A stretch of DNA of 64,000 nucleotides from assembly GCA_007859745.1 (NCBI GenBank), contig SMLU01000001.1, forward strand, positions 1,116,001-1,180,000, in the 5' to 3' direction. Numbering within the stretch: position 1 is the stretch's first letter; every line of letters begins with the position of its first letter. A program made the position numbers and the translations under genes. Positions 1 to 64,000 of the stretch are shown in pieces. The notes beneath the pieces are model-generated. The model made no database searches, was not told where the DNA came from, and saw only the letters and a list, made by a program, of their open reading frames with translations. The DNA comes from Phycisphaerae bacterium RAS1. GTDB lineage: Bacteria; Planctomycetota; Phycisphaerae; UBA1845; Fen-1342.

Positions 1-44
1 CGGCGATTCTCGTACAACAATTGTGCGCAACGTGCAGCGTGCAG

Positions 45-797
45 CTACGGCGTGCTCCTCATGCCGCCGAACATACCGCTACCCGAGAATAACCCGCCCA
101 TCATCCCCGCGGTGGACGTGCCGGCACCGTTTCCATGGGAGTTCATGCCGTTCTGGCCCATGTGGCTCTGCATCGCGCTCGTGACCGCGACGAACTCCTG
201 CGTGTCGCCATCCTGATCGAGATCATTCGTGTCCTGCATCAACGTGCAGGAAAAGTCGCCGCCGCAGTCGAAATCCGAGTTCAGGAACCCCGGCACGCAG
301 AAACGGTTGTCGATTTCCGTACCGTCGCCCATGTGGGCGGCCATCTGTCCGACATTGGTGAGGCTGCCCATGCCGACCATCTCCGCGCAGGGCATCTGGA
401 AGTCCACGGACTCGCCGGGGCCTACGACGACCTCCTGCGTCTGCTCTTGCACGCCATCGGGACTCGAAATGAACGCAAAATGGAACGTGCATGGCTGCCC
501 GGTCTGGTTGGCAAGCTCCATCGTCATCATGCCACCGTCCTGCGCGAGATACTCCGTGCCGTGGAAGCCCATGTGGTCATCCATGTGGCCGCTGAATCCG
601 TTCATCATCGCGCCGCCGAAGCCGTCTGCCCCGCCGATGTTGGCCGCAACGGATTCAGCTTTTGCAGCGACTTCAGCCGCTACACCCGTGGGTTCCTGGT
701 TCCCGAAAATGTCAGTCAACCCGCCGGGAACACAGCCGGCCAATCCTGCTGCCAAGGAAACGACGCCCATCGTCGGCCACATGAGCTTGCGAGACAT
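45..797 (-). CDS. Met/His-rich exported lipoprotein
   Basis: No family recognised. The 250-residue product starts with a short basic segment, a hydrophobic stretch and a lipobox (LAGC, Cys about 22), so it should be a lipoprotein anchored outside the cytoplasm. The mature part is very rich in Met, His and Gly, especially around residues 60-90 and in the last 45 residues, and has four to five scattered Cys. This composition fits binding of soft metals such as copper or silver, which is inference. It is the last gene of a minus-strand run devoted to metal efflux, which supports the idea. The middle (residues 90-140) looks like a small beta domain. The start ATG at 797 precedes the signal sequence directly. 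Confidence 0.75.
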   Translation of the reverse strand: MSRKLMWPTMGVVSLAAGLAGCVPGGLTDIFGNQEPTGVAAEVAAKAESVAANIGGADGFGGAMMNGFSGHMDDHMGFHGTEYLAQDGGMMTMELANQTGQPCTFHFAFISSPDGVQEQTQEVVVGPGESVDFQMPCAEMVGMGSLTNVGQMAAHMGDGTEIDNRFCVPGFLNSDFDCGGDFSCTLMQDTNDLDQDGDTQEFVAVTSAMQSHMGQNGMNSHGNGAGTSTAGMMGGLFSGSGMFGGMRSTP

Positions 798-877
798 GCT
801 TGGATTCTCCTGTGTAAGTTCTGTAGTCTTAAGCGTTTACGATTGGCCGCCGGTCGCATCGCGACCGCCGCCTCCAC

Positions 878-1408
878 TCAGTTGTTTCCGGCAAGTTGTG
901 CGCCAACGGAAACGCCAGATCTGGGGAGTCCCCCCAGACATCGGTTCCGCTGCCGGGCGGGAACGCGGCCTTCGGCGTGAAGCAGTCGAAGGCGCCGCGC
1001 GGGGACCGGGTGCGATCCGTCGCCGTTAGCACCTGCGGCTCTTCCCCGAACGAGGTGGCGCAACGTAACGTCACAGACCGCTCGTCTCACGTCACGCTCG
1101 CTGGCGGGCCAACGCAGAATCGCGCCTGCACCCAGTCGGTGCAATAGTTCGGCTTCGTCGCGCGCACCGCGGTCCAGGAGTGCGACCGTCCCGCTAGAGA
1201 TTCGATGGGTCTGAAGCCACTTCAGTAGGGCGATGGCGAAGCCGTCCATTCCCGCGGTTTTCACGAGGATCGCATCGAACTCCTGATGTCGGAGCAGGCG
1301 GCACGCTCCGAAAAAGCTCCCGATGGCGACCGATTCGAAGCGGCCAACGAACAAGTCGTAGAGCCGACGCCGTGACGCGCTTTCGCGGTCCAAGATGAGG
1401 AGGGTCAT
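878..1408 (-). CDS. degenerate response-regulator receiver protein
   Basis: The first 115 residues read as a CheY-like receiver: a beta strand ending in ILDRE at the N-terminus, a central DAILVKT strand where the phospho-acceptor Asp would normally lie, and a late ILRWP strand corresponding to the usual K-P region. The acceptor position is not a clear Asp, so phosphorylation is doubtful. I chose ATG 1408 because GGAGG lies 8-12 bases upstream; a longer reading would overlap the methyltransferase. The last 60 residues are Arg-rich and unlike a protein domain, whereas another frame (1074-829, GTG start) reads more naturally, suggesting a frameshift near 1070. It follows the methyltransferase in the metal-region run. 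Confidence 0.55.
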   Translation of the reverse strand: MTLLILDRESASRRRLYDLFVGRFESVAIGSFFGACRLLRHQEFDAILVKTAGMDGFAIALLKWLQTHRISSGTVALLDRGARDEAELLHRLGAGAILRWPASERDVRRAVCDVTLRHLVRGRAAGANGDGSHPVPARRLRLLHAEGRVPARQRNRCLGGLPRSGVSVGAQLAGNN

Positions 1409-1476
1409 GAGAATAACCTCCAAGGGGGCGCTCGCGTTCCCAAGATCGGACCAGTTGGTCACGCTTCGTTGGGAGT

Positions 1477-2145
1477 TCACGAGTGTCTGACTCTCAGTTC
1501 TTTAGATGCGCGCCGTGGCTCCGTCCTTCCCACGAACCCGGGTGGGTCGGCGCGAATTTCCTCTCTCACGGCGCGAATGGCGAGGATGATGTCCAAGTAT
1601 GCGCTCTGCACGCGCGTGATGCGAAAGCCTGCCAACTGCACGTTGCGCAGCGTGTCGCGGTTCATCTCGGTGCCGCTCCATCGCGTCCACAGCGTCATCA
1701 AATCCAAGACGAGACCCAAGACGGGGTTGCGGCTGCGCACGTGCTCAAACATCAGGAGCTGGCCGCCGGGCCGTAGAACCCGGTGAATCTCGCTCAGCGC
1801 ACGACGGGGATCAGGCACCGAGCACATCGTGCAGGACGTCACGACGGTGTCGAAGTAGTCGTCGGGAAACTCCAGCTCCTGCGCGTCCATTCGCGTAAGT
1901 TCGAGCCTTCCCCGGTAGCGCTCAGCGCGAGGTCTCGCGCGCCGCAGCATCTCCTCGCTGATGTCGATGGCGATGATCTCGCGGTCGGGCGGGAAGTGTT
2001 GGATATCGACGCCCGTGCCGACCGCTTCGAAGAGCACGCGACCGGACATGTCCCGAAACAGGGCGGCCTTGTGCGGCCCGCGGCGAAGCTGCGAGCCCTC
2101 GCACACGTCGTAGAACCTCGCCCGCAGATCCCAGATTCGCGACAT
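1477..2145 (-). CDS. class I SAM-dependent methyltransferase
   Basis: This 222-residue protein has the UbiE/Methyltransf_11 layout. A motif I-like segment (VGTGVDIQHF) lies around residues 43-52 and an acidic strand end (IAIDIS) around residue 60. FPDDYFDTVV (residues about 93-102) and the HRVLRPGG loop (about 121-128) follow. The substrate cannot be told; UbiE/phospholipid-type small lipids or arsenic are possibilities in this family, but the triple-Cys pattern of ArsM is not evident. It starts 6 bases after the stop of the upstream membrane-protein gene, so the two are probably co-transcribed. Its place at the end of a metal-efflux run suggests a stress role, which is inference. Confidence 0.82.
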   Translation of the reverse strand: MSRIWDLRARFYDVCEGSQLRRGPHKAALFRDMSGRVLFEAVGTGVDIQHFPPDREIIAIDISEEMLRRARPRAERYRGRLELTRMDAQELEFPDDYFDTVVTSCTMCSVPDPRRALSEIHRVLRPGGQLLMFEHVRSRNPVLGLVLDLMTLWTRWSGTEMNRDTLRNVQLAGFRITRVQSAYLDIILAIRAVREEIRADPPGFVGRTEPRRASKELRVRHS

Positions 2146-2151
2146 AGCCGG

Positions 2152-2583
2152 TCACCCACTCGGAAAGCTCGCGGCAAACCGCCGGCGTGACGCCCGGCCA
2201 TAAGCCGCGACGAAGAAGAACATTCCCAGCCCCGACGCCGCACCGAGAACGCAAGCCATCCGCGGGCCGGGTTCGCATCCGACTGCGTGCAGCCCGCAGA
2301 CGAACATGGGACTGATCATCGCGATCATCATCGAGGGGACCATGCTCTCGATAGAGCCGAGCAGCGGCGCCACAAGCAGCGCAAGCAGCGTCTGGACGAT
2401 CATCGCGAGCACCATGCCCGCGAGTAGCGACAGCAGAAAGCCCCATCCCCACTCGTGGGCAAGGTGCATGGTCAGCGTGGCGAGCACGCCGACGACGGCG
2501 AAAAAGCAGGCGTCGCCGACCAGGAACAGCGTCGATCGCACACGCCCCGTCAGGTCGCCGGGCCGTAATTCTCGCGAGCTCAC
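2152..2583 (-). CDS. small integral membrane protein, four helices
   Basis: No family recognised. The 143-residue product has about four hydrophobic segments (residues about 18-40, 47-68, 76-97 and 108-128) and a basic C-terminus, so it should be an inner membrane protein. One Cys is in the first helix, two more flank the loop after the third helix and a fourth follows at the start of the last helix; a few Met residues are in the helices. It sits between the matrixin-like gene and the methyltransferase on the same strand with short gaps (39 and 6 bases), pointing to one transcript. A role in metal or envelope stress is possible but nothing in the protein itself shows it. Confidence 0.65.
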   Translation of the reverse strand: MSSRELRPGDLTGRVRSTLFLVGDACFFAVVGVLATLTMHLAHEWGWGFLLSLLAGMVLAMIVQTLLALLVAPLLGSIESMVPSMMIAMISPMFVCGLHAVGCEPGPRMACVLGAASGLGMFFFVAAYGRASRRRFAASFPSG

Positions 2584-2622
2584 TTGGCCTCTTCCGTTCC
2601 GGGGGCTGCAACGTTTCCGGCG

Positions 2623-3702
2623 TTACCGCACCCGGCGGCGCGGTACGATCGGAACGAACTCGTCCTGCGTGTACAACCACGCCAGCGCGGACAGATCGCG
2701 CTGCGTAACCTGAACGAACTCCAAGGGTTCATGGTTTCGATACTCGTCGGGTGCGTGCTGGTGCGGCCCCATCATGTCGTTCCCATCCTGCGAGTGTCCG
2801 AGACCCAGAAGATGGCCGAGTTCCTGGAGCAAGTCCTCGGCAATCATCGCTTCGGGCCGATTTCCGGACGAACGCTGCATAACCACGCCGTCGGCGACGA
2901 CCGGGCTGCCTCGAATGAGTCGTGCTTGGCCCAGCACGTCACCGCCAAGCCCATCGCCGGACCAGTCGATGGTGATGTCGGCCTGACGCGAGTCGGTGAC
3001 AAGCGCAAAGAAGGGCGGGAGCTTCACTCCGCCGGCTGCCTGATTCCAAACGGTGAGTGCCCGTGCCGCAATTCGGGCCAGCGATTCCGCCTCCTGCGGC
3101 GTCGCGTCGGATAAGTCCGCGTGATTGGAATACACGCGCAGCGGGAGATCGGTGAGCCGGAGACGCACCAGCCGGCCCGGGACGATCTCCCACATTTCAA
3201 ACCCGGCGGGACGTGCGGCCTTGACGCCTCGCGGAGAGAATGTGGCAATGACAGGCACTTCGGCGTACCCGAGCCGTCGGCCGCTCGCTGCGTCCCAGGC
3301 CTCGACGCCGATGGCGTCCTGAAATGTACCCGGCCGTCCCTCGCGCTTAAGCGCGTACACGGCAAAGATGTCGCGCGTGTCGCCTGTCGTGTTCAGGACT
3401 CCGCTCGGCGGCCCGTCGAGATCGCCCGGCAGGCCATCTTCGCGGTGAAAGCGTACGATGGGCTCTCCGGGCTGATGAAGATGCGTGCGGTAGCGAATAT
3501 CACGCCCGAGGCGATTCAGAATTGTCAGTTCGGCGTGATCTGAGCCCTCGTCACCCAGGGCGCAGCGAAGACTGATCGTCCTCCCGTCGGCACGCACGCC
3601 GCCTGAATCTACGACGACGGTCTGACCCAGAACCGCGTTCGGCGCGACAACAAAGAGGATGACGATGGCCGCGCCGATTCCGATCGACAGTCTGCAAAAC
3701 AT
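2623..3702 (-). CDS. exported matrixin-like (M10-type) protein with altered zinc motif
   Basis: A hydrophobic N-terminal signal or anchor (residues 3-25) is followed by about 150 residues of beta-rich sequence and then a C-terminal half resembling matrixin metalloproteases. The zinc motif reads QELGHLLGLGH where the family has HExxHxxGxxH, so the first His ligand is Gln (about residue 293), while the Glu and the other two His are kept. A Met-turn candidate (NDMMG) follows about ten residues later. It may therefore be inactive or bind zinc differently. ATG 3702 is preferred because a GAGG sequence lies about 8 bases upstream; GTG 3714 is the alternative. It lies downstream of the outer membrane efflux gene. 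Confidence 0.72.
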   Translation of the reverse strand: MFCRLSIGIGAAIVILFVVAPNAVLGQTVVVDSGGVRADGRTISLRCALGDEGSDHAELTILNRLGRDIRYRTHLHQPGEPIVRFHREDGLPGDLDGPPSGVLNTTGDTRDIFAVYALKREGRPGTFQDAIGVEAWDAASGRRLGYAEVPVIATFSPRGVKAARPAGFEMWEIVPGRLVRLRLTDLPLRVYSNHADLSDATPQEAESLARIAARALTVWNQAAGGVKLPPFFALVTDSRQADITIDWSGDGLGGDVLGQARLIRGSPVVADGVVMQRSSGNRPEAMIAEDLLQELGHLLGLGHSQDGNDMMGPHQHAPDEYRNHEPLEFVQVTQRDLSALAWLYTQDEFVPIVPRRRVR

Positions 3703-3729
3703 ACGACACCTCACGGGATTCCAGGGCTC

Positions 3730-3942
3730 CTAGAGCAACCACGCGGCCAGCGCTTGCCGGGCGAAGTCCGCGACAAAAGTCTTGAGCTGATCGACGAGAC
3801 CGGCGGTCGAGCCGTCCGTTGTTTCCCGCACTACGTCACAGCCCGCAAGCAACAACGCCAGTGAGAGAAGCGCCGCGAAAACGCGAGCCGATGAATGCGA
3901 CAATCCAACGCCGCGACGGTCATGGTTTGGCTGCAAGGTCAT
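3730..3942 (-). CDS. small lipoprotein (70 aa)
   Basis: The 70-residue product has a hydrophobic segment ending in a lipobox (LLAGC, Cys about 35) and a short amphipathic mature part of about 35 residues, so it should be a tiny lipoprotein. An AAGGAG-like ribosome site lies about 12 bases before ATG 3942. Its start overlaps the end of the TolC-type gene by 23 bases in another frame, which indicates translational coupling. The function is unknown; small lipoproteins of this kind sometimes accompany efflux systems. Confidence 0.6.
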   Translation of the reverse strand: MTLQPNHDRRGVGLSHSSARVFAALLSLALLLAGCDVVRETTDGSTAGLVDQLKTFVADFARQALAAWLL

Positions 3943-5548
3943 ACCCTGGCACTCCTTCCGTCTCCGAGTCGTACCCGTCGGCGCCGCTCGCCCCCGACGC
4001 TGCGCTGATACTCGGTCCGTCGCGCTCGCCGGTTGGCTGCGAGGCGGGTTGGGTTGTTGGCGGATGCGTTTCAAGTTCCGACAGGCGGCCGGCGAGCTGC
4101 CGCTCCAAGTTCGCGGTGCTGATTTCCAGATCGCGCAGCGCAGCGGCATGACCCAAGCGCGTGCGAATCAGCGATTCCTGGGCGAGAAGAACGGTCAGGA
4201 TTGACTCGCGGCCGGCGCGGTAGGCAGTTTCCGAAAGGTCCAGGTTCGACTCCTGCAAGGGCAGCAGCGATTGGCGGAAGACGCGGACGCGGTCCTGGGC
4301 CAGACGCCGCTGCGTCAGCGCCGATCGCACGCTTTCGACGATCCGCTGCTCCACTTCGCGGTAGCGCTCGTGAAGTTCTCGGGCGCGAAACTGGGCCTTG
4401 GCGATTTGCGCCTGGTTCTGGTCGAAGATCGGCAGTGATACCTCCAACGCCGGACCGACGACGGACTCAATCTCCTGACTGCGCTCGATGCGGCGCTGTC
4501 CCGCCGATTCGATCTCCGGCGCGGTCAGTTGCCGGGCAGCGACGGAAGCACGCGCTGTGTCTGCGAGGAGGTTCCGGCCAGGCAAAGCCCGGCGCTCGAA
4601 TCGCTCGCCCATCACGGCGATGCCGAGGCTCTGAATCACGCGCAGGCGCTGTTGCTCGAAGTCGGCCAACGCCGCATCGCGTTCGAAGTCGGCGGCTTGA
4701 AGATCGAGCCGTTGGAGCAGCGCAACTTCGACAAGTTGTGCCTCGGTCAGCATAAGAGCGGGTCGCGGCGGATCGAGACTCATTTCCGTCGGGCGCCACT
4801 GGTCCATGGCGCGGGCGACGCCGAGCAACCGAAGCAGCGTGCGCTGCGTGACCGCGAATTCGCTGCGAAGCGCGAGCAATTCCAAGTCGGTCTCCAGATA
4901 ACGGCTCTGGACCAGGTTCACGTCGAGTTGCGAGGTGCTGCCAGCCCGAAGTCGCGCCTGCGCGATCTCCATCGCCTCGCGCAGAATCTGAAGGTTTTGC
5001 TCCTGAAATCGAATGGCAAGCGTTTGATACTGGAGCGCCGAGTAATTCGCGCGGATGTCGGTCGTGAGGCCGAGCGCCGTATCGGCGACGGAGAGAATTC
5101 GTTGTTGCAACAAGTCGCGAGCTGCTTCCACGCGCCGCGGAATCAGCCAGATCGCGGCGAGATCCTGAGCCAAACCAAACGTCAGCTTGGCGAGCCCGCC
5201 GGCCTCCGGGAATTGCAGCGACACCGCGAGCATCGGGTTCGGCAACAAACCGGCCTGGATTAAATCCGCCTTGGCCTGGCCGATCACCTCAAGGTCGGCG
5301 CGGAGTGATCGATTGTTCTGCAACCCCAACTGGAGCGAGTTGTCGAGAGTCAATACGCCGGAACCGTCAACGACCAGCTCGCCGCCCTCGAACGGCTCCC
5401 GCCAGGACGGGTTTCGCCCGGTAAGTTTCTCGAAGCGCTGCGCCGCCTCCTGAAGCTCTGTGCGGTGGTCGATCTGAGCGCAGCCCGACAGCAGCATCCC
5501 GAGCCACGCGATTGCCACAATTGTTCCACTCGCTGCGTTTCGATTCAT
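3920..5548 (-). CDS. TolC/CusC-type outer membrane efflux lipoprotein
   Basis: Outer membrane factor of an RND-type efflux system, forming the exit duct to the outside. The protein has a signal with lipobox (LLSGC, Cys about 23) and then the two-fold repeated OEP architecture: long alpha-helical, heptad-like segments around residues 130-250 and 360-480. Typical features are LGLQNNRSL near the first helix and TAYRAGRESILTVL in the second repeat. ATG 5548 is chosen because the signal peptide starts there; the open frame upstream is Arg-rich and not protein-like. At 542 residues it is slightly longer than usual, with a polar tail rich in Pro, Ser and Gly. It belongs to the same run as the RND pump at 8005-11310 and adaptor at 12109-13491. 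Confidence 0.9.
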   Translation of the reverse strand: MNRNAASGTIVAIAWLGMLLSGCAQIDHRTELQEAAQRFEKLTGRNPSWREPFEGGELVVDGSGVLTLDNSLQLGLQNNRSLRADLEVIGQAKADLIQAGLLPNPMLAVSLQFPEAGGLAKLTFGLAQDLAAIWLIPRRVEAARDLLQQRILSVADTALGLTTDIRANYSALQYQTLAIRFQEQNLQILREAMEIAQARLRAGSTSQLDVNLVQSRYLETDLELLALRSEFAVTQRTLLRLLGVARAMDQWRPTEMSLDPPRPALMLTEAQLVEVALLQRLDLQAADFERDAALADFEQQRLRVIQSLGIAVMGERFERRALPGRNLLADTARASVAARQLTAPEIESAGQRRIERSQEIESVVGPALEVSLPIFDQNQAQIAKAQFRARELHERYREVEQRIVESVRSALTQRRLAQDRVRVFRQSLLPLQESNLDLSETAYRAGRESILTVLLAQESLIRTRLGHAAALRDLEISTANLERQLAGRLSELETHPPTTQPASQPTGERDGPSISAASGASGADGYDSETEGVPGYDLAAKP

Positions 5549-5651
5549 CGATGTTCTCTCGCCGAGGGAATGTCGGCAACCAAACCCACCACGTCGCCTA
5601 CCCATTGGCGACACTCGGAACGATTGCGACCGCATGATCCGGGCGTCGCGC

Positions 5652-6941
5652 CTACGGCTTCGAGCCATGACCGTGACCCGATTCCCCGCCCGTGCCAGCC
5701 GCGTCGGCCTGGGCCACGTCGAAAGTAAACGGAACGGTGATGATCCTACCTTTGTGCTGGAACTGGCCCCAGCCCTTGTAAAATCCCGCCGCCGGGAAAT
5801 GGGCGTGGAAGACGATGCGCGGTCCTTTGCTGGCCGACGGGCCTTCTTCAAGCGGGTGGCTGTGGACGAACTCCTTCAAATCCTGGCTGATGATGACCAG
5901 ATGTCCCATCGCACCGAGATACGGCTCCAGATCCGTCACGGGCTTTTCGTCCTTCGACAGACTGAACGTCAGTTCTTCCTCCGCTTCGGCGACAAGCTTG
6001 CCGTCGGTCTTGAACTGAACCGTGAATCCGTCGACTGTCTTAGGTTTGTCGCCATCGGTTTTCAGTGCGACACGCGCCGGCGGAGTGCCGTCCACCATGA
6101 TTTCAACAGGCACAACCTGCATGCCGACGCCCTCAGGCGTGAAGTCATGGTAGAGCACGTATTTGCCCGGCCGCGGAAACGCCCATTTCAGAGTGAACGT
6201 CCCGTCTGCGCCAATCTCAGGATGCTCGTGCGCGTACCACGACAGGTCTTCGGACGCCATAAGAAGGTGCAGAATCTTCTCGTGAACGACCTGTAGATTC
6301 TTGACCGTCTTGCCCGCCGGGTCTTTGAGGTGGAACCTCAGCGTCGTCTCGACGCCGGGCTTCAATCCCTTGTTGGGCGTAACCTCCACGGAGAACTTTT
6401 CGTCCGTGATCTGCTTTAGGTGCATGTTGCACTTTGGGCATTCGCCGGGCTTGTCGTAAGTCTTGTCGCCCTCGCATTTCATCGGGCATTGGTAGATTTT
6501 CGGCGCGTAGCGCGAGAGCGTCGCCGTGAGCTTGACCATTTCGTCGTACTCGCGCTGCGTTCCAGCGAGATCGCCGCCATCCGCTGCCTTATCGATAGCG
6601 TCGAACTTTGCCGCGAGCGCACGCCCGGCCTGGTTTACCTCCTTGACGGCGTCCTTCGGTACACCTGAATCGGGCTTCAGGGCGAGCTGGCCGATCTGGT
6701 TGCCGACTTGTTTGATCACGTCGGCCTGTGCGTGAACATCGTCAAGCCCCTTGGATTTGATGAGCTTCTCGATTTCGGCCAGCCGCCGCTCAATCGCCTT
6801 CACGGCTGCGGCGTACGTGGTCGGTATCTTGAATTCGGCTGGCTTGCCGTGTTCGTGTCCGTGTTCCTGAGCGAGTACGGACTGCCAACCGAAGATTGCC
6901 AGGAGCGCGACGATGCCGATACGGAAATCACGTCGTTTCAT
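5652..6941 (-). CDS. exported heavy-metal-binding-domain protein (large paralog)
   Basis: After a signal peptide (residues 1-24) comes a His-rich start (QEHGHEHG), then about 120 residues of helical sequence. A Cys-rich metal-binding domain follows: CPMKCEGDKTY near residue 151 and CPKCNM about 18 residues later, as in the HMBD often attached to CusB. The C-terminal 230 residues hold two beta-sandwich-like stretches with several His pairs (YAHEHPEIG, HSHPLEEG) and end in a Gly/His tail. It is probably a periplasmic metal chaperone or sensor, which is inference from domain and neighbours. The next gene upstream on the same strand (7013-7957) shares the first 170 residues, so the pair arose by tandem duplication. 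Confidence 0.82.
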   Translation of the reverse strand: MKRRDFRIGIVALLAIFGWQSVLAQEHGHEHGKPAEFKIPTTYAAAVKAIERRLAEIEKLIKSKGLDDVHAQADVIKQVGNQIGQLALKPDSGVPKDAVKEVNQAGRALAAKFDAIDKAADGGDLAGTQREYDEMVKLTATLSRYAPKIYQCPMKCEGDKTYDKPGECPKCNMHLKQITDEKFSVEVTPNKGLKPGVETTLRFHLKDPAGKTVKNLQVVHEKILHLLMASEDLSWYAHEHPEIGADGTFTLKWAFPRPGKYVLYHDFTPEGVGMQVVPVEIMVDGTPPARVALKTDGDKPKTVDGFTVQFKTDGKLVAEAEEELTFSLSKDEKPVTDLEPYLGAMGHLVIISQDLKEFVHSHPLEEGPSASKGPRIVFHAHFPAAGFYKGWGQFQHKGRIITVPFTFDVAQADAAGTGGESGHGHGSKP

Positions 6942-7012
6942 GAATGGTCGTCCTCTTTTCCTCTGTTTGTTTACGTCGCGGCGAACGGCATCACACGATG
7001 TCCGGTCACGCG

Positions 7013-7957
7013 CTACGGCTTGTGGCCCTTGTGCTCATCGTCCTTGTGGCCGTCATGCACATCCTTGTCCGCTTTCGTGGGACCATCGAATTCGAACGTG
7101 AACGTCTGCGGTTTTTGCCCGTCCTTGAAATCGACGGAAACCACCGCCGCGAGCGGCGTCTTCGTCGAGGCGTCCGTTTTTCCACTGAGGAACGATTTCG
7201 TTGAGTCTACGGCAACAGCCAACGGCCGAAACTCGGCTTCAGCCGCGCCTTTCTTCCCGATCCGTGCCTGCGCCGCAACGCGATCCGCCGGAATCGGCTT
7301 GGCTTGCGCGTCGCACAGGTAAATGCAGAGCTGACCATCGGCAGACAGCGTCGCTTCAACCTGGTGCTTTCCGTCGGGGGCCGTAACAAGCAGCCCGCCG
7401 TGCGGGCCGTGGCTGGCGACTTCCTTCAGCGCCATGTTGCACTTGGGGCACTTGCCGGGCGCCGCGTAGGTCTTGTCGCCTTCGCACTTCATCGGGCACT
7501 GATACGTCTTCGCGACGTACTTCTGGAGCGTGGCGGTCAATACGACCATCTCGTCGTACACCTTGCGCGTGCCTGCGGCATCGCCCGCATCGCCGGCCTT
7601 GTCGATCGCATCGAACTTCCCGGCCAGCGAGCGGCCGGCCTGGTTCACTTCCTTCACCGCATCCTTCGGCACGCCCGAATCCGGCTTGGCGGCGAGCTCC
7701 CCGACCTTGTTGCCGATCTGCTTGATCACGTCCGCCTCGGCATGCACGTCGTCGAGGTGCTTGGCCTTGATGAGCTGTTCGATGGCGGCCAGGCGACTCT
7801 GAATTTCCTGCACCGCCTGCGAGTACCTGGTTGGCATCGTGAACTTGGCCGGCTTGCCGTGCTCCTGTTCCTTCCCGTGCTCGTGCTGCGCCAGCGCCGT
7901 TGGCACGGTCGCTGTCAGCGCGGCTACGAGCGCGATTCCCATAATTCTCGTACGCAT
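7013..7957 (-). CDS. exported heavy-metal-binding-domain protein (short paralog)
   Basis: This 314-residue protein has a signal peptide ending near ALAQ, a His-rich segment (HEHGKEQEHG) and a helical domain of about 120 residues. A Cys-rich module follows (CPMKCEGDKTY and, 18 residues on, CPKCNM). The C-terminal half is different from its paralog at 5652-6941: a shorter beta domain with one Cys pair-like CIYLC, then a tail with repeated His, Asp and Lys (HDGHKDDEHKGH). ATG 7957 is preceded by AGGAG at a good distance, so the longer reading from 7996 is rejected. It lies 47 bases after the RND pump gene and should be co-expressed with it. Confidence 0.82.
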   Translation of the reverse strand: MRTRIMGIALVAALTATVPTALAQHEHGKEQEHGKPAKFTMPTRYSQAVQEIQSRLAAIEQLIKAKHLDDVHAEADVIKQIGNKVGELAAKPDSGVPKDAVKEVNQAGRSLAGKFDAIDKAGDAGDAAGTRKVYDEMVVLTATLQKYVAKTYQCPMKCEGDKTYAAPGKCPKCNMALKEVASHGPHGGLLVTAPDGKHQVEATLSADGQLCIYLCDAQAKPIPADRVAAQARIGKKGAAEAEFRPLAVAVDSTKSFLSGKTDASTKTPLAAVVSVDFKDGQKPQTFTFEFDGPTKADKDVHDGHKDDEHKGHKP

Positions 7958-8004
7958 GTGATTCTCCTTTTGTCTGACCGATCCCGCGGCTTGCATCCGG
8001 CGAG

Positions 8005-11000
8005 CTACGGCGATTGCGGTCTACTCGAAATCTCAAGTGCGCTGGTGCCATCCGTTTTCACGGTCGCAGGCGGTGCCGCGCGTTTCTCGTCTCCACTCAC
8101 ACCGACGGTTTGCGCTGGATTCAACGTTCGCCACTCCGCCGCGATCCGCTCGCAGGCCTTGCGGCCGAAGCGGAGGAACACGGTGGGCGTGATGCAAAAG
8201 TCCAGCAGCGTGCTCGTAATCAATCCCCCGAGAACGACGAGCGCTACCGGGTAGAGAATCTCCTTCCCAGGTTGCCCGGCCGCGACGATCAGGGGGATGA
8301 GCGCCAACCCGGCCGTAAGCGCCGTCATCAGCACGGGCGCGACGCGCTCCTGACTCCCGCGAATCACCATGTCGCGACCAAAGCTCATGCCCTCGTGCGT
8401 AATCAGGTGGATGTAGTGGCTGATCATCAGGATGCCGTTGCGCGCGGCGATGCCACACAAACTAATGAAACCCACCAGGCTCGCCACGCTGAACGTCTCG
8501 CCGGCCAGCCAGAGTGCCGCCGCGCTGCCGATGAACGCGAACGGGATGTTCAGCATGATCTGGCCAACCATCTGCGCTGAGCGAAAGTGCGAATAGAGCA
8601 GCGCGAACATGGCAGCGAGCGACAAGGTGCCGAGGATGAGCAGGAGCCGGGTAGCGCTCTGTTGACTTTCGAACTGGCCGCCGATGCTGAGTGTGTAACC
8701 GGCCGGCATCTTCTCGGCCGGCAGGTCCATCGCCAAGGAGCGCTGGATCTCCGCCACAGTGCTGCCCAAGTCGCGGCCGTGGACGTTGGCGGAAACGACC
8801 ATGCGGCGCTGGACGTTTTCGCGGTTGATCTGATTGGGCCCCGGCGTCTCGGTGATGCCGGCCACGTCGGATAGCAGCACCACCGCACCGGTCGGCGCGA
8901 GTAAACGCACGTCGTTCAGCCGATGCACGTCGTTGCGGACCGACTCGTCGAACATAAGGACCAGGTCGTATGACTTCAGGCCGTCGAGAACCTGCGACAC
9001 GACCTTGCCTTTCAGGGCGGTTTCCAGCGTTTCGATAAGTTCGGCAGGGTAGAACCCGACGCGCGCGGCCGCCTCGCGGTTGACGCGAATGCGAACCTGC
9101 GGGACCAGCACCTGCTTTTCGACCTGGAGATCGACGACTCCGGAAATGCCGTTCATAGCGGCTTGCACTTGCTGCGAGAGATTTCTGAGGACGTTCAGAT
9201 TCTGACCAGCAATCTTGACAGCGATCTGCGCTCGAACGCCCGAGAGCAGGTGATCGATGCGGTGGCTGATCGGCTGGCCGACGTTGATCGCCACGCCGGG
9301 CAGCGTTTCCAGCTTGTCGCGTATTTCCGCCAGTACGGCCTGCTTATCACGAACGGACGACGGGGGGTGGCGTCCATCGACCGTTACGTGCTTCTCGGGC
9401 GCGCGCGCCTCGTCAGGCGTCCAGAAATCGACGTCCAGCTCCGAGTAGTGCACCCCCTCGGCGTGCTCGTCCTGTTCCGCCCGTCCCGTTCGGCGTCCGG
9501 TGGATTTCACTTCCGGAACGGACAGGATGAGTTGTTCCGCACGCGCGCCAAGGCGATCAGACTCAGCGAGCGAGATTCCCGGTTCGGCAAAGACGTTGAT
9601 CGTCGCCGTGCCCTCGTTGAACTCCGGTAGAAACTCGCTACCCAACCGCGTCACGAGAAAGACACCGAGACCAACGAGAAGCAGTCCGCCAGCCATGACG
9701 GCGTTCGGGCGCGGCAGCGTTGCTGCATACGCCATGCGCGCCAGCGCCTTGCACCCGCGAAGTACGAGTCCGTCCTTGTCGTGTGCCATCCGTTTCATGT
9801 TCGGGAGCAGGTAGTAGCAGAGCGCCGGCGTGACCGTCAGCGACACGATCATCGAAGCGAGGATGCTGACGATGTATGCCACGGCCAGCGGCCGGAACAA
9901 TCGCCCTTCGACGCCTGATAGAGCGAAGCACGGCAAAAAAACAAGCAGGACTACGGCGGTGCCGAACGCGATCGAGTTACGAATCTCGCTTGAGGCGTCA
10001 TAGACCACCTGCATCGCGGGGCGTGGACTGGGCGTTTGGCGATTCTGTCGGAGCCTCCGGAACACGTTCTCGACATCGACGACGGCGTCATCCACCAGCT
10101 CGCCGATCGCGACCGCGATGCCGCCGAGCGTCATGGTGTTGATCGACAGTCCGAAGAACTTGAACACCAGCGCCGTGACCAACAGCGATAACGGGATCGC
10201 CGTGAGCGTGATGAACGTCGTGCGGAAGTTCATCAAGAAAAGCGCCAAGATGATGACAACCAGGATCGCCCCGTCGCGAAGCGCCTCTTCGACGTTTGAA
10301 ATTGCCGCTTCGATGAAGTGCGCTTGGCGGAACAGGTCGGCGTTGATGATGAGGTCTTTTGGCAACGAAGGGCGCAACTGCTCCAGCGCTTTGTCGATGC
10401 GTGCGGTCAGGTCGCGCGTGTCGATGCCAGGCTGCTTCTGAATCGCCATGATTACGGCCGGCCGTGCGTTCATGGAACCGTCGCCGCGCTTGATCAGCGC
10501 GCCGCCCTCCCGCACGGTCGCGACATCCCGAATCAGAATGGGCCGCACGGCGCCTTCGCTGACCCGCGTGGCGACGAGCGAGGCACCGATGTCTTCCGCG
10601 GAACGAACGCGGCCCAGGTTGCGAACCACAAACTCCTGGCTTCCGCTGACGATGAACCCGCCGCCCGAGTTCTCGTTGGCTTTCGCAAGCGCCTTTTCGA
10701 GATCATTTAACGTGAGGTCGTGGCGGCGAAGCTTCTCGGGATCAGCGAGCACCTGGAACTGCTTCACTTCGCCGCCCATGACGGTGATTTGACCGACACC
10801 GGCGACGGCCAGCAGCGTCGGGCGGATCGTCCAATCCGCCAGCGAGCGGACCTCCATCGGCTGAAGCAAATCGCTTCGCAACCCGACGAGCAGGATCTCG
10901 CCCATGATCGAGGTGACCGGCCCCATGACGGGGATGACGCCGGACGGCAGCTTTTCCGCGACCTGGTTGAGCCGCTCCTGCACGACCTGGCGGTCGTAGC

Positions 11001-11310
11001 GGATGTCGGTGCCCCAGCCGAACTCGACGATCACCACCGAAAGCCCGAGTCCGGTTTGGCTACGGACGCGCTCGACACCCGGGGCGCCATTCAAGGCAGT
11101 CTCAAGGTGGAACGTGACTTGTGTCTCGACTTCCTCTGGCGCCAATCCCGGCGCTTCCGTCAGAATGGTCACAGTCGGCCGGTTCAGATCGGGCAACACG
11201 TCCGTCGGCAATTGCGCCGCCGTGAACAGACCATATGCGGCGATGAGCACCGCGGCGGCCAACACCAGCACGCGATTGTGCAGCGAGAATCGGATGATGG
11301 CGTTCAACAC
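8005..11310 (-). CDS. heavy-metal RND efflux pump (CusA/CzcA family)
   Basis: Inner membrane RND transporter that exports metal ions by proton antiport through a tripartite complex. At 1101 residues it has the family's normal length. The start (MLNAIIRFSLHNR, then a helix and LPTDVLPDLNRP) is standard, and the proton-relay helix reads GELVDDAVVDVENV around residue 405. Two blocks of about six helices flank two large periplasmic loops, with a GSEFLPEFNEG segment opening the second. The acidic pattern DD..D.E is closer to CzcA than to CusA. It lies between the HMA-MauE fusion (31 bases upstream) and the metal-binding-domain genes. A second, larger RND pump is at 29985-34175. Confidence 0.93.
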   Translation of the reverse strand: MLNAIIRFSLHNRVLVLAAAVLIAAYGLFTAAQLPTDVLPDLNRPTVTILTEAPGLAPEEVETQVTFHLETALNGAPGVERVRSQTGLGLSVVIVEFGWGTDIRYDRQVVQERLNQVAEKLPSGVIPVMGPVTSIMGEILLVGLRSDLLQPMEVRSLADWTIRPTLLAVAGVGQITVMGGEVKQFQVLADPEKLRRHDLTLNDLEKALAKANENSGGGFIVSGSQEFVVRNLGRVRSAEDIGASLVATRVSEGAVRPILIRDVATVREGGALIKRGDGSMNARPAVIMAIQKQPGIDTRDLTARIDKALEQLRPSLPKDLIINADLFRQAHFIEAAISNVEEALRDGAILVVIILALFLMNFRTTFITLTAIPLSLLVTALVFKFFGLSINTMTLGGIAVAIGELVDDAVVDVENVFRRLRQNRQTPSPRPAMQVVYDASSEIRNSIAFGTAVVLLVFLPCFALSGVEGRLFRPLAVAYIVSILASMIVSLTVTPALCYYLLPNMKRMAHDKDGLVLRGCKALARMAYAATLPRPNAVMAGGLLLVGLGVFLVTRLGSEFLPEFNEGTATINVFAEPGISLAESDRLGARAEQLILSVPEVKSTGRRTGRAEQDEHAEGVHYSELDVDFWTPDEARAPEKHVTVDGRHPPSSVRDKQAVLAEIRDKLETLPGVAINVGQPISHRIDHLLSGVRAQIAVKIAGQNLNVLRNLSQQVQAAMNGISGVVDLQVEKQVLVPQVRIRVNREAAARVGFYPAELIETLETALKGKVVSQVLDGLKSYDLVLMFDESVRNDVHRLNDVRLLAPTGAVVLLSDVAGITETPGPNQINRENVQRRMVVSANVHGRDLGSTVAEIQRSLAMDLPAEKMPAGYTLSIGGQFESQQSATRLLLILGTLSLAAMFALLYSHFRSAQMVGQIMLNIPFAFIGSAAALWLAGETFSVASLVGFISLCGIAARNGILMISHYIHLITHEGMSFGRDMVIRGSQERVAPVLMTALTAGLALIPLIVAAGQPGKEILYPVALVVLGGLITSTLLDFCITPTVFLRFGRKACERIAAEWRTLNPAQTVGVSGDEKRAAPPATVKTDGTSALEISSRPQSP

Positions 11311-11341
11311 GCGGCAGTTTTCCTTGCTGTAGGATGCGAGA

Positions 11342-12112
11342 TCACAGAACGAGCATCACGCCGGCCATGACGGCCATGCCCAGGTCCTCGGCGAGCGTGA
11401 CCTTCGTCATGGGCAAATTCAGCACCGTCCCCAGACACGCACAGCGAATTGCGTTCTTGCGCAGCAGCGCCTTCAGCACGCCCACGGCGCCAACGAGCAT
11501 GAGCACGAGCGTCGCGCTATTGACCAGCACGGGCTGCCAGCCCGTCAGATAGGCCGCGCCGAGCGCCAACTCGACGAACGGATAAACAAAGCCCCACGCC
11601 GGAACGGCCCGCGCGACCACGTCGTATGAGCGATAGGCCATCGCGAAGCCGCGGAGGTCGAGCAACTTGAAAAACGAGAAGACGAGAAAGAAACCTCCCA
11701 TGAAGTGACTCATGAGCGGGTGCAGCGACCAGTGGCCGGTTGCGAGTGCGATTAGGAGCACGGCGCCGAGCAAATACCCGACGATCAGAAAGAGCGGGTA
11801 CAGGCTTTCGGGCCGTTCCTCGGCGATCGTCGGGATCGCGGCGGCATTCGGCGCGGGCATGTCCGGCGATTCGGCGAGCGAGTAGCTGCCCGCGGCCCGG
11901 ACCGCCTGATTGAATTCATTCAGCGGAACGTGCCGCTCCATCGCGATGTTCGCACGGGGCGGTTGGAGCGTCACTTGTACCGATTTCACGCCATCGACGT
12001 CTTGCAGCGCCGATGTGATCTTCGACACGCAGCTTTGGCAGTGCATGCCGCTGATGGCGAACGAGTGCTGCATCGCGGGCAGGCTTCGATTGGGTGCGGT
12101 CGCGGTAGTCAT
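11342..12112 (-). CDS. HMA domain fused to MauE-like membrane domain
   Basis: Residues about 15-80 form a heavy-metal-associated (HMA) domain with the copper-type motif GMHCQSC. After a linker rich in Pro and Ala (85-105) come four hydrophobic helices of the MauE/DoxX type, with a Cys pair (CAC) near residue 224 in the last loop. HMA domains carry Cu(I), Zn or Hg; MauE-like helices are known from methylamine dehydrogenase maturation and redox functions. The fusion may hand metal or electrons across the membrane, which is inference. Its start overlaps the end of the adaptor gene by 4 bases (ATGA), so it is part of the same operon, between the adaptor and pump. Confidence 0.82.
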   Translation of the reverse strand: MTTATAPNRSLPAMQHSFAISGMHCQSCVSKITSALQDVDGVKSVQVTLQPPRANIAMERHVPLNEFNQAVRAAGSYSLAESPDMPAPNAAAIPTIAEERPESLYPLFLIVGYLLGAVLLIALATGHWSLHPLMSHFMGGFFLVFSFFKLLDLRGFAMAYRSYDVVARAVPAWGFVYPFVELALGAAYLTGWQPVLVNSATLVLMLVGAVGVLKALLRKNAIRCACLGTVLNLPMTKVTLAEDLGMAVMAGVMLVL

Positions 12113-13491
12113 GGATGCTTATTTCCTGCTTCAGGTTTCGGTGTCACTGCTGCAACAGTGACGTTCGCCTTCGGACGTAACTGCGTCAGCGAGTAGGCAC
12201 CGTCGGTGACGACCACGTCACCTGGCGCCAAGCCTGCGAGCACCTCCAAAACGCGGTCGTCACGAACACCCGTGTTGATGTCCTGCTTCTTGTAGACGTC
12301 TCCGCTCTTCAGGAACACGAAGTGCATCGGACCGTCCTGTACGACGGCGGCGACGGGAACGACGACGCCGTTCTTCGCCTCCCGCAGGACGATGGTCAGG
12401 TCCACGAACATCCCATCGCGCAGCGTGAAGCTCGGATTGGGCGCTTCGATCAAAACGTGCGCCGTGCGCTTGATCGCGTCCAACACCGGACTCACGAACT
12501 TGATGCGGCCCTCGGCTTGAAACGCGCTGTCGGCGGGAGTGCGGATGCGGACGGCATCGGACGATCGCTGCGTGACGCGCGCAATCAACGACTCGGGTAC
12601 TTCGCCTTCGATTTGAACGGCACTGAAGTCGGCAATCGCGAGCAGCGTCTCGCCGGTCGTGGCCCAATGTCCGGGGCGCGCATTGCGTTCGACGACCACC
12701 CCATCCGCCGGCGCCACGAGCCGGACGACGTTGATCGGCTGATCATCCGATGGCTGGGTAAGGGCGCTCTGGTCGGCCGGCTCGATATTTGCGACGGCTA
12801 GGACCGCATCGCGAGACAGGCGTAGTGCCTCCGCCTGATGGCGAAGCACCTCGGCCTCCTTGATCGCAACACTTAGATCGACCACCCGCAGCTTCGCCGC
12901 ACCACGGGCCTTCAGCGCCACTGCACGCTTCTCGGCCAGCTCGTTCAGCGGCACGGCCTTGTCGCCGGCCGACTCCAGGCGCTCCAATTCGGCTTCGGCG
13001 AGCTTGGCTGTCGCCTCAGCGTTCTCCACTTCGACGCGCAACTGTTCGACTCGTCCGTCACCCCGGATCAGCTCCAGCGACAGTTTCTGGAACTCGACCT
13101 CCAGCTTCCTCGCCTCGTAGACGTTTTTGGCCAGCTCGGGCGAATCGATTTCGATCAGCGGTTCGCCTTTCTTGACCGGATCGCCCACTTGAACGCGGAC
13201 AGAGAGCACTTTGCCCGCCGTCCGAGTCGCAACAGTCCAGTGACGGTCGGGTGCCGCTCGGACAATGCCGGAGACGGGAAGAACGTCCTGAACCTCGCCG
13301 AAGTCGACTTCAGCCGTTTTCAGCCCAATATGGGCCGCCGTCTCGGGCGAGATCTGGCGTGGCGCATCGAGATCGAACGCTCCGACCTCTTTGCCGCCGT
13401 GGCCTTCGTGCGCGTAAACGGCAACCGATATTGCGGCCAATCCGGCACCGACAAGCGCAAGAAGCACGATCATCCGTCGTTGCGGAGGCAT
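12109..13491 (-). CDS. RND periplasmic adaptor (CusB/CzcB family)
   Basis: Membrane fusion protein that links the RND pump to the outer membrane channel. A signal or anchor helix (residues 7-28) precedes a His-rich mature N-terminus (HEGHGG). Lipoyl-like half-motifs occur around residues 90-115 (GKVLSVRVQVGDPVKKGE) and 243-270 (APADGVVVERNA), flanking a long helical hairpin (120-235). Beta-barrel and membrane-proximal domains follow, and the protein ends with a short polar tail. It is the first gene of the minus-strand efflux run and overlaps the HMA-MauE gene by 4 bases. The ECF sigma gene starts divergently 228 bases away, so both may share a control region. Confidence 0.92.
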   Translation of the reverse strand: MPPQRRMIVLLALVGAGLAAISVAVYAHEGHGGKEVGAFDLDAPRQISPETAAHIGLKTAEVDFGEVQDVLPVSGIVRAAPDRHWTVATRTAGKVLSVRVQVGDPVKKGEPLIEIDSPELAKNVYEARKLEVEFQKLSLELIRGDGRVEQLRVEVENAEATAKLAEAELERLESAGDKAVPLNELAEKRAVALKARGAAKLRVVDLSVAIKEAEVLRHQAEALRLSRDAVLAVANIEPADQSALTQPSDDQPINVVRLVAPADGVVVERNARPGHWATTGETLLAIADFSAVQIEGEVPESLIARVTQRSSDAVRIRTPADSAFQAEGRIKFVSPVLDAIKRTAHVLIEAPNPSFTLRDGMFVDLTIVLREAKNGVVVPVAAVVQDGPMHFVFLKSGDVYKKQDINTGVRDDRVLEVLAGLAPGDVVVTDGAYSLTQLRPKANVTVAAVTPKPEAGNKHP

Positions 13492-13628
13492 TAAGCGTCA
13501 CTCCTCGAAGAGCGCAGGAAATCGCCCTTCCGTCCGGCCGATCCTCGGCCGTGTGAAGAGTTGGATGCGCCACGATGCTGCAATCTTCCGGCGCGGAGCT
13601 GAAAGAATGCGGCAATCTTGTGGCAGCG

Positions 13629-13659
13629 CGACGGTCACGTGGCTGTCACGCGACCGTCG
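13629..13659. promoter_or_regulatory. inverted repeat in the divergent control region
   Basis: CGACGGTC at 13629-13636 is matched by its exact reverse complement at 13652-13659, with a 15-base centre that itself contains two GTCACG words. It lies between the adaptor gene (minus) and the ECF sigma gene (plus). It could be an operator or simply a hairpin; no regulator can be assigned. Confidence 0.35.
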
Positions 13660-13719
13660 AAACGGTTACCCTGTTCGTGCCGAGCGGGCGAGAATACGAA
13701 ACCCGCTCGGCTGAAAACT

Positions 13720-14370
13720 GTGAACGACACATGGAACGAACTTCAGGTACTCGACGGGTGCCGGCGTGGCGAGCGCGCGGCGCAGCACGAACTTTACGTG
13801 CGCACGAGCGAGCGTATCTATCGGGTCCTGCTGAAGATAACACGCGACCCCGATCGGGCCTTCGATCTCGCGCAGGAGACGTATCTCAAGGCGTTTTCGA
13901 AGATCGCCCAATTTGACGGTCGCTCGTCGTTAGCGACCTGGCTGTACCGGATTGCCGTGAACGAAGCTCTCCACGCTGCCCGCCGGGCCGCCGTGGCCGA
14001 GTCGGCGAGTGAGGCCCTCCGCGCGTCGCATACGACGAATCTGACGGACGACCCGTCTGCAACCCGGCTCGATGTGGCGGAGGCGTTGGCCCAACTAACC
14101 GAGTCCGATCGGGTCATCCTGGTGCTCCGGTATCAGGAGGGTCTCGACTACGCCGCAATTACCGAGATTACCGGCCTCGCCGACGGGACGATCGCCTCGC
14201 GGCTGAATCGAGCACGCCGGCGGCTGCGCGATTTCCTGAAATCGGGCTACGCGGCGGGGGAAGAAGCCGACGGCCCGGCGCATCTAACAACTGACGGACG
14301 AAACTCTTTGGAGAGCGGCGCGCGGCCGGGTTCCCGCTCGGACCCGGCGGTGCGCGCGGCAAAGCCATGA
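13720..14370 (+). CDS. ECF RNA polymerase sigma factor
   Basis: Region 2 of a sigma-70 family ECF factor is visible: AFDLAQETYLKAF around residues 46-58 and SSLATWLYRIAVNEALHAAR around 68-87. Region 4 follows with LRYQEGLDYAAITEITGL and a recognition helix GTIASRLNRARRRLRDFL (about 148-165). I prefer GTG 13720 because sequence similar to sigma factors starts there (DTWNELQ); the open frame upstream is not protein-like. The gene overlaps the anti-sigma gene by 4 bases (ATGA), the normal coupling for such pairs. A link to metal stress is inferred from the neighbouring efflux operon, as in the Cnr system. Confidence 0.9.
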   Translation: MNDTWNELQVLDGCRRGERAAQHELYVRTSERIYRVLLKITRDPDRAFDLAQETYLKAFSKIAQFDGRSSLATWLYRIAVNEALHAARRAAVAESASEALRASHTTNLTDDPSATRLDVAEALAQLTESDRVILVLRYQEGLDYAAITEITGLADGTIASRLNRARRRLRDFLKSGYAAGEEADGPAHLTTDGRNSLESGARPGSRSDPAVRAAKP

Positions 14371-15224
14371 ACTGCGATACGGTTCGCGAACAACTTGGCG
14401 CCTATGTGGACGGCGAGATCGCGCCCGAGTTTCGCGCGGAGATTGACCACCACGTTGCGAGTTGCCCGGACTGTGCCGGTGAGCTCGCCGAGCTGCACGA
14501 GTTGGCCGATGCACTGAGCCGTCCCCAGATTGCCGCCGTGCCATCCGGTCTTTGGCGGGCGATCGAGGAGCGCCTGCCGGCGAGGCCGAAGCGCCGCATT
14601 CTGACGTTCCCGATCCCCCGCTTGGTGGGAATCGCCGCCGCCGTGTTCATCCTCGTCGGTCTCGGACTGTTCTCGCTCCCTTGGGGAGGCAACGGAATCC
14701 GGCAGGCTCAGGCGGCCACGGTCGATTTTGGCGTGCTGCTCGATGGGCTGCGTTTCGATGCGCGGGCCGCGTTCGACAAATTCGTCGCGGTCTACCAAGG
14801 CCGGCGTGCGACGGTTGCCGAAGCCCGGCAGCACGGCAAAGACCTGACCTTCGATCTCCCGGAATCGCTGCCCGGCGGATTCCGACTGACGGCCATTTAC
14901 ACGCTGCGCTTTGGTAACAAGCTCGGCGTGGCAGCGTGCTACGAACGTGACGGCCAGTTCCTCGGCGCGCTCTTTCACCCGCCTGTGCTTCAGGAGGACT
15001 TCGGCACGCACGAGGATCGCGAGTGCGTCGTCGGCCAACACCGCGGCCACGCCGTGGAGGTGGGCGAATGGCGGCTGGTACACGTCACCGACCCGACCAC
15101 GTGCCACTGTGTTCTCAGCACACTCGACGAATCCACAGAGTTGCCGCCGGTCTTGAGTGCCCTCGCACCCCATAGCGACACAAGCGGATCCGATTCGCAC
15201 GGACACTCGGAGAAGCACCCGTAG
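14367..15224 (+). CDS. anti-sigma factor with HC2 zinc finger
   Basis: The N-terminus has the anti-sigma zinc-finger pattern: Cys3, then HHVASCPDC around residues 28-36 (H-x3-C-x2-C). A membrane helix follows at about 88-106, and the remaining 175 residues would lie outside the cytoplasm. This matches a membrane-bound anti-sigma factor that holds the sigma factor until a signal arrives. The outer domain has a Cys pair (CHC) and DLPESLPGGF and GHAVEVGEW segments that I do not recognise as a known sensor. Translational coupling to the sigma gene supports the pairing. Confidence 0.88.
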   Translation: MNCDTVREQLGAYVDGEIAPEFRAEIDHHVASCPDCAGELAELHELADALSRPQIAAVPSGLWRAIEERLPARPKRRILTFPIPRLVGIAAAVFILVGLGLFSLPWGGNGIRQAQAATVDFGVLLDGLRFDARAAFDKFVAVYQGRRATVAEARQHGKDLTFDLPESLPGGFRLTAIYTLRFGNKLGVAACYERDGQFLGALFHPPVLQEDFGTHEDRECVVGQHRGHAVEVGEWRLVHVTDPTTCHCVLSTLDESTELPPVLSALAPHSDTSGSDSHGHSEKHP

Positions 15225-15257
15225 TGAAGGCATCGCTCACTTGGAGTGCGACCAAGC

Positions 15258-15602
15258 ATGTTCCGCAACATCAGCTACATCGCGTTTGCCGTGCTCCTCA
15301 GCAGTTGTTCGAGCCCTCAGAATTCACACCGACACGAAATGGTCGCTCCCGCCGATGCTCGGCCGCTGAATTGTCAACGCTGCTACGACGAGGTCGTGCG
15401 CGTACGGAAGCATTACGTGCAGGGGACTAAGGCGCGCCGCATCGGAAAGCGTTACGTTGAGATCACGCGACATGCTTGCCCTGAATGTCGAGGCGACGCG
15501 ATCATCTATGAACAGAATGAACAGCTCATGTTGAAGTGCCGTGAGTGTGCCCCCGAGGGCGTGGCTTGTGACCGTTGCCTGCCGCCGACCTCTACCGATT
15601 GA
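15258..15602 (+). CDS. lipoprotein with four CXXC motifs
   Basis: The 114-residue product has a lipobox (LLSSC, Cys about 17) and then four CXXC pairs: CQRC, CPEC, CREC and CDRC. The spacing suggests two zinc-ribbon or redox-metal sites made of two pairs each. ATG 15258 is used because the signal sequence begins there; an upstream GTG would add four residues. It follows the anti-sigma gene by about 33 bases and is probably part of the same transcript. Function unknown; metal binding outside the cytoplasm is inference. Confidence 0.68.
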   Translation: MFRNISYIAFAVLLSSCSSPQNSHRHEMVAPADARPLNCQRCYDEVVRVRKHYVQGTKARRIGKRYVEITRHACPECRGDAIIYEQNEQLMLKCRECAPEGVACDRCLPPTSTD

Positions 15603-15739
15603 CGGCGGGAACTCGTCCGGTCTGCGACATCTCGATCGATCCGTGGAAGCCAGTTCCAACGTGGCGCATCCAATTGGGTGACCACTGCGCCGCCGACTAA
15701 GCGCCGACGAGCGCAGCCGTGCAACCAGGAGGACTGGCC

Positions 15740-16192
15740 ATGTTCCTACGGCCAACCCAATTCGGCGCGATGTTGGTGGGCGCGTTGATCGCCTTTTCAG
15801 GCACACGTGAAACATACGCCCAATTCGGACCACCGGGGCCCGCCGCCGCCGCGCTGCCTGCGCCGTACTCGCACCGCGAGATCTACGGTGTCGTTTACTA
15901 CTTCGACCAACGCGGCCAACCACTCTTTAAGGACGACTACGCGCATTACAACTACCCGCGCCGGTTCTACTATCGCAACGGCGGATGGGTTCTGGTCGGA
16001 CAAGGACGAGGCTACTATGCTCGGCATCACTACATCGGCCGGCAACACGGTGGCGTGAATCGCGGCGCGTACAACGGCCACAGTTCGGGCGCTTCCCGGA
16101 AAGGCGGCGGGCACGCGCCCGTCGGTCGGCACGTGGGCTCGTATTCGGGTGGGCGCTCCATCGGTCATCATGCCGCGCGCGGGCATCGCTGA
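15740..16192 (+). CDS. exported Tyr/Gly/His-rich small protein
   Basis: A signal peptide (residues 5-27, ending near TYAQ) leads into a 120-residue mature protein. Residues 45-95 are rich in Tyr (YGVVYYFDQRG, then a FYYRNGGWVLVG segment) and the tail is rich in Gly, His, Arg and Ser. AGGAGG lies about 8 bases before ATG 15740, which fixes the start. No family is recognised; the tail composition could bind metals or surfaces. It is the third small exported protein after the sigma/anti-sigma pair. Confidence 0.65.
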   Translation: MFLRPTQFGAMLVGALIAFSGTRETYAQFGPPGPAAAALPAPYSHREIYGVVYYFDQRGQPLFKDDYAHYNYPRRFYYRNGGWVLVGQGRGYYARHHYIGRQHGGVNRGAYNGHSSGASRKGGGHAPVGRHVGSYSGGRSIGHHAARGHR

Positions 16193-16243
16193 TCCGCGGT
16201 GCATTGCGTACATGAACACGGCTTTGTAGACAGGAGAATCGCC

Positions 16244-17251
16244 ATGCCGATCGTTCCGCGGACGTACCCGGTTCTGCTTTGCGCGACGATATTGGCCGCG
16301 GCCCCACTCGCCTCGTGCCTGCGGGAACCGGGGAGTACCCGTACCAGAGTGACCGACCTCCAAGCGCAGCTCGAAGCTTGTCGCAAGCAGCACGCAGCGC
16401 AGATCTCCACGGCGGAAGTCGAATCTCTGCGCGCAGACCTCCACCGCTATTCAGAACTGGTCGAGGATGAAGCTCGGCGCCACGCAGCCGTGCAACGCGT
16501 GATGGATCGTTACAGCCAAGGGGTCTGCCTCATACATGGCATCTTCACGCTGAACGAAAGGCGGGACGACGGAGTTGCCCCGGTCACCGACCCAGACGGC
16601 AAGCCGCTGCGTCTGGAATACCTGGGTTCCGGCTTTCTCGTGAGTGCGGACGGCTATATCGTTACGAATCGCCACGTGGCGGAGCCGTGGTGGAACAACG
16701 ACAGCGTCGCGCCGCTTCTGGCTGGCGGGCTTGAGCCGGCGTTTGTCGAGTTGACCGTTACGTTTCCCGAGCACCTGCCCATCGCCGTCGATCCCAGGAC
16801 GATACGCGTCAGCTCCGACGGCGTTGATGTGGCCGTCCTGGTCGCGCCGGTCGACGACGTGCCCGTGCTGCCTCTCTCCGGGCGCGATCCGCAGGAGCTG
16901 CGCGGCCAGAGGCTCATGCTGCTGGGCTACCCGACCGGCTTGGCGGCGCTGCTGGCTCGTGCTGATCCTGAGGTCGCGTCCGCAGCGCTGGCCGAGGCCC
17001 GTGACACGACGACGCTGATCAACGCGCTCAGCCGGCGGCACGCGATCACACCCGTGATTACGCACGGGACGCTGAGTGAAGTTACGCACCGCCAACTGAT
17101 CTACGACGCCGTCACAACTGCCGGCGGTTCCGGCGGCCCCGTGTTCGGCCCGGACGGCGAAGTGATCGGCATCAACTTCGCCACGCTGCGCGACTTTCAG
17201 GGCTCCAACTACGGTGTGCCGGTTCGTTTCGTGCGTACTTTACTTCGCTAA
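16244..17251 (+). CDS. trypsin-like serine protease lipoprotein
   Basis: A signal with lipobox (PLASC, Cys about 25) is followed by a coiled-coil-like helix (residues 33-85) and a trypsin-like (S1C/trypsin_2) domain. The catalytic triad is visible: His in IVTNRHVAE near residue 144, Asp in GVDVAVLV near 193, and Ser in TTAGGSGGPVFG near 296. No PDZ domain is present, unlike DegP. AGGAG lies just before ATG 16244. A membrane-tethered envelope protease next to a sigma/anti-sigma pair could take part in quality control or signal processing; this is inference. Confidence 0.86.
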   Translation: MPIVPRTYPVLLCATILAAAPLASCLREPGSTRTRVTDLQAQLEACRKQHAAQISTAEVESLRADLHRYSELVEDEARRHAAVQRVMDRYSQGVCLIHGIFTLNERRDDGVAPVTDPDGKPLRLEYLGSGFLVSADGYIVTNRHVAEPWWNNDSVAPLLAGGLEPAFVELTVTFPEHLPIAVDPRTIRVSSDGVDVAVLVAPVDDVPVLPLSGRDPQELRGQRLMLLGYPTGLAALLARADPEVASAALAEARDTTTLINALSRRHAITPVITHGTLSEVTHRQLIYDAVTTAGGSGGPVFGPDGEVIGINFATLRDFQGSNYGVPVRFVRTLLR

Positions 17252-17324
17252 CGGGAGCCAGCGGTTGGTCGCAAGTGCTGCTCGCTCCGGCAACCGTACG
17301 CCCTCCGCAAACGTCGCGAGCCGA

Positions 17325-18767
17325 TCAGACGGACTGCGATTCATAGCTTCCGTACTGCTCGCACAGTTCGCGGGCCGCATCTAACGGCGGACTCGAAAGC
17401 GGGCCGCGCCCGACGTGTTTCGCGTAGGTGCGTGTCCGGCTGTCTGACTCAGTAGGACGACGGATTGCCGGAGCATCGGAGACTTCTTGGCTGACCCGCC
17501 GCACTGCGTTCCTACCGGACTCGCGTCGGATCCGATTCTCGTGTTGAAGCATGGTGAACTCCTTGTTCGCACGCGCAGCGTCATGTCGCGGCGTTACGCA
17601 CTCAGTGACCGCGTCATAAACTCTCTCCGTTTCACGTGCGATCCGATCCCACGAAAAACGCGATTCAGCCTCGCGTCGGCCATTTTGCCCGAGCCGTCGC
17701 GCATGCTTCGCGTCATGCAAGGCGACGCGCAACCCCCAGCCGATCGCGTCTGCGTCGGCGCGGACGGTTAGACCGTTATGCTCGTGGCGCACGAACTCAC
17801 CGGGGCCGCCATTCCGGGTAGCTACGACAGCTTTGCGCGCACTCCACGCCTCCAAAACCACAATCCCGAATGGCTCATTCCGGCTGGGAACGCAGACCAC
17901 GTCCGCGCTTCTGAACAGATTGACCAAATCCTGCCCCGACTTGTGACCGACAAAACGCGTGGCCGAACCGAGTCCCGCCCAGCGCGCACCGTGCTCCAGC
18001 GCGGCACGCATGTCGCCGTCCCCGGCGAAAACAACCGTGGCATCCGGCTGCGCCTGGAGGATGCGTGGAATGGCTTTGAGCAGAAGGTCCGGTCCCTTCT
18101 GGCTTGTCATCCTGCCTGCAAACAGCACCGTCGGTGCGTGGCCAGCAATGCCGTAGTGTCGCTTAACGGCCCCGGAATCCACCCGCCCGTCGAACGAACG
18201 AACATCGACCCCGTTATAGATCGGGCAGACCTTGTCCGGCGGCGTGCCGTACAGTTCGCAGACCTCACGCGCGAGGGCGCGCGAGACGCAAATGACGCGC
18301 TGCGCCACGTACGTACCTTCCCATTCAATATCGCGAATCCGCGCCGAGGGCCCATCCCAGTGCTGATTGCCCGAACGGCCGTATTCGGTCGAGTGCATCG
18401 TCAACGCAGACGCGCGGCCCAACTCATTCCTGGCGCGGACGAGCGCCCCCACGCAGAGCCAGTCGTGAGCGTGAACAATGTCGAACGGCGTCTGCGCTTG
18501 ACCTTCAACGCTGTGCAGACGCGAGAACAGCGCCTGGTTCATCTGTTCGATTTGAACCAGGAAATCTGGCGGTGACTCGAAGGAACAACGGTGGTAATGA
18601 ACACCGTCGAGGCGTTCGCAAGGCGCCTGGGCGGGACCGGTCCGCGTGAAGACATGCACGTCGTGACCGTTCCGTTGCAGAGCCCCTGCAAGGTTCGACA
18701 CATGCACGGCCAGCCCACCAACGGCGATCGAATGAAGACTCTCCCACGACAACATGGCGATCCGCAT
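17325..18767 (-). CDS. GT4-family glycosyltransferase
   Basis: The protein has the GT-B fold of family 4. The N-terminal domain starts MRIAMLSWES with a GGLAVHVSNL loop near residue 20, and HAHDWL lies near residue 105. The nucleotide-sugar domain contains a FAGRMTSQKGPDLLLKA segment near 219 and the E-x7-E motif NEPFGIVVLEAW near 303. This resembles glycogen/starch synthase-like enzymes that use ADP- or UDP-glucose, but the acceptor cannot be told. About 75 residues at the C-terminus are polar and not part of the domain. ATG 18767 precedes the conserved start; the longer frame upstream is not needed. Flanking genes give no pathway. Confidence 0.85.
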   Translation of the reverse strand: MRIAMLSWESLHSIAVGGLAVHVSNLAGALQRNGHDVHVFTRTGPAQAPCERLDGVHYHRCSFESPPDFLVQIEQMNQALFSRLHSVEGQAQTPFDIVHAHDWLCVGALVRARNELGRASALTMHSTEYGRSGNQHWDGPSARIRDIEWEGTYVAQRVICVSRALAREVCELYGTPPDKVCPIYNGVDVRSFDGRVDSGAVKRHYGIAGHAPTVLFAGRMTSQKGPDLLLKAIPRILQAQPDATVVFAGDGDMRAALEHGARWAGLGSATRFVGHKSGQDLVNLFRSADVVCVPSRNEPFGIVVLEAWSARKAVVATRNGGPGEFVRHEHNGLTVRADADAIGWGLRVALHDAKHARRLGQNGRREAESRFSWDRIARETERVYDAVTECVTPRHDAARANKEFTMLQHENRIRRESGRNAVRRVSQEVSDAPAIRRPTESDSRTRTYAKHVGRGPLSSPPLDAARELCEQYGSYESQSV

Positions 18768-18898
18768 GGTCAACCCTTCATACATGGAGGCGGTAAGCAA
18801 TTCTCGCCGCACTTGTTTCGATGCGCTGCCCGGTCAGTTCCTTCCGAGCGCACCGGTCTTTTCCAACAATTGCGACCGGCGCGGCGCAGACCGGAGCC

Positions 18899-19972
18899 TC
18901 AACGCTCCCGTCCATCTCCTTCGCGGTTCCGCCCGCGCGAGCGCGCATCGGGCGATCGCGCTTTGCGCACGGCATCGTCGTCCTCGACAACCTGCCCATC
19001 GAACGCGCGGAGCCGGTTCTCCGCCAGCCCCCTTACCCTCTCCATCTCCTGCTCCCGCGGTCGCTCGCTGGCGATGTCCCAGAATCGGTCCGCCTTTGGA
19101 TTCGGAATCTGAAGCACGCGGACCATAGCGCGGTACGCAGCCAGGCGCCGGTCGGCTTCATCGGCGTCAAGGACGCTTAACAGGTGCGCCGCAGCGGAGG
19201 GCTTGACGTCTTCGAGTGCGCGTCTGGCATTGCGCGCATTAACTCCGTCGCCCTGAACCACCCAGTCGATCAAGTGGTCCACGGCCGCCTGGGTCGAGAG
19301 GCTTGCGAGGACTTCGTACACCAGCCTTCGCACGCCCGCCCCGAGTTTTGGGCGCTCGGTCAGGCAGATCACAGCCTCGTCGGCTTCGACGATCTCGAAA
19401 TCGCGGATCTTTCTGAGAGCGATACCCAACGCTCGTTCGGATGCCTGGTCGTCTTCGAGCACTGGTCTGAGCTTGGACTCAAACAGGTTTCGACTGTATG
19501 CACGGAACGCGAGCCGCAGTTCGGCCGCGAGGCTCTCCGGCGAACCCGCGATGCCGTAGCGGCCGAGAGGTTCACCATCGGGTGTCAAGAGTACGAGCAG
19601 CCGATTGACGCGCGCTGGAACGCGACCCTCAAGCAGGTCATATGCGGTTCCATGTCCCAGTGGGACTTGCAGCGCTACGAAATTGCGTGCAGCATCGACT
19701 ACGCGCGGGTCGTCAAATGGATTGATCGCCGGCCCACGCCGGCCGTGTTGGTAGAGTTGCTCGTAGGTCAGCGGGCTGCTGCCGACGAGAATCATGATCG
19801 GCCGGTCTGTGGCCTGCGCGTACCGAATGGACGCTTCGACGTCGCGGGCCCAGATGATCGGCGCTACACTGGCGGTGCCCCCGTAGGCTGCACCTATGCC
19901 GGCTGTCAGCATCGCCATAACCGCGTAGGGGATTCGAACTGCTGAGCGTCGGATTTGCCTTCGAGGTTCCAT
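18899..19972 (-). CDS. exported thioredoxin-fold-like protein with HEAT-like repeats
   Basis: A signal or anchor helix (residues 13-33) is followed by a domain that reads like a thioredoxin fold used in planctomycete exported proteins (RYAQATDRPIMILVGSS near 52-68), but without a CXXC pair. From residue 180 onward there are short helical repeats with HEAT-like character, then a basic, Arg-rich tail. GGAGGG lies about 13 bases before ATG 19972. It is upstream of the glycosyltransferase on the same strand, 131 bases away. Function unknown. Confidence 0.65.
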   Translation of the reverse strand: MEPRRQIRRSAVRIPYAVMAMLTAGIGAAYGGTASVAPIIWARDVEASIRYAQATDRPIMILVGSSPLTYEQLYQHGRRGPAINPFDDPRVVDAARNFVALQVPLGHGTAYDLLEGRVPARVNRLLVLLTPDGEPLGRYGIAGSPESLAAELRLAFRAYSRNLFESKLRPVLEDDQASERALGIALRKIRDFEIVEADEAVICLTERPKLGAGVRRLVYEVLASLSTQAAVDHLIDWVVQGDGVNARNARRALEDVKPSAAAHLLSVLDADEADRRLAAYRAMVRVLQIPNPKADRFWDIASERPREQEMERVRGLAENRLRAFDGQVVEDDDAVRKARSPDARSRGRNREGDGRER

Positions 19973-20430
19973 CGAGGCACCCTCCAGCGAGAGCTGTGAA
20001 GTGGCACCATGCTCCGCTCGGTCAACTCTCCCGCACTTATTCGATGCGCAGCCTTACGGTTCGCTTCGCGGAGCAAGCGATCAATCTTCATGAATGTTGC
20101 GGAGAAGTTGCGAATGTGGGCTTGCACCAAGAAACAACGGCGCAACTGCCGTCGTCGCATGTCGCGACTCCCGCAACCTGCGGAATTTGGCGCACAACTG
20201 AGGACTTCGGCGCACTTGCTGAGCCGCGGGCGACAGTGACGCAGGCCCATGAGGCGATGCGCCGTGAGATCGCCTCAGGTGAGATGGCGAGTGGGGGGTT
20301 TGATTGGTGCGTTTTTTCAATTCGGAGATCCGAACGGGAAGAATCTGTCACGCGCGCGCATCAAAAAGAATGAGGCGACGGCCGAGCCAAAGCCCAAGTC
20401 GGGCGACCGCACGCCATGAGGAGATAGACC
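19973..20430. other. intergenic stretch, no gene supported
   Basis: 458 bases between a minus-strand and a plus-strand gene. Open frames here lack ribosome sites and protein-like sequence. The right end carries GAGGAG about 10 bases before the YHS-protein start and presumably its promoter, which I could not place. Confidence 0.5.
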
Positions 20431-21225
20431 ATGATGAATAGCTGGATGGTGATGACTGGGATGGCTGGGATGATGGCTTGGCTGCTGCCGTCGTGTACCG
20501 CCACGGCGTTGGCCCAGTGCGGAACGCCGTGCGGCCCGACTCAGCACGCTCAGGTGCGGCAAGAGCAGAAGGCGCCTGCGCCGGCGGCGGACGCCGCGCA
20601 GCGCACGCCGGGAAAGACAAACGTCGAGCGCCAGTCACTGCCGCCGTGCCCGGTCACAGGCGATCCGATCGTTCTGTCAATCCGGACGATGACAGATGGC
20701 GGCCCCGTGTATTTCTCGTCGGAAGCGGCACGCGATCGATTCAACGCCGATCCGACGAAGTACACCGAGAATGCAGCAGCTCAGCGCGACGCACTCAAGA
20801 AGCTCCCGCGTGTGCAAGTAAACTGCCCCGTGACGGGCAATCAGATCGACGGGAAGACGGAGATCTTCTTCGAGGGTAAGGTGGTCGATTTCTGCTGCAA
20901 GAACTGCGTGTCGAAGTACGATAGCGATCCGGAGAAGTACGCGGCCAGGCTGGAGGCCGGCTACACGTATCAGACGAACTGCCCCGTATCCGGCGACGCG
21001 ATCAATCCCACCGTCTACGCGGAGATCAGCGACGACCTGCGCGTCTACTTTTGCTGCGCCGGCGACCGCGACGCGTTCATGAAGGGGTTGCGCAATCGGC
21101 CCGCGGCGACCACCAGGCCGGCGCGCGAGCCAATCTCGCCGCAAGTCGACACCGGCAAGCGCGGTGAGAAGGGCGACGAGAAAAAGCCCTCCGGCCACGA
21201 GGGGCATGGCGGCTCGCACCCGTAA
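20431..21225 (+). CDS. exported protein with three YHS-like metal modules
   Basis: A signal peptide (residues 1-29) leads to three repeated modules, each starting CPVTG or CPVSG: near residues 72, 132 and 188. The second and third continue with a second Cys site (DFCCKNC near 154; YFCCAGD near 210). This matches YHS-type domains, found in copper transport and metal-handling proteins. The first module lacks the second Cys site. The tail is rich in Lys, His and Gly. GAGGAG precedes the ATG by about 10 bases. It sits 69 bases upstream of the predicted selenoprotein gene and is probably co-transcribed with it. A periplasmic metal-binding role is inferred. Confidence 0.8.
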   Translation: MMNSWMVMTGMAGMMAWLLPSCTATALAQCGTPCGPTQHAQVRQEQKAPAPAADAAQRTPGKTNVERQSLPPCPVTGDPIVLSIRTMTDGGPVYFSSEAARDRFNADPTKYTENAAAQRDALKKLPRVQVNCPVTGNQIDGKTEIFFEGKVVDFCCKNCVSKYDSDPEKYAARLEAGYTYQTNCPVSGDAINPTVYAEISDDLRVYFCCAGDRDAFMKGLRNRPAATTRPAREPISPQVDTGKRGEKGDEKKPSGHEGHGGSHP

Positions 21226-21293
21226 ACTACTCATGGCGAACGAACCGGTGATGCGCAGCGCTGTGGGTGTGACCCCAAGTGCGGATGTTTTCG

Positions 21294-21851
21294 ATGAGCT
21301 GGATACGAACCATTCCCGACGACGATGCGACCGGCCTGCTCGCGTCGATCTACGGCGAAGCCCGCGCGAAGTTCGGCCGCGTAATAAATCTGGTCAGGGT
21401 CCAGAGCCTGCGGCCGGAGTCAATGGCGCTGGGGCGGCGGCTCTATCGGCATCTGATGGAGGCCCCCGGCGGCCTGACCAAACTCCAACGAGTGCTCATC
21501 GCGACCGTCGTCTCCAAGACCAACGGCTGCTTCTACTGAATGGAGAGCCACGAGGGCGATCTCCGGTCGGAGATCAACGACGATGCGAGAGTGCGGGCCA
21601 TTCAGGACGACTATCGCCAGGTGGACTTGGGGCCGGCGACTCGCGCCCTGCTAGATTTCGCGGTGAAGCTGACCACGCAACCGCGCGAAATGCACCGCAG
21701 CGACGTTGCGGCGCTGCGACAGGTCGGCTTTTCCGACGAGGACATTCTCGACGCTACTCAGACGGTCGACTACTTCAACTACATCAACCGCGTCATGGAC
21801 GCGCTCGGGATCGCGCCGGAGCAGGACATGCGCTACAAGCCGCGCGAATGA
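21294..21851 (+). CDS. AhpD-like peroxidase-related selenoprotein (in-frame TGA = Sec)
   Basis: The frame encodes one 185-residue protein of the AhpD/peroxidase-related family (CMD fold) if TGA 21537-21539 is read through. The N-terminal part (MSWIRTIPDDDATG, then SKTNGCFY) and the part after TGA (MESHEGDLR to the stop) align continuously with the family, in which the motif is C-x-x-C-x3-H. Here it is Cys79, x, x, TGA at 82, x3, His86, so selenocysteine would replace the resolving redox cysteine. A perfect 7-bp hairpin with loop GGTC starts 18 bases after TGA. The usual family start M[AS]WI fixes ATG 21294; upstream in-frame starts are less likely. Alternatives are a Cys (TGC/TGT) to TGA mutation or two split genes, which fit worse. 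Confidence 0.84.
21558..21575 (+). promoter_or_regulatory. candidate bacterial SECIS hairpin
   Basis: GATCTCC (21558-21564), loop GGTC (21565-21568) and GGAGATC (21569-21575) make a perfect 7-bp stem inside the coding sequence. The loop starts 25 bases after the TGA at 21537-21539, within the distance known for bacterial SECIS elements. Its GGU matches the loop of the E. coli formate dehydrogenase SECIS, where SelB contacts G and U. Confidence 0.78.
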
Positions 21852-21953
21852 CCGTGGATCGCGAAGATCGACGCGACCAAGGTGGCAGCGTCGATGATCC
21901 AGAAAGGCCGGCGTGGGCGTGACCGGCGTCTCACCGCGCCGCGAAACGTCGAG

Positions 21954-22196
21954 TTACTTTTTCTCGCCCTTGGCTCGGCAGCAGGCCGGAATGGCCGTGT
22001 CTTCGGTCGTATCGGCTTTCTGAGCGCCCAGCGGACAGCGATCCTCGCAGACCAGTTCGCCCGTGAGCGGACAAACGATCTTGCCGGGACAATCCGTGCG
22101 TTCGGCGCTCGGCTTGGCCAGCGCCACGGCACCCAGGACGGCGGCCACGCTGCCCACCAAACCCAACGTCGAGGCCAGCATCGTGCGACGAGTCAT
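21954..22196 (-). CDS. small exported Cys-rich protein next to MerR
   Basis: An 80-residue product with a Tat-like or Sec signal (MTRRTMLAST then a hydrophobic stretch to residue 28). The 50-residue mature part contains seven Cys: DCPGKIVCP, VCEDRCP and ACC. The pattern suggests binding of a soft metal such as mercury, copper or zinc. The start overlaps the MerR gene by 4 bases (ATGA at 22193-22196), so it is made with the regulator and is likely the effector controlled by it. No named family is recognised. Confidence 0.72.
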   Translation of the reverse strand: MTRRTMLASTLGLVGSVAAVLGAVALAKPSAERTDCPGKIVCPLTGELVCEDRCPLGAQKADTTEDTAIPACCRAKGEKK

Positions 22197-22633
22197 CGTT
22201 TTTCTCCCTTGGAAGTAGTGGAGCTCAGTTCGTTCAACACCGGGCACTCCTTCTTGGAGCGCCGGCAGCGCGCCAGGCCAAGCTCCAGGACTTCCTGGAC
22301 GCGCTTCAAGTCTCTGATCTTGTTCCGCACCTCCGTCAGCCGGGCCGCGATCAAGCCCTGCACGGCCGAGCGGCACTCGTGCTGGCCCGCCTGCGAAAGT
22401 CCGAGCAGCCTTCGAATGTCTTCGAGCGTGAAGCCGGCGGTCTGCGCAGCACGGATGAACCGCAGCCGCTCGATCTGCACCGCGGTGTACTGGCGATAGC
22501 CATTCGCCGCGCGGGCTTCCGGCACGAGCAGCCCGAGCCGCTCGTAGTAACGCAGCGTGGACGCCGCCACGTCGGCGCTGCGCGCTGCCGCCCCGACGCT
22601 GATCGTGCCATTCCCTGTGCGCCGGCCGTTCAT
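22193..22633 (-). CDS. MerR-family metal-responsive regulator
   Basis: The winged helix-turn-helix (AAASTLRYYERLGLL, residues about 22-36, with a RANGYRQY wing at 42-49) and long dimerisation helix are typical of MerR. Cys residues in the effector region (QHECRSA near 88, LARCRRSKKEC near 121-131) fit metal sensing as in MerR, CueR or ZntR; which metal is unclear. MerR-family proteins bend operator DNA with a long -35/-10 spacer to switch on transcription, and such a promoter lies directly upstream at 22640-22671. It overlaps the Cys-rich gene by 4 bases. Confidence 0.9.
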   Translation of the reverse strand: MNGRRTGNGTISVGAAARSADVAASTLRYYERLGLLVPEARAANGYRQYTAVQIERLRFIRAAQTAGFTLEDIRRLLGLSQAGQHECRSAVQGLIAARLTEVRNKIRDLKRVQEVLELGLARCRRSKKECPVLNELSSTTSKGEKR

Positions 22634-22639
22634 TCCCCG

Positions 22640-22671
22640 ATTCTACAGCTTGAACCCAGGTTGAAGGTCAA
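22640..22671 (-). promoter_or_regulatory. MerR-type promoter with 20-bp spacer
   Basis: On the minus strand, TTGACC (-35, 22671-22666) and TAGAAT (-10, 22645-22640) are separated by 20 bases. The region from the end of the -35 box into the spacer holds the imperfect dyad ACCTTCAACC...GGTTCAAGCT centred between the boxes, the classic MerR operator layout. The -10 box ends only 6 bases before ATG 22633, so the message may be leaderless. Confidence 0.75.
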
Positions 22672-22754
22672 GCCCATCCACCGGAGATTTTGGATTTCGG
22701 ATTGACGGGAGCGCCAGCGTTCACGCCTGACCGCGGCCAGTTATCATCTCGGAC

Positions 22755-24038
22755 ATGACTTCGAGCGCACGGGCGACACTTATTCAGCGGTGGAAGGAGG
22801 ATCCAGGCGGAACGTACCGCGCGTGGTTCCTCTGGGACGAGCGGATCAAGAATTTCCGATCCATCCGGTCCGGGATTGCCGAAGTCGTCCGCGAGATTGA
22901 AGCAGGCACGTTTGGCAACGTTTACAAAGGATCGTCGTTGGAGACGGTCGTCGGGGCGATTTCCGAACAGCGACAAATATTCAAGGGGGCCGACCACGCC
23001 TTCCTTTGGAAGCCGAAGCTCCGCATCCCCGACATCTACGAGAACGCGGACAACCAGCGGACCTTCGGGCGCTTTCTGAATGCCTGCGCCTGCTGCGACA
23101 CCGAATCGGGCGTGCTCACGGCAATCCGCCAGCTCGCCGACCGCGAGATCAAGGGGCTCGGCCCGGCCGCGGCCAACCTGCTCTACTTCCTCCATCCCAC
23201 ACTCGCGCCGCCGTTCAACACCGCGATCGTCAAGGGCTACAACCTGCTCACGGGTGCGAAGGTCAAGCTCGGCCGCTGGGACGAGTATCTCGCGATGCGC
23301 GCGGGCATTCTGCGGATCAACGGCGAGCATCGGGCGCTGCTCTCAAACGACCTCGGCGCGATCGCCGGCTTGCTCTTCGACATCGGCAGCGAGCGCTACG
23401 CCGCACCGCCGCGCGATGGCGACGCGGGCGCGCTGGCCGCGTGGGAACAGGACCTCGCCAGAATCCGTGAGGAATCGGCGGCGCAGGCCAAAGCGCTGCG
23501 CGTTGCCGGCGAGAGCGACCGCACGCACACGCAGGTGCAGCAGTGGCTGCGCGATCTTGGTCTGGCGCTGGGCTACGCGGTGTTCATCGCGGCCAACGAC
23601 CGCACCCGCGCGTGCGAAAGCGGACGGCTCGGCGATGGGTGTGTCGACGAATTGCCGGCGAACCTGGCGAACGAATCGGTCGGGGAAACGGTGCGGCTCA
23701 TCGACGTGTTGTGGCTGGAGCAATGCAGCGGCTCACCCGCGCGCGTGGCCGCTGCGTTCGAGGTCGAGCACACCACCTCGATCCACTCCGGCATCATGCG
23801 CATGCTCGATCTTGCCCTCTCTGCACCCGAACACGCCGCCACGGGATTATTCCTCGTAGCACCCGACGACCGCGAAGACGAGGTTCGAGCGCAACTGGCG
23901 CGGCCCGCATTCCGCCGCGTCGGCGACCTGGCCGTCCGCTACGTGCCTTACGGCGAACTCGACCGCAACCGCGAAGCCATCGCCCGGTTCGGAACCGGCC
24001 TCAAAGGCGTGCAGGCGATCGCGCGGATGCTTGGGTAG
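22755..24038 (+). CDS. PD-(D/E)xK-like nuclease protein
   Basis: This 427-residue protein has an N-terminal helical region with a helix-hairpin-helix-like GLGPAAANLLYFLHP segment (about 135-150). The C-terminal domain contains DVLWLEQ near 317 and AFEVEHTTSIHSGIMRML near 333-350, a pattern (D...E-x-E with nearby basic or polar residues) seen in restriction-endonuclease-like proteins. It might act in defence as a lone restriction-like enzyme, since no methyltransferase partner is present. The ATG is plausible though the ribosome site is weak. It does not belong to the metal genes around it. Identity below the fold level is uncertain. Confidence 0.6.
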   Translation: MTSSARATLIQRWKEDPGGTYRAWFLWDERIKNFRSIRSGIAEVVREIEAGTFGNVYKGSSLETVVGAISEQRQIFKGADHAFLWKPKLRIPDIYENADNQRTFGRFLNACACCDTESGVLTAIRQLADREIKGLGPAAANLLYFLHPTLAPPFNTAIVKGYNLLTGAKVKLGRWDEYLAMRAGILRINGEHRALLSNDLGAIAGLLFDIGSERYAAPPRDGDAGALAAWEQDLARIREESAAQAKALRVAGESDRTHTQVQQWLRDLGLALGYAVFIAANDRTRACESGRLGDGCVDELPANLANESVGETVRLIDVLWLEQCSGSPARVAAAFEVEHTTSIHSGIMRMLDLALSAPEHAATGLFLVAPDDREDEVRAQLARPAFRRVGDLAVRYVPYGELDRNREAIARFGTGLKGVQAIARMLG

Positions 24039-24081
24039 CAAAGCTGCGACCCCAGCCACATTGCGTGACGGGCGTTCGTGC

Positions 24082-24939
24082 TCACCTGAAGCACTCGTTG
24101 GCAGTCTCTTCGAGCCAGCGCGTCATATTCGGGTGTGGACAGAAGCCGCGTGCGTCGGCCACATAATCGAGGTCTTTGAGGACCTCCGCGTAAGGGCCGA
24201 ATCCGGCGATGCGAAACGGGATGACGATGACACGGCCGTCGTTCTGACGCCCTTCTTCAACGCACCGCCGGATGCGCTGCTCGGCTTCCGCGCGCTTCTC
24301 GGGCCAGTCTTCGCGCAGCGTCTCACAGTGGACTTCGCGAAACTGACCGGACTCACGAACCCGCCGCATACGCCGCTCCATGTTCGCCAGCCACCGGCTG
24401 TTTTCGCCGTCGTCGCCGGGGCCGTGTGCGAGGATGAGCACGCTCTCCTGCGACGGGCTCGTGCTCAGCGCCTTCACGCGCTCGACCAGGATGTCGTCCA
24501 CAAGCGGCGATTCGGCTACGCCCTCCCGGCTGACAATGATCTTCGCGCTGGTTTGAATCGGTTCCGGCGGCGCCATGTGGTGCCCGTGATGCTCGTGCTC
24601 GGAGTCTGAAACCAACGCGACGGCGGGACGTTCCCGGCGAAGGCTCAGGATGTACTCGGTTTCCGGCAGAAAGCTTTCGCCAGAGATAAACATCCGCACC
24701 ACGGCGATCTCGCGCACGCCGCGCTCCTCCAACCGCTGCACGCCGGTTCGCATCGTGGAGCTGTCCGCCATCCCGAAGGCGATCTCCGTCGGGTACTTGT
24801 CGCGCAAGGGCGCGACCACCTGCTCGATCGCCCTGTTCCACTCCCCATCGCCGCCGTGAGCCATGACCAACACGCCGCGGCGCGCCTCAGCGCATCCGGC
24901 GACCAGCGTAAGCACGAACATCAGCACCAACCTCGTCAT
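24082..24939 (-). CDS. CbiX-like chelatase-fold lipoprotein
   Basis: A lipoprotein (LVAGC, Cys16) with two CbiX/sirohydrochlorin-chelatase-like halves. The first has VLVMAHGG near residue 23-30 and the second LILAHGPGDDGEN near 168-180; the His of each AHG would be the metal-site His of the fold. Between them is a His-rich linker (SEHEHHGHHM, 113-122). CbiX enzymes insert Co or Ni into tetrapyrroles in the cytoplasm, but this protein is exported, so it more likely binds metals or metal-tetrapyrroles outside. ATG 24939 follows AGGAG by about 7 bases. Confidence 0.78.
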   Translation of the reverse strand: MTRLVLMFVLTLVAGCAEARRGVLVMAHGGDGEWNRAIEQVVAPLRDKYPTEIAFGMADSSTMRTGVQRLEERGVREIAVVRMFISGESFLPETEYILSLRRERPAVALVSDSEHEHHGHHMAPPEPIQTSAKIIVSREGVAESPLVDDILVERVKALSTSPSQESVLILAHGPGDDGENSRWLANMERRMRRVRESGQFREVHCETLREDWPEKRAEAEQRIRRCVEEGRQNDGRVIVIPFRIAGFGPYAEVLKDLDYVADARGFCPHPNMTRWLEETANECFR

Positions 24940-25121
24940 TTCTCTGCTCCTACGATTCCCGAAAACGGGCCATCCGCGACGGCACCAAGACCCAGCCCCG
25001 TTTCCGATGCTCTGCAATATATACCAAGCAGGTGTTTGGCCTGTCAAACAAACGGCACAAGCGCGTAACGCGAGCACCTCGGACCCGCGTAGCGGCCGTC
25101 GTTCACGCCCGGGACTGTCGA

Positions 25122-26594
25122 TCATGCCCGCCGAAGCGCGAGGCACAGCAGCGTGACATCGTCACCGAATACCCGATTGCCAGTGAATTGTTCGATTTCG
25201 CTGAGCGCCGACTGGAGGGTCTCCGCCGGCGTGGGTGGGCTCCCACTCGCCAGCGACTCAAACAGTCTCTGTCGCCCAAACAGCTCCCCGCGCGCGTTCG
25301 CGGCCTCGTGGGCGCCATCGGTGTACAGCACCAAACGTGCGTCACGATCGAGCGAGATTGGGTGCGCGTCGTAGGCGGCGCCGGGGACAACGCCGAGTGG
25401 CAAACCGCCGCCTTCCAGCGATTCAACTCGGCCGTGGGCCCACACAATCACCGGCGGATCGTGGCCAGCATCGGCCCATTCGCCCGTTCCGCTGTCCGTG
25501 TCCAGCCGGACGAGGACGCACGTGGCGAACTCACCTGTTCCCGCGACAACCTGAACTAACTCGTCATTCATCGTGCACAGAATATCTCCCACGCTCTTGC
25601 CGGCCCGCGCCTCATAGTGCAACACCGTCCGGAGCAACGCTGTGTGCAGCGCGGCGGCCACGCCGTGGCCCGAAACGTCGAGCAGCGCGAGAAGCAGCGA
25701 ACCGTCCGGAAGCTCGATCACGTCGTACAGATCGCCGCCGACGCTGTCGGCAGGCCGAAACAAAGCGGCGATTTCGCATCCGCCGTGTATTCCATCCAAG
25801 CGTGGTAGAAGGCGCGACTGGATATCGGCCGCGTGCCGCAGTTCGGCACGACGGGCTCGCTCGACGCGCTCCAGCGACGCCGCCATTTGGTTGAACCCGC
25901 CAGCCAGCGTCCGCAATTCGTCGCTCCCTGACGACGAAACCCGGGTGCTCAGTTCGCCGCGGCCGACCGCGCCCACGCCGCGGACCAAGTGACCCAAGGG
26001 CCGCCTTACCCAGAAGAGCAGCGCGAGACCGTTGACAGCGAACAGCGCGAGCGCCAGCACGGCGAGACTGACAGCGCGGCTGGTCCATTGCGCCCGCAGA
26101 ATCGACTCGACGAGTGCGAGCGATTGCGTCACGACGGCCCGCTCACCGAAGGAGCTCGTTAAGCCAACCGCAACGTACTTTCCCCCGGCATACGAGAACC
26201 CACCCGCCGACGCGTCAGCCGTTTCTACCATGCTTCGTTCCAGATCGGCATCCGAGCGCTCATGCGCGCGGGCGATCACGTTTCGGTCTCGGTCTAGCAG
26301 AACGATGTGGTGCCCCGGCGACGCCTCGGTGTGCATTTCGCGGCAGAACATGTCCACGAAGTGTTGGAACTCCGCCACATCCTCGAAATGCGTTCGCGCG
26401 GCCAAGAGCACGCCGGCTTGCTCGCGGAGACGTTCCCGCTCGATCCTGAGATGAAGGTCGCGCTCACGCTGTGCGTCGACGACGCCGAACACCGTCAGGA
26501 TGAGAACCACGATGCCGTTCACGAGCCATGCAAGCCGAAACGTGAGCGTTCCATGCCATGTCGTTCGTGCGCCGGCGCCATCAGAAGCGGGCAT
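25122..26594 (-). CDS. HAMP-SpoIIE (PP2C) phosphatase receptor
   Basis: Membrane-bound sensor phosphatase. A first helix (residues 18-40) leads to an outer region of about 130 residues, a second helix (165-190) and a HAMP domain with GRGELSTRV near 211. The SpoIIE/PP2C domain follows (240-485): VGGDLYDVIELPDG near 285, LLDVSGHGVAAALHTALLR near 305, DAGHDPPVIV near 373 and GDDVTLLCL near the end hold the metal-binding Asp residues. It would dephosphorylate serine on an anti-anti-sigma factor or similar; no partner is adjacent. The 3' end lies 182 bases beyond the start of the CbiX-like gene. Confidence 0.88.
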   Translation of the reverse strand: MPASDGAGARTTWHGTLTFRLAWLVNGIVVLILTVFGVVDAQRERDLHLRIERERLREQAGVLLAARTHFEDVAEFQHFVDMFCREMHTEASPGHHIVLLDRDRNVIARAHERSDADLERSMVETADASAGGFSYAGGKYVAVGLTSSFGERAVVTQSLALVESILRAQWTSRAVSLAVLALALFAVNGLALLFWVRRPLGHLVRGVGAVGRGELSTRVSSSGSDELRTLAGGFNQMAASLERVERARRAELRHAADIQSRLLPRLDGIHGGCEIAALFRPADSVGGDLYDVIELPDGSLLLALLDVSGHGVAAALHTALLRTVLHYEARAGKSVGDILCTMNDELVQVVAGTGEFATCVLVRLDTDSGTGEWADAGHDPPVIVWAHGRVESLEGGGLPLGVVPGAAYDAHPISLDRDARLVLYTDGAHEAANARGELFGRQRLFESLASGSPPTPAETLQSALSEIEQFTGNRVFGDDVTLLCLALRRA

Positions 26595-26825
26595 ATATCA
26601 CCGTGCTGGGTTAGTCGGGTTTCGGCCTGCGACGCCGTTCCACTTGTTAGACGCCGTGTGGCGCTCGCCGCTTCCGGGTCGGCCGGACATTCCCATCCGG
26701 TCGGGAAGAAAGACGCTCTCCAGCGCATCCAACTGTCAGACCGTGACGCGATCGACGCGACTCGGACGTCCGGGTCGCCGAGAGCACTGGCGCGTCAGGC
26801 AGCGAGACCGGAGCGGAGATCATCC

Positions 26826-27140
26826 ATGTCCCGAGGCGCGACAATCCGAGAACAGCGAACAAGAACCGTGATCACGTGCGAAGCACCCGATGCCGCGCAA
26901 GTCCTGTTGGCGGGCAGCTTTAACGACTGGAAGCCCGAAGCGACGCCGATGAAGCGTCGGGCCAACGGCCAGTGGGAAGCAGCGCTGGAGCTGCCGCCGG
27001 GCCACTACGAGTACAAGTTCGTGGCCGACGGCACATGGTGCTGCGAACCCGGGCAGCGGGACGAGGGATGCGCATGCGTGCGCGAGGGCTACACACCGAA
27101 CGAGTGCGGAACACTGAACCGCGTTCTCGACGTGCGGTGA
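26826..27140 (+). CDS. CBM48/AMPK-type glycogen-binding domain protein
   Basis: The 104-residue product is almost only one domain. VLLAGSFNDWKP near residues 27-38 and HYEYKFVADGTW near 60-71 are the signature of the E-set carbohydrate domain found in AMPK beta and GlgB. The C-terminus has four Cys within 20 residues, not typical for the family. Start ATG 26826 has GCGGAG upstream; the long open frame further upstream is a shadow of the phosphatase gene. It may bind glycogen or act as an isoamylase-like module; no partner enzyme is adjacent. Confidence 0.78.
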   Translation: MSRGATIREQRTRTVITCEAPDAAQVLLAGSFNDWKPEATPMKRRANGQWEAALELPPGHYEYKFVADGTWCCEPGQRDEGCACVREGYTPNECGTLNRVLDVR

Positions 27141-27196
27141 GCGTTGTATTCTGCTGGCGGGTATGACGCGGTGCGCGGCGAACGAGGAGCGCCTCC

Positions 27197-27898
27197 ATGG
27201 GCGAGTGGGACGATCTGGATCGACAACTCGGCGAGCGCGTTGCCGCAGCTGAGGCAAAACAGCGGGAACATCAGGATCATATCCGCCAGCGCATGGAGGA
27301 GATTGAGCGCCGGCAGGGCCAAGTAAGCACGGTAGCCCAACACCTGTGCTCGGCGATTATCCGGCCGCGCGTCGAACGTCTCGCGCAGCACTTCGAGAAC
27401 TCTGAAGTTGTAGATTCCGCGCAGGCCGGAGTCGGCCGTTGCGTGTGCCGCTTCTCGCACACGGAGCGCTTTCCGGCCACGGTAACACTGGAACTGTTCG
27501 TCTGTTCTGACGACCAGATGAGCAACGCGCTCGTCTGTTACAAGCTCGAAATCCGGCCGGTGTTCATCCAGTTCGAGGGCCGCGATCAGCTCGCTGTTCC
27601 ACTCGATGCAGTGGACGACGCACGCATCGCGCTGTGGATCAATCAGAAACTGATCACGTTTGTGGACACCTATCTGCGCCTCCTGGAGGTGGAGCAGTAT
27701 CAGACTGAAAACGTCGTCGTGGACCCCGTGTGCGGAATGCGCATCAACAAGAACACCGCCGCAGGCGAGGCAGAGTACCGCGGTCACAAGTTCTAATTCT
27801 GCATAAACGAATGTCGCGAGAAATTCCTGAAGGAACCAGAGCGCTGGATATCAGAGCGGTTGAACGAGTGCTTCACCGGTGAGTCCCCGGATCGTTGA
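27197..27898 (+). pseudogene. YHS-domain protein cut by an in-frame TAA
   Basis: The first 199 residues run to TAA 27794-27796. They include a helical, coiled-coil-like N-terminus, a middle domain of unknown type and a YHS domain start (VVVDPVCGMRI near 175) up to GHKF. In the same frame after TAA, translation continues FCINECREKFLKEPERW and on to TGA 27896-27898, which is exactly the rest of a YHS domain (the usual YFC...C pattern). So TAA replaces the Tyr codon (TAC or TAT). The gene is either broken, a sequencing error, or a product shortened to 199 residues. GAGGAG precedes ATG 27197. It lies just upstream of the CusB gene. Confidence 0.72.
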
Positions 27899-27939
27899 AG
27901 GATTAACGCTGGCCACGACGCGGCTGTGGGAGTTCGATC

Positions 27940-29913
27940 ATGTCGAATGAAGGAACCGGAGCCCGACCGGCTGGAAAACCGTCGGTACTTAGGCGGGTTT
28001 GGTTGTTCATCGAGATTCTAAACGTCCGGCTTCGATTCATCTTCCTGATGGTCATCGTGGGGTTCGTGGTCGGCTACTGGGAGAACATCACCAATTACTA
28101 CGACCGCTGGCGGCGCCCGGCGCAGGCGGCCGACATGGTCGCCGCCCAGGACATCGAGTTCTACTGCCCGATGCACCCCAACATCATTCGCGCTGAGCCG
28201 GGCAACTGCCCGATCTGCGGAATGCCACTGGCGAAGCGCGCCAAGAGCGGGAAAGCGGAGCTGCCGGAGGGCGTGCTCGCACGACAACATCTCACGCCGC
28301 AGAAAGTGCAGATTGGCCGTATCGCGACGTCGCCGGTGGAGTACCGCTTGCTCAGCCGCGAGGTGCGCACGGTGGGCATCGTTGAGTACGACGAGACGCG
28401 GCGCAAGTTCATCGCCGCTCGGATCAAGGGCCGTATCGACAAGTTGTTCGTCAACTACGTCGGCCAGCACGTCGAGGCGGGCGACCCGCTGGTGTGGATT
28501 TACAGCCCGGAACTACTAACGGCACAGCAGGAACTCCTGACTGCGGCGACTCGACTCAACGAGATTTCAGGAGGGGATCAGTTCGCGGCGCGGACCAGTC
28601 AGTCGCTGCTCGAAGCCTCGAAGCAGAAGTTGCTGCTTTGGGGTATCACGCCTGAGCAAATCGAGACGATTCTGAAGCGTGGCACGACGGAAAACCACCT
28701 GACGATTTTCTCGCCGATCACGGGCTTCGTCACCGAGAAGAAAGTGCTTGAAGGCCATTATGTGGACGAAGGTGGCGACCTCTACACCGTCGCTGACCTG
28801 AGCAATGTCTGGATGCAGGCGAAGATTTTCGAAGATGAAAGTGGCGGCATCCACGTCGGCACGGCGGTCGAAGTCACCAGTACCGCCGATCCCGGGGAGG
28901 TGTTCGCTGGGCGGATCACGTTCATCGCCTACCAGGTCGATCCGGCCACGCGGACGGTCTCGGCCCGTGTCGAAATCGCCAATCCAGACCTGAAGCTCAA
29001 ACCGGGAATGTATGCACATGCGACCATTCGAGTGTCCGTCGGCCAGGTCTCCGAAATCGAGCCGCCTTCGGCTTCTGCACCCGCCACGGCTGAATCGGTA
29101 CGCGAGGCCCACGCCGAAACGGGCGAACTGATTCGTGCGTACCTCGCGCTTTCGGCGGCGTACGTTGCTGACAAGGCCGATCCGACTGCGCTCGCTGAGT
29201 TGGAAACAACAGCGAACGAGCTCGCAAAGCACGCGCACGGCACGATCGCGTCACAGGCGAAAGCAATCGCAGAAGAAGCGGCCAAGCTCAAGGGCAAGGA
29301 TCTGGCGGCGCAGCGCGGGCTCTTCAAGTCCGTAAACGCCAAGGTCATCGAGCTGCTTCGCGGCCAGCCGCCGGCCGGCCAAACGCTCTACGTGGCGTAC
29401 TGCCCGATGGTCGAGGCCGAGTGGGTCCAGAATTCGGAAGGCATCGCCAACCCATACATGGGGAGCGAAATGCCCAAGTGCGGCGTGCTCAGGGGAACGA
29501 TCGCCGCGAAGACGGTTCAGGAGCGGGAACAGTACGTGATGGGCTACTACTGTCCGATTTCGCCCGACCATCTGTTCGAGAAGCCCGAGCTGTGTCCGAT
29601 CGACAAGTTCCCGCTCAGATTCGTTCGCGCCGAAAAGATGCTGGCGGTTCCCGCGTCAGCGGTGATCAACACCGGTACGCGGAAGATCGTCTACCGCGAG
29701 AGTGAGCCGGGAACGTTCGACATGGTGGAGGTGAAGCTGGGCAAGCGCACTGGCGAATTCTATCCGGTGATCTCGGGGATCAACGCCAGCGATCGGGTCG
29801 CAACCGCCGGCGCCTTCCTGGTCGATGCGGAAAACCGGCTGAATCCGGCGGCCAGCGCCCAGTTCTTCGGCGCCAGCGGCGGTCCGCAGCAAGACGGCGG
29901 CCAAAACCACTGA
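27940..29913 (+). CDS. cusB: CusB-type RND adaptor with metal-binding domains
   Basis: Membrane fusion protein for metal efflux. After an N-terminal membrane helix (residues 30-48), a heavy-metal-binding domain is seen (EFYCPMHPNI near 70, CPICGMPLAK near 88). The adaptor core follows: IKGRIDKLFVNYVGQHVEAG near 165, a helical hairpin with Gln and Ala repeats, SPITGFVTEKKVLEGHYVDEG near 253 and AKIFEDE near 300. Late in the protein are two more Cys modules (AYCPMVEAEW near 487; YYCPISPDHL near 531 with CPIDKFPLRF), so it carries three potential sites. At 657 residues it is larger than E. coli CusB. It is followed 72 bases later by the CusA gene. Confidence 0.92.
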   Translation: MSNEGTGARPAGKPSVLRRVWLFIEILNVRLRFIFLMVIVGFVVGYWENITNYYDRWRRPAQAADMVAAQDIEFYCPMHPNIIRAEPGNCPICGMPLAKRAKSGKAELPEGVLARQHLTPQKVQIGRIATSPVEYRLLSREVRTVGIVEYDETRRKFIAARIKGRIDKLFVNYVGQHVEAGDPLVWIYSPELLTAQQELLTAATRLNEISGGDQFAARTSQSLLEASKQKLLLWGITPEQIETILKRGTTENHLTIFSPITGFVTEKKVLEGHYVDEGGDLYTVADLSNVWMQAKIFEDESGGIHVGTAVEVTSTADPGEVFAGRITFIAYQVDPATRTVSARVEIANPDLKLKPGMYAHATIRVSVGQVSEIEPPSASAPATAESVREAHAETGELIRAYLALSAAYVADKADPTALAELETTANELAKHAHGTIASQAKAIAEEAAKLKGKDLAAQRGLFKSVNAKVIELLRGQPPAGQTLYVAYCPMVEAEWVQNSEGIANPYMGSEMPKCGVLRGTIAAKTVQEREQYVMGYYCPISPDHLFEKPELCPIDKFPLRFVRAEKMLAVPASAVINTGTRKIVYRESEPGTFDMVEVKLGKRTGEFYPVISGINASDRVATAGAFLVDAENRLNPAASAQFFGASGGPQQDGGQNH

Positions 29914-29984
29914 ACGAAGCGCCGGCAATCGAAGCCGCCAGCCGCGGCCCGGTGGTCGTGGCATCCTCGAACTGAGAAACTTCC

Positions 29985-32900
29985 ATGATTCCGCGCATCA
30001 TCGAATTCTGCATCCGCAATCGCTTCATCGTGATCCTGCTCACGGCCGCCGTGGCGGTCTGGGGCGTGTATTGCGTGATGAAGACGCCGATCGACGCGAT
30101 CCCCGACCTGTCTGAAAACCAGGTGATCGTCTTTACCGACTGGATGGGGCGTAGCCCGCAGGAAATTGACGACCAGATTACGTACCCGCTGTCGGTCAAT
30201 TTACAGGGCTTGGCGGGCGTGAAGTCGATCCGCTCGGCGAGCGAGTTCAACTTCTCGATGATCAACATCATCTTTGACGAGCACACCGACTTCTACTTCG
30301 CCCGCACGCGCGTGCTGGAGCGGCTGAATATCGCGAGCACGATTTTGCCGCCGGGCGTCGTCCCATACCTGGCGCCGGACGCAACCGCGCTCGGTCAGAT
30401 CTTCTGGTACACCGTCGAAGGCGACGGCTACAGCGTCGATGAGCTGCGCGCCATCCAGGACTGGTACGTTCGCTACCAGCTTTACGTGCCGGGCGTCGCG
30501 CAAGTCTCCAGCGTCGGCGGGTTCGTGCGTGAGTACCAGATCGACTTGGACCCAGACAAGCTGCGCGCCTATGACCTCTCGCTCGGCTCTGTGTTCAACG
30601 CCGTGGCCCGCAGCAACATCGCCGTGGGCGGGAAGGTCTACTTCGAAACCAACGCGGAATACCTGATCCGTGGCGTCGGTTGGCTGCGCGGCACGGACGA
30701 CCTCGAAAAAGTCATCGTTGCGGAGCGAAACGGCGTCCCGATCTACGTCCGCAACGTCGCATCCGTTCAACTCGGCCCGGAATATCGCCGCAGCATGCTC
30801 GAAAAGAATGGCGGTGAGGCCGTCGGCGGCGTGGTCATGATGCGGTTCGCTGAGAACCCGCTGACGGTCACCAAGGCGATCAAGCAGCGCATCGAACAGC
30901 TTCAGCCCGGTCTGCCGAAGGGCGTGCGGATCGTGCCCTTCTACGATCGCACACGCCTAATCGAGGGCGCGATACATACGCTCGTCGGAACGCTCAAAGA
31001 AGAAATCATCATTGCCAGCATCGCGATCCTGCTGATCCTGACGCACGTCCGCAGCGCCATCGTTGTTTGCAGCACTCTCCCGCTCGCGGTGCTGATCTCG
31101 TTCATCCTGATGTACTACCTGGGCATCCCCAGCAACATCATGTCGCTCTCGGGCATCGCGATTTCAATCGGAATCCTGGTCGACGCCGCCGTCGTCATGG
31201 TCGAGAACGCCACGCATGAGCTGACACGTCAATACGGCAAGGAGAAAGTGCGCGGCGATACGACCGAGGTCGTGGTCAAGGCCTGCCGGCTGGTTGGCAA
31301 GCCGATCTTCTTCGCCGTCATGATCATGCTGATCTCCTTCCTGCCGGTGTTCTCGCTCGGCGGGCAGGAAGGCAAGATGTTTCACCCGCTGGCGTTCACC
31401 AAGTCGTTCGCAATGGTCGGGGTGGCGATTCTGGCGATCACGTTCGTCCCGGCCATCATCCCAATCCTCATCAGAGGCCGTCTACGCAGCGAGGAAGAGA
31501 ATTGGATCGTCCGCAGCTTCATCCACATTTACAAGCCCGTCCTGACGTGGCTCATGCGCGTCCCGGCCGCCGGCATCTGGTTCGTCGGCTTCCTGTTTCT
31601 CATCGGCGCTGGCTTTGTCGGCAGCGACTTTCTGTTTCTGATCGTCCTGGCGCTGGCGTTGTTCTTCGGCACCGTGTTCTTCCGCCGCATTCCCAGCAAG
31701 GCGGTTGCGTTCTCGCTCCTGGCGGCGACGGCGCTGTGGTCGTGGAACTTCCCCAAGCTGGGGCGCGAGTTCATGCCGCCGCTGGATGAGGGCAGCATCC
31801 TGGACATGCCGGTGACGGTTCCGCGCGTGTCCGTCGCGCAGGCGGGCGACGACATCCGCGTCCGCGACGCCATCATGGGCGCCTTCCCCGAGGTGGACCA
31901 GGTCGTCGGAAAGGTCGGCCGCGCCGACACGCCCACCGATCCGTCCGGGATCGACATGGTCGAAACCGTCGTCACGCTTCGGCCGAAGGAGTGGTGGCCC
32001 AAGCGGAAGATCCAGTTCTCCGATGCACTGGCGGAAGCCAAGGAACTGCTCTCCGCGATGCAGTCGGCCGGGTTCGTGCGAACCGATTTGAAGCCCGACG
32101 AAGCCGACGGGCTGGTTAATGGTGCCACGATGGACGCAACGGTCGCATTTGATCGCACCATGCGCGACTTGGCGCTCCGGCGACAGAAGGAATATGAGCC
32201 GGTTCTGGCCAAGACGCTGGTCGCAGCCACGCTAAACGACCTGCTCACGCATCTTCGAAGCAAGCACGAGTTGCGTCGCGACCCGACCGCGGCAGAGACG
32301 GATCAACTGGCCGAGCAGCTCGTCAAAGACCACGGCTTGTTGCTCGTCCAGGTGCCTCGGCGTGAAGAAATGAGTAGTCTGCTCTCCGCCGCGATCGATC
32401 ACCTCGCCGCGCTCGGCGTAGTCGAAAAGAAACCGGACCTACTCCTGCTCCCGCAATCTTCGTGGTTGACGATCAAGGACGCGGTGACGACCGCGCTGGG
32501 CGCTGAGAAGGAATCGCTCATTGGGCAGCTTTTTGAGCGCTTCGACGCGCGGCTCAGTGATGAGTGGGTCAAGCGCGTCAAGGTATTGAACTGGGAGCTG
32601 GAGGACCACGCCGGCGGAAGCATGGTTTGGGTGCTGCTCGACGCACTTCGCAAGCACGCGGCCGAAAGCGGAGCGGAGGTCAAAGCGCCGAGCGACGATG
32701 ATCTGCGCCCCATCCGCGAGCAGAGCGAAAAGGCATTCGCAAAGAGCATCTTCTTGTGGCACAAGCTGAAGTCCGACCTGATCAAGGAAATGGACAGCGA
32801 GCTCCAGATGCCCGGATGGGGCAACATCTGGACGCAGCCCATCATCAACCGTGTCGACATGCTCGCGACCGGCGTTCGCACGATGATCGGCGTCAAGGTC

Positions 32901-34175
32901 TTCGGTCCGCGCCAGGAGGACACGACCGACGAAGTCATCGAGGATGGCGTCAAGAAACTCGTCATGCGCGAGCCGGGCATTCAGGGGATCGCCAACCAGA
33001 TCGCCGGCGTGATGCGCGGGATTCGCGGCGCCGTGGATGTGTTCCCCGACCAGATCGTCGGCCGCAGCTACCTTCAAATCGACATCAACCGCGAGAAGGC
33101 CGCCCGCTACGGCGTGAACGTGTCCGAGATCCAGGAGGCCATCGAAGTCGCGATGGGCGGCAAGACCATCACGGTCACGGTCGAAGGACGCCGGCGCTTC
33201 CCGGTCCGCGTTCGCTACGCGCGCGATTTCTGGCAGACCGAAGATGCCCTGCGCCGCATACTCGTCACCGGTCGGCGCGGCGTCGCGCCGGCACAATCCG
33301 GGGACGCCGCGATGGCCTCCGCGGCACCCGGCATGGGGACAGATGGCGGCGAGATGGCCGGCGGCGAGACCTATCAAATCCCGATTACGGAGGTCGCGGA
33401 CATCAAGGTCGTTGAGGGGCCGAGCGTAATCAAGAGCGAGAACGGCATGCTGCGGGCGTACGTCCAGCTCAACGTCCGCGACCGCGACATCGTCGGCTTC
33501 GTCGAGGAGGCTCAACAGGCGGTCGGGGAGACGGTGAAGCTGCCGGCCGGCTTCTTCATCGAATGGAGCGGACAGTTCGAGCACCAGATTCGGGCCAAGA
33601 AGACGCTCCAGGTCGTCTTCCCGATGGTGATCCTGCTCATCTTCGTGATCCTCTTCATGACGTTCAATGACGTTCGCGACGCGCTGCTCATCATCCTCGC
33701 GGTGCCCGGCGCGCTGGTCGGGGGCGTGATCTTCCAGAGCCTGTTTGGCTTCAACTTCAGCGTGGCCGTCTGGGTCGGCTACATCGCCTGCTTCGGCATG
33801 GCCACACAGACCGGCATCGTCATGCTGGTCTACCTGCACGACGCGATCAACACCCGCGGCGGGTTGTCCAAGATTGCGTCGTTGACGGAGCTGAGGGACG
33901 CGATCATCACCGGCGCCGTCCACCGCCTGCGTCCCAAGCTCATGACCGAGGGCGTGGCGATCGTCGGCCTTATGCCGATGCTGTGGGCCACGGGCGTTGG
34001 GGCGGAAGTGATGAGACCGATGGTCGCTCCCGTGATCGGCGGACTGCTCGTGGCGGACGAGGTCATCGACCTGCTGCTTCCGGTGATTTTCAACTGGTAC
34101 CAATCACGACGATGGCTACGTTTGCATGGCCACAGCGCTTCCAACCCAACGATGCCTGGCGTCGGCGTGGTCTGA
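29985..34175 (+). CDS. cusA: oversized CusA-type heavy-metal RND pump
   Basis: RND pump of the Cu/Ag subgroup. The N-terminal helix, the TPIDAIPDLSENQVIVFT start of the first loop and the proton-relay helix GILVDAAVVMVENATHEL (near 400) are conserved. With 1396 residues it is about 350 longer than E. coli CusA. The main extra part lies at residues about 675-930, just after VETVVTLRPKEWWP and before LIKEMDSELQMPGWG, a helical, charged insertion in the second periplasmic loop. Extra hydrophobic helices occur near 520-580, and a Gly/Met-rich loop lies near 1105-1130. It pairs with the CusB gene upstream. The insertion may contact the adaptor's extra metal modules, which is inference. Confidence 0.92.
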   Translation: MIPRIIEFCIRNRFIVILLTAAVAVWGVYCVMKTPIDAIPDLSENQVIVFTDWMGRSPQEIDDQITYPLSVNLQGLAGVKSIRSASEFNFSMINIIFDEHTDFYFARTRVLERLNIASTILPPGVVPYLAPDATALGQIFWYTVEGDGYSVDELRAIQDWYVRYQLYVPGVAQVSSVGGFVREYQIDLDPDKLRAYDLSLGSVFNAVARSNIAVGGKVYFETNAEYLIRGVGWLRGTDDLEKVIVAERNGVPIYVRNVASVQLGPEYRRSMLEKNGGEAVGGVVMMRFAENPLTVTKAIKQRIEQLQPGLPKGVRIVPFYDRTRLIEGAIHTLVGTLKEEIIIASIAILLILTHVRSAIVVCSTLPLAVLISFILMYYLGIPSNIMSLSGIAISIGILVDAAVVMVENATHELTRQYGKEKVRGDTTEVVVKACRLVGKPIFFAVMIMLISFLPVFSLGGQEGKMFHPLAFTKSFAMVGVAILAITFVPAIIPILIRGRLRSEEENWIVRSFIHIYKPVLTWLMRVPAAGIWFVGFLFLIGAGFVGSDFLFLIVLALALFFGTVFFRRIPSKAVAFSLLAATALWSWNFPKLGREFMPPLDEGSILDMPVTVPRVSVAQAGDDIRVRDAIMGAFPEVDQVVGKVGRADTPTDPSGIDMVETVVTLRPKEWWPKRKIQFSDALAEAKELLSAMQSAGFVRTDLKPDEADGLVNGATMDATVAFDRTMRDLALRRQKEYEPVLAKTLVAATLNDLLTHLRSKHELRRDPTAAETDQLAEQLVKDHGLLLVQVPRREEMSSLLSAAIDHLAALGVVEKKPDLLLLPQSSWLTIKDAVTTALGAEKESLIGQLFERFDARLSDEWVKRVKVLNWELEDHAGGSMVWVLLDALRKHAAESGAEVKAPSDDDLRPIREQSEKAFAKSIFLWHKLKSDLIKEMDSELQMPGWGNIWTQPIINRVDMLATGVRTMIGVKVFGPRQEDTTDEVIEDGVKKLVMREPGIQGIANQIAGVMRGIRGAVDVFPDQIVGRSYLQIDINREKAARYGVNVSEIQEAIEVAMGGKTITVTVEGRRRFPVRVRYARDFWQTEDALRRILVTGRRGVAPAQSGDAAMASAAPGMGTDGGEMAGGETYQIPITEVADIKVVEGPSVIKSENGMLRAYVQLNVRDRDIVGFVEEAQQAVGETVKLPAGFFIEWSGQFEHQIRAKKTLQVVFPMVILLIFVILFMTFNDVRDALLIILAVPGALVGGVIFQSLFGFNFSVAVWVGYIACFGMATQTGIVMLVYLHDAINTRGGLSKIASLTELRDAIITGAVHRLRPKLMTEGVAIVGLMPMLWATGVGAEVMRPMVAPVIGGLLVADEVIDLLLPVIFNWYQSRRWLRLHGHSASNPTMPGVGVV

Positions 34176-34601
34176 ATTGACAAATGCGGCCGTATTCGTG
34201 CGGAAACTCGTCGCGAGAGCCGCAACGAGCGGTGGTCGACTTGAGAGCTGTTACTTCGGATTCCAGTTCAATGGCCGGTGACACAACCGGCGTCGCAGCA
34301 AGGCGTGAAACAGCCATACGAAATAACTCCGCCAGTCACGGCACAGGCGGGTAGTCGGTTACACGTGCCCTCTCGTTGTCGGTTTCGACGTGCGCGATTC
34401 GGTCGCGCTGGTTTCGATGGTCCCGTCGTTCGGCCATGGGATGTCTGGAACCCGAGACACCATTCTGGTCAGGTCACATGCCCCGAGCGGCCGGATGACT
34501 CCCCGAGCCTTCCCCTGGTCTAGCCCGCGAGAATTTTGGCTCCATACCCGCCTTGCCCGGCTGGTAGAATGACAGCTTGGCCACGGACAGGAGGTACAAA
34601 G
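34176..34601. other. intergenic stretch before the copper radical oxidase gene
   Basis: 426 bases without a supported gene. The right end has AGGAGG about 9 bases before ATG 34602. No hairpin with a U run and no clear promoter were seen. Confidence 0.5.
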
Positions 34602-36341
34602 ATGGCTCACAAGTTGACGCGCCTTTTTTGGCTACTCCCGGTGCTGGTTTCGCCGCTTCCTGCTCAGCCCCCGTTGGACGCGATTCCTGCCGGACCTGCG
34701 ATCTCGCTCGGAATCATCCGTGGCACGGTGGCCGTTGGCGCGAGTCCCGTGAGCAACGCGCGCGTAATGGTCTTTGTGCCTTCATTGGCCTATTTTCGTG
34801 AGGCCCGCACGAACGCGATCGGCCGGTACGCGATCAAAGGCGTGCCTTCGGGCGCTTATCGCCTTGGCGTGGCGGCGCGCGACTTCGACTATCAGGAAAT
34901 CGCAATTGAGATTTCGGGTGGCATACTGCAACGCGAGTTCACTCTCGCGCCGGAAACCGAACCGGGGCGCTGGGACGTCATCGGGAACACTGCGGGCGAG
35001 TTCTTCGACGCCAGCGACATCGGCATCCTGCTTGCCGACGGGCGGATCATGTACTGCCACGACACGATCACGCCTGTGATCTTCGACCCCGCGACCGGTC
35101 AGTCGTTCGTAGCGGCCGGATCGGACCTGCCACAGGGGTGCATGAACATCATGCTGCTGCCCGACGGACGCCCGATTTTCGTAGGTGGGCAGCCCGGCAG
35201 CGACCCTGGTCAGTTTCGCAATGCCGTGCGATATGTGAAAGCATACAACCCCGTCGCCGACACATGGGAGCGATTCGCCGATCTGCTCAACCCCACCGGG
35301 CGCTGGTACCCCGGCATGGCGCGCCTGGCTGACGGATCGCTACTAGCGATGGGCGGCGGCACGCGGCCAAACGCGGTTCGCACCGCCACGTGTGAACGGC
35401 TCAACCTCGCGACGATGACGTGGTCGTGGACCGGTTCGATGATCAACCCGTCGGAGTTTTCGCCGTGCGCGCTGCTCTACACCGGTGAAGTGCTGGCGAC
35501 GTGGAATCCGCCACAGCTCTACAACCCGACGACCGGAGAATGGAGGCTGACCGGCGCCTTCAACCAGCCGGTGCGCGGCTGGCCCGACCACTCCGACCAC
35601 TCGCTCATCGTGCTCGCGGACGGACGTGCCGCGGCCATCGGAATCGACCGTGCGAACGGCGGCGCCTATACGGTCATGAGCGAGATTTACGACCCGGCGA
35701 CGGAATCATGGTCGCTCGGTAGCAGCCCAGCGCTCCTGCGCGAGAAGTCGGAGGTCGTGCCGCTCCCCGACGGGCGCGTGCTCGTCGCGGCCGGGGACAC
35801 CGAGCTCGCCAACCCCGGCGTGCCGCACGTCAACGGCGTGGTGAAATGGACTGACTTGTATGAGCCCGCGACCGGTGTGTGGCGACGTATGGCCGACATG
35901 GGGCAGTTCCGTGAATACCACGCGGTAACCTTGCTGGTTCCTGACGGCCGCGTGCTGACCACCGGCGGCACCGTCATCGACTTCGGGAACCCGCCCAACT
36001 CGGCCGACGTGGAGGCATTCAGCCCGCCATACCTGTTCCGCGGCGTCCGTCCACAGATCGCGAATCTGTCTGACGCGGTCGTTGACCGCGGAAGCAATTT
36101 GACGCTGACCATCGTCCCAGCGATCCGACTTACCAGTGCGGTTCTCGTGGGGACGCAGGCGACCACTCATTGGGTGGACGCCGGTATTCCGCGCCGCGTC
36201 GTGCTGTCCGTGCAACAGTCTGGTGCCAATGCGAGCGTGACGCTGCCGACAGATCCGAATGTCCTGCCACTCGGGCACTACATGCTCTTCGCGATGGTGG
36301 ACGACAGTCCCTCGGTCGCGCGCATGATCGAGGTCCGCTGA
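34602..36341 (+). CDS. galactose-oxidase-like copper radical oxidase
   Basis: A signal peptide (residues 1-22) is followed by a small carboxypeptidase-regulatory-like beta domain (35-115), a kelch propeller and a C-terminal E-set domain (DUF1929). All five residues of a galactose/glyoxal oxidase copper site can be assigned: Cys180 (QGCMN), Tyr236 (RWYPG), Tyr439 and His440 (REYHAV) and His523 (TTHWVD). So a Cys-Tyr radical cofactor and oxidation of an alcohol or aldehyde with H2O2 production are likely. Repeated LADGR or LPDGR turns mark the kelch blades. AGGAGG precedes ATG 34602. It lies downstream of the CusBA genes, which fits a copper enzyme, but the substrate is unknown. Confidence 0.86.
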   Translation: MAHKLTRLFWLLPVLVSPLPAQPPLDAIPAGPAISLGIIRGTVAVGASPVSNARVMVFVPSLAYFREARTNAIGRYAIKGVPSGAYRLGVAARDFDYQEIAIEISGGILQREFTLAPETEPGRWDVIGNTAGEFFDASDIGILLADGRIMYCHDTITPVIFDPATGQSFVAAGSDLPQGCMNIMLLPDGRPIFVGGQPGSDPGQFRNAVRYVKAYNPVADTWERFADLLNPTGRWYPGMARLADGSLLAMGGGTRPNAVRTATCERLNLATMTWSWTGSMINPSEFSPCALLYTGEVLATWNPPQLYNPTTGEWRLTGAFNQPVRGWPDHSDHSLIVLADGRAAAIGIDRANGGAYTVMSEIYDPATESWSLGSSPALLREKSEVVPLPDGRVLVAAGDTELANPGVPHVNGVVKWTDLYEPATGVWRRMADMGQFREYHAVTLLVPDGRVLTTGGTVIDFGNPPNSADVEAFSPPYLFRGVRPQIANLSDAVVDRGSNLTLTIVPAIRLTSAVLVGTQATTHWVDAGIPRRVVLSVQQSGANASVTLPTDPNVLPLGHYMLFAMVDDSPSVARMIEVR

Positions 36342-36510
36342 CGGCCGGGTTGCGCTGCGGGCCGAGCGTGATCGCGCGGCGGAGTCGTGACGTGCCAGTC
36401 CACTTTCGCGACACTGAGCGCCAAAGTCACCGCAGGAGTCCATCACGATCCGTCCGGGCACGACGCTCGGATTCCGTTTTCCGTTTCAGAGGCTACTGTC
36501 ACTCATTCCG

Positions 36511-36530
36511 AGTGGGTCAAAAGTGGGTCA
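36511..36530 (+). repeat. candidate integrase arm-type sites before att-A
   Basis: Two copies of AGTGGGTCA with a period of 11 bases, about 130 bases upstream of att-A. The same arrangement with different words precedes att-B and att-C. Direct short repeats near an attachment core are the known form of arm-type sites for tyrosine recombinases such as lambda Int. Confidence 0.5.
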
Positions 36531-36657
36531 GTCGTCACGTGGAAGCCACTCGTTTTCAACTGTTCACGCACTTGTCAGCCACTTGTAAACCTCGTTTCGA
36601 CCCAGAAAATGCGGTGTAACCACCGCTGGGATAATGGTTTGCAAGCGGACGATCGAT

Positions 36658-36816
36658 TTCCCAAGCTGGACGTCGTGGGTTCGAATCCCATCGCCCGCTT
36701 TGATATAGTCCCATAGCCGATCGCGACTTGCGAACCGGCCCGCGTTGGGCTGTGCGGCTCGGGAAGCTCGAAAACGAGGGTAATTTACCCCCGACGTGCT
36801 TCCAGGAGCCGGCCAT
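36658..36816 (+). repeat. att-A: tRNA-Gly(CCC) 3' part plus integrase leader
   Basis: The first 50 bases read as the 3' part of tRNA-Gly(CCC): anticodon loop TTCCCAA, stem side GCTGG, T arm with TTCGAAT and acceptor side CGCCCGC plus T. The following 109 bases are a leader also found at att-C (55290-55448); by eye about nine of 159 positions differ between the two. At att-A the integrase start codon is changed (ATT instead of ATG) and the gene is gone. The 5' part of the tRNA is not present upstream, so this is an attachment-site remnant, not a working tRNA. Confidence 0.75.
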
Positions 36817-36953
36817 TAGTCCGCGCGTGAAAATCTGGGCGCGCAAACAGAATATCTGGGCGCGCCGAAACACAAGACCGTCCCCGGGTACCCCAGATCG
36901 CGGGTACGCGGAGGCGGTCCCTGAAATGCGACTTACGTCACTTCGAACGGCCG

Positions 36954-37271
36954 TCAAACGGCCGTCGATGCACCTCCCGTGTTAGGGCTAACAGGCTCCG
37001 AATTCCACTTCGCCGGCGTGTCCGGGCAGGCCGCCTCGGCCCGCCACAGGTAGCCTGTGCACCCGCTCACGCACGCCCCCAGCAGATCGCACACCAGCGC
37101 CCCGGCCACACCTGAGCTGCGGTCACACTCCAGGCACAGCGCCTCGCGCGCCCGATAGGCTGCGAGCCCCACACGCCCCACGCGCGTCGGCGACACGTGC
37201 ACCGGCGCTGGGGCCGGCGGCGGCCGCGAAGCGCCAACAACAAACAGCGATTGATTCGAGTAGGGATTCAC
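36954..37271 (-). CDS. small Cys-rich protein of the tail-like module
   Basis: The GTG start (37271) overlaps the stop of the larger upstream gene by 4 bases (GTGA), the coupling typical for phage genes. The 105-residue product has about ten Cys, mostly in residues 46-82 (CLECD, CDLLGACVSGC), and a Pro/Val-rich N-terminal part. No family is recognised. The open frame extending further upstream to 37484 is in a shadow of the neighbouring gene and is not used. Confidence 0.55.
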   Translation of the reverse strand: MNPYSNQSLFVVGASRPPPAPAPVHVSPTRVGRVGLAAYRAREALCLECDRSSGVAGALVCDLLGACVSGCTGYLWRAEAACPDTPAKWNSEPVSPNTGGASTAV

Positions 37272-38704
37272 GGCCTCACCCGATCGCGCACCACGATCCC
37301 GCACAAGGGCACGACGAAGTAATCCAGCATCGACACCGTCGTCTCGCACTCCCCCGTCCCGCGGTAAGCCACCTGCTGCCCCGGAATGCAATCGGGCGGA
37401 ACGATGTCCGGCCGGCAGCAGCGCGGCTGGAACGGCCCGCCGCAGTCTGGTGGATTGGCACAGCGCGCCCTGCGCCGATAACACTCACAGCGCGCATCGC
37501 CGCCGATCAGTTCGTCGCACGGATCAGGCGGCTGCACGCCAGGCGGCGGATCGTCCGGCGGCTGGGGCGGCGGAATATCCGGGTCCGGATTCGGCGGCGG
37601 CCCGTCATCATCGTCATCGCAGACGCACGTCGTCTGCTCGATGATCCGCGTCTCGTGCGTCGACGCCTGCGGCGCAGCATCAGCCGACGACTCATAAGTC
37701 GCCGACACGCCGCCCACGCCGTCGCCAAAGACCGCGGCAGGTTGGTCGGCCACATAGGCCGTGTTCTGGTATCCGATCTCCGCGATCGTCGTCGTCGGCA
37801 GATGGTCATATCGATTCGCTGCGCACTGAAACGTCCCCAGCGGGCAGTCCCCGAGTGATACAAGCACCGGATTCACTTCGCCCACCCGGCTCTCTGACCG
37901 CGTCGGCACATCAATGACTACCCAGCAGTACAGCGGCGGCGCGCCTCCGCCCGGCGGAAAAAGATGCTCCGCGTCCCAACTGTCCTCCGCGGCGAAAGCC
38001 ACGCGCCCGAAATACACCCGTGCCGTCCCGACCCATTGCACGTGCGTCAGCCATTCGGCCAGCGTGCTTGGGAATTCGCCCTCCACGCTCACCGCCCACG
38101 GCGCGTGCCAGGTCGCGTCATCCCACGTGCCGCTCTGCCACTCGCCCAGGTCGCTCCCGCACGGCGGCCACTCGTGGTAGCACAGGGTCTGCACGAAGCA
38201 GTAGTAAAACGTGAAGGGCGGCGGCGGCGGCGTGTAGCACTGCACGTCGCCACAGTTGACCAACGGCAAGCGCTCCCAGATTTTCGGCAGGACGCCGATG
38301 TCGAATTCTTCCCACGCATACGCGCTGTCCGCGCCCCAAGCCTGCCCCGGCGGGAGCTGAATCGGCGGCGTCTGCGGCGGCGCCCCGCGCACAAACCGAA
38401 AGGTCCGCTGCCCGCCCAGGTATTGAATCGGGAAGCTCGTCTGCGGCACAAACCAGTGCGCCGAGTTCTCGTCGCCGCTGTAGCGGTGCACCTGCACGTA
38501 GTGGGGCGGCAGATTGATATCGACGATGTTGGCGACGTCCGCCCGGCGATGCCGCCCCGGCAGCGTCACGCCGCCGCCAATATCAATGTAGTCCACGCAC
38601 GCCGGGCAGCACGCCGCGCTCCCGTCGGCGACCCCCTGGCCGCCGTCGGCCGTCGTCATCACGACGCGCCCGCCATCCGCTCCCAGCACGCGCTCGCCGC
38701 TCAT
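37268..38704 (-). CDS. Cys/Pro-rich virion-like protein
   Basis: A 478-residue product starting at ATG 38704, which overlaps the previous gene by 4 bases (ATGA). It begins with a Gly-rich segment with CCPAC near residue 33. The middle part is rich in Trp and aromatic residues and the Pro-rich linker near residues 375-400 has DDDDDGPPPNPDPDIPPP. About ten Cys are in the last 85 residues. The position next to tail-fibre-like genes suggests an accessory surface protein of a phage-like particle. No named family. Confidence 0.6.
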   Translation of the reverse strand: MSGERVLGADGGRVVMTTADGGQGVADGSAACCPACVDYIDIGGGVTLPGRHRRADVANIVDINLPPHYVQVHRYSGDENSAHWFVPQTSFPIQYLGGQRTFRFVRGAPPQTPPIQLPPGQAWGADSAYAWEEFDIGVLPKIWERLPLVNCGDVQCYTPPPPPFTFYYCFVQTLCYHEWPPCGSDLGEWQSGTWDDATWHAPWAVSVEGEFPSTLAEWLTHVQWVGTARVYFGRVAFAAEDSWDAEHLFPPGGGAPPLYCWVVIDVPTRSESRVGEVNPVLVSLGDCPLGTFQCAANRYDHLPTTTIAEIGYQNTAYVADQPAAVFGDGVGGVSATYESSADAAPQASTHETRIIEQTTCVCDDDDDGPPPNPDPDIPPPQPPDDPPPGVQPPDPCDELIGGDARCECYRRRARCANPPDCGGPFQPRCCRPDIVPPDCIPGQQVAYRGTGECETTVSMLDYFVVPLCGIVVRDRVRP

Positions 38705-39144
38705 GCGCCCGCCCCCTGTGTGCACGGCGTGACCGCCTCAATCTCGCCATAGGCCTGCAGCAGCACCGCCACGGGATCAGGAATGCTCTGGGTCGCCGGC
38801 GGCTGATACACCAGGGCAAGGCTCCCCAGCGGCGCCGCCACATAGCGCCCCACGGCCGTGCGCGCCCTGGCCGGCGTCGCCCCAGCCAGGATGCGCCCGC
38901 TCACGTCGCCGTTGATCGTGCTCCCCACGCGCCACACGTCATACACGAAGCCGCACGCCGTCACCTGCGAGCCTTCGTTCCCGGCCACGTTGCCGATCAC
39001 CGCCACATAGAGCTGCAAGGCGGCCGCCTGCCCGGCGCTCGCTGGTTGCAGCGGCACATCGTCCGCCCGCTCCATCCAGCGGATCGAATCCAGCACGGAG
39101 CGTTGATTGGCCACAAAACGCGACAGGGTTTCTGGATTCCACAT
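38701..39144 (-). CDS. hypothetical protein of the tail-like module
   Basis: 147 residues from ATG 39144. The sequence is Ala-rich and looks like a compact alpha/beta protein with two Cys, with no recognised family. It is packed between neighbours with a 4-base overlap downstream and a 1-base gap upstream, so it belongs to the same phage-like operon. Confidence 0.6.
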   Translation of the reverse strand: MWNPETLSRFVANQRSVLDSIRWMERADDVPLQPASAGQAAALQLYVAVIGNVAGNEGSQVTACGFVYDVWRVGSTINGDVSGRILAGATPARARTAVGRYVAAPLGSLALVYQPPATQSIPDPVAVLLQAYGEIEAVTPCTQGAGA

Positions 39145-39145
39145 G

Positions 39146-39808
39146 CTACGCACCCTCCGCGATCAAGCCGACGATCGCCGGTGGCGCGCCGCCTGGCGCG
39201 TGCACGAACGGACAATGGCTTTTCTCGACGACCGAGTAGCTTCCCGATGGGCACAGCCCGATCCGCGGAATCAGGCTGAGGACGCCGCCCGCCGTCACCG
39301 CCCGCACGCTGTAGTGTCGCACTTCATCGGCGCTCAGCGCCGCCCCCACCCAGCGAAACACTCTCTGCCCCTCGTAGTAGGGCGCCTCCGCCACGGCCGA
39401 CGCGAAGCTGATTTCATCGTCTCCGGCGGCCGCGTAGATGCGGAAGGCCGCCGGCCGCGCCTGCTCGCCCGCCGCGGAGTAGGCCCACGTCAACATCGGC
39501 CGATTGCCGGAGAGGAGCTGCGCGTCCAGCCCGCTCGGCGTCGCCGGCATCAGCCCGACCAGCGCCCCGCCCGCGTAGACGCGCGTGACAATCTCCAGTG
39601 GATCAATCGCCGCCCGCTTCCCGCCGGCCGTTTCCGCCACCACGGCGTAGTGATAAATCGCGTCGCCCGCGTGCGGCGTTCCGCCATCCTCCGCGATCGT
39701 CGTCGCGTCGGCCGCGGCCGTTCCGACTTCATCGGCCGGGCGCGCCGCAGACGGCAGCGGCAGCCGCTCACCTTCCCATCGCAACAGAATGTGTCCCGCG
39801 CTGGGCAT
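39146..39808 (-). CDS. hypothetical structural protein of the tail-like module
   Basis: 220 residues with two fibronectin-like or beta-sandwich-like stretches (IYHYAVVAETAGGKRAA near 51-67; VRHYSVRAVTAGGVLS near 161-176). Such repeats are common in phage tail proteins that reach outside. It is directly upstream of the short genes at the end of the operon and 4 bases downstream of the fibre-like gene. No named family. Confidence 0.62.
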   Translation of the reverse strand: MPSAGHILLRWEGERLPLPSAARPADEVGTAAADATTIAEDGGTPHAGDAIYHYAVVAETAGGKRAAIDPLEIVTRVYAGGALVGLMPATPSGLDAQLLSGNRPMLTWAYSAAGEQARPAAFRIYAAAGDDEISFASAVAEAPYYEGQRVFRWVGAALSADEVRHYSVRAVTAGGVLSLIPRIGLCPSGSYSVVEKSHCPFVHAPGGAPPAIVGLIAEGA

Positions 39809-39812
39809 CGAT

Positions 39813-41075
39813 CTATGCCTTCACGAAAACGCCGACCACCTGGCAGTTGTAGTGCCGCCCGCCGCGCGTGCTCCGCAGTCCGACGTACACGGTGCCATTC
39901 ACGCCGGCGTGAGACAGTGCAACGTCAATCGATCCGCCCGAGTCGGCCCGGTAGCGAGCCTCCTTGTTGCTGGTGACCCAGTTCGCAAATGTCCCAGCGC
40001 TGGGCGTGTTCGACAGCGTCGCCGTAGCGTGCGTCGCCGCCAGCGCCGCGTCCGCGTACACGCCCACCTCGATCAGGTCGTCATCCGCCAGCGCAGCGCC
40101 GGCCAGGTCCTTCAGCCGCACCTGCACCGTCTTGGTGTCGTCCGCCGACGACAGGCTGTTCACGGTGGCGTAGGGCACGTCGCCCTGCACGGCCGCCGAC
40201 AGCTTCGCCGCGGTGACACCGCCGTCCTTCACGCGCAGCGCGTCGCTGTTGATCTCCACCGTCGCACTGTCCACGTTCACGACCAGCGCGCCGCTGGAGT
40301 GCGACAGGCCGTCGCCGGCGACGGCCGCCGCCACCTTGGCCGCACCGTTGCTGTCCACCATCGTTGTGCCGCTGATCTTCAGTGCCAGCGCATTGATCGT
40401 CGCCAGCGTCAGCGCCGTGTCCTTCGCCAAGAAATCAAACAGCTCGCTGGCTTCGGTCCAGCGCATGTACCATTTCTCGCCCGCGCCGCCTGTCCCGCGG
40501 TTGCCCTTCACTCCGGATGTCGCCGCCGGCGCCCCCGCGTTGTCCTGGTCAAGGACGAACGTCGTCGCGTCCGTCCCGCTCACCGCCGCACCGCTCGCCA
40601 CCAGCCAGCATTTCAGCAGATTCGAGTAGTCGCGGATCTCCGTCACGACGCCGGAGGCCGCGATCACCCGGCAGATCGGCACAAACGTATGCGGCGTGCC
40701 CGGCCAGGCAGCGCCCTTCGCCAGCCCGTTCGTGGCCGTGTCGATCCATACGTAGCGCGTCGCGTTGTCATCCGCCGCAAACGAAGCGCTGCCCGCGAAC
40801 CACACGTCGCTGTTGTCGCTCTTGCGATACGCCCCGGGATTGACGGCGATGTTCAACCCGCTGACGTGCTCTGCCCGGAGCTGCATCAGGAACGCCCACA
40901 TGCGCTCGAACAAGAGCTGCATCTCGCGCAGCCGCTGGGCGCGGTTCGTCGTCGCGGTCTTCGGCGTCAGGCTGTAATCGTCGAACACCTGCCCGCCGGC
41001 GTGCGTTGCGCCGCTCCTGCCTTCGGCTGTGGTGTTGTCCAGCTTGGCTGGCGTATAGGCGATCGTGTCCGGCAT
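39813..41075 (-). CDS. tail-fibre-like phage protein
   Basis: A 420-residue product with features of phage tail fibre or baseplate proteins. It starts with a short N-terminal part including LREMQLLFERMWAFLMQ, a region with FVPICRVIAASGVVTEIRD and, from about residue 200, long low-complexity beta repeats with Ala, Gly and Asp (ALKISGTTMVDSNGAAKVAA; AVAGDGLSHSSGALVVNVD). The end contains SIDVALSHAGVNGTVYVGL. Its start overlaps the stop of the gene upstream. The best guess is a host-recognition fibre of a phage-like particle. Confidence 0.65.
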   Translation of the reverse strand: MPDTIAYTPAKLDNTTAEGRSGATHAGGQVFDDYSLTPKTATTNRAQRLREMQLLFERMWAFLMQLRAEHVSGLNIAVNPGAYRKSDNSDVWFAGSASFAADDNATRYVWIDTATNGLAKGAAWPGTPHTFVPICRVIAASGVVTEIRDYSNLLKCWLVASGAAVSGTDATTFVLDQDNAGAPAATSGVKGNRGTGGAGEKWYMRWTEASELFDFLAKDTALTLATINALALKISGTTMVDSNGAAKVAAAVAGDGLSHSSGALVVNVDSATVEINSDALRVKDGGVTAAKLSAAVQGDVPYATVNSLSSADDTKTVQVRLKDLAGAALADDDLIEVGVYADAALAATHATATLSNTPSAGTFANWVTSNKEARYRADSGGSIDVALSHAGVNGTVYVGLRSTRGGRHYNCQVVGVFVKA

Positions 41076-41464
41076 TACTCAAAACCTCCTGGCGTGAACG
41101 TGAACCCCAGCACGCCGCCCGCGCCGGCGGCCGCCACCGCCCGCACGTTCCGCGCGCCGAACGGCTCGCTGTCCACGCTGATTTCGGTCCACTCCGTCGG
41201 CTCGGTCGCCGCGCCCGTCTCCGCGTCGATCGTTCGCGCGCCGAATCGCTTGACGCCGTAAACGTAGGGCCGCGTCCGCAGCGGGATGGCCGAGAATTCG
41301 CCCGGCGATCGCTCCGGGTTGTCGGCCGCGGCCAGCTCTCCGGCCGTGATCCGCACCCGCCCGCCAGGCTCCGCGCCGTGCGTCTGCTCCACCAGCTCGA
41401 CAATTGTGCCGGCCGCAGTCTGCTGCGTCGGCACCCAGATCACTAGCTCTTGGGGCACGCGCAC
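41075..41464 (-). CDS. hypothetical protein of the tail-like module
   Basis: 129 residues without a recognised family. The sequence starts MRVPQELVIWVP and looks like a small beta-rich protein. Stop and next start overlap (TAATG type), so it is co-translated with the fibre-like gene. Likely a small structural part of the particle. Confidence 0.6.
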   Translation of the reverse strand: MRVPQELVIWVPTQQTAAGTIVELVEQTHGAEPGGRVRITAGELAAADNPERSPGEFSAIPLRTRPYVYGVKRFGARTIDAETGAATEPTEWTEISVDSEPFGARNVRAVAAAGAGGVLGFTFTPGGFE

Positions 41465-41490
41465 GACTCCACTGTGGTTCGCATTTGCAT

Positions 41491-44094
41491 TTACCCTCTC
41501 ACGCTCACCCGGAAATTCGGGTCTTCCAGTTGCAATGTCGTCCCGATCGCCGCCCCCTGTCCCTCGGCGCCCTGGCTGTACGTGTACGTCACGCCCGCCA
41601 CGATCGCCCCGCTGTCTTCCCGATTGGCCCGTAATGGCACGTCGAACGGCCTTCGATCGTTTCCCTCCTCAGCCTTCAGCATCGTGACCAGGTCGCCCGG
41701 CCGATAGCCCTCCGGCGCCGGCTGCGGAGTTCCGCCGCCGTCATCCGACATGCGCGTCTGCCCGAAAACCAGTTCCGGCAGGCTGAACGTGCCCACGTGC
41801 CGCACCCGGTCCAGGCGCCGCACGAGCTGCACCGCGTGCGCCTGCGCCGCCCCATGGTCCAGCCGCTGCTCGGTCGGCAGCGGCCGCCCCTTGAACTGGC
41901 TGTTCCCGCCCGTGAACCCGGCCACGAACCCCGGCGGATTATCGTCCCGGAAATTACAATGCAGGTCCTCGCGCCGCACCACCAGCAGGCTCCGCTCCCG
42001 CGCGCTCAGCGACCCGTCCGCGATCGAGATCGGCAGCGTGTCCAGCGCCGCGTCGCCCGTCAGCCCCGCCGTCACGCGCACGCGCAGCTTGCCGCGGATG
42101 TACGCCTCCGGGAACGTCATCACCGTCGACGGATCAACCGGCCGCTTGTCCGTGATGTCGCGCAGGCTCTTGATGTCCACCAGCACCCGCGCGTCCCAGC
42201 GCATCACTTTCACGTCGCCCGCCACCTGGAACCACGACGACGCCGGCGTCGGGTTGACGCCGTTCGGATCGCCTGCGAACGACAGCTCGACGATCGGCGG
42301 CGACTCCTGTCCCTTGGCGTCCTGCGTCACGCGCGGCTCAAACGGCCGCGGGATCGGCGCCGTCTGGCCGCGTTGATAAAAGTCGCCTTCGTCCGCTCGA
42401 AACATCTCTCCCGCCAGCACGTCCGCCAGGTCGAACAGCCGGTACTGGTCCGCCGCGTCCCCCTCCGGCACGAACGGATAGCCTTTGAACGGCCCATATT
42501 GCCGCCCCAACCCGCGCAGCGCTCCGTGCGTGTTCAGCGCCCACAGCCGCCCCACGAGCTGGTACTGGCTGTCGGGCCCGCCGAATCGGAAGTCCGCCCC
42601 TTCGCTGGAGTATCGCGAATAAAACTGCCCGCCCACGATGTTCGACGCGTCCACCGCCGTCTGCACCTGCCCCGCGTTGCTCACGTCCACGTCCCAGTTG
42701 TCGTCGATCTTCCACGCCGGCAGCAGCTCCACCGTCACCTCGTATTTGAAGCCCGCGCCCACCTCGCGCACGCTGTTGTTGCAGCGCTCGTAGTCCACCC
42801 CCACGTCGAAGGCGTTCACGTTGGCTTGTGCCCGCACCGCCGACCAGGTCTTGTCATTCGTGCGAAAGTGCGGCGACGCCTGCGCCAAGGTCAACCGCCG
42901 CGTGTCCGGCGCGTCCGGCAGAAAGAAGCGCAGCCCCCACATCACTTCGTTGCCGATCGCCCGCGGCTCCCAGCAGTAGCCGATCCCCGCCGACATGCAC
43001 ACGTAGTCCAGGGCGTCCAGCCAGCTCAGCCGCTCCAGCACCAGCGAGTTGGGCTTCGCCAATAGCGCCCGCTCCCAGGCGTTCGAGAGCGCCGTCCCCG
43101 CCGCCTCCGGCTCGATCAGCAGCAGGTTGCTCCGCGTCTGCCCCTCGCCCACCGGCCGCGCTTCGTCCGCCGCGTCTCCCTCGCCGCTGATGATCGACAT
43201 CAGATTCCAATCGTGCAACCGGTGCAGCGTCATGTGCGGCTCGATCGTCGGCTGCCCGTCGCCGTCCACCGCTCCTTCCGTCCAGCGCGCCCAGAACAGC
43301 AGCCATGCCAGCAGCCGTGCGTAGCTCCAACTCCTGCTTTCCGCCGTCCGCGCCCCCCAGAACAGCGGCACGCGCAGCTTGATATCGGAGAGCAGCGGCG
43401 ACCAGGCGATCCCGGCGTCATGGCTCGCGTTCGTGAACTTCGCAAGCCGCGCCCAGCAGTTCCCATTCCCGAACGGATTGAACACGCACACCTGCGACAG
43501 CGCTGTCTTCAGCTCCGGGTTGAAGATGTCCCCCGCGCCGGGGTTCTCGGCCAGCGTCTTATTGCGGATCCACGTCTGCCCGACCAGCTTGTAGCGCGCC
43601 TCCTTGTCCAGCACGTCCGCCACGTGCACCAGCGCGATCGCCGCCTGGTAGCCCGCCGCGCCGTTTCGCCGCACGCCGCGCACGAAGCCGCGCATCAGCT
43701 CAAAGTCCTGCTCCGGGCTTTCCCGCGCTGTGCGGACTCGCACGACGCTGTCGTCCGCCAGCGCCTCGTGCAGCGGCTGGTAGGAGGGCGCCGCCTCCGT
43801 TCCGTTGTTCACCAGGAACCCGCCGCCCTGGGCCGTGTCGTCATGCCACAGTTCCGCGGCCGACAGCCGCACAGCCAGCTCCGCGTTCGGCAGGCTGTTG
43901 ACCCGATGCGCCACGCCCAGCGCCTGCCCCAGCCAGCCGATCGTCCGCGGGTTTCCCGGCTGCCCCGGCGGCGGCATCAGCTCGACCACGATCGGATCGA
44001 CCAGCGTCGGATCGGAGCGCAGCTCCGTCCCGCCGACGCCCGTCGTCAGCCGCGCGTCTTCCGTCGTCCCGGTCTGTCCCGTCAGCGTCGCCAT
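41491..44094 (-). CDS. large tail/baseplate-like structural protein
   Basis: 867 residues from ATG 44094 (GTG/ATG upstream starts are possible). The protein has an N-terminal part resembling phage baseplate or tail-associated proteins that assemble several beta domains, Trp-rich central parts (residues 230-300) and a long C-terminal beta region. No specific domain can be named. It is the largest gene of the module, directly followed by fibre-like genes, the place where baseplate or tail-tip genes sit in phage tail operons. Confidence 0.6.
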   Translation of the reverse strand: MATLTGQTGTTEDARLTTGVGGTELRSDPTLVDPIVVELMPPPGQPGNPRTIGWLGQALGVAHRVNSLPNAELAVRLSAAELWHDDTAQGGGFLVNNGTEAAPSYQPLHEALADDSVVRVRTARESPEQDFELMRGFVRGVRRNGAAGYQAAIALVHVADVLDKEARYKLVGQTWIRNKTLAENPGAGDIFNPELKTALSQVCVFNPFGNGNCWARLAKFTNASHDAGIAWSPLLSDIKLRVPLFWGARTAESRSWSYARLLAWLLFWARWTEGAVDGDGQPTIEPHMTLHRLHDWNLMSIISGEGDAADEARPVGEGQTRSNLLLIEPEAAGTALSNAWERALLAKPNSLVLERLSWLDALDYVCMSAGIGYCWEPRAIGNEVMWGLRFFLPDAPDTRRLTLAQASPHFRTNDKTWSAVRAQANVNAFDVGVDYERCNNSVREVGAGFKYEVTVELLPAWKIDDNWDVDVSNAGQVQTAVDASNIVGGQFYSRYSSEGADFRFGGPDSQYQLVGRLWALNTHGALRGLGRQYGPFKGYPFVPEGDAADQYRLFDLADVLAGEMFRADEGDFYQRGQTAPIPRPFEPRVTQDAKGQESPPIVELSFAGDPNGVNPTPASSWFQVAGDVKVMRWDARVLVDIKSLRDITDKRPVDPSTVMTFPEAYIRGKLRVRVTAGLTGDAALDTLPISIADGSLSARERSLLVVRREDLHCNFRDDNPPGFVAGFTGGNSQFKGRPLPTEQRLDHGAAQAHAVQLVRRLDRVRHVGTFSLPELVFGQTRMSDDGGGTPQPAPEGYRPGDLVTMLKAEEGNDRRPFDVPLRANREDSGAIVAGVTYTYSQGAEGQGAAIGTTLQLEDPNFRVSVRG

Positions 44095-44121
44095 CGTCAC
44101 TCTCATCCACAATGCAAAACA

Positions 44122-44262
44122 ACCACGGAGTCACGGAGACACGGAGAAATCAGTAGTCGCATTCGTCGTCGTCGAAGCACGGTCCACACATCACGTACTC
44201 TCTGTGCCTCTGTGCCTCTGTGGTTCGCATTAGTCTTCTCCGTGTCTCCGTGACTCCGTGGT
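44122..44262. repeat. long perfect inverted repeat with CACGGAG words
   Basis: 27 bases at 44122-44148 are the exact reverse complement of 44236-44262. They are built of the word CACGGAG repeated at about nine-base steps. Between them lies a related run of GTGCCTCT words. The hairpin sits in the only gap of the tail-like module (between the large baseplate-like gene and the next gene). Similar CACGGAG/CACAGAG intergenic repeats are widespread in environmental bacteria, including planctomycetes. Confidence 0.7.
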
Positions 44263-44266
44263 CGTT

Positions 44267-44695
44267 CTAGCTCGGTTGCATCCACGTCAGGTTCAGCGTC
44301 GCATCCCAGAGCCATTGCCCGCCGCCGCCGCCCACCAAGCACGGGCTGTCCGCCGCCGGCGTCCAGCTTCGCAGCTCGCAATGCTCGAAGTTCCGTCCGT
44401 TCTCGTCGTGGTAGATGAACCGCGGCCCGCCCCGTCGATAACTGTTCAGCTTGCCCTCGAATAGCCCGATGGCCGCCAGGTTGACGAACTCCGCCAGCAC
44501 GCGCAGCGTGATCGCCACCGGGTCATCCCCGAAGAACACCGACCCCTGCCCGCTCAGCCCCGGCAGCGTGTAGCCCATCCGCCGCGCCGGCCGCTCCCCG
44601 ACGTGCGTGTCCAGGGTGAAGCGCAGGATGTCGACGCCGTTGCTGTCCAGCACCAGCGTCTCCAGTGTTCCTGCCGGCGGCTCGAACGACGCCAT
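44267..44695 (-). CDS. hypothetical phage structural protein
   Basis: 142 residues, starting MASFEPPAGTLETLVLDSNG, with an alternating beta pattern and a GGGGGQWLWD segment near 123-132. It follows the tape-measure-like gene with no gap. In many tail operons, small distal-tail or tail-completion proteins follow the tape measure, so that role is possible; no family is recognised. Confidence 0.55.
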   Translation of the reverse strand: MASFEPPAGTLETLVLDSNGVDILRFTLDTHVGERPARRMGYTLPGLSGQGSVFFGDDPVAITLRVLAEFVNLAAIGLFEGKLNSYRRGGPRFIYHDENGRNFEHCELRSWTPAADSPCLVGGGGGQWLWDATLNLTWMQPS

Positions 44696-45982
44696 CTACT
44701 GCGCTCCTGGGTAGCCTTCCGTGGCGATGATCGTCGCCGTCTGGTCGTAGGGTCCGTTGTTGAACTGCGTGTTGACGTGCGTCGCCTTGTGCTCGATGTT
44801 GATTCGCACAATGCCTTCTCCGAAGCTCCCTGAAATGGCGCTGCCCATCGCGGCCTGCTCGGCAACGTCGAGCGCGGCGTCAATAAAGGTTCCCAGCGGC
44901 TTGGATGTACCGCGCAACTGCTGCTGGCGAATGAACTCGCGCGCCGCGAGCGGCCCGAGCCGCTCGGCGGTCCCCCGCGTTTCGAACTTGGCGATGTCAC
45001 CCGACAACATGCCGAGGGTAAGGATGTCGAGGAGGTTGCCGGCGGTGGAATGTTCGTCCAGGGCGCTCGCGCCGCTGTAAGGCGAATACCCCTGCTCTCC
45101 GATCTCCCTGGCCACTTTTTCGAGTGCCGCCTTGTCTGCGTCGTTCATCCAGTGCCAGTTCTTTTTCGCCGCGTCCAGCAACGTGTCCAGTCGCCGCTTG
45201 AACCGCTCGTCCTTCTGCGGCGGCGTGAACGCCCGGTCGGCCGACTCGCGGAAGTCACGGTTGCTCGCGCCCAGCGCCGCCGTCGCCAGCTCCGGATCGA
45301 ACACGGCCATCTGTCGCAGCAGCTTCTCGTCCTCGGCGATGTTCCCGGTGAACTTGTCCTTTCTCCCGCGCGCGATGAACGCCCCGGCGATCTGGTCGAG
45401 CTGTGTAAACCCTTTCTCTCCGGCGATGGCCGCAAACGTCGCCGCCTCGCGATCGCGGATGGCGCCCTTCGGCCCCGTCAGTCGACCAACCTGCTCAGCG
45501 ATCGGTTGTGCCCGTCCCAAAATGCCGGCCGACTGTAACGCGTCGCGCACCCTCTCCTCCTCCGACAGCGCCTCGTCCCGTTGTTTTCGCAGGGCATCCG
45601 TCGTCTTCTTGGTCTGCTCTTCGAGCTCCTTCTGCTTGTCGGTCATGGTCGCGAACGCCCGTGCCACGCCGCCCAGCAGCACGCCGATCGCCACAATCCC
45701 CAGCATGGCCGGGTTCAGCCGCGCGACGCCTTCGATCATGTCGAACAGCAGATCGGTCGCCTGCGCCAGCGCCGGGTCTACCTGCCCCAGCAGGCTCTTG
45801 GCCAGCTTCTCCGCCTTGTTGTCGAAGTCGGCGAAACCCTCCGCCGCCTTGCGCGCTCCCGGCGCGGCTTTCCGTTCAGCCTTCTCGCCCAGTTCCTCGA
45901 CGCCGCCGCCGAGTTGCTGCAGCTTCTTCTTGGCCTCGTCGTCGCCCGTCACGGCGACCGGGATGTTGACCTTCTTCGCCAT
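44696..45982 (-). CDS. tape-measure-like / minor tail protein
   Basis: 428 residues. It starts with helical, Lys/Glu-rich segments, followed by a hydrophobic stretch (residues about 90-113, NPAMLGIVAIGVLLGGV) and coiled-coil-like Lys/Glu/Gln segments (115-150), as in phage tape-measure proteins. It is short for that family. A C-terminal beta segment ends in YPGAQ. It is the first gene of the minus-strand module; no portal, terminase, capsid or protease gene lies upstream. Confidence 0.55.
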   Translation of the reverse strand: MAKKVNIPVAVTGDDEAKKKLQQLGGGVEELGEKAERKAAPGARKAAEGFADFDNKAEKLAKSLLGQVDPALAQATDLLFDMIEGVARLNPAMLGIVAIGVLLGGVARAFATMTDKQKELEEQTKKTTDALRKQRDEALSEEERVRDALQSAGILGRAQPIAEQVGRLTGPKGAIRDREAATFAAIAGEKGFTQLDQIAGAFIARGRKDKFTGNIAEDEKLLRQMAVFDPELATAALGASNRDFRESADRAFTPPQKDERFKRRLDTLLDAAKKNWHWMNDADKAALEKVAREIGEQGYSPYSGASALDEHSTAGNLLDILTLGMLSGDIAKFETRGTAERLGPLAAREFIRQQQLRGTSKPLGTFIDAALDVAEQAAMGSAISGSFGEGIVRINIEHKATHVNTQFNNGPYDQTATIIATEGYPGAQ

Positions 45983-46051
45983 TGCTCAGCTTTCAGTCAT
46001 CAACTCGCTACTCGCTACTCGCCTCCGAAGGATGGCGAGTTCAAAGTCACC

Positions 46052-46183
46052 ATGGAACACCCGAGTGCGGGGAAGCCGCGCCCGCTGACCATCACGATTG
46101 ACGAACGCAAGGCGACGGTCAAGAAAGAGTCGGTGACCGCTACCGCAGCCGCCGTGAGCGTGCGGGCGCCACGGGCCGGATAG
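46052..46183 (+). CDS. 43-residue ubiquitin-like peptide (candidate)
   Basis: A short open frame whose stop TAG (46181-46183) lies one base before the GTG start of the E2-E1-JAB gene. The product reads like the first beta hairpin of the multiubiquitin-type Ubl family (PLTITIDERKATVKKESVT, residues 11-29) and then ends early, with a terminal Gly. Full-length Ubl domains have about 75 residues, so this is either a truncated Ubl, a shortened form, or a chance frame. No strong ribosome site was seen. The coupling to the enzyme gene is the main support. Confidence 0.4.
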   Translation: MEHPSAGKPRPLTITIDERKATVKKESVTATAAAVSVRAPRAG

Positions 46184-46184
46184 G

Positions 46185-48434
46185 GTGACGATGGACTTCC
46201 TCGATCCCGGTGGAATCGTCGTTCCGGAGGGCAGCCTGGCGCTGCACCGGGCCAAGGATCTCGTGGCAGCGCTGCGCGGACCGGGAGCATTGTTTGCATC
46301 GCTCATCGAATGTCGCTCGTCCTCGGCAACTGAGACGGTCGTTTTTGACGTTGAGGTCGAGCGGCCTCAGGTTGTCGCCAACGACATCCGGAAGACCGAG
46401 CGTTTGGCGGCCGTGTTCGTGCGCGATGACGACACCTGCCCGGACGTCCTGGCGCTTCGGCGCGATTTTCCCGCTTTGCAGCATCAGAACCAGCGTTTCG
46501 AGGAGCTTCCCCGAAGCCTCTGTCTGTACGACCGCCCATGGAGCGAAATTCGCATTACGTGGACGGCGCCCGCATTCGTGGAACGAGTCCGCTGGTGGTT
46601 GAAGCAGGCGGCCCGCGACGAATTGCACGGCGGCGATCAGGCACTCGAGCCGTTCCTTCTATCGTGGGGCCAGTGGCTGGTTCTGCCCCCGTTAAACGGT
46701 GCAAGCAAAGACTCAGAGTCGTTCCTGGTCACGCTCCCGGGTGGAAAAGAGGGGCGAGTTTTCCTGGCGCATGACGACGAGCCGGGGGAAGTCGCCGCGG
46801 GTGTTGTCAGGCTGGTGGTCGTGCGGTTTGAGACCCCCAGGCAGCGGCATCGCGTGTTACCCCGCATCCCGCGAACCCTGGATGATCTAAACGGCCTTCT
46901 CAGGACGGACGAATTGGACCTGCTGTCGAAGCTGCGGGAGCGCCTCAAGAACTGGCCGAAGGAACGGGAGCCGATCCTTCAGAACCGTGTCATATTGCTC
47001 ATCGATCTTCCGAAAACTCGGACCGATGACGGCCCAGTCGAGCGTGTCGAGCACTGTGCGGTGTTCATCGACAAGCCACTGGTGGATCTCGGCGTGGCCA
47101 TCGGCGTGTGGACCATGCAGGATGGAAAGCGTGCCCTGTTGCTGGTGCCGGATGCGTCGAAGACGGGCGACGATGTTCCGCTCAGCCTGCTCAATGTATG
47201 CCACGCCCTGACGCGGGATTTGGCGGCAGTGCTGAATGGTCATGAGGCAGCGGATGGGGTGAAGATTCTGGCGGTCGGGGCCGGCGCTCTGGGCTCGCAC
47301 GTGGCCATGAACTTGGCCCGGGCGGGATGGGGACGCTGGACGGTCGTCGATTGTGATGACCTGCTTCCGCACAATCTGGCGCGGCATGCCGCCGGGGGAG
47401 CGATGGTCGGCTGTCGCAAGGCAGCCGCGATGGCTCTGGAAATGAACTGGGTATTCCGCACTCCGGAAACCGCATCCTTCATTGATGCGGATGTGCTCCG
47501 CCCAGGCGCCGAAGGGGATCGGCTGGCCGCGGCTGCCCGCGGCGCCGACCTGATCCTGGACATGTCGGCTTCTGTGGCGGTCGGCCGGCACTTGACCCGC
47601 ATCGAAGCGCCGGCGCGGCGCGCTTCGCTGTTTCTCTCGCCGTCGGGGCGGGACCTGGTCCTGCTGGCAGAGGACAAACATCGGCATGTTGAGCTTGACC
47701 ACTTGGAAATGACGTACTACACGGCCGTGGCGACCGACGACCGGCTTGAGGTGCATCTCAACCTGCGGCCCGACCAGGTGCGCTACGGGCTGTCGTGCCG
47801 CGATGTTTCGAGTCGGATCGCCCAGGATGCGCTTGCGACTCTTGGCGGAATCGGCGGAGCGGCAATTCGGCAGTTGGCTGATGACGACCAGGCATGCATT
47901 CGGATATGGCGTTTGGACCCGCTAACTCTCGGCGTCGATGCGCTCAGCATCGACGTTGTACCGCTGGAGCGTCAGACTCAGGGCGACTGGACGCTGGAAG
48001 TGGCTCCATCCCTTTTGAGGCACGTCGCTGGGTGGCGCGAGCAGCGCTTGCCCAAGGAAACCGGCGGAGTGCTGATGGGAAATGTGGACCACGATCGCAG
48101 GACGATTTACGTGATGCTGGCGTTGCCGTCGCCTCCGGACAGTGCTGAGTGGCCGTGTCACTACATCCGCGGGTGCGAGGAGCTGCGGAAGCGCGTGGAT
48201 CACCATCGGGAGAGAACAGCGGAGAATCTGAGGTACGTTGGGGAATGGCACTCGCACCCGGACGGCGCCGCGACCATGCGGAGCGGCGCTGACTTGAAGG
48301 TCTTTTCCTGGATCGCTGAGCACACGCTAGCGGAGGGGACGCCGCCGGTTATGTTGATCGCGGGCGAACGCGGACGCGCACGCATCTTCGTTGGGCTGAG
48401 CGAAAACACTCCGGAGGAACTATGTCCGGCCTGA
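46185..48434 (+). CDS. E2-E1-JAB fusion enzyme of a ubiquitin-like pathway
   Basis: Three domains in order. Residues about 85-160 resemble the prokaryotic E2 family A: LPRSLCLYDRPWSEIRITW with the likely catalytic Cys near 109, and HGGDQALEPF near 147-156. A ThiF/E1 domain lies at about 350-590 (VGAGALGSHVAMNLARAG near 365, VVDCDD near 386). A JAB/MPN peptidase domain is at the C-terminus: ETGGVLMG near 626, GEWHSHPDG near 686 and SGADLKVFSW near 700 supply Glu, two His and Asp for zinc. It would activate, transfer and process or remove a ubiquitin-like protein. Fused E2-E1-JAB proteins are known from bacterial Ubl operons and relate to CBASS and Bil defence. GTG 46185 or ATG 46191 may be the start. 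Confidence 0.85.
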   Translation: MTMDFLDPGGIVVPEGSLALHRAKDLVAALRGPGALFASLIECRSSSATETVVFDVEVERPQVVANDIRKTERLAAVFVRDDDTCPDVLALRRDFPALQHQNQRFEELPRSLCLYDRPWSEIRITWTAPAFVERVRWWLKQAARDELHGGDQALEPFLLSWGQWLVLPPLNGASKDSESFLVTLPGGKEGRVFLAHDDEPGEVAAGVVRLVVVRFETPRQRHRVLPRIPRTLDDLNGLLRTDELDLLSKLRERLKNWPKEREPILQNRVILLIDLPKTRTDDGPVERVEHCAVFIDKPLVDLGVAIGVWTMQDGKRALLLVPDASKTGDDVPLSLLNVCHALTRDLAAVLNGHEAADGVKILAVGAGALGSHVAMNLARAGWGRWTVVDCDDLLPHNLARHAAGGAMVGCRKAAAMALEMNWVFRTPETASFIDADVLRPGAEGDRLAAAARGADLILDMSASVAVGRHLTRIEAPARRASLFLSPSGRDLVLLAEDKHRHVELDHLEMTYYTAVATDDRLEVHLNLRPDQVRYGLSCRDVSSRIAQDALATLGGIGGAAIRQLADDDQACIRIWRLDPLTLGVDALSIDVVPLERQTQGDWTLEVAPSLLRHVAGWREQRLPKETGGVLMGNVDHDRRTIYVMLALPSPPDSAEWPCHYIRGCEELRKRVDHHRERTAENLRYVGEWHSHPDGAATMRSGADLKVFSWIAEHTLAEGTPPVMLIAGERGRARIFVGLSENTPEELCPA

Positions 48435-49150
48435 GCGCAGTGATGGACACCTACGATCGGCGCGCCCGGTTCTATCCGATGGTGATCGTCTTGCTGCCGG
48501 CATTCCTCGGCGCCTCGTGCTGGCTACCTGGTGGTGTGGACTTCTCAGGGTTGATCGGCGGCGCCGTGGTTACGGTTGCTGTATCGGCCTTCCTCACGCA
48601 ACTCGCCCGTGATCAGGGCAAGCGGCGTGAAGGGGAGCTCTTCCGGCGCTGGGGCGGTCGACCGTCTGATCGCGCGTTGTCCTACGGTGGACGATACTTC
48701 GCGGATGCGACGCTGGCGCGTTGTCACAAGAAACTCATGACGCTCGATCCCGGCCTCCAGCTTCCGCCGTCCAAGGAGTCAGAGAAGGTGAATCCGAAGG
48801 AATCGAAGGCTGCGTATGCCGCGGCAACGGACCTCCTGGTGGCGCGGACGCGGGACAAGGAACGATTCCCGCTTCTCTTCAAGGAAATCATCAGCTACGG
48901 CTTTCGGCGGAACCTCTGGGGCTTGAAGCCGGTAGGTATCCTGACGAGCGTGCTCGGAGTGGCTGCTAGCGTGGCGAAAATTGTTTCTCCGATGTTGGCA
49001 AGTTCGCCTTTGGGCTCTGCCGACGTTCTGAGCGGAAGCCTCTCAGGCTTGTTGCTGATAATCTGGTGCGTTTGGGTGACACCGAGTTGGGTTCGGATTC
49101 CCGCGGAGGCGTACTCGAAGCAGCTCGTGGAAGCGTGCGAACACCTTTGA
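48422..49150 (+). CDS. four-helix membrane protein paired with E2-E1-JAB
   Basis: The ATG overlaps the end of the E2-E1-JAB gene by 13 bases and has GGAGGA just upstream, so the two are translated together. Of 242 residues, two helices (18-38, 42-62) lie at the N-terminus, about 100 polar residues with many Lys and Glu are in the middle, and two helices (170-192, 200-222) are at the C-terminus. No family is recognised. It could be the effector or target of the ubiquitin-like pathway at the membrane, which is inference. Confidence 0.7.
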   Translation: MSGLSAVMDTYDRRARFYPMVIVLLPAFLGASCWLPGGVDFSGLIGGAVVTVAVSAFLTQLARDQGKRREGELFRRWGGRPSDRALSYGGRYFADATLARCHKKLMTLDPGLQLPPSKESEKVNPKESKAAYAAATDLLVARTRDKERFPLLFKEIISYGFRRNLWGLKPVGILTSVLGVAASVAKIVSPMLASSPLGSADVLSGSLSGLLLIIWCVWVTPSWVRIPAEAYSKQLVEACEHL

Positions 49151-49186
49151 GGATTGCGAACGTGCCCGAATCGTGGTTACTCGACA

Positions 49187-50029
49187 TCATGAGCCGGCCC
49201 TGAGCAGCGCTCTGACGAATCCCGCGACGTCAGCCTGCAACTCGTCGTTCGGTCCGCCAAGAAACTCGGCAACGCGAACTGGCCCAACCGCGCTCGAAGC
49301 CATGAAGTCCCGATGAAGCACGGCCATTGCTTCCGCTACGTCGGGTCGCTGGCCAAAGCTGCGGAGCTTGGCGCCGATCCGCTCGACGCCGTCGGTGTGG
49401 TTACGGACAACGTAGCACAAGTCGTACGCATCCTTCGGCTTGCCGCGCTTGTCGAATGCGAGCGCTTTGAGCACCACGAACGCAGCCGGTCCGCAAACTT
49501 GAATCTCCCGCGTTGCTTCTCCGGCTCCTCCCGGCAGTTCATCGCGAAGTTGGACGAGCTGCACGTCCTCAAAGGCCAGGTCCAATCCGGGCGTAACGAT
49601 TGCGGCAAAATCCGCTTCAAGATGTCGCAGGCGGCCGCCCTTGTCGGAGGCGGTGGTCGGCGGAATCAAGAAATCAACCGTGACACCCTCGCGCGATCGC
49701 CATCGCTGCGTCGTCAGGTTTCCAGCCGGGTTGGCGTCAGGTGTGAAACCGGCTTCGCGCAGTCGCTTGGCGATCTCCTCGTACAGCCGTTCGTCAAGCA
49801 CTACGATCGACAACCCCAAGTCGAGGTCGATAGTGCCGATATGCCCCTCAATCCCAGAGGGACGACGACTCTGATCGACGATGAGCGATGGAACCAACCC
49901 TCCGACCACGCACATCTCCGCACGAAAATCACCCAGCCGCGTTGCGACCTCAAGGCATGTCCGCCGAATGAGCGTGCTGCAGCCGGGCGCGTAGTCCGCG
50001 GCCACGCGAGGTTCTCGATTCACCGCCAT
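49187..50029 (-). CDS. abiEii: AbiEii-like nucleotidyltransferase toxin
   Basis: The N-terminal half has the nucleotidyltransferase pattern: VVGGLVPSLIV near 40-50, then TIDLDLGL near 67-74, the G-G...D-x-D site of AbiEii/DUF1814-type proteins. VTVDFLIPP near 117-125 and a Lys in VLKALAFDKRGKPKDAYDL near 188-206 complete the expected site. ATG 50029 is preferred; the first 31 codons of the longer frame overlap the upstream gene. It overlaps the AbiEi-like gene by 10 bases. In type IV systems the toxin blocks growth after phage infection and AbiEi neutralises it. Confidence 0.8.
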   Translation of the reverse strand: MAVNREPRVAADYAPGCSTLIRRTCLEVATRLGDFRAEMCVVGGLVPSLIVDQSRRPSGIEGHIGTIDLDLGLSIVVLDERLYEEIAKRLREAGFTPDANPAGNLTTQRWRSREGVTVDFLIPPTTASDKGGRLRHLEADFAAIVTPGLDLAFEDVQLVQLRDELPGGAGEATREIQVCGPAAFVVLKALAFDKRGKPKDAYDLCYVVRNHTDGVERIGAKLRSFGQRPDVAEAMAVLHRDFMASSAVGPVRVAEFLGGPNDELQADVAGFVRALLRAGS

Positions 50030-51045
50030 TGCAGCCGCTCCTTCCGCAGGTGATCGGCGGCTTCCTCGGCTCGTTCCGGCAAGCCGCGAAGGTCGAGGTA
50101 GGCCTGAACGGGACTCACGCACTCAACTCCGCCGACTGACTCGACGCCGTGAAAGACGCCCTCGTCGTTCGGTCGGACGAGCCACAGATTGGCGCCACGT
50201 TTCTCTTCGTGCCACTTCAGGCGTTGCAGCAGCTTTTCACCCGGCGGCTTCCGCAGGTACACCGTAACCAATCGGTATGCGGCAAACGGTGCGAGTAACC
50301 ATGCCGCCGCTAGGCCGGTCAGGGCGTAGGGGACCGAGAGCTCACCGAAGACTCCGACCAACCGTCGAGCAAGTTCGTCGCCCGTGTGCGCGGCGATATG
50401 GCCCATCCGAATGTCGTGCCGGCGGAAGTCATATTCAGCCTGCCACGCTTCGAGCAACAACTCCGGGGCACGGGAACGGATGGCTCCGTCCTGACGTCGT
50501 TCGACCAGCCGGTCCTCCTCCAGCCGTTTGCAGATCCGACTCACATAGCCCGCGCCAAGCTGACTCGCTTCGGCAAGTTCGGACTGACGCCACGGTCGAT
50601 TTGGGTCCTGGAGCATGAGTCGGGCGAGTCGCGAACTCTTGGGCGCAAATACCGACGATGGCCGGCCACGTCGAATGAACCGGTTTGGTTTGCCGGCGAC
50701 GTGAATGCGAAGTCCCGGCGCGTTGATCTCCGCGTTCCCGGAGAGATCCACAAAACTGACCTTGTGCTCGCGGCAGACCCTCGCCCCGACTTCCCCCATG
50801 TAGGGCACGGCCACCAGGGGAACCGCTCTTGGCCCGGCGCGCTTGGCTGCGAGCCGGGCGCTGTCGGCGGCTTGTGCGATGGCGGCGGCCCGCGAACTCG
50901 ATTTAGCGACTGCCGCAACGAGGTGTGGTCCCATCCTTAAGAGCCGCTCCCCGGTCCTCCCGTTGCGGGCGGCGCTGACGCCCAGCGAGGTCAGTTCGGC
51001 CAGTACGCCGGGCAGGGCTTCCAGGATGTCGCGGTCGGCGGTCAT
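50020..51045 (-). CDS. abiEi: AbiEi-like antitoxin/transcriptional repressor
   Basis: Residues about 145-185 form a winged helix-turn-helix (SELAEASQLGAGYVSRICKR, then LEEDRLVER). The C-terminal part (220-340) resembles the AbiEi toxin-neutralising domain. AbiEi proteins repress their own operon by binding inverted repeats, and one with ACTAAAAT arms lies at 51050-51095, directly upstream of ATG 51045. The downstream AbiEii-like gene overlaps by 10 bases. The longer N-terminus (about 100 residues with a conserved-looking PYMGEVGARVCREHKVSFVDLSGNAEI part, kept under 20 here as PYMGEVGARV) is unlike the shortest AbiEi forms. Confidence 0.75.
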   Translation of the reverse strand: MTADRDILEALPGVLAELTSLGVSAARNGRTGERLLRMGPHLVAAVAKSSSRAAAIAQAADSARLAAKRAGPRAVPLVAVPYMGEVGARVCREHKVSFVDLSGNAEINAPGLRIHVAGKPNRFIRRGRPSSVFAPKSSRLARLMLQDPNRPWRQSELAEASQLGAGYVSRICKRLEEDRLVERRQDGAIRSRAPELLLEAWQAEYDFRRHDIRMGHIAAHTGDELARRLVGVFGELSVPYALTGLAAAWLLAPFAAYRLVTVYLRKPPGEKLLQRLKWHEEKRGANLWLVRPNDEGVFHGVESVGGVECVSPVQAYLDLRGLPERAEEAADHLRKERLQWR

Positions 51046-51049
51046 ATTC

Positions 51050-51095
51050 ACTAAAATCGGCCAGTTGACGGCGCATTCAACATTGGCATTTTAGT
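51050..51095. promoter_or_regulatory. AbiE operator candidate
   Basis: ACTAAAAT at 51050-51057 and its reverse complement ATTTTAGT at 51088-51095 flank 30 bases, starting 5 bases upstream of the AbiEi-like ATG. Known AbiEi proteins bind inverted repeats in their promoter, and the position here is right for self-repression. Confidence 0.6.
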
Positions 51096-51198
51096 CAGCC
51101 AAGCGATTCAGGCAAGGGCCGACGCGGTGAGGCGGAGATCATGCGGAAAGGCCTGCTCGGTCCTGACCCCAGAAACGCGCTTCGCGGGACACCGGAAA

Positions 51199-51536
51199 AG
51201 TTGCGTCATTCGCAGGCCTGCGAACAGCAAGGGGTGATGTTTGCATGGAGTTAGGGTTTCACCACGTGGTGAAACAGGTCCAAAAAGTGAAACTGATGGC
51301 TTCAGATTCGGCCTGTGTTAGGCAGTTCTTCTGTAAGCTGACGCGCGAAGTTGCGTCTGGGAAGCTGCCACGTCTGCGTTTGTGGCGCTCCCAGAGCGGC
51401 TATTCGACGAATGGCAATACTCGAAAGCTGGCACCGGAGCCGCAAAAACGAAAAGTTGCGTCAGAAGTTGCGTCACATTGACCCGGAAAACAGCAGTTAG
51501 CTAGTAAGCGTACAGCGCGCAGCCAGTGACGCAACT
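51199..51536. repeat. candidate integrase arm-type sites before att-B
   Basis: AGTTGCGTCA occurs exactly at 51199-51208, 51454-51463 and 51466-51475 on the plus strand and at 51527-51536 on the minus strand; a copy lacking the last base match is at 51349-51358. The central pair has a 12-base period. Five copies in 340 bases just before att-B are far above chance for a 10-base word. Confidence 0.65.
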
Positions 51537-51595
51537 TCTTGTACCGCAAGCGTTAACCGTTGTCAGTACTGGGGTTAAGATCACCCTCTGGGGAC

Positions 51596-51646
51596 TTCCC
51601 AAGCTGGACGTCGAGGGTTCGAATCCCTTCGCCCGCTGTGATATAA
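51596..51646 (+). repeat. att-B: tRNA-Gly(CCC) 3' part
   Basis: The same tRNA 3' part as att-A and att-C, from anticodon loop TTCCCAA to acceptor CGCCCGC and T, followed by GTGATATAAT. The 109-base leader found after att-A and att-C is missing here. The T arm pairs better in this copy than in att-C. No 5' tRNA half is upstream. Confidence 0.75.
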
Positions 51647-51709
51647 TTGCTGTGCCGAACGCTAGTTAGCGTACCTGCCGATGGTCGGCAGTGCGGCTTT
51701 GAGGCCTTC

Positions 51710-51733
51710 ATTAAGTGGTACGTACCACTTAAT
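51710..51733. repeat. 24-bp perfect palindrome
   Basis: ATTAAGTGGTAC is followed directly by its exact reverse complement, centred between 51721 and 51722, some 64 bases after att-B. A perfect, spacer-free palindrome of this size fits a dimer binding site or resolution/cruciform site near the end of element II. No protein can be assigned. Confidence 0.6.
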
Positions 51734-51752
51734 CCGGTTTCGGAGCCGCACT

Positions 51753-52265
51753 ATGGCCCGCACCCCTTCCGTCCAACCGCCGTCGTATCGTTTTCACATC
51801 ACCGTTTACGTTGGCGTTCAACGATGGGCCGGTCCGTTCACAGACCAATATGGCAAGCACTATCCAGGCGATCTTGCGAAGATGAACCGGGTCAACCTCG
51901 TCCAATGGGCTTTGTGGGGGGGCATGTGCAGCGTGCCACTCATGAACGTCTTTATGCTTTTCTTCCTCCCCAAAATATGGGGTTTTCTTCGCGACAACTA
52001 CACCACCAGCCTGCGATACCGTGTCAAACCGAATTGCGGGGATTCGGCCGACGCACGCATCCTGCGGGCCGAACGAATCCTGTATGGCCGCGAGGACCCG
52101 AGGACGACGGCCTTAGACGGCAGACGAGGAACGGCGATGACTTTCATCGCGGGATGCGAACGCGAAAGGGCGAGCGGTCGAGGTTGGATGGGTTCGCAGC
52201 GGCAGTGCGGGAGTCGTCGCGGTTCGACGCGGAGGCGAGAGCGTTACGGTTTCAGATGCGGGTAG
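51753..52265 (+). CDS. possible small membrane protein
   Basis: 171 residues from ATG 51753. One hydrophobic helix (about 45-70, with VNLVQWALWGGMCSVPL and FMLFFLPKIWGF) follows a short aromatic N-terminus. The second half is Arg/Gly-rich and less protein-like, so the gene may be shorter or not real. It overlaps the HEPN gene by 22 bases tail to tail. No family recognised. Confidence 0.3.
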   Translation: MARTPSVQPPSYRFHITVYVGVQRWAGPFTDQYGKHYPGDLAKMNRVNLVQWALWGGMCSVPLMNVFMLFFLPKIWGFLRDNYTTSLRYRVKPNCGDSADARILRAERILYGREDPRTTALDGRRGTAMTFIAGCERERASGRGWMGSQRQCGSRRGSTRRRERYGFRCG

Positions 52266-52684
52266 TGCTGGGCAATCCAGGCTTCGACTTCGGTGCGAAG
52301 CCGCTGGGCCAGCGTCAGCATCTCGTTCGCGTCCGCTTCCGAGATTGCACCGGCTCGTTCATAGTCGGCTTCGTTTCGCTTCTCGCGGAAATCGTTCATC
52401 AACTCGACCGTCGGCTTGTCCCAGCCCAGCGTCAGTTCGAGCGAGCTTATCACCCGGAAATGATGAGCCATGCGGGCGGCCTGATAGCCGGCGGCGGCGA
52501 GAGCGGCCGTGGCGAGTTGCAGGGCCGCGTTGTAGGCGATGTTGAAACGCCAATCGGTCACGAGGTCGGTGGTCTGGCACGCGTCGAGGTCGCGGTCGGC
52601 GAGGCCGAACAGTTCGGCAATCTCCTGACGGCTCGATTGATGCTGTTTAAGCCAGCCCGACTTTAGCCAGTTTTGCAAACTCAC
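52244..52684 (-). CDS. HEPN-domain toxin of a HEPN/MNT pair
   Basis: About 146 residues from GTG 52684 (a longer start at 52723 is possible). The helical protein with KRNEADYERA near residue 106 and helices rich in Ala, Leu and Glu matches HEPN proteins that pair with minimal nucleotidyltransferases. HEPN RNases use R-x4-6-H; here Tyr stands at the His position, as in the R-x-x-A-D-Y subgroup, so RNase activity is unsure. It overlaps the MNT gene by 38 bases. Confidence 0.75.
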   Translation of the reverse strand: MSLQNWLKSGWLKQHQSSRQEIAELFGLADRDLDACQTTDLVTDWRFNIAYNAALQLATAALAAAGYQAARMAHHFRVISSLELTLGWDKPTVELMNDFREKRNEADYERAGAISEADANEMLTLAQRLRTEVEAWIAQHYPHLKP

Positions 52685-53279
52685 GCTCGTCACCGATGAG
52701 GAATATCTTCGGACCCTCAGCAACCCGTGTCACGAATTGCTGACCGTCGGTGAGTTTACGACGGAACTCGTGCGAGTGATAGACCTTGGCGTTGACCTCA
52801 CGGCGAAGCTGGGCATGAGCGGGACGAACGGCCGCGTACACGTCGCTCGGCTTGAGGGCGTCGCCGATGACCATGACATCCACGTCGCTTTCTGATTGCT
52901 CGCGGGCTTTGGCGACCGAGCCGAAGATGAACGCGACGCGGATCTGATTGGCGAGCGGAGCAAGGGCGGCACGCAGCACGTCGGCGACGCCGAAGGTCTT
53001 TCGCATCAGGCCGCGAAGCTCGTCGAAAACGGGACACTCCGGGTTGGCCTGAAAGTACGTTTGGCGACCTTCGACAATCCGCTTCAAGATGCCGCAGGCC
53101 GCGAGCCGGCCAAGCTCACGCTGCACGGCTCCGTATCCTAGGCCGAGTTCGCGGACAATCTGCCGCTGGTAGAATCGCTCCTCGACATGGCCGTACAGCA
53201 GACGGAGCACGGCCTGCCGTGCAGCCCCGAAGAGCGAGTCGGCAATCGCGTCGGTCGGTGGTGGCGATAGTGAACCCAT
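52647..53279 (-). CDS. MNT nucleotidyltransferase with winged helix (antitoxin)
   Basis: The N-terminal 80 residues form a winged helix (FYQRQIVRELGLGYGAVQRE near 38-57), followed by the MNT domain with FIFGSVAKAREQSESDVDVM near 111-130, the GS...SD-x-D metal site. In type VII toxin-antitoxin pairs MNT proteins AMPylate and silence the HEPN toxin. The winged helix suggests it also regulates the operon. ATG 53279 is preferred because the 15-base direct repeats just upstream then lie in the control region; TTG 53318 would include them in the protein. No ribosome site is visible, so the message may be leaderless. Confidence 0.8.
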   Translation of the reverse strand: MGSLSPPPTDAIADSLFGAARQAVLRLLYGHVEERFYQRQIVRELGLGYGAVQRELGRLAACGILKRIVEGRQTYFQANPECPVFDELRGLMRKTFGVADVLRAALAPLANQIRVAFIFGSVAKAREQSESDVDVMVIGDALKPSDVYAAVRPAHAQLRREVNAKVYHSHEFRRKLTDGQQFVTRVAEGPKIFLIGDEREFAKLAKVGLA

Positions 53280-53309
53280 ATTGAGTTCTATCGTACCCAA
53301 TTTGAGTTC
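53274..53309. promoter_or_regulatory. direct repeats at the MNT start (operator candidate)
   Basis: On the minus strand GAACTCAAATTGGGT and GAACTCAATATGGGT (53309-53295 and 53288-53274) are 15-base repeats with 13 identical positions and a 21-base period, two helical turns. The second covers the preferred MNT start codon. They could bind the MNT winged helix for self-control. Confidence 0.5.
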
Positions 53310-53363
53310 GGATGACAAGGCCCCGTTTGTGGGCTGGCGATACCCTCTTTCGCGGGCGTGTCA

Positions 53364-53389
53364 TGCATGATAAAGGATGTTATCATGCA
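53364..53389. promoter_or_regulatory. 26-bp inverted repeat between MNT and integrase genes
   Basis: TGCATGATAA (53364-53373) and its reverse complement TTATCATGCA (53380-53389) flank AGGATG. It lies in the divergent region between the MNT gene (minus) and the integrase gene (plus), so one factor could control both. No known operator was recognised. Confidence 0.55.
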
Positions 53390-53455
53390 CGAACCGCGGG
53401 CAGGGGTAGCGGTTCATAACCCCGTTCCGCACCGTAACTTGTGGACGACCGAGGA

Positions 53456-54472
53456 ATGACGACCGCTCTCACACGACTCCTTAGCCAGCCACCCGACGGC
53501 ACCGGCAGCCGTGAGCCGCCGGCTATCGTTCGCTTCGCCGGCAACAACGCTCGCTTCGCGTACGACGAGTTCTTCGCCGGCGAGGAGAATTCGCACACCG
53601 AGCGGGCCTATCGTCACGCCGTGCATCGGTTTCTCGCACATTGCGAGTCGCTCACCATCGCGTTGCCGGAAGTGACTCCCGGCATCGTGAGCGAGTACTT
53701 GAAGCGACTCCAAGCCGAAGTGAAATCTCGCCGCGGCGAGGCCCGGCGGATGAAACCTGCGTCGAAGCCGATGAAGAAGCTTCACCTCGCAGGCATCCGC
53801 AAGTTTTTCGATAAGCTCGTCGAACGGCACGCCATCATGCTTAACCCCGCTCTCTCTGTTCGCGGCCCTAAGCACAGCGTCACCGAGGGGAAGACGCCCG
53901 CTCTCACTGTGAAACAAGCTCGACTCCTGCTCACGAGCATCGACACGCGGGATGTCGTGGGCCTCCGCGACCGTGCCATCATCGCCGTCATGCTCTACAC
54001 GGCCGTTCGAGCGGGCGCCGTCACCAAGCTCCGTCGCAGCGACTTTTTCACGGACGGCCGTCAATCCGTTTTTCGCTTCGACGAGAAAGGCGGCAAGGTC
54101 CGCGACATCCCCGCCCGACATGACCTCGAAGGATTCGTGCGAGAGTATCGCATCGCCGCCGGCGACCTCGCCGAGGATACTGCCCTCTTCCGCTCAGCGG
54201 TTGGCCGAACCGGCAAACTTGGCGAGAATGGCATGACGGAAAACGACGTGCTCAGGATGGTCAAGCGTCGGCTCGCTGACGCGGGCCTTGCGGCGGACCG
54301 CCTGACGTGTCACTCATTCCGGGCGACGACGATTACCGACTTGCTTGACCAGGGGGTGCCGCTGGAGGACGTTCAGTATCTTGCAGGCCACGCGGACCCG
54401 CGAACGACGCGGCTTTACGACCGGCGAAAGCGACAGGTGACGCGGAACATTGTCGAGAGGATTTCGATTTGA
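53456..54472 (+). CDS. tyrosine recombinase (integrase) of element II
   Basis: An apparently intact 338-residue site-specific recombinase. The N-terminal SAM-like core-binding domain (50-140, with SHTERAYRHAVHRFLAH) is followed by the catalytic domain. Catalytic Arg lies in TAVRAGAVTKL near 188, H-x-x-R in CHSFRAT near 283-289, then GHADPRTTRLY near 310-320 with His and the nucleophile Tyr. ATG 53456 or GTG 53441 can be the start. The AGTTGGTCA arm-type sites and att-C lie 275-970 bases downstream, so it probably moves element II. Confidence 0.88.
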   Translation: MTTALTRLLSQPPDGTGSREPPAIVRFAGNNARFAYDEFFAGEENSHTERAYRHAVHRFLAHCESLTIALPEVTPGIVSEYLKRLQAEVKSRRGEARRMKPASKPMKKLHLAGIRKFFDKLVERHAIMLNPALSVRGPKHSVTEGKTPALTVKQARLLLTSIDTRDVVGLRDRAIIAVMLYTAVRAGAVTKLRRSDFFTDGRQSVFRFDEKGGKVRDIPARHDLEGFVREYRIAAGDLAEDTALFRSAVGRTGKLGENGMTENDVLRMVKRRLADAGLAADRLTCHSFRATTITDLLDQGVPLEDVQYLAGHADPRTTRLYDRRKRQVTRNIVERISI

Positions 54473-55289
54473 CGGCTTAGCGTTGGCAGCCAGTGGCGAC
54501 CGTTCGAACAGCCACAGCTCAGGTGGGTGAGCGACCGTCGGAGGAATCACCATGCAGCGTGCCGGGTTTCGTCTTCCTGCAGGGGGTCTTGAATAGGTAG
54601 CGAAATAGCCGATCAGCAACGTCAAGCCGCAAATTGTCGCGTGAACCCCAACAAACTCGCAGCCGCGAGGCCCGACGGAAATACCGATGGCCGCCCATGC
54701 CCGATTCCACGGCCGGAGGGCGTTTTTACGACGGCCAGCCTGCAGAAGTTGGTCAGCAATTGGTCAGTCGTGGGCGGCGCGGCAACCTAACCACAGACGA
54801 CCATCTTCCGCTGCGGCATAGACCAAGACTGACCAACTTGCCAGTGCCATCCGCGCTCGCGGGTTAGGAAAGATGACAGCGACGCGCGACGACTCGGTCA
54901 GCGGCGCCGCTTCTTTGGGCCGGTCGGCGAAGGCGCTGGCCGGCTGGGTTCAGGGGAGGGGAAACATCCCTGCCGCTTCCGTTGCGCTCGCGAGAGATTT
55001 GGCAGACGGCGTCTGCCGAATCCGCCAGCCAACGAAGTCCAGCCGTGGAGTTCGGCAGTCGTCCCACGCACGAAAGGACAGTTACGAGGGACGACTGCCA
55101 GCCTTCCACGTGTGTAGTCATGGTCGCGAAGCGAGCAAGCAGTTGGTCACTGAGTTGGTCAGTCGCCACCTGGCGGCGGGTTGTAATTCAACTTCTCAGT
55201 GACCAAGTAACCACTTGCAAACCTCGTTTTTTCCTCAAAAAACGCATATAAGCCATTGCCGGACAGGTACTTGCGACTCGAATCGGCAA
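54473..55289. other. right end of element II, no supported gene
   Basis: About 820 bases holding the AGTTGGTCA repeats and the CCACTTGCAAACCTCGTTT motif (55211-55229, shared with the att-A flank). One open frame (54873-55202) has no ribosome site of weight and overlaps the repeats; it is left out. Confidence 0.55.
54747..55208. repeat. candidate integrase arm-type sites before att-C
   Basis: AGTTGGTCA occurs at 54747-54755, 55141-55149 and 55153-55161 on the plus strand and 54830-54838 on the minus strand, with one-mismatch copies at 54758-54766 (plus) and 55200-55208 (minus). Close pairs have periods of 11 and 12 bases, as before the other att sites. Confidence 0.65.
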
Positions 55290-55448
55290 TTCCCAAGCTG
55301 GACGTCGAGGGTTCGAATCCCCTCGCCCGCTTTGATATAATCCGATAGCCGATCGCAACTTGCGAACCGGCCCGCGCTGGGCTGTGCGGCTCGGGAAGCT
55401 CGAAAACGAGGGTAATTTACCCCCGTCGTGCTTCCAGGAGCCAGCCAT
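55290..55448 (+). repeat. att-C: tRNA-Gly(CCC) 3' part plus integrase leader
   Basis: The same 50-base tRNA part and 109-base leader as att-A, with about nine differences over 159 bases. The leader contains TTTGATATAAT soon after the tRNA end, a possible -10 box, and ends in the integrase start codon. One T-arm pair is broken in this copy. No 5' tRNA half is upstream. Confidence 0.75.
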
Positions 55449-56110
55449 GCCGGCCAGCACGAAACCCCGCATTCCCGTCTACCGTCACCACAAGCCGTCC
55501 GGACTCGCGTCGGTGCGCGTCGAGGGTCGCGTCATCTACCTCGGCCCGCACGACACGCCCGAGAGCCGCGCGGAATACAAGCGGGTGATCGCTGAGTGAC
55601 TTGCAAATCACAAGGCCGAACCGACCGGCTTGAACGGCCACGGGCAAGCGACGAGTCGGGTGGTGGATGAGCTCATCGTGGCCTACCTCGGCTTCGCGAA
55701 ATCATATTACGTCAAGAACGGGACGCTCACGGGCGCGTATCGCAATATCGGTGACGCACTTCGGCCGCTGACGACCCTGTACGGCCGCACCCGCGTTGCC
55801 GACTTCGGCCCATCCGCACTCAAGGCGGTTCGTCAGGCGATGATCGACACTGACCTGTGCCGGCGGACGATCAACAACCGCATCAACCGCATTCGCCGCG
55901 TCTTCAAGTGGGGCGTCGAAAACGAGTTCGTCCCGGCCGACATACTCCATGGGCTCCAAGCCGTCGCACCGCTGAAGTTTGGGAGATGCAACGTCCGGGA
56001 GGCCGAACCCGTGAAGCCAGTGCCCGAAAACCTGATCGAACCAGTTCTCAAACTCGTCGCGCCCCAAGTTGCCGCCATGGTTCGGCCACAGCTTCTGATC
56101 GGGATGCGGC
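55447..56110 (+). pseudogene. planctomycete-type integrase pseudogene
   Basis: The reading frame starts right after the att-C leader with an N-terminal segment common in planctomycete integrases (HHKPSGLASVRVEGR, YLGPHDT, EYKRVIAE). TGA 55597-55599 stands where the family has Trp (IAEWLAN), and the frame then continues LANHKAEPTG to the core-binding domain. It stops being integrase-like just after IGMRPA near 56110, the first catalytic Arg region, where it is joined to a sigma-factor fragment. So it has a nonsense mutation and lacks its catalytic domain. The Trp context rules out Sec. Confidence 0.78.
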
Positions 56111-56111
56111 C

Positions 56112-56506
56112 CGCAGCGGCGGAAGATTCCGGGACTACTTGTTCCGCTGCACCCGAAATTCGGTCAGCGCGTGGAAAGCGCGCTCAAACGGCCCTGTTGT
56201 CGCGCTAGACAAGAGTGACGACGAAGGACCGGCAGCTGCCGCGGTCCAGCCGGACTCGGCTGAATGCGATGCCTGGGAGCAGGAATGGGTCGCGCATCAC
56301 TACCGATGCAGATGGTAGAGCGGACATTTGATGCGCGCTCCGTGCGTGTCTTCAACCGCAGTGTCGCCGGCGCGAGCGTGACCGAGTTGGCGCGCGAATT
56401 CGACATGAGCGAGGCGGCGATTCACCAGCTTCGCCACCGCATCCGCGACCGCATGCAGGAACTGGTCGCCGAGCAGATCCGGCAGGAAGACGCGATCGAT
56501 GGGTGA
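56112..56506 (+). pseudogene. ECF sigma factor fragment with frameshift
   Basis: From GGRFRDYLFRCTRNSVSAW (56115 on) the sequence reads as region 2/3 of a planctomycete ECF sigma factor up to WEQEWVAHHYR near 56310. The frame then shifts; adding one G near 56311 would give YRWQMVERTF and restore one gene. Region 4 follows (TELAREFDMSEAAIHQLRHR, 56383-56442) to TGA 56504-56506. The N-terminal part was lost at the junction with the integrase pseudogene. Confidence 0.68.
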
Positions 56507-56952
56507 CGGCTCAACCGCAACCCGCGGCGGCGACTCCTCCGGGCCAGGCCTGGACGAGGCAAAGCCGGCTCCCGTTGCAAGCGACTCGTGCGCCGATCTG
56601 GGCTTCGGTCTGGACGACGCGGAATGGTTCGCGCTGTTACGGCGCTTCACCGCTTCCGCGACGCCGCGGATGATTGACCGCCGAGTCGCTGCCGTCGAAT
56701 CACGACATCGTCGCGGTGCACTGCGGCGCGCTTGGGGCGCTGCTGATCGATCAGGGTTGCTTTGACGAGGCCGAGAGACTGCTGCGGCGGGCCGAGCCGA
56801 TGCTCAATCGAATCGGCGGCGATCACAGCCACACGTGGAGTTCCGTGCAGCGCGATCTGGTCCGGCTTTACGAGCGCTGGCTGGCCGAGGCGCCGCGTGC
56901 GGACTTGTCGGATCGCCTGGCGGCCGCACAGGTCGCCCTTTCGCAGGACTGA
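56499..56952 (+). pseudogene. remnant with TPR fragment downstream of sigma
   Basis: An ATG overlapping the sigma stop opens a Gly/Ala-rich frame of about 60 residues that ends without a domain. From 56674 another frame carries one to two TPR-like helices (LGALLIDQGCFDEAERLLRR) to the stop at 56952. In planctomycetes ECF sigma genes are often followed by Ser/Thr kinases with C-terminal TPRs, so these may be the two ends of a deleted kinase gene. The kinase core is absent. Confidence 0.45.
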
Positions 56953-57198
56953 CCGCGTCCCGATTCGCGAGCTTGCCCGCTGGCGGGAATGGCCCTATAC
57001 TCTGCGTGTGCCAGTTGCCTCAGCCTCGTTCCCCCCTTCCAAATTTCTCCGGATCGGGCAGATCGTTCTGGGAATCGATTGGCTGCGTCCCAAGCCGGAC
57101 GCCCACCCAGTACGGTCGTCTTTGCCCCGATTGGTTCGGCGCAGATCGAGCCCGAAAGGTCCGCCGAGTGAGTCGTGCGGGCCAGAGAGAGTGTATTT

Positions 57199-58458
57199 TT
57201 GACTACGTTTGCGTCTTTAGGTCTTTGCCCACCCATCCTGCGCGCGGTCGCCGAAGAGGGCTATTCGTCACCCACGCCCATCCAGGCGCAAGCCATCGGG
57301 CCCGCTTTGCGGGGACGCGATCTGCTCGCCTGCGCCCAGACCGGCACAGGCAAGACCGCCGCGTTCGCACTCCCGATCCTGCAGCGCCTCTTCGCGCCGA
57401 GCAGCTCCGATCCGCGGCGCCCGACGAAAGGGCCTCGTGCACTCGTGCTGGCCCCAACCCGGGAGCTGGCCACCCAGATCGGCGAGTCATTCCGGACATA
57501 CGGCCGCCACACGGGGCTGCGCCACGCCGTCATCTTTGGCGGCGTGAATCAGTTTCATCAGGTCAGAGCCTTGCAGAGCGGTGTGGACGTGCTCGTTGCC
57601 ACGCCCGGCCGGCTGCTGGACCTGCTTGAACAGCGGCTCGTGCAACTTGCCGGCGTCGAAGTTCTGGTGCTCGATGAGGCCGACCGCATGCTGGACATGG
57701 GCTTCATTCGGCCCATCCGCCAGATCGAGGCGCAGCTTCGTCCGCCGGGCCGCCGGCAGACGCTGATGTTCTCGGCCACCCTTGCGCCGCCGATCATCAA
57801 GCTGGCGGCGTCGATGCTGAGCGACCCACTCCAATTGACGGTCGCCCCCGCCCAGCAGAAGCCGCTGCAGATCGAGCAATCGGTCTACATGGTTCCGCGC
57901 GCCCGCAAGCCCGGGCTGTTACGGCATCTGCTGGCGGATGCGGCGATCAAGCGCGCCGTCGTGTTCACCCGGACCAAGCACGGCGCGGAACGGCTCAGCC
58001 GCCAGTTGAACCAGCACGGCGTGGTATCCGACGCGATTCACGGCAACAAGGCGCAGAACCAGCGTCAACGGGCGCTCGCGGCATTCCGTGACGGCCGTGC
58101 ACGCGTCCTGGTGGCCACGGACGTGGCCGCCCGCGGGCTGGATGTCGACGGCATCACCCACGTGTTCAATTTCGACCTGCCGATCGAGCCGGAAGCCTAC
58201 GTGCACCGCATCGGCCGTACGGGCCGGGCCGGCGCCGCGGGCGTCGCGTTGTCGTTCTGCGATGGCGACGAGCATCAGCATCTGAAGGCGATCGAGCGCT
58301 TGATCGGAAAACGGCTGCCCGCGATGCGTGCGTTGCCCGATTTTCCGCAGCTTGACGAAATCGCGCGGGCTCGGCCGCCGCAGCGGCGATCCACACCGGC
58401 ACGGCCTTCGCCGCGGGGGCGCGGAACGCGAGGGCGCGTCATGACCGCAATCCGCTGA
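57199..58458 (+). CDS. rhlE: DEAD-box RNA helicase, RhlE type
   Basis: All helicase motifs are present: the Q motif (PTPIQAQAI), motif I AQTGTGKT near 46, Ia PTRELA, motif II DEAD near 155, III SAT near 190, and motif VI HRIGRTGRAG near 335. The C-terminus is a short, Arg/Pro-rich tail as in RhlE. TTG 57199 gives the usual MTTFASLGL start with GAGAG upstream; GTG 57175 would add eight residues. It should remodel RNA, for example in ribosome assembly or RNA decay. Confidence 0.92.
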   Translation: MTTFASLGLCPPILRAVAEEGYSSPTPIQAQAIGPALRGRDLLACAQTGTGKTAAFALPILQRLFAPSSSDPRRPTKGPRALVLAPTRELATQIGESFRTYGRHTGLRHAVIFGGVNQFHQVRALQSGVDVLVATPGRLLDLLEQRLVQLAGVEVLVLDEADRMLDMGFIRPIRQIEAQLRPPGRRQTLMFSATLAPPIIKLAASMLSDPLQLTVAPAQQKPLQIEQSVYMVPRARKPGLLRHLLADAAIKRAVVFTRTKHGAERLSRQLNQHGVVSDAIHGNKAQNQRQRALAAFRDGRARVLVATDVAARGLDVDGITHVFNFDLPIEPEAYVHRIGRTGRAGAAGVALSFCDGDEHQHLKAIERLIGKRLPAMRALPDFPQLDEIARARPPQRRSTPARPSPRGRGTRGRVMTAIR

Positions 58459-58501
58459 TCAGTCAGACGGTTACGCCATCACGACGGCCAACGATGCGTC
58501 C

Positions 58502-58531
58502 AGCCCCGGTCGCTTCCTTCACCTCGGGGCT
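58502..58531. terminator. weak hairpin between helicase and peptidase genes
   Basis: AGCCCCG (58502-58508) and CGGGGCT (58525-58531) form a 7-bp stem with a 16-base loop after the helicase gene. There is no U run, so it is only a possible terminator. Confidence 0.25.
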
Positions 58532-58649
58532 TGCCTGCCGATGGGCGCCGTTTCGCACGGGTCGCGCCGTAGGCTGAGCTATCCCGCTCCACCCGCGGAT
58601 CGAGTATTTTCCCCGCGGACGCCGCTTCATGGGCGCCAGGAGAAACCAA

Positions 58650-60713
58650 ATGACGCTTCGCTCCCGCGTTTCGTCGATGTTCGTGATCGCCATCGTCTCG
58701 CTCGCTTCCGCCGCCGAGCCGACCAGCCGTCAGGTCGGGCAGGTTGTGCTCGAAGGCGTGCCGGCGTGGGGTGATGCCATTCGCGAGCGCATGCTGCAAT
58801 ACATCAACGTCCGCTCGGCCGGGTTGCAGAGCATCGCCGCCGGCGGAAAGTCGGTGCTGATCACCACGCGCTTCGGCAGCACGGCCCAACTTCACGTCGT
58901 GGACATGCCGCTGGGCATGCGGCGGCAGATCAGCTTTTTTGACGAGCCGATCGGCCGGGCTTTCTTCATTCCCGGTTGCGGCAAGTCGGAAATCGGATTC
59001 TCCAAGGACGTCGGCGGAAACGAAATGAGCCAGTTCTACGTTCTCGACCAGCAGGACGGCCGACACCGCCTAATCACCGACGGGAAGAGCCGTAACGACA
59101 GCCCGATCGTCTCGAAAAACGGGCGCTGGGCGGCGTGGAGCAGCACGCGCCGCAACGGACGTGACTTTGATATCTACGTCTCGGATCTCACGATCTACTA
59201 TTCGATCTCCGCGCCCGCGGCGCCCGAAGTCGTCGGCCCCGAAACCGACGTCGAGGCGGCAAGTCGAAAGTCGGGCCAGACAGCAGCGGCGGACTCCGAA
59301 TCACGAACGTTTGACATGCGAGCCAAGCTCGCACTCCAAGTCGAAGGCTCCTGGTATCCGCGCGAATTCAGCCCCGACGAGGCGAAGATTCTGGTAGAAA
59401 AATACGTCTCCGAGAAGCAGTCCGAGTTCCACGTCCTCGACGTCGCCTCCGGTCAGAGCGCCCCGCTCACGCCGCCGACGCCGCCGGCGTTCTATGGCGG
59501 CGGGGCATGGGCGCCCGACGGCAAGGCGCTTTACTTTTTCAGCGACAAGGAGGGCGAATTCCGCAAGCTCTACCGGCTCGATTTCGAGTATGGCACGTGG
59601 AAATCGATCACCGCCGACATCGAGTGGGACGTAGAAGAGGTCGCCGCCGACCCGGCCGGCAAGGGCATCGCGTTCATTGTCAACGAGGACGGCGTCTCGA
59701 AGCTCTACTTCGCAGACCCGTGGGGAAACGGGCGAAAGACTGTCGATGGTCTGCCGAAAGGCGTCATCGGCGGGCTGGATTTCGCCGAAGACGGCGGCGT
59801 GGTCGGCTTCACGCTGAACTGTTCAACCTCGCCGGCGGATGTGTACACGGCGACGTTCCCCGACGGCAAGCTGACGCGCTGGACCGAGAGCGAAGTCGGC
59901 GGACTCAACCGCGAGACGTTCATCGACGCCGAGTTGATTCGCTATCCGACGTTCGACCAGGTGGACGGAAAGCCGCGGAAGATCTCAGCCTTCTATTACA
60001 AAGCCCGCGGCGCCGGGCCGCACGCGGTCGTGATCTGCCCGCACGGCGGGCCAGAAAGCCAGTACACGCCCACGTTCTCGCCGTCATTTCAATACTGGAC
60101 GTCCGAACTGGGAATCAGCGTGATCGCCCCGAACGTGCGCGGCTCGACCGGCTATGGCCGCTCGTTTCACCAGCTCGACAACGCGGTCAAACGCGAGGAC
60201 AGTGTCAAGGACATTGGGGCGCTGCTGGACTGGATCGAGAAGCAGCCGGAGCTGGACGCGAAGCGCGTCGGCATCTACGGCGGTTCGTACGGCGGGTACA
60301 TGGTGCTGGCGTCACTGGTCAATTACCCGAAGCGATTCAAGGCGGGCGTCGATTACGTCGGCGTCGCCGACTTCATCACATTCCTGAAGAACACGGCGGA
60401 GTACCGTCGCGACCTGCGGCGCGAGGAATACGGCGACGAGCGCGTGCCGGAGGTGCGGGCGGTGCTGGAGCAGATATCGCCGCTGCGCCGGGCGGACAAG
60501 ATCGAGGCAGCGCTGTTCGTGGTGCACGGGGCGAATGACCCGCGCGTGCCGCTGAGCGAGGCGCAGCAGATCGTGGCGAAGATGCGCGCGATGGGCCGGC
60601 CGGTGTGGTCTTGCAATGCGCTGAATGAGGGGCACGGGTTTCGCAAAAAGGAGAACAGTGACCTGCTGAGCGTGCTGCTGGCTCATTTCTGGCAGGAGCA
60701 TCTACTGGAATAG
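58650..60713 (+). CDS. S9 prolyl-oligopeptidase-family serine peptidase
   Basis: A signal peptide (residues 1-22) leads to a beta-propeller domain (40-400) and an alpha/beta hydrolase domain. The triad can be placed: Ser546 in GIYGGSYGGYMV, Asp630 in HGANDPRVPL and His662 in NEGHGF. PHGGPESQY near 470 is the oxyanion-hole region. Members cut short peptides, often after Pro; some are acylaminoacyl-peptidases. AGGAGA lies just before ATG 58650. The gene stands alone. Confidence 0.92.
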   Translation: MTLRSRVSSMFVIAIVSLASAAEPTSRQVGQVVLEGVPAWGDAIRERMLQYINVRSAGLQSIAAGGKSVLITTRFGSTAQLHVVDMPLGMRRQISFFDEPIGRAFFIPGCGKSEIGFSKDVGGNEMSQFYVLDQQDGRHRLITDGKSRNDSPIVSKNGRWAAWSSTRRNGRDFDIYVSDLTIYYSISAPAAPEVVGPETDVEAASRKSGQTAAADSESRTFDMRAKLALQVEGSWYPREFSPDEAKILVEKYVSEKQSEFHVLDVASGQSAPLTPPTPPAFYGGGAWAPDGKALYFFSDKEGEFRKLYRLDFEYGTWKSITADIEWDVEEVAADPAGKGIAFIVNEDGVSKLYFADPWGNGRKTVDGLPKGVIGGLDFAEDGGVVGFTLNCSTSPADVYTATFPDGKLTRWTESEVGGLNRETFIDAELIRYPTFDQVDGKPRKISAFYYKARGAGPHAVVICPHGGPESQYTPTFSPSFQYWTSELGISVIAPNVRGSTGYGRSFHQLDNAVKREDSVKDIGALLDWIEKQPELDAKRVGIYGGSYGGYMVLASLVNYPKRFKAGVDYVGVADFITFLKNTAEYRRDLRREEYGDERVPEVRAVLEQISPLRRADKIEAALFVVHGANDPRVPLSEAQQIVAKMRAMGRPVWSCNALNEGHGFRKKENSDLLSVLLAHFWQEHLLE

Positions 60714-60724
60714 CCGCTCGGCGC

Positions 60725-61447
60725 TCAGCCCGCGCTTCGTATGAGTTGAAGCGCGGGCGATAGGGTGTTTGAGACCAGTTTCAGGTGGCTGTCGATTTCG
60801 TGCGTATCCGACTTGAACTCGAGGATCGCCGGCACATCGGGAGGAATGAGGGTTGCGACCGCCCGTAATGCGGCGCACGCGGCAAACGAAAGCGGCTCAT
60901 GTCTGCTCTGCGTCGAGAGTTCGCTGACGTGGAGTTGGCCAACCCGACGTGCAAATTCACGAAGTATTAGCGTCGTTTCGAGGAGCGTTGGGTCAACCTG
61001 CCGCGCATGCGCGAGATCAACGCAGAGCCGCGCCTGCGCGCATGCACTCAAGATTGGCCGAAGTTCCGAAGCCGTGCGCCCAGCCGACTTGCGCTTGTCC
61101 ATGTTCTCTACCAGCAGCCAGCGCTTCAGCGGCTTCCAATAGTCAGCGTTCGTGATAATGTCCGCGTGAACAACAACCGCGATGCCGCGGCTGGCGACCC
61201 GCTCAAGCAGCAACTGTGCCAGCTCGGCCTCCCGGTAGCTGGAGAGAGCGCTTGGCGCATGAAATGACACGTGTCCAAACTTCGTCAGACTCAGCCCAGG
61301 CAGTGCATCCAGCAAAGCGGGCAACTCGGACTCGCGAAGGGCCGACAGCTCGACCGCTGTCGCGGAAGTTGAGTCCAGCACAGCGAGGGCAGATCGAAAG
61401 TCCCCTGCCGTGAGGCTTCCTGTCGAAAAGCCGAGGGGTCGGGCCAT
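60725..61447 (-). CDS. TIM-barrel protein (xylose-isomerase-like)
   Basis: 240 residues with alternating strands and helices: GFSTGSL at the start, TAVELSA near 30, HVSFHAP near 60, AVVVHAD near 93, LLVENMD near 110, LCVDLAHA near 142, QLHVSEL near 171 and AILEFKSD near 208. The His, Glu and Asp at strand ends fit the metal site of the xylose isomerase-like/AP-endonuclease-2 fold. The start overlaps the stop of the upstream gene (TGATG), so the two work together; substrate unknown. Confidence 0.7.
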   Translation of the reverse strand: MARPLGFSTGSLTAGDFRSALAVLDSTSATAVELSALRESELPALLDALPGLSLTKFGHVSFHAPSALSSYREAELAQLLLERVASRGIAVVVHADIITNADYWKPLKRWLLVENMDKRKSAGRTASELRPILSACAQARLCVDLAHARQVDPTLLETTLILREFARRVGQLHVSELSTQSRHEPLSFAACAALRAVATLIPPDVPAILEFKSDTHEIDSHLKLVSNTLSPALQLIRSAG

Positions 61448-62541
61448 CAAAATACCCCATACTTCATGATCAGCTCACGGGTCGCCTGTTCGTCGTCAAA
61501 GAAGAGCTTGTTTATCGCCTGGTCGAACTCGCGTGACTTATCTCGAAGGTCTTTGAAGTCTCTGTCATCGAATGCCGCGCCGAATCGAAGCGACTTCAGC
61601 GAATCGCGACATCCCTCATCGCCAAGGCGTTCCAGAAAGTAATCATATGCGGTGAAGATCGCCTTGGCTGTCTCGATACGGCCACGCTCCAAGGCGTGTT
61701 TCGCGACGAGATCGATCGGCGTCAGCGGAAGTTCATCGACGATGTAGGTCAGTACGGCGGCCTTGGCGTCTTCCTCAATCCTGAACAGCGATTCGTCGAC
61801 GTTCTTGCCAAGACGCGGCCCAAAGCACCGAAGCAACCCGGAGACGAATAGCAGCTTCCGCGAGAAGCGCAGCTTGATGTTACGCAGCGCCCAGCCCTCG
61901 GGCTCGCCACGCTCCCACTGCTTGTTGACATAATCGACGGCAACCGTTCGCCAGTAGCGAACAATGTCGTTTAGCAGGAATCGCGGCACCTTATACTCTC
62001 GTCCGGATTCCGTGATGAAGCTCCGTTCGCTGTCGAGGTAGCGCTTGAGGATTCCGCGAATAACGCGCGAGTGTGCGTCGACGCGGGAGAGCGATCGCGG
62101 CTCGAGCAGCAGCAGCAGTCGGCGCGTCATGTTGGTGTTTGTGTCGTTTTCTCCGCCGATGCAGTGGATCAGCTCGTGACTGAACGTTTCCCGTCCAAAG
62201 ACATTGGTTCGCCCAGGCGCGCTGAATTTCGCGTCCTTAAGCTTCAATCCAAACTGTTGCGCGGTCGCGTGATGTTCCGGATCGGCTTGCCCATCGACGA
62301 GCAGCGTCCAATCCACATCACTTTGCGCCGTCCATTCCCGCCGCGCAAATGACCCGAATATCACGATGGACGTGTCAGGCGGCAGTAGCCCGCTCGTGAG
62401 ATCCAGCAACTGCAGCTCAATCCTGTCGCTTTCCGCGCGCGCGCGATCGATGGCCGCGAAACGCTGGTCAAGTTGCTTTTCCAACATCTCGAACGGGAGT
62501 TGAGCACTCATGCCCGGCACGCTCCGATCACGATCGAACAT
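61447..62541 (-). CDS. nucleotidyltransferase-domain protein
   Basis: The N-terminal domain has SIVIFGSFARREWTAQSDVD near residues 58-77, the GS...SD-x-D site of pol-beta-like nucleotidyltransferases, as in GlnD or kanamycin transferases. The remaining 260 residues are helical with no recognised family. ATG 62541 or ATG 62511 can be the start. It is translationally coupled to the TIM-barrel gene. The pair may modify a small molecule or protein; nothing more specific can be said. Confidence 0.65.
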   Translation of the reverse strand: MFDRDRSVPGMSAQLPFEMLEKQLDQRFAAIDRARAESDRIELQLLDLTSGLLPPDTSIVIFGSFARREWTAQSDVDWTLLVDGQADPEHHATAQQFGLKLKDAKFSAPGRTNVFGRETFSHELIHCIGGENDTNTNMTRRLLLLLEPRSLSRVDAHSRVIRGILKRYLDSERSFITESGREYKVPRFLLNDIVRYWRTVAVDYVNKQWERGEPEGWALRNIKLRFSRKLLFVSGLLRCFGPRLGKNVDESLFRIEEDAKAAVLTYIVDELPLTPIDLVAKHALERGRIETAKAIFTAYDYFLERLGDEGCRDSLKSLRFGAAFDDRDFKDLRDKSREFDQAINKLFFDDEQATRELIMKYGVF

Positions 62542-62649
62542 TATGCGGCCTGGACGCCGCCACGCAACATAGGTTTGCGCGGAGAACGCAGGCGCGCCGC
62601 CCGTCACGGCCGGCGAGCCTAAGGCAATGCGTTGCGTTCGGAGATTGCA

Positions 62650-64000
62650 TCAGCTCGGCGTCCTCCTCTGGTCATGCATACGGGGAACCGCGTTTCGCCT
62701 CGTGCCTCTCGCCGCCGCCAGCAACCGCGTGCTCCCCCGCAGCAGCTCCAGCGCCGCCCGAATATCCTCGCCAAACTGCCGGTCGCGCTCCGCGTGCGCG
62801 ATCTTCTGGCGAACAATCGCCAGCGCCGCCCGCGGGCCGACGCCCGGCTTCAGCGGCGCGCGATAGTCCAGCGCCTGCGCCGCGCACATCATCTCAATCG
62901 CCAGCACCGTCTCGACCCGGTCGAGAATCTCGTAGCACTTCAGCGCGGACGTCGCCCCCATGCTCACGTGATCTTCCTGCCCCAGCGACGTGGGGATCGA
63001 ATCCACGCTCGCCGGCGTCGAGAGCACCTTGCACTCGTTCAGCAGCGCCGCCGCCGTGTATTGCGGCAGCATGAACCCGCTGTTCAGCCCGGTGTCTTTC
63101 ATCAGCAGGATCGGCAGTCCGTCCACGCCGGACAGCAGCAGATAGACGCGCCGCTCCGCGATGTTCGCCAGCTCGGTGAGCGCGATCGCCAGGTAATCCA
63201 GCACCAGCGCCAGCGGCTCGCCGTGGAAATTCCCGCCGCTGATGGCGTCGACGCCGTCGGGCGTACTCGGGTCATCGCCGAAGAGAATCGGATTGTCGGT
63301 GACGCTGTTGATCTCGCGCGTCACAACCTCGCAGAAGTGCGTCAGCGCGTCGCGGATCGCGCCGTGCACCTGCGGCGCGCAGCGCAGCGAATACGGGTCC
63401 TGCACGCGGTCGCAATGCACGTGCGACTCGCGAATCTCGCTCTCCTGCATCAGCCGGCGGATGTTCGCCGCCACCGTCTGCGCCCCCGGATGCGGCCGGA
63501 CCGCGTGCAGCCGCGCGTCGGCGTGGCGGACCGTGCCCTGAAGTCCGTCGAGCGACATGCAGCAGATCAGGTCGGCCAGGTCCACCAGACGCCGGGCCCG
63601 CACGGCAATATTCGCCGCGTACGCCGACATGAACTGCGTGCCGTTGATGAGCGCGATGCCTTCCTTGGCGGCCAGACGAAGCGGCGAGACTCGCCCGGCG
63701 GCGACCAGCTCGTCCGTCCGCACGGGCAGCGCGCCAGATTCGCCAAGGGTCATCTCCCCGCGCCCCAGCAGCGGCAGGCACATGTGCGCCAACGGCGCCA
63801 GGTCGCCGCTGGCTCCGAGCGATCCGCGCGTCGGAACCACCGGCAGCGCATCCTCGGTCAGCCAGTTCGCAAACGTCTGCACCAGCTCCGGCCGCACGCC
63901 GCTGTGGCCCGCCAGAAGCTGGTGCGTCTTGAACAGCAGCATCCAGCGGACGATCTCGCGCGGCGTCGGCGGACCGACGCCCACGGCGTGCGAGACGATC
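62650..64000 (-). CDS. hutH: histidine ammonia-lyase (5' end beyond the window)
   Basis: Catalyses the first step of histidine breakdown, His to urocanate and ammonia. The MIO-forming triad is in GSLGASGDLAPLAH near the visible start. QDPYSLRCAPQVHG, NSVTDNPILF and SGGNFHGEP are further family motifs, and the C-terminal part (GQEDHVSMG) is also conserved. About 450 residues are present; the family has about 510, so some 60 to 70 lie beyond base 64000. No other hut gene is visible. Confidence 0.9.
   Translation of the reverse strand, partial: IVSHAVGVGPPTPREIVRWMLLFKTHQLLAGHSGVRPELVQTFANWLTEDALPVVPTRGSLGASGDLAPLAHMCLPLLGRGEMTLGESGALPVRTDELVAAGRVSPLRLAAKEGIALINGTQFMSAYAANIAVRARRLVDLADLICCMSLDGLQGTVRHADARLHAVRPHPGAQTVAANIRRLMQESEIRESHVHCDRVQDPYSLRCAPQVHGAIRDALTHFCEVVTREINSVTDNPILFGDDPSTPDGVDAISGGNFHGEPLALVLDYLAIALTELANIAERRVYLLLSGVDGLPILLMKDTGLNSGFMLPQYTAAALLNECKVLSTPASVDSIPTSLGQEDHVSMGATSALKCYEILDRVETVLAIEMMCAAQALDYRAPLKPGVGPRAALAIVRQKIAHAERDRQFGEDIRAALELLRGSTRLLAAARGTRRNAVPRMHDQRRTPS

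Follow-up and report, generated by a model that had tools for sequence, protein, structure and literature searches.

The window analysed here, a 64-kb stretch of DNA (positions 1116001-1180000 of contig C1 of genome G000, which is 5.5 Mb in size and 99% complete), contains a gene for an AhpD-like protein that is preceded by a gene for a YHS-domain protein and followed at a distance by an efflux operon (Table 1). The AhpD-like frame begins with an ATG at 21294, ends with a terminal TGA (21849-21851) and contains a single further in-frame TGA, at the codon for residue 82. The read-through product can be written as MSWIRTIPDDD...KTNGCFYU-MESHEGDLRSEI...KPRE. A standard ORF listing presents this gene as two ORFs, the split that the original prediction had expected from normal gene calling.

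Table 1. Features of the AhpD-like locus and its surroundings (window coordinates).
Feature	Position	Strand	Remarks
YHS-domain (metal-binding type) protein gene, upstream neighbour	20431..21225	+	68-nt gap to AhpD-like gene
AhpD-like (TIGR01926 / COG2128, 'peroxidase-related enzyme') selenoprotein gene (predicted)	21294..21851	+	185 residues, Sec at 82
Redox motif codons C79-x-x-U82-x3-H86 (C79-F-Y-U82-M-E-S-H86)	21528..21551	+	C79, Y81, U82 and H86 invariant (n=52)
TGA read as selenocysteine (predicted), U82 of the CFYU motif	21537..21539	+	same codon TGA in 52/52 homologous loci
SECIS hairpin (predicted)	21558..21575	+	7-bp stem GATCTCC/GGAGATC, loop GGTC (21565-21568)
Cus/Czc-type RND efflux operon	27940-34175		permease TIGR00914, 986 bits

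The TIGR01926 profile matches the read-through product with 155.8 bits (cut-off 81.8) over positions 1-177 of its 178, and the Pfam CMD profile also matches this product. Each half alone matches TIGR01926 as well, and the two matches are consecutive, covering profile positions 1-81 before the TGA and 85-177 after it. This comparison with the peroxidase-related family, proposed together with the original prediction, bears out its statement that the two halves lie in one frame and jointly make a full-length family member. An ATG at 21540, directly after the TGA, could instead open an independent protein of 103 residues. Two separate genes are highly improbable, given that a single family profile covers the two pieces one after the other and that only 12 of the 52 homologs have Met after U (most have Thr or Val), so that most homologs lack this ATG. 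The gene almost certainly encodes one 185-residue AhpD-like (CMD superfamily) protein with selenocysteine (Sec) at residue 82. Its score exceeds the curated cut-off of TIGR01926 (COG2128) across the full length. The TGA codon aligns with the second Cys of the CxYC motif in the solved AhpD-like structures 6k40, 3c1l and 2oyo and with the second Cys of the Cys homologs among loci L067-L075. The in-frame TGA is thus found at the redox-Cys position of the homologs, at the very residue of the C-x-x-C-x3-H motif to which it had been assigned.

The distribution of this TGA was followed in 392 genomes of the phylum by a read-through search whose query had Cys at the TGA position, so that the search was not biased toward TGA. 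Each of the 116 best matches has one or more in-frame TGA codons; a match without any first appears at an E value of 2e-30 and 34% identity. The same holds for a set of 60 nearer relatives, in which the top matches reach 76% identity and are TGA-bearing in every case. When 52 loci, including the window gene, were examined codon by codon, TGA was present at the aligned position in all 52, which are the loci for which this column is established. Random stop positions in homologs had been named as an observation that would speak against Sec; the column is instead identical throughout, in agreement with the claim that a stop at this position is unlikely to arise by chance. It also bears on the rival view of a pseudogene or a sequencing error, in which an ordinary Cys enzyme has acquired a nonsense mutation or had a Cys codon miscalled as TGA. 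Although TGA is one base away from a Cys codon and the standard listing gives two ORFs, the same-codon TGA recurs at all these loci in independent assemblies, the downstream half is conserved as a protein and the top matches carry TGA 116 times in succession. As a general account this explanation is refuted by the homologous sequences, and for the window gene there is hardly any chance that it holds. What looks like a split gene almost certainly encodes a genuine redox protein, and close homologs in the phylum have the Sec form as a rule; consequently, gene calling without Sec handling will truncate the protein.

A tree that includes eight Cys or Leu rows requires four changes between Sec and non-Sec forms, with thin sampling of Cys forms. 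Locus L070 (G071:C155:92572-94333) contains a tandem AhpD-like pair in which the codon in question is TGA in one copy (CHYU) and TTG (Leu) in the adjacent one; the TTG copy likely represents a loss of Sec in a duplicate. Locus L074 (G427:C1:402402-403670) belongs to a Sec paralog group in which about 40 residues are inserted behind position 97. Among IMG/VR viral contigs, a scan gave no relative.

Directly downstream of the TGA the window sequence can form a hairpin with a perfect stem (GATCTCC-GGTC-GGAGATC). In bacterial SECIS elements the apical loop lies 16-37 nt from the UGA (PMC10778597); the loop GGTC contains the G expected in such a loop and starts 25 nt after the TGA, within that range. 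Homologs possess hairpins in the same place, mostly of the form GAYCTCC-GGTC-GGAGRTC or GACCTC-CGTGCC-GAGGTC. These hairpins are more stable than synonymous-codon recodings of each gene (mean z -1.27, Stouffer z -7.3 for 33 sequences, the latter value taking sequences as independent and ignoring shared ancestry), the mean z of control windows in the same genes being -0.12 (n=254). For the named structure 81% of cells are paired, and the covariation score exceeds those of 500 out of 500 shuffles and of all slid registers. Covariation is also seen between the third base of an Asp codon and its pairing partner, the first base of an Ile/Val codon (T-A 11, C-G 33, T-G 1, C-A 1, others 6), with a Fisher p of 1e-8 that likewise treats the sequences as independent, shared ancestry being ignored. 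The window sequence alone gives a modest fold z-score (-0.8 to -2.1), and in its longer folds an overlapping hairpin competes with the SECIS hairpin. An Rfam scan of the 64-kb window at gathering thresholds gave no match, and the SECIS call is therefore based on comparative evidence.

The factors needed for Sec insertion are all encoded in the source genome, where selA, selB, selC and selD had been proposed as targets of a search. The selB match (298 bits) includes the C-terminal domain and lies in a single frame of 697 residues, selA gives two matches in one frame (349 and 182 bits), selD scores 380 bits, and the tRNA-Sec (selC) scores 67.8 bits and has the anticodon TCA according to ARAGORN. 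Since all four are present, the objection that selB and selC might be missing from the genome falls away. Three lines of evidence hence back the designation of the gene as a selenoprotein gene: the Sec machinery of its genome, the position-specific TGA of all homologs read, and a SECIS hairpin that is conserved and covaries. A genome-wide reassignment of UGA to Trp, Cys or Gly would account for the open frame, and for nothing further, but the gene's own stop is a TGA, tRNA-Sec, selA and selB are present in the genome, and a conserved hairpin following the codon would be predicted by Sec insertion but not by reassignment; the probability of such a reassignment is vanishingly small. Outside the source genome, selA accompanies the TGA-bearing matches in 22 of 24 relatives; the assemblies of the two in which it was not found are 62% and 80% complete. 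The gene selA is also found in most relatives without the AhpD-like gene, so that selA alone is no predictor of this gene. The selD match of the source genome (L013, G000:C2:159537-160460) has one in-frame TGA of its own, and its SelD is probably a selenoprotein too.

Coding scores were used to rank the other frames of the window that a TGA interrupts, and from this ranking the frame at 55597 was taken up. This frame (region 55440-56203) was recognised by eye as resembling a planctomycete site-specific integrase and has no match in Pfam. Its TGA lies outside any Cys motif and the frame does not persist, so that it was rejected as probably plain decay. It shows what decay looks like in this window, in contrast to the AhpD-like gene.

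Selenoproteins of the AhpD-like type have been catalogued since 2005, in line with the earlier remark that they had already been predicted in bacteria. AhpD-like CxxU selenoproteins of COG2128 were represented by 27 sequences from the Sargasso Sea in 2005 (PMC1088965), and 299 sequences of 'AhpD-like 1' selenoproteins were reported from GOS in 2008 (PMC2398784). The CxxU family (COG2128/TIGR01926) is also listed in PMC9312934 and PMC13188914, a 2026 review has the entry AhpD-like, TIGR01926, CxxU, and accession MCB9421940 is cited for the family in reviews. As far as the accounts of the family in these sources go, the window protein shares with it the family model, the place of Sec in CxxU and a SECIS-like hairpin directly downstream. 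Since Sec in this family is already on record, the window gene is a further, well-supported member and not a new kind of selenoprotein. It differs in being a planctomycete member that belongs to a clade of 12 sequences without the relay Glu described below. The portions of the four cited works that treat the family contain no discussion of planctomycetes. Planctomycete Sel genes and selenoproteins have been described for two Porphyra isolates (PMC4807772), and AhpD does not appear in the main text of that paper. The model NF041238 (AhpD-related (seleno)protein CFYUT) shares the CFYU motif and the core domain with the window protein (58 bits), but its cut-off of 175 bits is far above this score and, with 357 positions, it is about twice as long.

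With respect to the mechanism, the cis element, the trans factors and the conservation suggest that SelB and Sec-tRNA(Sec) would bind the hairpin just 3' of the UGA and that selenocysteine would be inserted at residue 82. By homology, Sec82 (corresponding to AhpD Cys133) would attack peroxide or another oxidant and, aided by His86 (AhpD His137), would form a selenenylsulfide with Cys79 (AhpD Cys130), which some reductant would recycle. The protein probably works like the Cys enzymes AhpD of Mycobacterium tuberculosis (1GU9) and PA0269 (2O4D), with which it shares the C-x-[HY]-C-x3-H active site; in contrast to them it has Sec for the second Cys and Val67 in the place of Glu118/Glu36, and overall sequence similarity is weak. 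By this analogy we infer a thiol/selenol oxidoreductase with an AhpD-like working mode, whose role would likely be peroxide detoxification or redox shuttling; peroxidase activity is presumed for TIGR01926 proteins.

PMC3141380 describes an active-site relay of Glu, Cys, His/Tyr, Cys and His for the AhpD of M. tuberculosis and for PA0269; the corresponding places of the window protein are occupied by Val67, Cys79, Tyr81, Sec82 and His86. The CxxC motif (here CxxU) and the His are retained, C79, U82 and H86 being invariant in the 52 sequences, whereas the relay Glu (Glu118 in M. tuberculosis, Glu36 in PA0269) is replaced. The protein is filed under TIGR01926 and not under classical AhpD. Because this Glu is Val67, the AhpD chemistry may not apply unchanged. 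The relay Glu is kept in 40 of the 52 Sec homologs and replaced by Val (11) or Tyr (1) in the others, and these 12 members, which include the window protein, form one clade with a support of 100/100. On our reading, the Cys and Leu homologs keep the relay Glu as well. No mention of its replacement in the 12-member Sec clade was found in the literature; an Agrobacterium protein has His in this place (PMC3141380), so that loss of the relay Glu is not unique to the clade. A tentative and rather unlikely explanation is that Sec made the relay Glu dispensable in the planctomycete clade, since a selenol is mostly ionised even in the absence of the relay, leading to an altered, Sec-dependent chemistry with no simple return to Cys. 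In this clade it can be tested how far the presence of Sec may loosen the constraints on an active site.

The gene had also been placed in a metal-resistance operon. That placement holds only in part: the gene follows a YHS-domain gene, with which it is possibly co-transcribed, and has a Cus-like efflux operon nearby, but it is not demonstrably inside that operon, which lies 6 kb beyond it with opposite-strand genes between. The opposite strand downstream carries a small ORF that contains Cys and a metal-sensor-type regulator of the MerR family, the latter scoring below every equivalog cut-off. YHS genes occur within 5 kb of the AhpD-like gene in two close orthologs (L076 and L078), and a metal P-type ATPase or CusB-like gene is found near other orthologs; among the ortholog neighbourhoods compared, no neighbour is kept in most. 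A link to metal stress is suggested by these neighbours, as a lead and not as a finding. The efflux operon encodes a CusB-like adaptor with a heavy-metal-binding domain and a CusA-like permease of 1396 residues, longer than the 1051-position family model. Adjoining the efflux genes is a gene (34536-36341) for a Kelch/galactose-oxidase-like protein related to the radical copper oxidase GlxA.

Follow-up and report, generated by a model that had tools for sequence, protein, structure and literature searches.

A predicted copper radical oxidase of a distinct clade, encoded among copper-resistance genes in Phycisphaerae bacterium RAS1

What kind of enzyme is encoded directly behind a copper exporter in Phycisphaerae bacterium RAS1, and what does it have to do with copper? 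The gene lies at positions 34602-36341 (forward strand) of the window, the 64,000-nucleotide stretch of contig SMLU01000001.1 that was analyzed here and to which all coordinates refer. An earlier sequence-only reading had proposed a copper radical oxidase, likened it to GlxA of Streptomyces and suggested that the exporter supplies its copper. To our knowledge, roles have been assigned to few copper radical oxidases of bacteria. Excerpts of earlier work assign GlxA and FbfB to development and surface glycans (PMC4736821, PMC3543389), and in Frankia and some Burkholderia the gene for the copper chaperone Sco is described as having galactose-oxidase-like genes as neighbors (excerpts of PMC4736821). 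No link of such oxidases to copper-resistance clusters appeared in the titles and abstract openings of the matches listed from open-access full-text literature, which includes few subscription journals or preprints.

The open reading frame runs from an ATG start to a TGA stop and encodes 579 amino acids. By eye, the N-terminus MAHKLTRLFWLLPVLVSPLPAQ resembles a Sec-type signal peptide (putatively residues 1-22, positions 34602-34667; pLDDT of 32 over residues 1-20 in the model described below), and on that judgment the oxidase is probably exported. Pfam placed a CarboxypepD_reg domain at residues 39-105 (34716-34916; pLDDT 92-97 over residues 41-110), Kelch repeats within a propeller spanning approximately residues 119-480 (34956-36041; also seen in the model, boundaries by inspection) and a galactose oxidase (GO)-like E-set domain at residues 483-578 (36048-36335; GO-like_E_set, E = 2.4e-15) that holds the predicted copper ligand H523. 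The N-terminal domain had been read as carboxypeptidase-like and as unusual. It is indeed present, as the “carboxypeptidase regulatory-like” domain that is distinct from a peptidase, but it was found in all 10 relatives scanned (one of them under the cut-off) and is therefore the usual architecture of the clade to which the window oxidase belongs. A phmmer search of the PDB with the window protein returned a Colletotrichum copper oxidase, GlxA and galactose oxidases as top matches.

To compare active sites, the protein was aligned with Fusarium GO (in an entry that has S at position 383) in a single unconstrained MAFFT alignment. All five first-shell residues were matched: C180 (35139-35141) to C228, the thioether partner; Y236, in the W235-Y236 pair (35304-35309), to the cofactor tyrosine Y272; Y439 and H440 (35916-35921) to the copper ligands Y495 and H496; and H523 (36168-36170) to the copper ligand H581 (all forward strand). 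The claim that the complete set is present thus held, and each of the five is retained in 21 of 21 family members. Loss of the cysteine or a tyrosine in relatives, named beforehand as the observation that would speak against the assignment, was looked for in these 21 proteins and not seen. The structure prediction proposed at the outset was also carried out. A first AlphaFold job, built on eight sequences, modeled the active site poorly (pLDDT 59.3) and was superseded by a second built on 11 sequences (mean pLDDT 81.9, pTM 0.85). Best structural matches of this second model (VIA-align) were 25 entries, all copper radical oxidases, with Z of 38.4-42.5 over 408-440 residues, and the next match had Z of 24.4; the matched rows mostly span residues 118-579, so that the N-terminal domain was barely probed by structure. 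The kelch propeller and E-set domain that characterize copper radical oxidases were therefore found by Pfam, in the model and among the structural matches, and the characteristic first shell of Cys, Tyr, Tyr, His and His stands at homologous positions. Chance is excluded as the source of this match of residues, domains and fold, and identification of the window protein as a copper radical oxidase, as the earlier reading had it, is well supported by predicted fold and aligned first shell.

Differences among the known enzymes bear on which type of oxidase this might be. Both the AA5_2 galactose oxidase (PDB 1gof) and the Pseudoarthrobacter galactose oxidase (9g43) share the five residues and the fold (best match, Z of 42.5), but GO has G271 where the window protein has W235, and the glycine before the cofactor tyrosine that is a feature of AA5_2 is thus absent. 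Instead, W235 immediately precedes Y236 within an RWYP motif that is common to GlxA. According to excerpts of PMC13094651, the stacking W290 of GO is supplied by another region of the chain, whereas in FgrAldOx (a fungal AA5_1 aldehyde/glyoxal oxidase; PDB 9n3u) the second-shell W509 adjoins the cofactor Y510, and W288 of GlxA occupies the place of FgrAldOx W509, flipped relative to GO W290. FgrAldOx resembles the window protein in this placement of Trp immediately before the cofactor Tyr and in fold (Z of 38.4), but its own N-terminal domain is WSC rather than CarboxypepD_reg (excerpts of PMC13094651). Since the W235-Y236 arrangement is shared with both GlxA and FgrAldOx, analogy of Trp placement favors an oxidase of the aldehyde-oxidase type. 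With the glyoxal oxidase profile PF07250 the window protein scored 15.3 bits, below the cut-off of 37.5, which was reached by one of 10 relatives (the Haliscomenobacter protein, 39.7 bits).

Close relatives of the window protein are 57-61% identical to it, with one at 87% (genome G023), and come from Planctomycetota and one Armatimonadota genome (G492). Among 101 genomes (its own and 100 relatives), matches at E < 1e-200 were found in 14, its own included. In a wide draw of the phylum of the window, eight of 392 genomes had matches at E <= 1e-30, and five besides its own had matches at 1e-100 or better. Across 251 Armatimonadota genomes, G492 itself matched at E <= 1e-50 and none of the 250 others did. 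A more distant relative (38% identity), with the same N-terminal domain, is encoded on a plasmid of Haliscomenobacter hydrossis DSM 1100 (Bacteroidota); a plasmid search with this protein at E <= 1e-20 retrieved the protein itself and no other, and two matches on Cupriavidus plasmids have ∼30% identity. In a tree of 39 rows (arbitrarily rooted, several outside rows being long branches), 20 family members from Planctomycetota, the one Armatimonadota genome and the one Bacteroidota plasmid fell on one side of a branch with support of 100/100, to the exclusion of GO, GlxA and the GlxA-like paralogs that the tree contained. A further member, G332, had been omitted from the 20-row alignment owing to its 1540-amino-acid frame and was later found to have the same residues, which brings the family to 21. 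Within Planctomycetota, the closest grouping of the Armatimonadota copy is with the window protein (97/95), a nesting that suggests transfer; the N-terminal part of this copy lies in another frame, through either a frameshift or an assembly error.

Comparison with GlxA (PDB 4unm) was of particular importance, as the sequence-only reading had drawn on it for function. Likeness is considerable, comprising propeller and E-set domain, YH and TH motifs, RWYP and a Z of 42.0. However, the GlxA equivalog model NF052501 gave the window protein 121.3 bits against a cut-off of 800 (eight orthologs scored 116-138 bits), and GlxA falls outside the family clade, so orthology was ruled out by score and tree and the analogy proved weak. 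GlxA-like oxidases from the same Planctomycetota genomes have the five residues in 17 of 24 paralog rows aligned, but are ∼27-34% identical to the window protein, and those that the tree includes likewise fall outside the family clade. Judged from alignments and tree, the family is a separate, previously unrecognized clade of a known enzyme kind and does not consist of GlxA orthologs.

The immediate neighborhood of the gene is rich in metal-related functions. Directly upstream on the same strand are a CusB-type adaptor with HMBD (27940-29913; DUF3347 just under cut-off) and a CusA/CzcA-family RND pump of 1396 amino acids (29985-34175; TIGR00914, 986 bits, above the cut-off of 701). The pump has Met at the places of M573, M623 and M672 of Escherichia coli CusA, which we take to be the Cu(I) site of that protein. 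In the 426 bases between cusA and the oxidase gene no forward-strand terminator- or promoter-like site was found, the scans scoring no better than shuffles. A second heavy-metal RND cluster on the reverse strand (3920-13491) contains an outer-membrane factor, two HMBD proteins, a CusA-family pump, an HMA-MauE-like protein and an adaptor. On the forward strand, a YHS-domain protein (20431-21225) has relatives near several family members. A CbiX-like protein on the reverse strand (24082-25146), in which a lipobox-like motif and a His-rich loop (HEHHGHH) were identified by inspection, is a possible periplasmic metal chaperone; its relatives are found beside the oxidase in G059 (L044) and near it in G043 (L048). 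The only PF07732 multicopper oxidase match of the genome falls ∼0.4 kb beyond the left edge of the window, at a distance of 35 kb from the oxidase. The gene at 22755-24038 was considered as a partner and rejected, having no Pfam or NCBIfam match, chance-level PDB matches and a restriction-type appearance by eye. Left of cusBA, a frame at 26307-27140 has an AMPK1_CBM/CBM48 glycogen-binding domain, and a similar stretch occurs at L052 18080-18448.

While the place next to CusBA is thus real in the window, it is not kept in the 87% identical ortholog, where CusBA is not directly beside the oxidase and the distances to it are 6.7 kb for an RND gene, 3.9 kb for a P-type ATPase and 4.3 kb for a multicopper oxidase. 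In both this genome and the Armatimonadota genome, the only PF07732 match (E <= 1e-10) lies within 5 kb of the oxidase. Elsewhere, in G059, a single strand encodes CusB, an HMA-MauE protein, CusA, two HMBD proteins, an outer-membrane factor, a YHS protein and then the oxidase, which begins 26 bases past the YHS frame (reading frames taken mechanically). Copper or heavy-metal genes are found nearby in other orders in G058, G032, G043, G094, G012 and G023. On the Haliscomenobacter plasmid, 71 bases separate the start of the oxidase from a preceding copper-translocating P-type ATPase; a multicopper oxidase and two RND systems also lie upstream, and the oxidase ends this copper-resistance cluster. 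A Marinobacter plasmid relative had no copper genes among its listed neighbors and no marker match, and on the two Cupriavidus plasmids a scan with the query proteins showed the oxidase alone. Some loci carry two kinds of oxidase, a GlxA-like copy being located directly upstream of the family member in G053 (L056 1426-3069) and a GlxA-like copper radical oxidase ∼5 kb from it in G012 (L052 3832-5460).

To evaluate this context statistically, 10 marker proteins were used as tblastn queries against up to 20 kb of sequence surrounding 16 of the 21 family loci (four of the 16 gave 13-15 kb instead of ∼20 kb; G097, G078, G053, G120 and G396, each under 8 kb, were left out), and 40 random stretches of 19.9 kb from five of the genomes served as controls. 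Queries from the same genome were excluded, and the window therefore counts through its HMBD match only. At least one marker was present, within ∼10 kb of the oxidase, in 11 of 16 family loci compared with one of 40 random stretches (Fisher P = 3e-7 in a test that ignores shared ancestry), a result favored by the choice of the marker set after the neighborhoods of some family loci had been viewed. For G332, which counts among the 11 positives, the RND pump scored 350 bits, below the heavy-metal cut-off of 701. CusA, a multicopper oxidase or a copper ATPase was present in 10 of 16 loci (Fisher P = 2e-6, again ignoring shared ancestry). Around GlxA-like and other paralogs, markers were found in two of 15 stretches, and two more paralogs lie beside family members. 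The tie of the family to copper and heavy-metal resistance genes in genomes of three phyla was unexpected and is statistically clear. That close relatives so often lie among copper-resistance genes hints at a role in coping with copper, and the presence of the clade among such genes, once on a plasmid, offers a testable link of radical-copper chemistry to metal tolerance.

How this context relates to the enzyme is less simple than copper export supplying it. Cus-type exporters remove copper from the periplasm, which argues against that proposal as worded; co-regulation with copper resistance, or a function in it, fits as well as supply by export. On the whole we consider it probable that the window gene encodes an exported copper radical oxidase that acts on aldehydes or primary alcohols, belongs to a distinct clade and accompanies copper-resistance islands as an accessory; catalysis, substrate, copper supply and any part in resistance are what we infer. 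Once exported, the apo-protein would bind copper and oxidize itself to form the Tyr-Cys cofactor, and the mature enzyme would act on a primary alcohol or on the gem-diol form of a small aldehyde, oxidizing it while converting O2 to H2O2. Its usefulness would lie mainly where the periplasm meets high copper, with the copper there serving maturation, and under copper stress it may remove reactive aldehydes or alter glycans of the surface. In Streptomyces, GlxA is described as relying for its maturation on the copper chaperone Sco, except when copper is supplied (excerpts of PMC4736821); a periplasm rich in copper could thus do the same for the window oxidase.

Alternatively, the enzyme could primarily modify surface glycans in the manner of GlxA, and the nearby copper genes would reflect either that the enzyme requires copper or that both are carried together on metal islands. 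Precedent exists in GlxA itself (excerpts of PMC4736821 and PMC3543389), and while the window protein ends with its E-set domain, the differing C-terminal ends of relatives hint at surface display, with a dockerin above cut-off in L049 and, all below cut-off, a dockerin in L047, IPTL-CTERM in L054 and Por_Secre_tail in L069. Nonetheless, the family is not GlxA by either score or tree, and its observed context is copper resistance whereas that of GlxA is cslA; no CslA-like glycan synthase was found among the selected neighbors scanned with Pfam (a partial scan), and a glycosyltransferase (Glycos_transf_1, Glyco_transf_4) is located at 17325-18812 of the window. We regard a primary glycan role as possible but rather unlikely.

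Four further residues raise the question of whether the protein handles copper beyond its cofactor. C152-H153 (35055-35060, forward strand) ends a blade 1 strand of the model, and H330-x-x-H333 (35589-35600, forward strand) directly precedes strand 334-337, in blade 5 by inspection; all four are invariant in 21 of 21 family members. None occurs in GO or the Pseudoarthrobacter enzyme as aligned, and GlxA is without His at the H330 and H333 places (in a profile alignment covering those two places). In the 24 paralog rows from outside the family, one or two of the four residues occur in 11 rows, the full set in none and H330-x-x-H333 in none; the comparison covers the two galactose oxidases, these rows and GlxA at the two His places. 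In the model, C180, Y236 and H440 each stand two residues ahead of a strand (182-185, 238-241 and 442-445, respectively), and from these positions relative to strands the extra residues are probably located on the copper face. The two pairs could constitute a further metal site, with the protein acting on copper itself by oxidizing or sequestering Cu(I), much as a multicopper oxidase of resistance operons does, consistent with the multicopper oxidases and RND pumps that the islands also carry. Against this, the copper-face placement derives from the alignment and model strands, the extra residues could equally shape a substrate pocket, members of the set recur outside the family, and a protein that simply held copper would have no need of a full catalytic first shell, which together make a copper-handling protein unlikely in our judgment. 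With the aldehyde-oxidase-like placement of Trp and the four extra invariant Cys and His, members of the clade are candidate enzymes of an as yet uncharacterized type. A broader proposal from the same residues, that the clade serves bacterial copper resistance as a counterpart of multicopper oxidases, with periplasmic copper both maturing the enzyme and being handled by its oxidase chemistry at a second site formed by C-H and H-x-x-H, is speculative and we give it little credence.

Finally, the gene might be a passenger that came to lie on metal islands by chance and whose function is unrelated to copper stress, as five of 16 loci (G063, G056, G075, G417 and G103) lacked any marker over the sequence searched and gene order around the oxidase varies between loci, but the excess of marker-positive loci over random stretches in three phyla and in differing gene orders, including a plasmid cluster, renders this improbable.

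Downstream of the oxidase, a run of large proteins on the reverse strand (36954-46306) appears phage-tail-like by eye; of five proteins of the run scanned with PHROGs, one matched (a tail collar protein at 39816-41075), which falls short of showing a prophage. Between the oxidase and this run, positions 36630-36700 resemble the 3′ part of a tRNA-Gly gene, although ARAGORN calls no tRNA here. The 25-base 3′ end of the tRNA-Gly-like gene has four exact copies in the genome, at two of which ARAGORN identifies an intact tRNA-Gly (CCC and TCC), and the fragment may represent the edge of an insertion next to the copper island.
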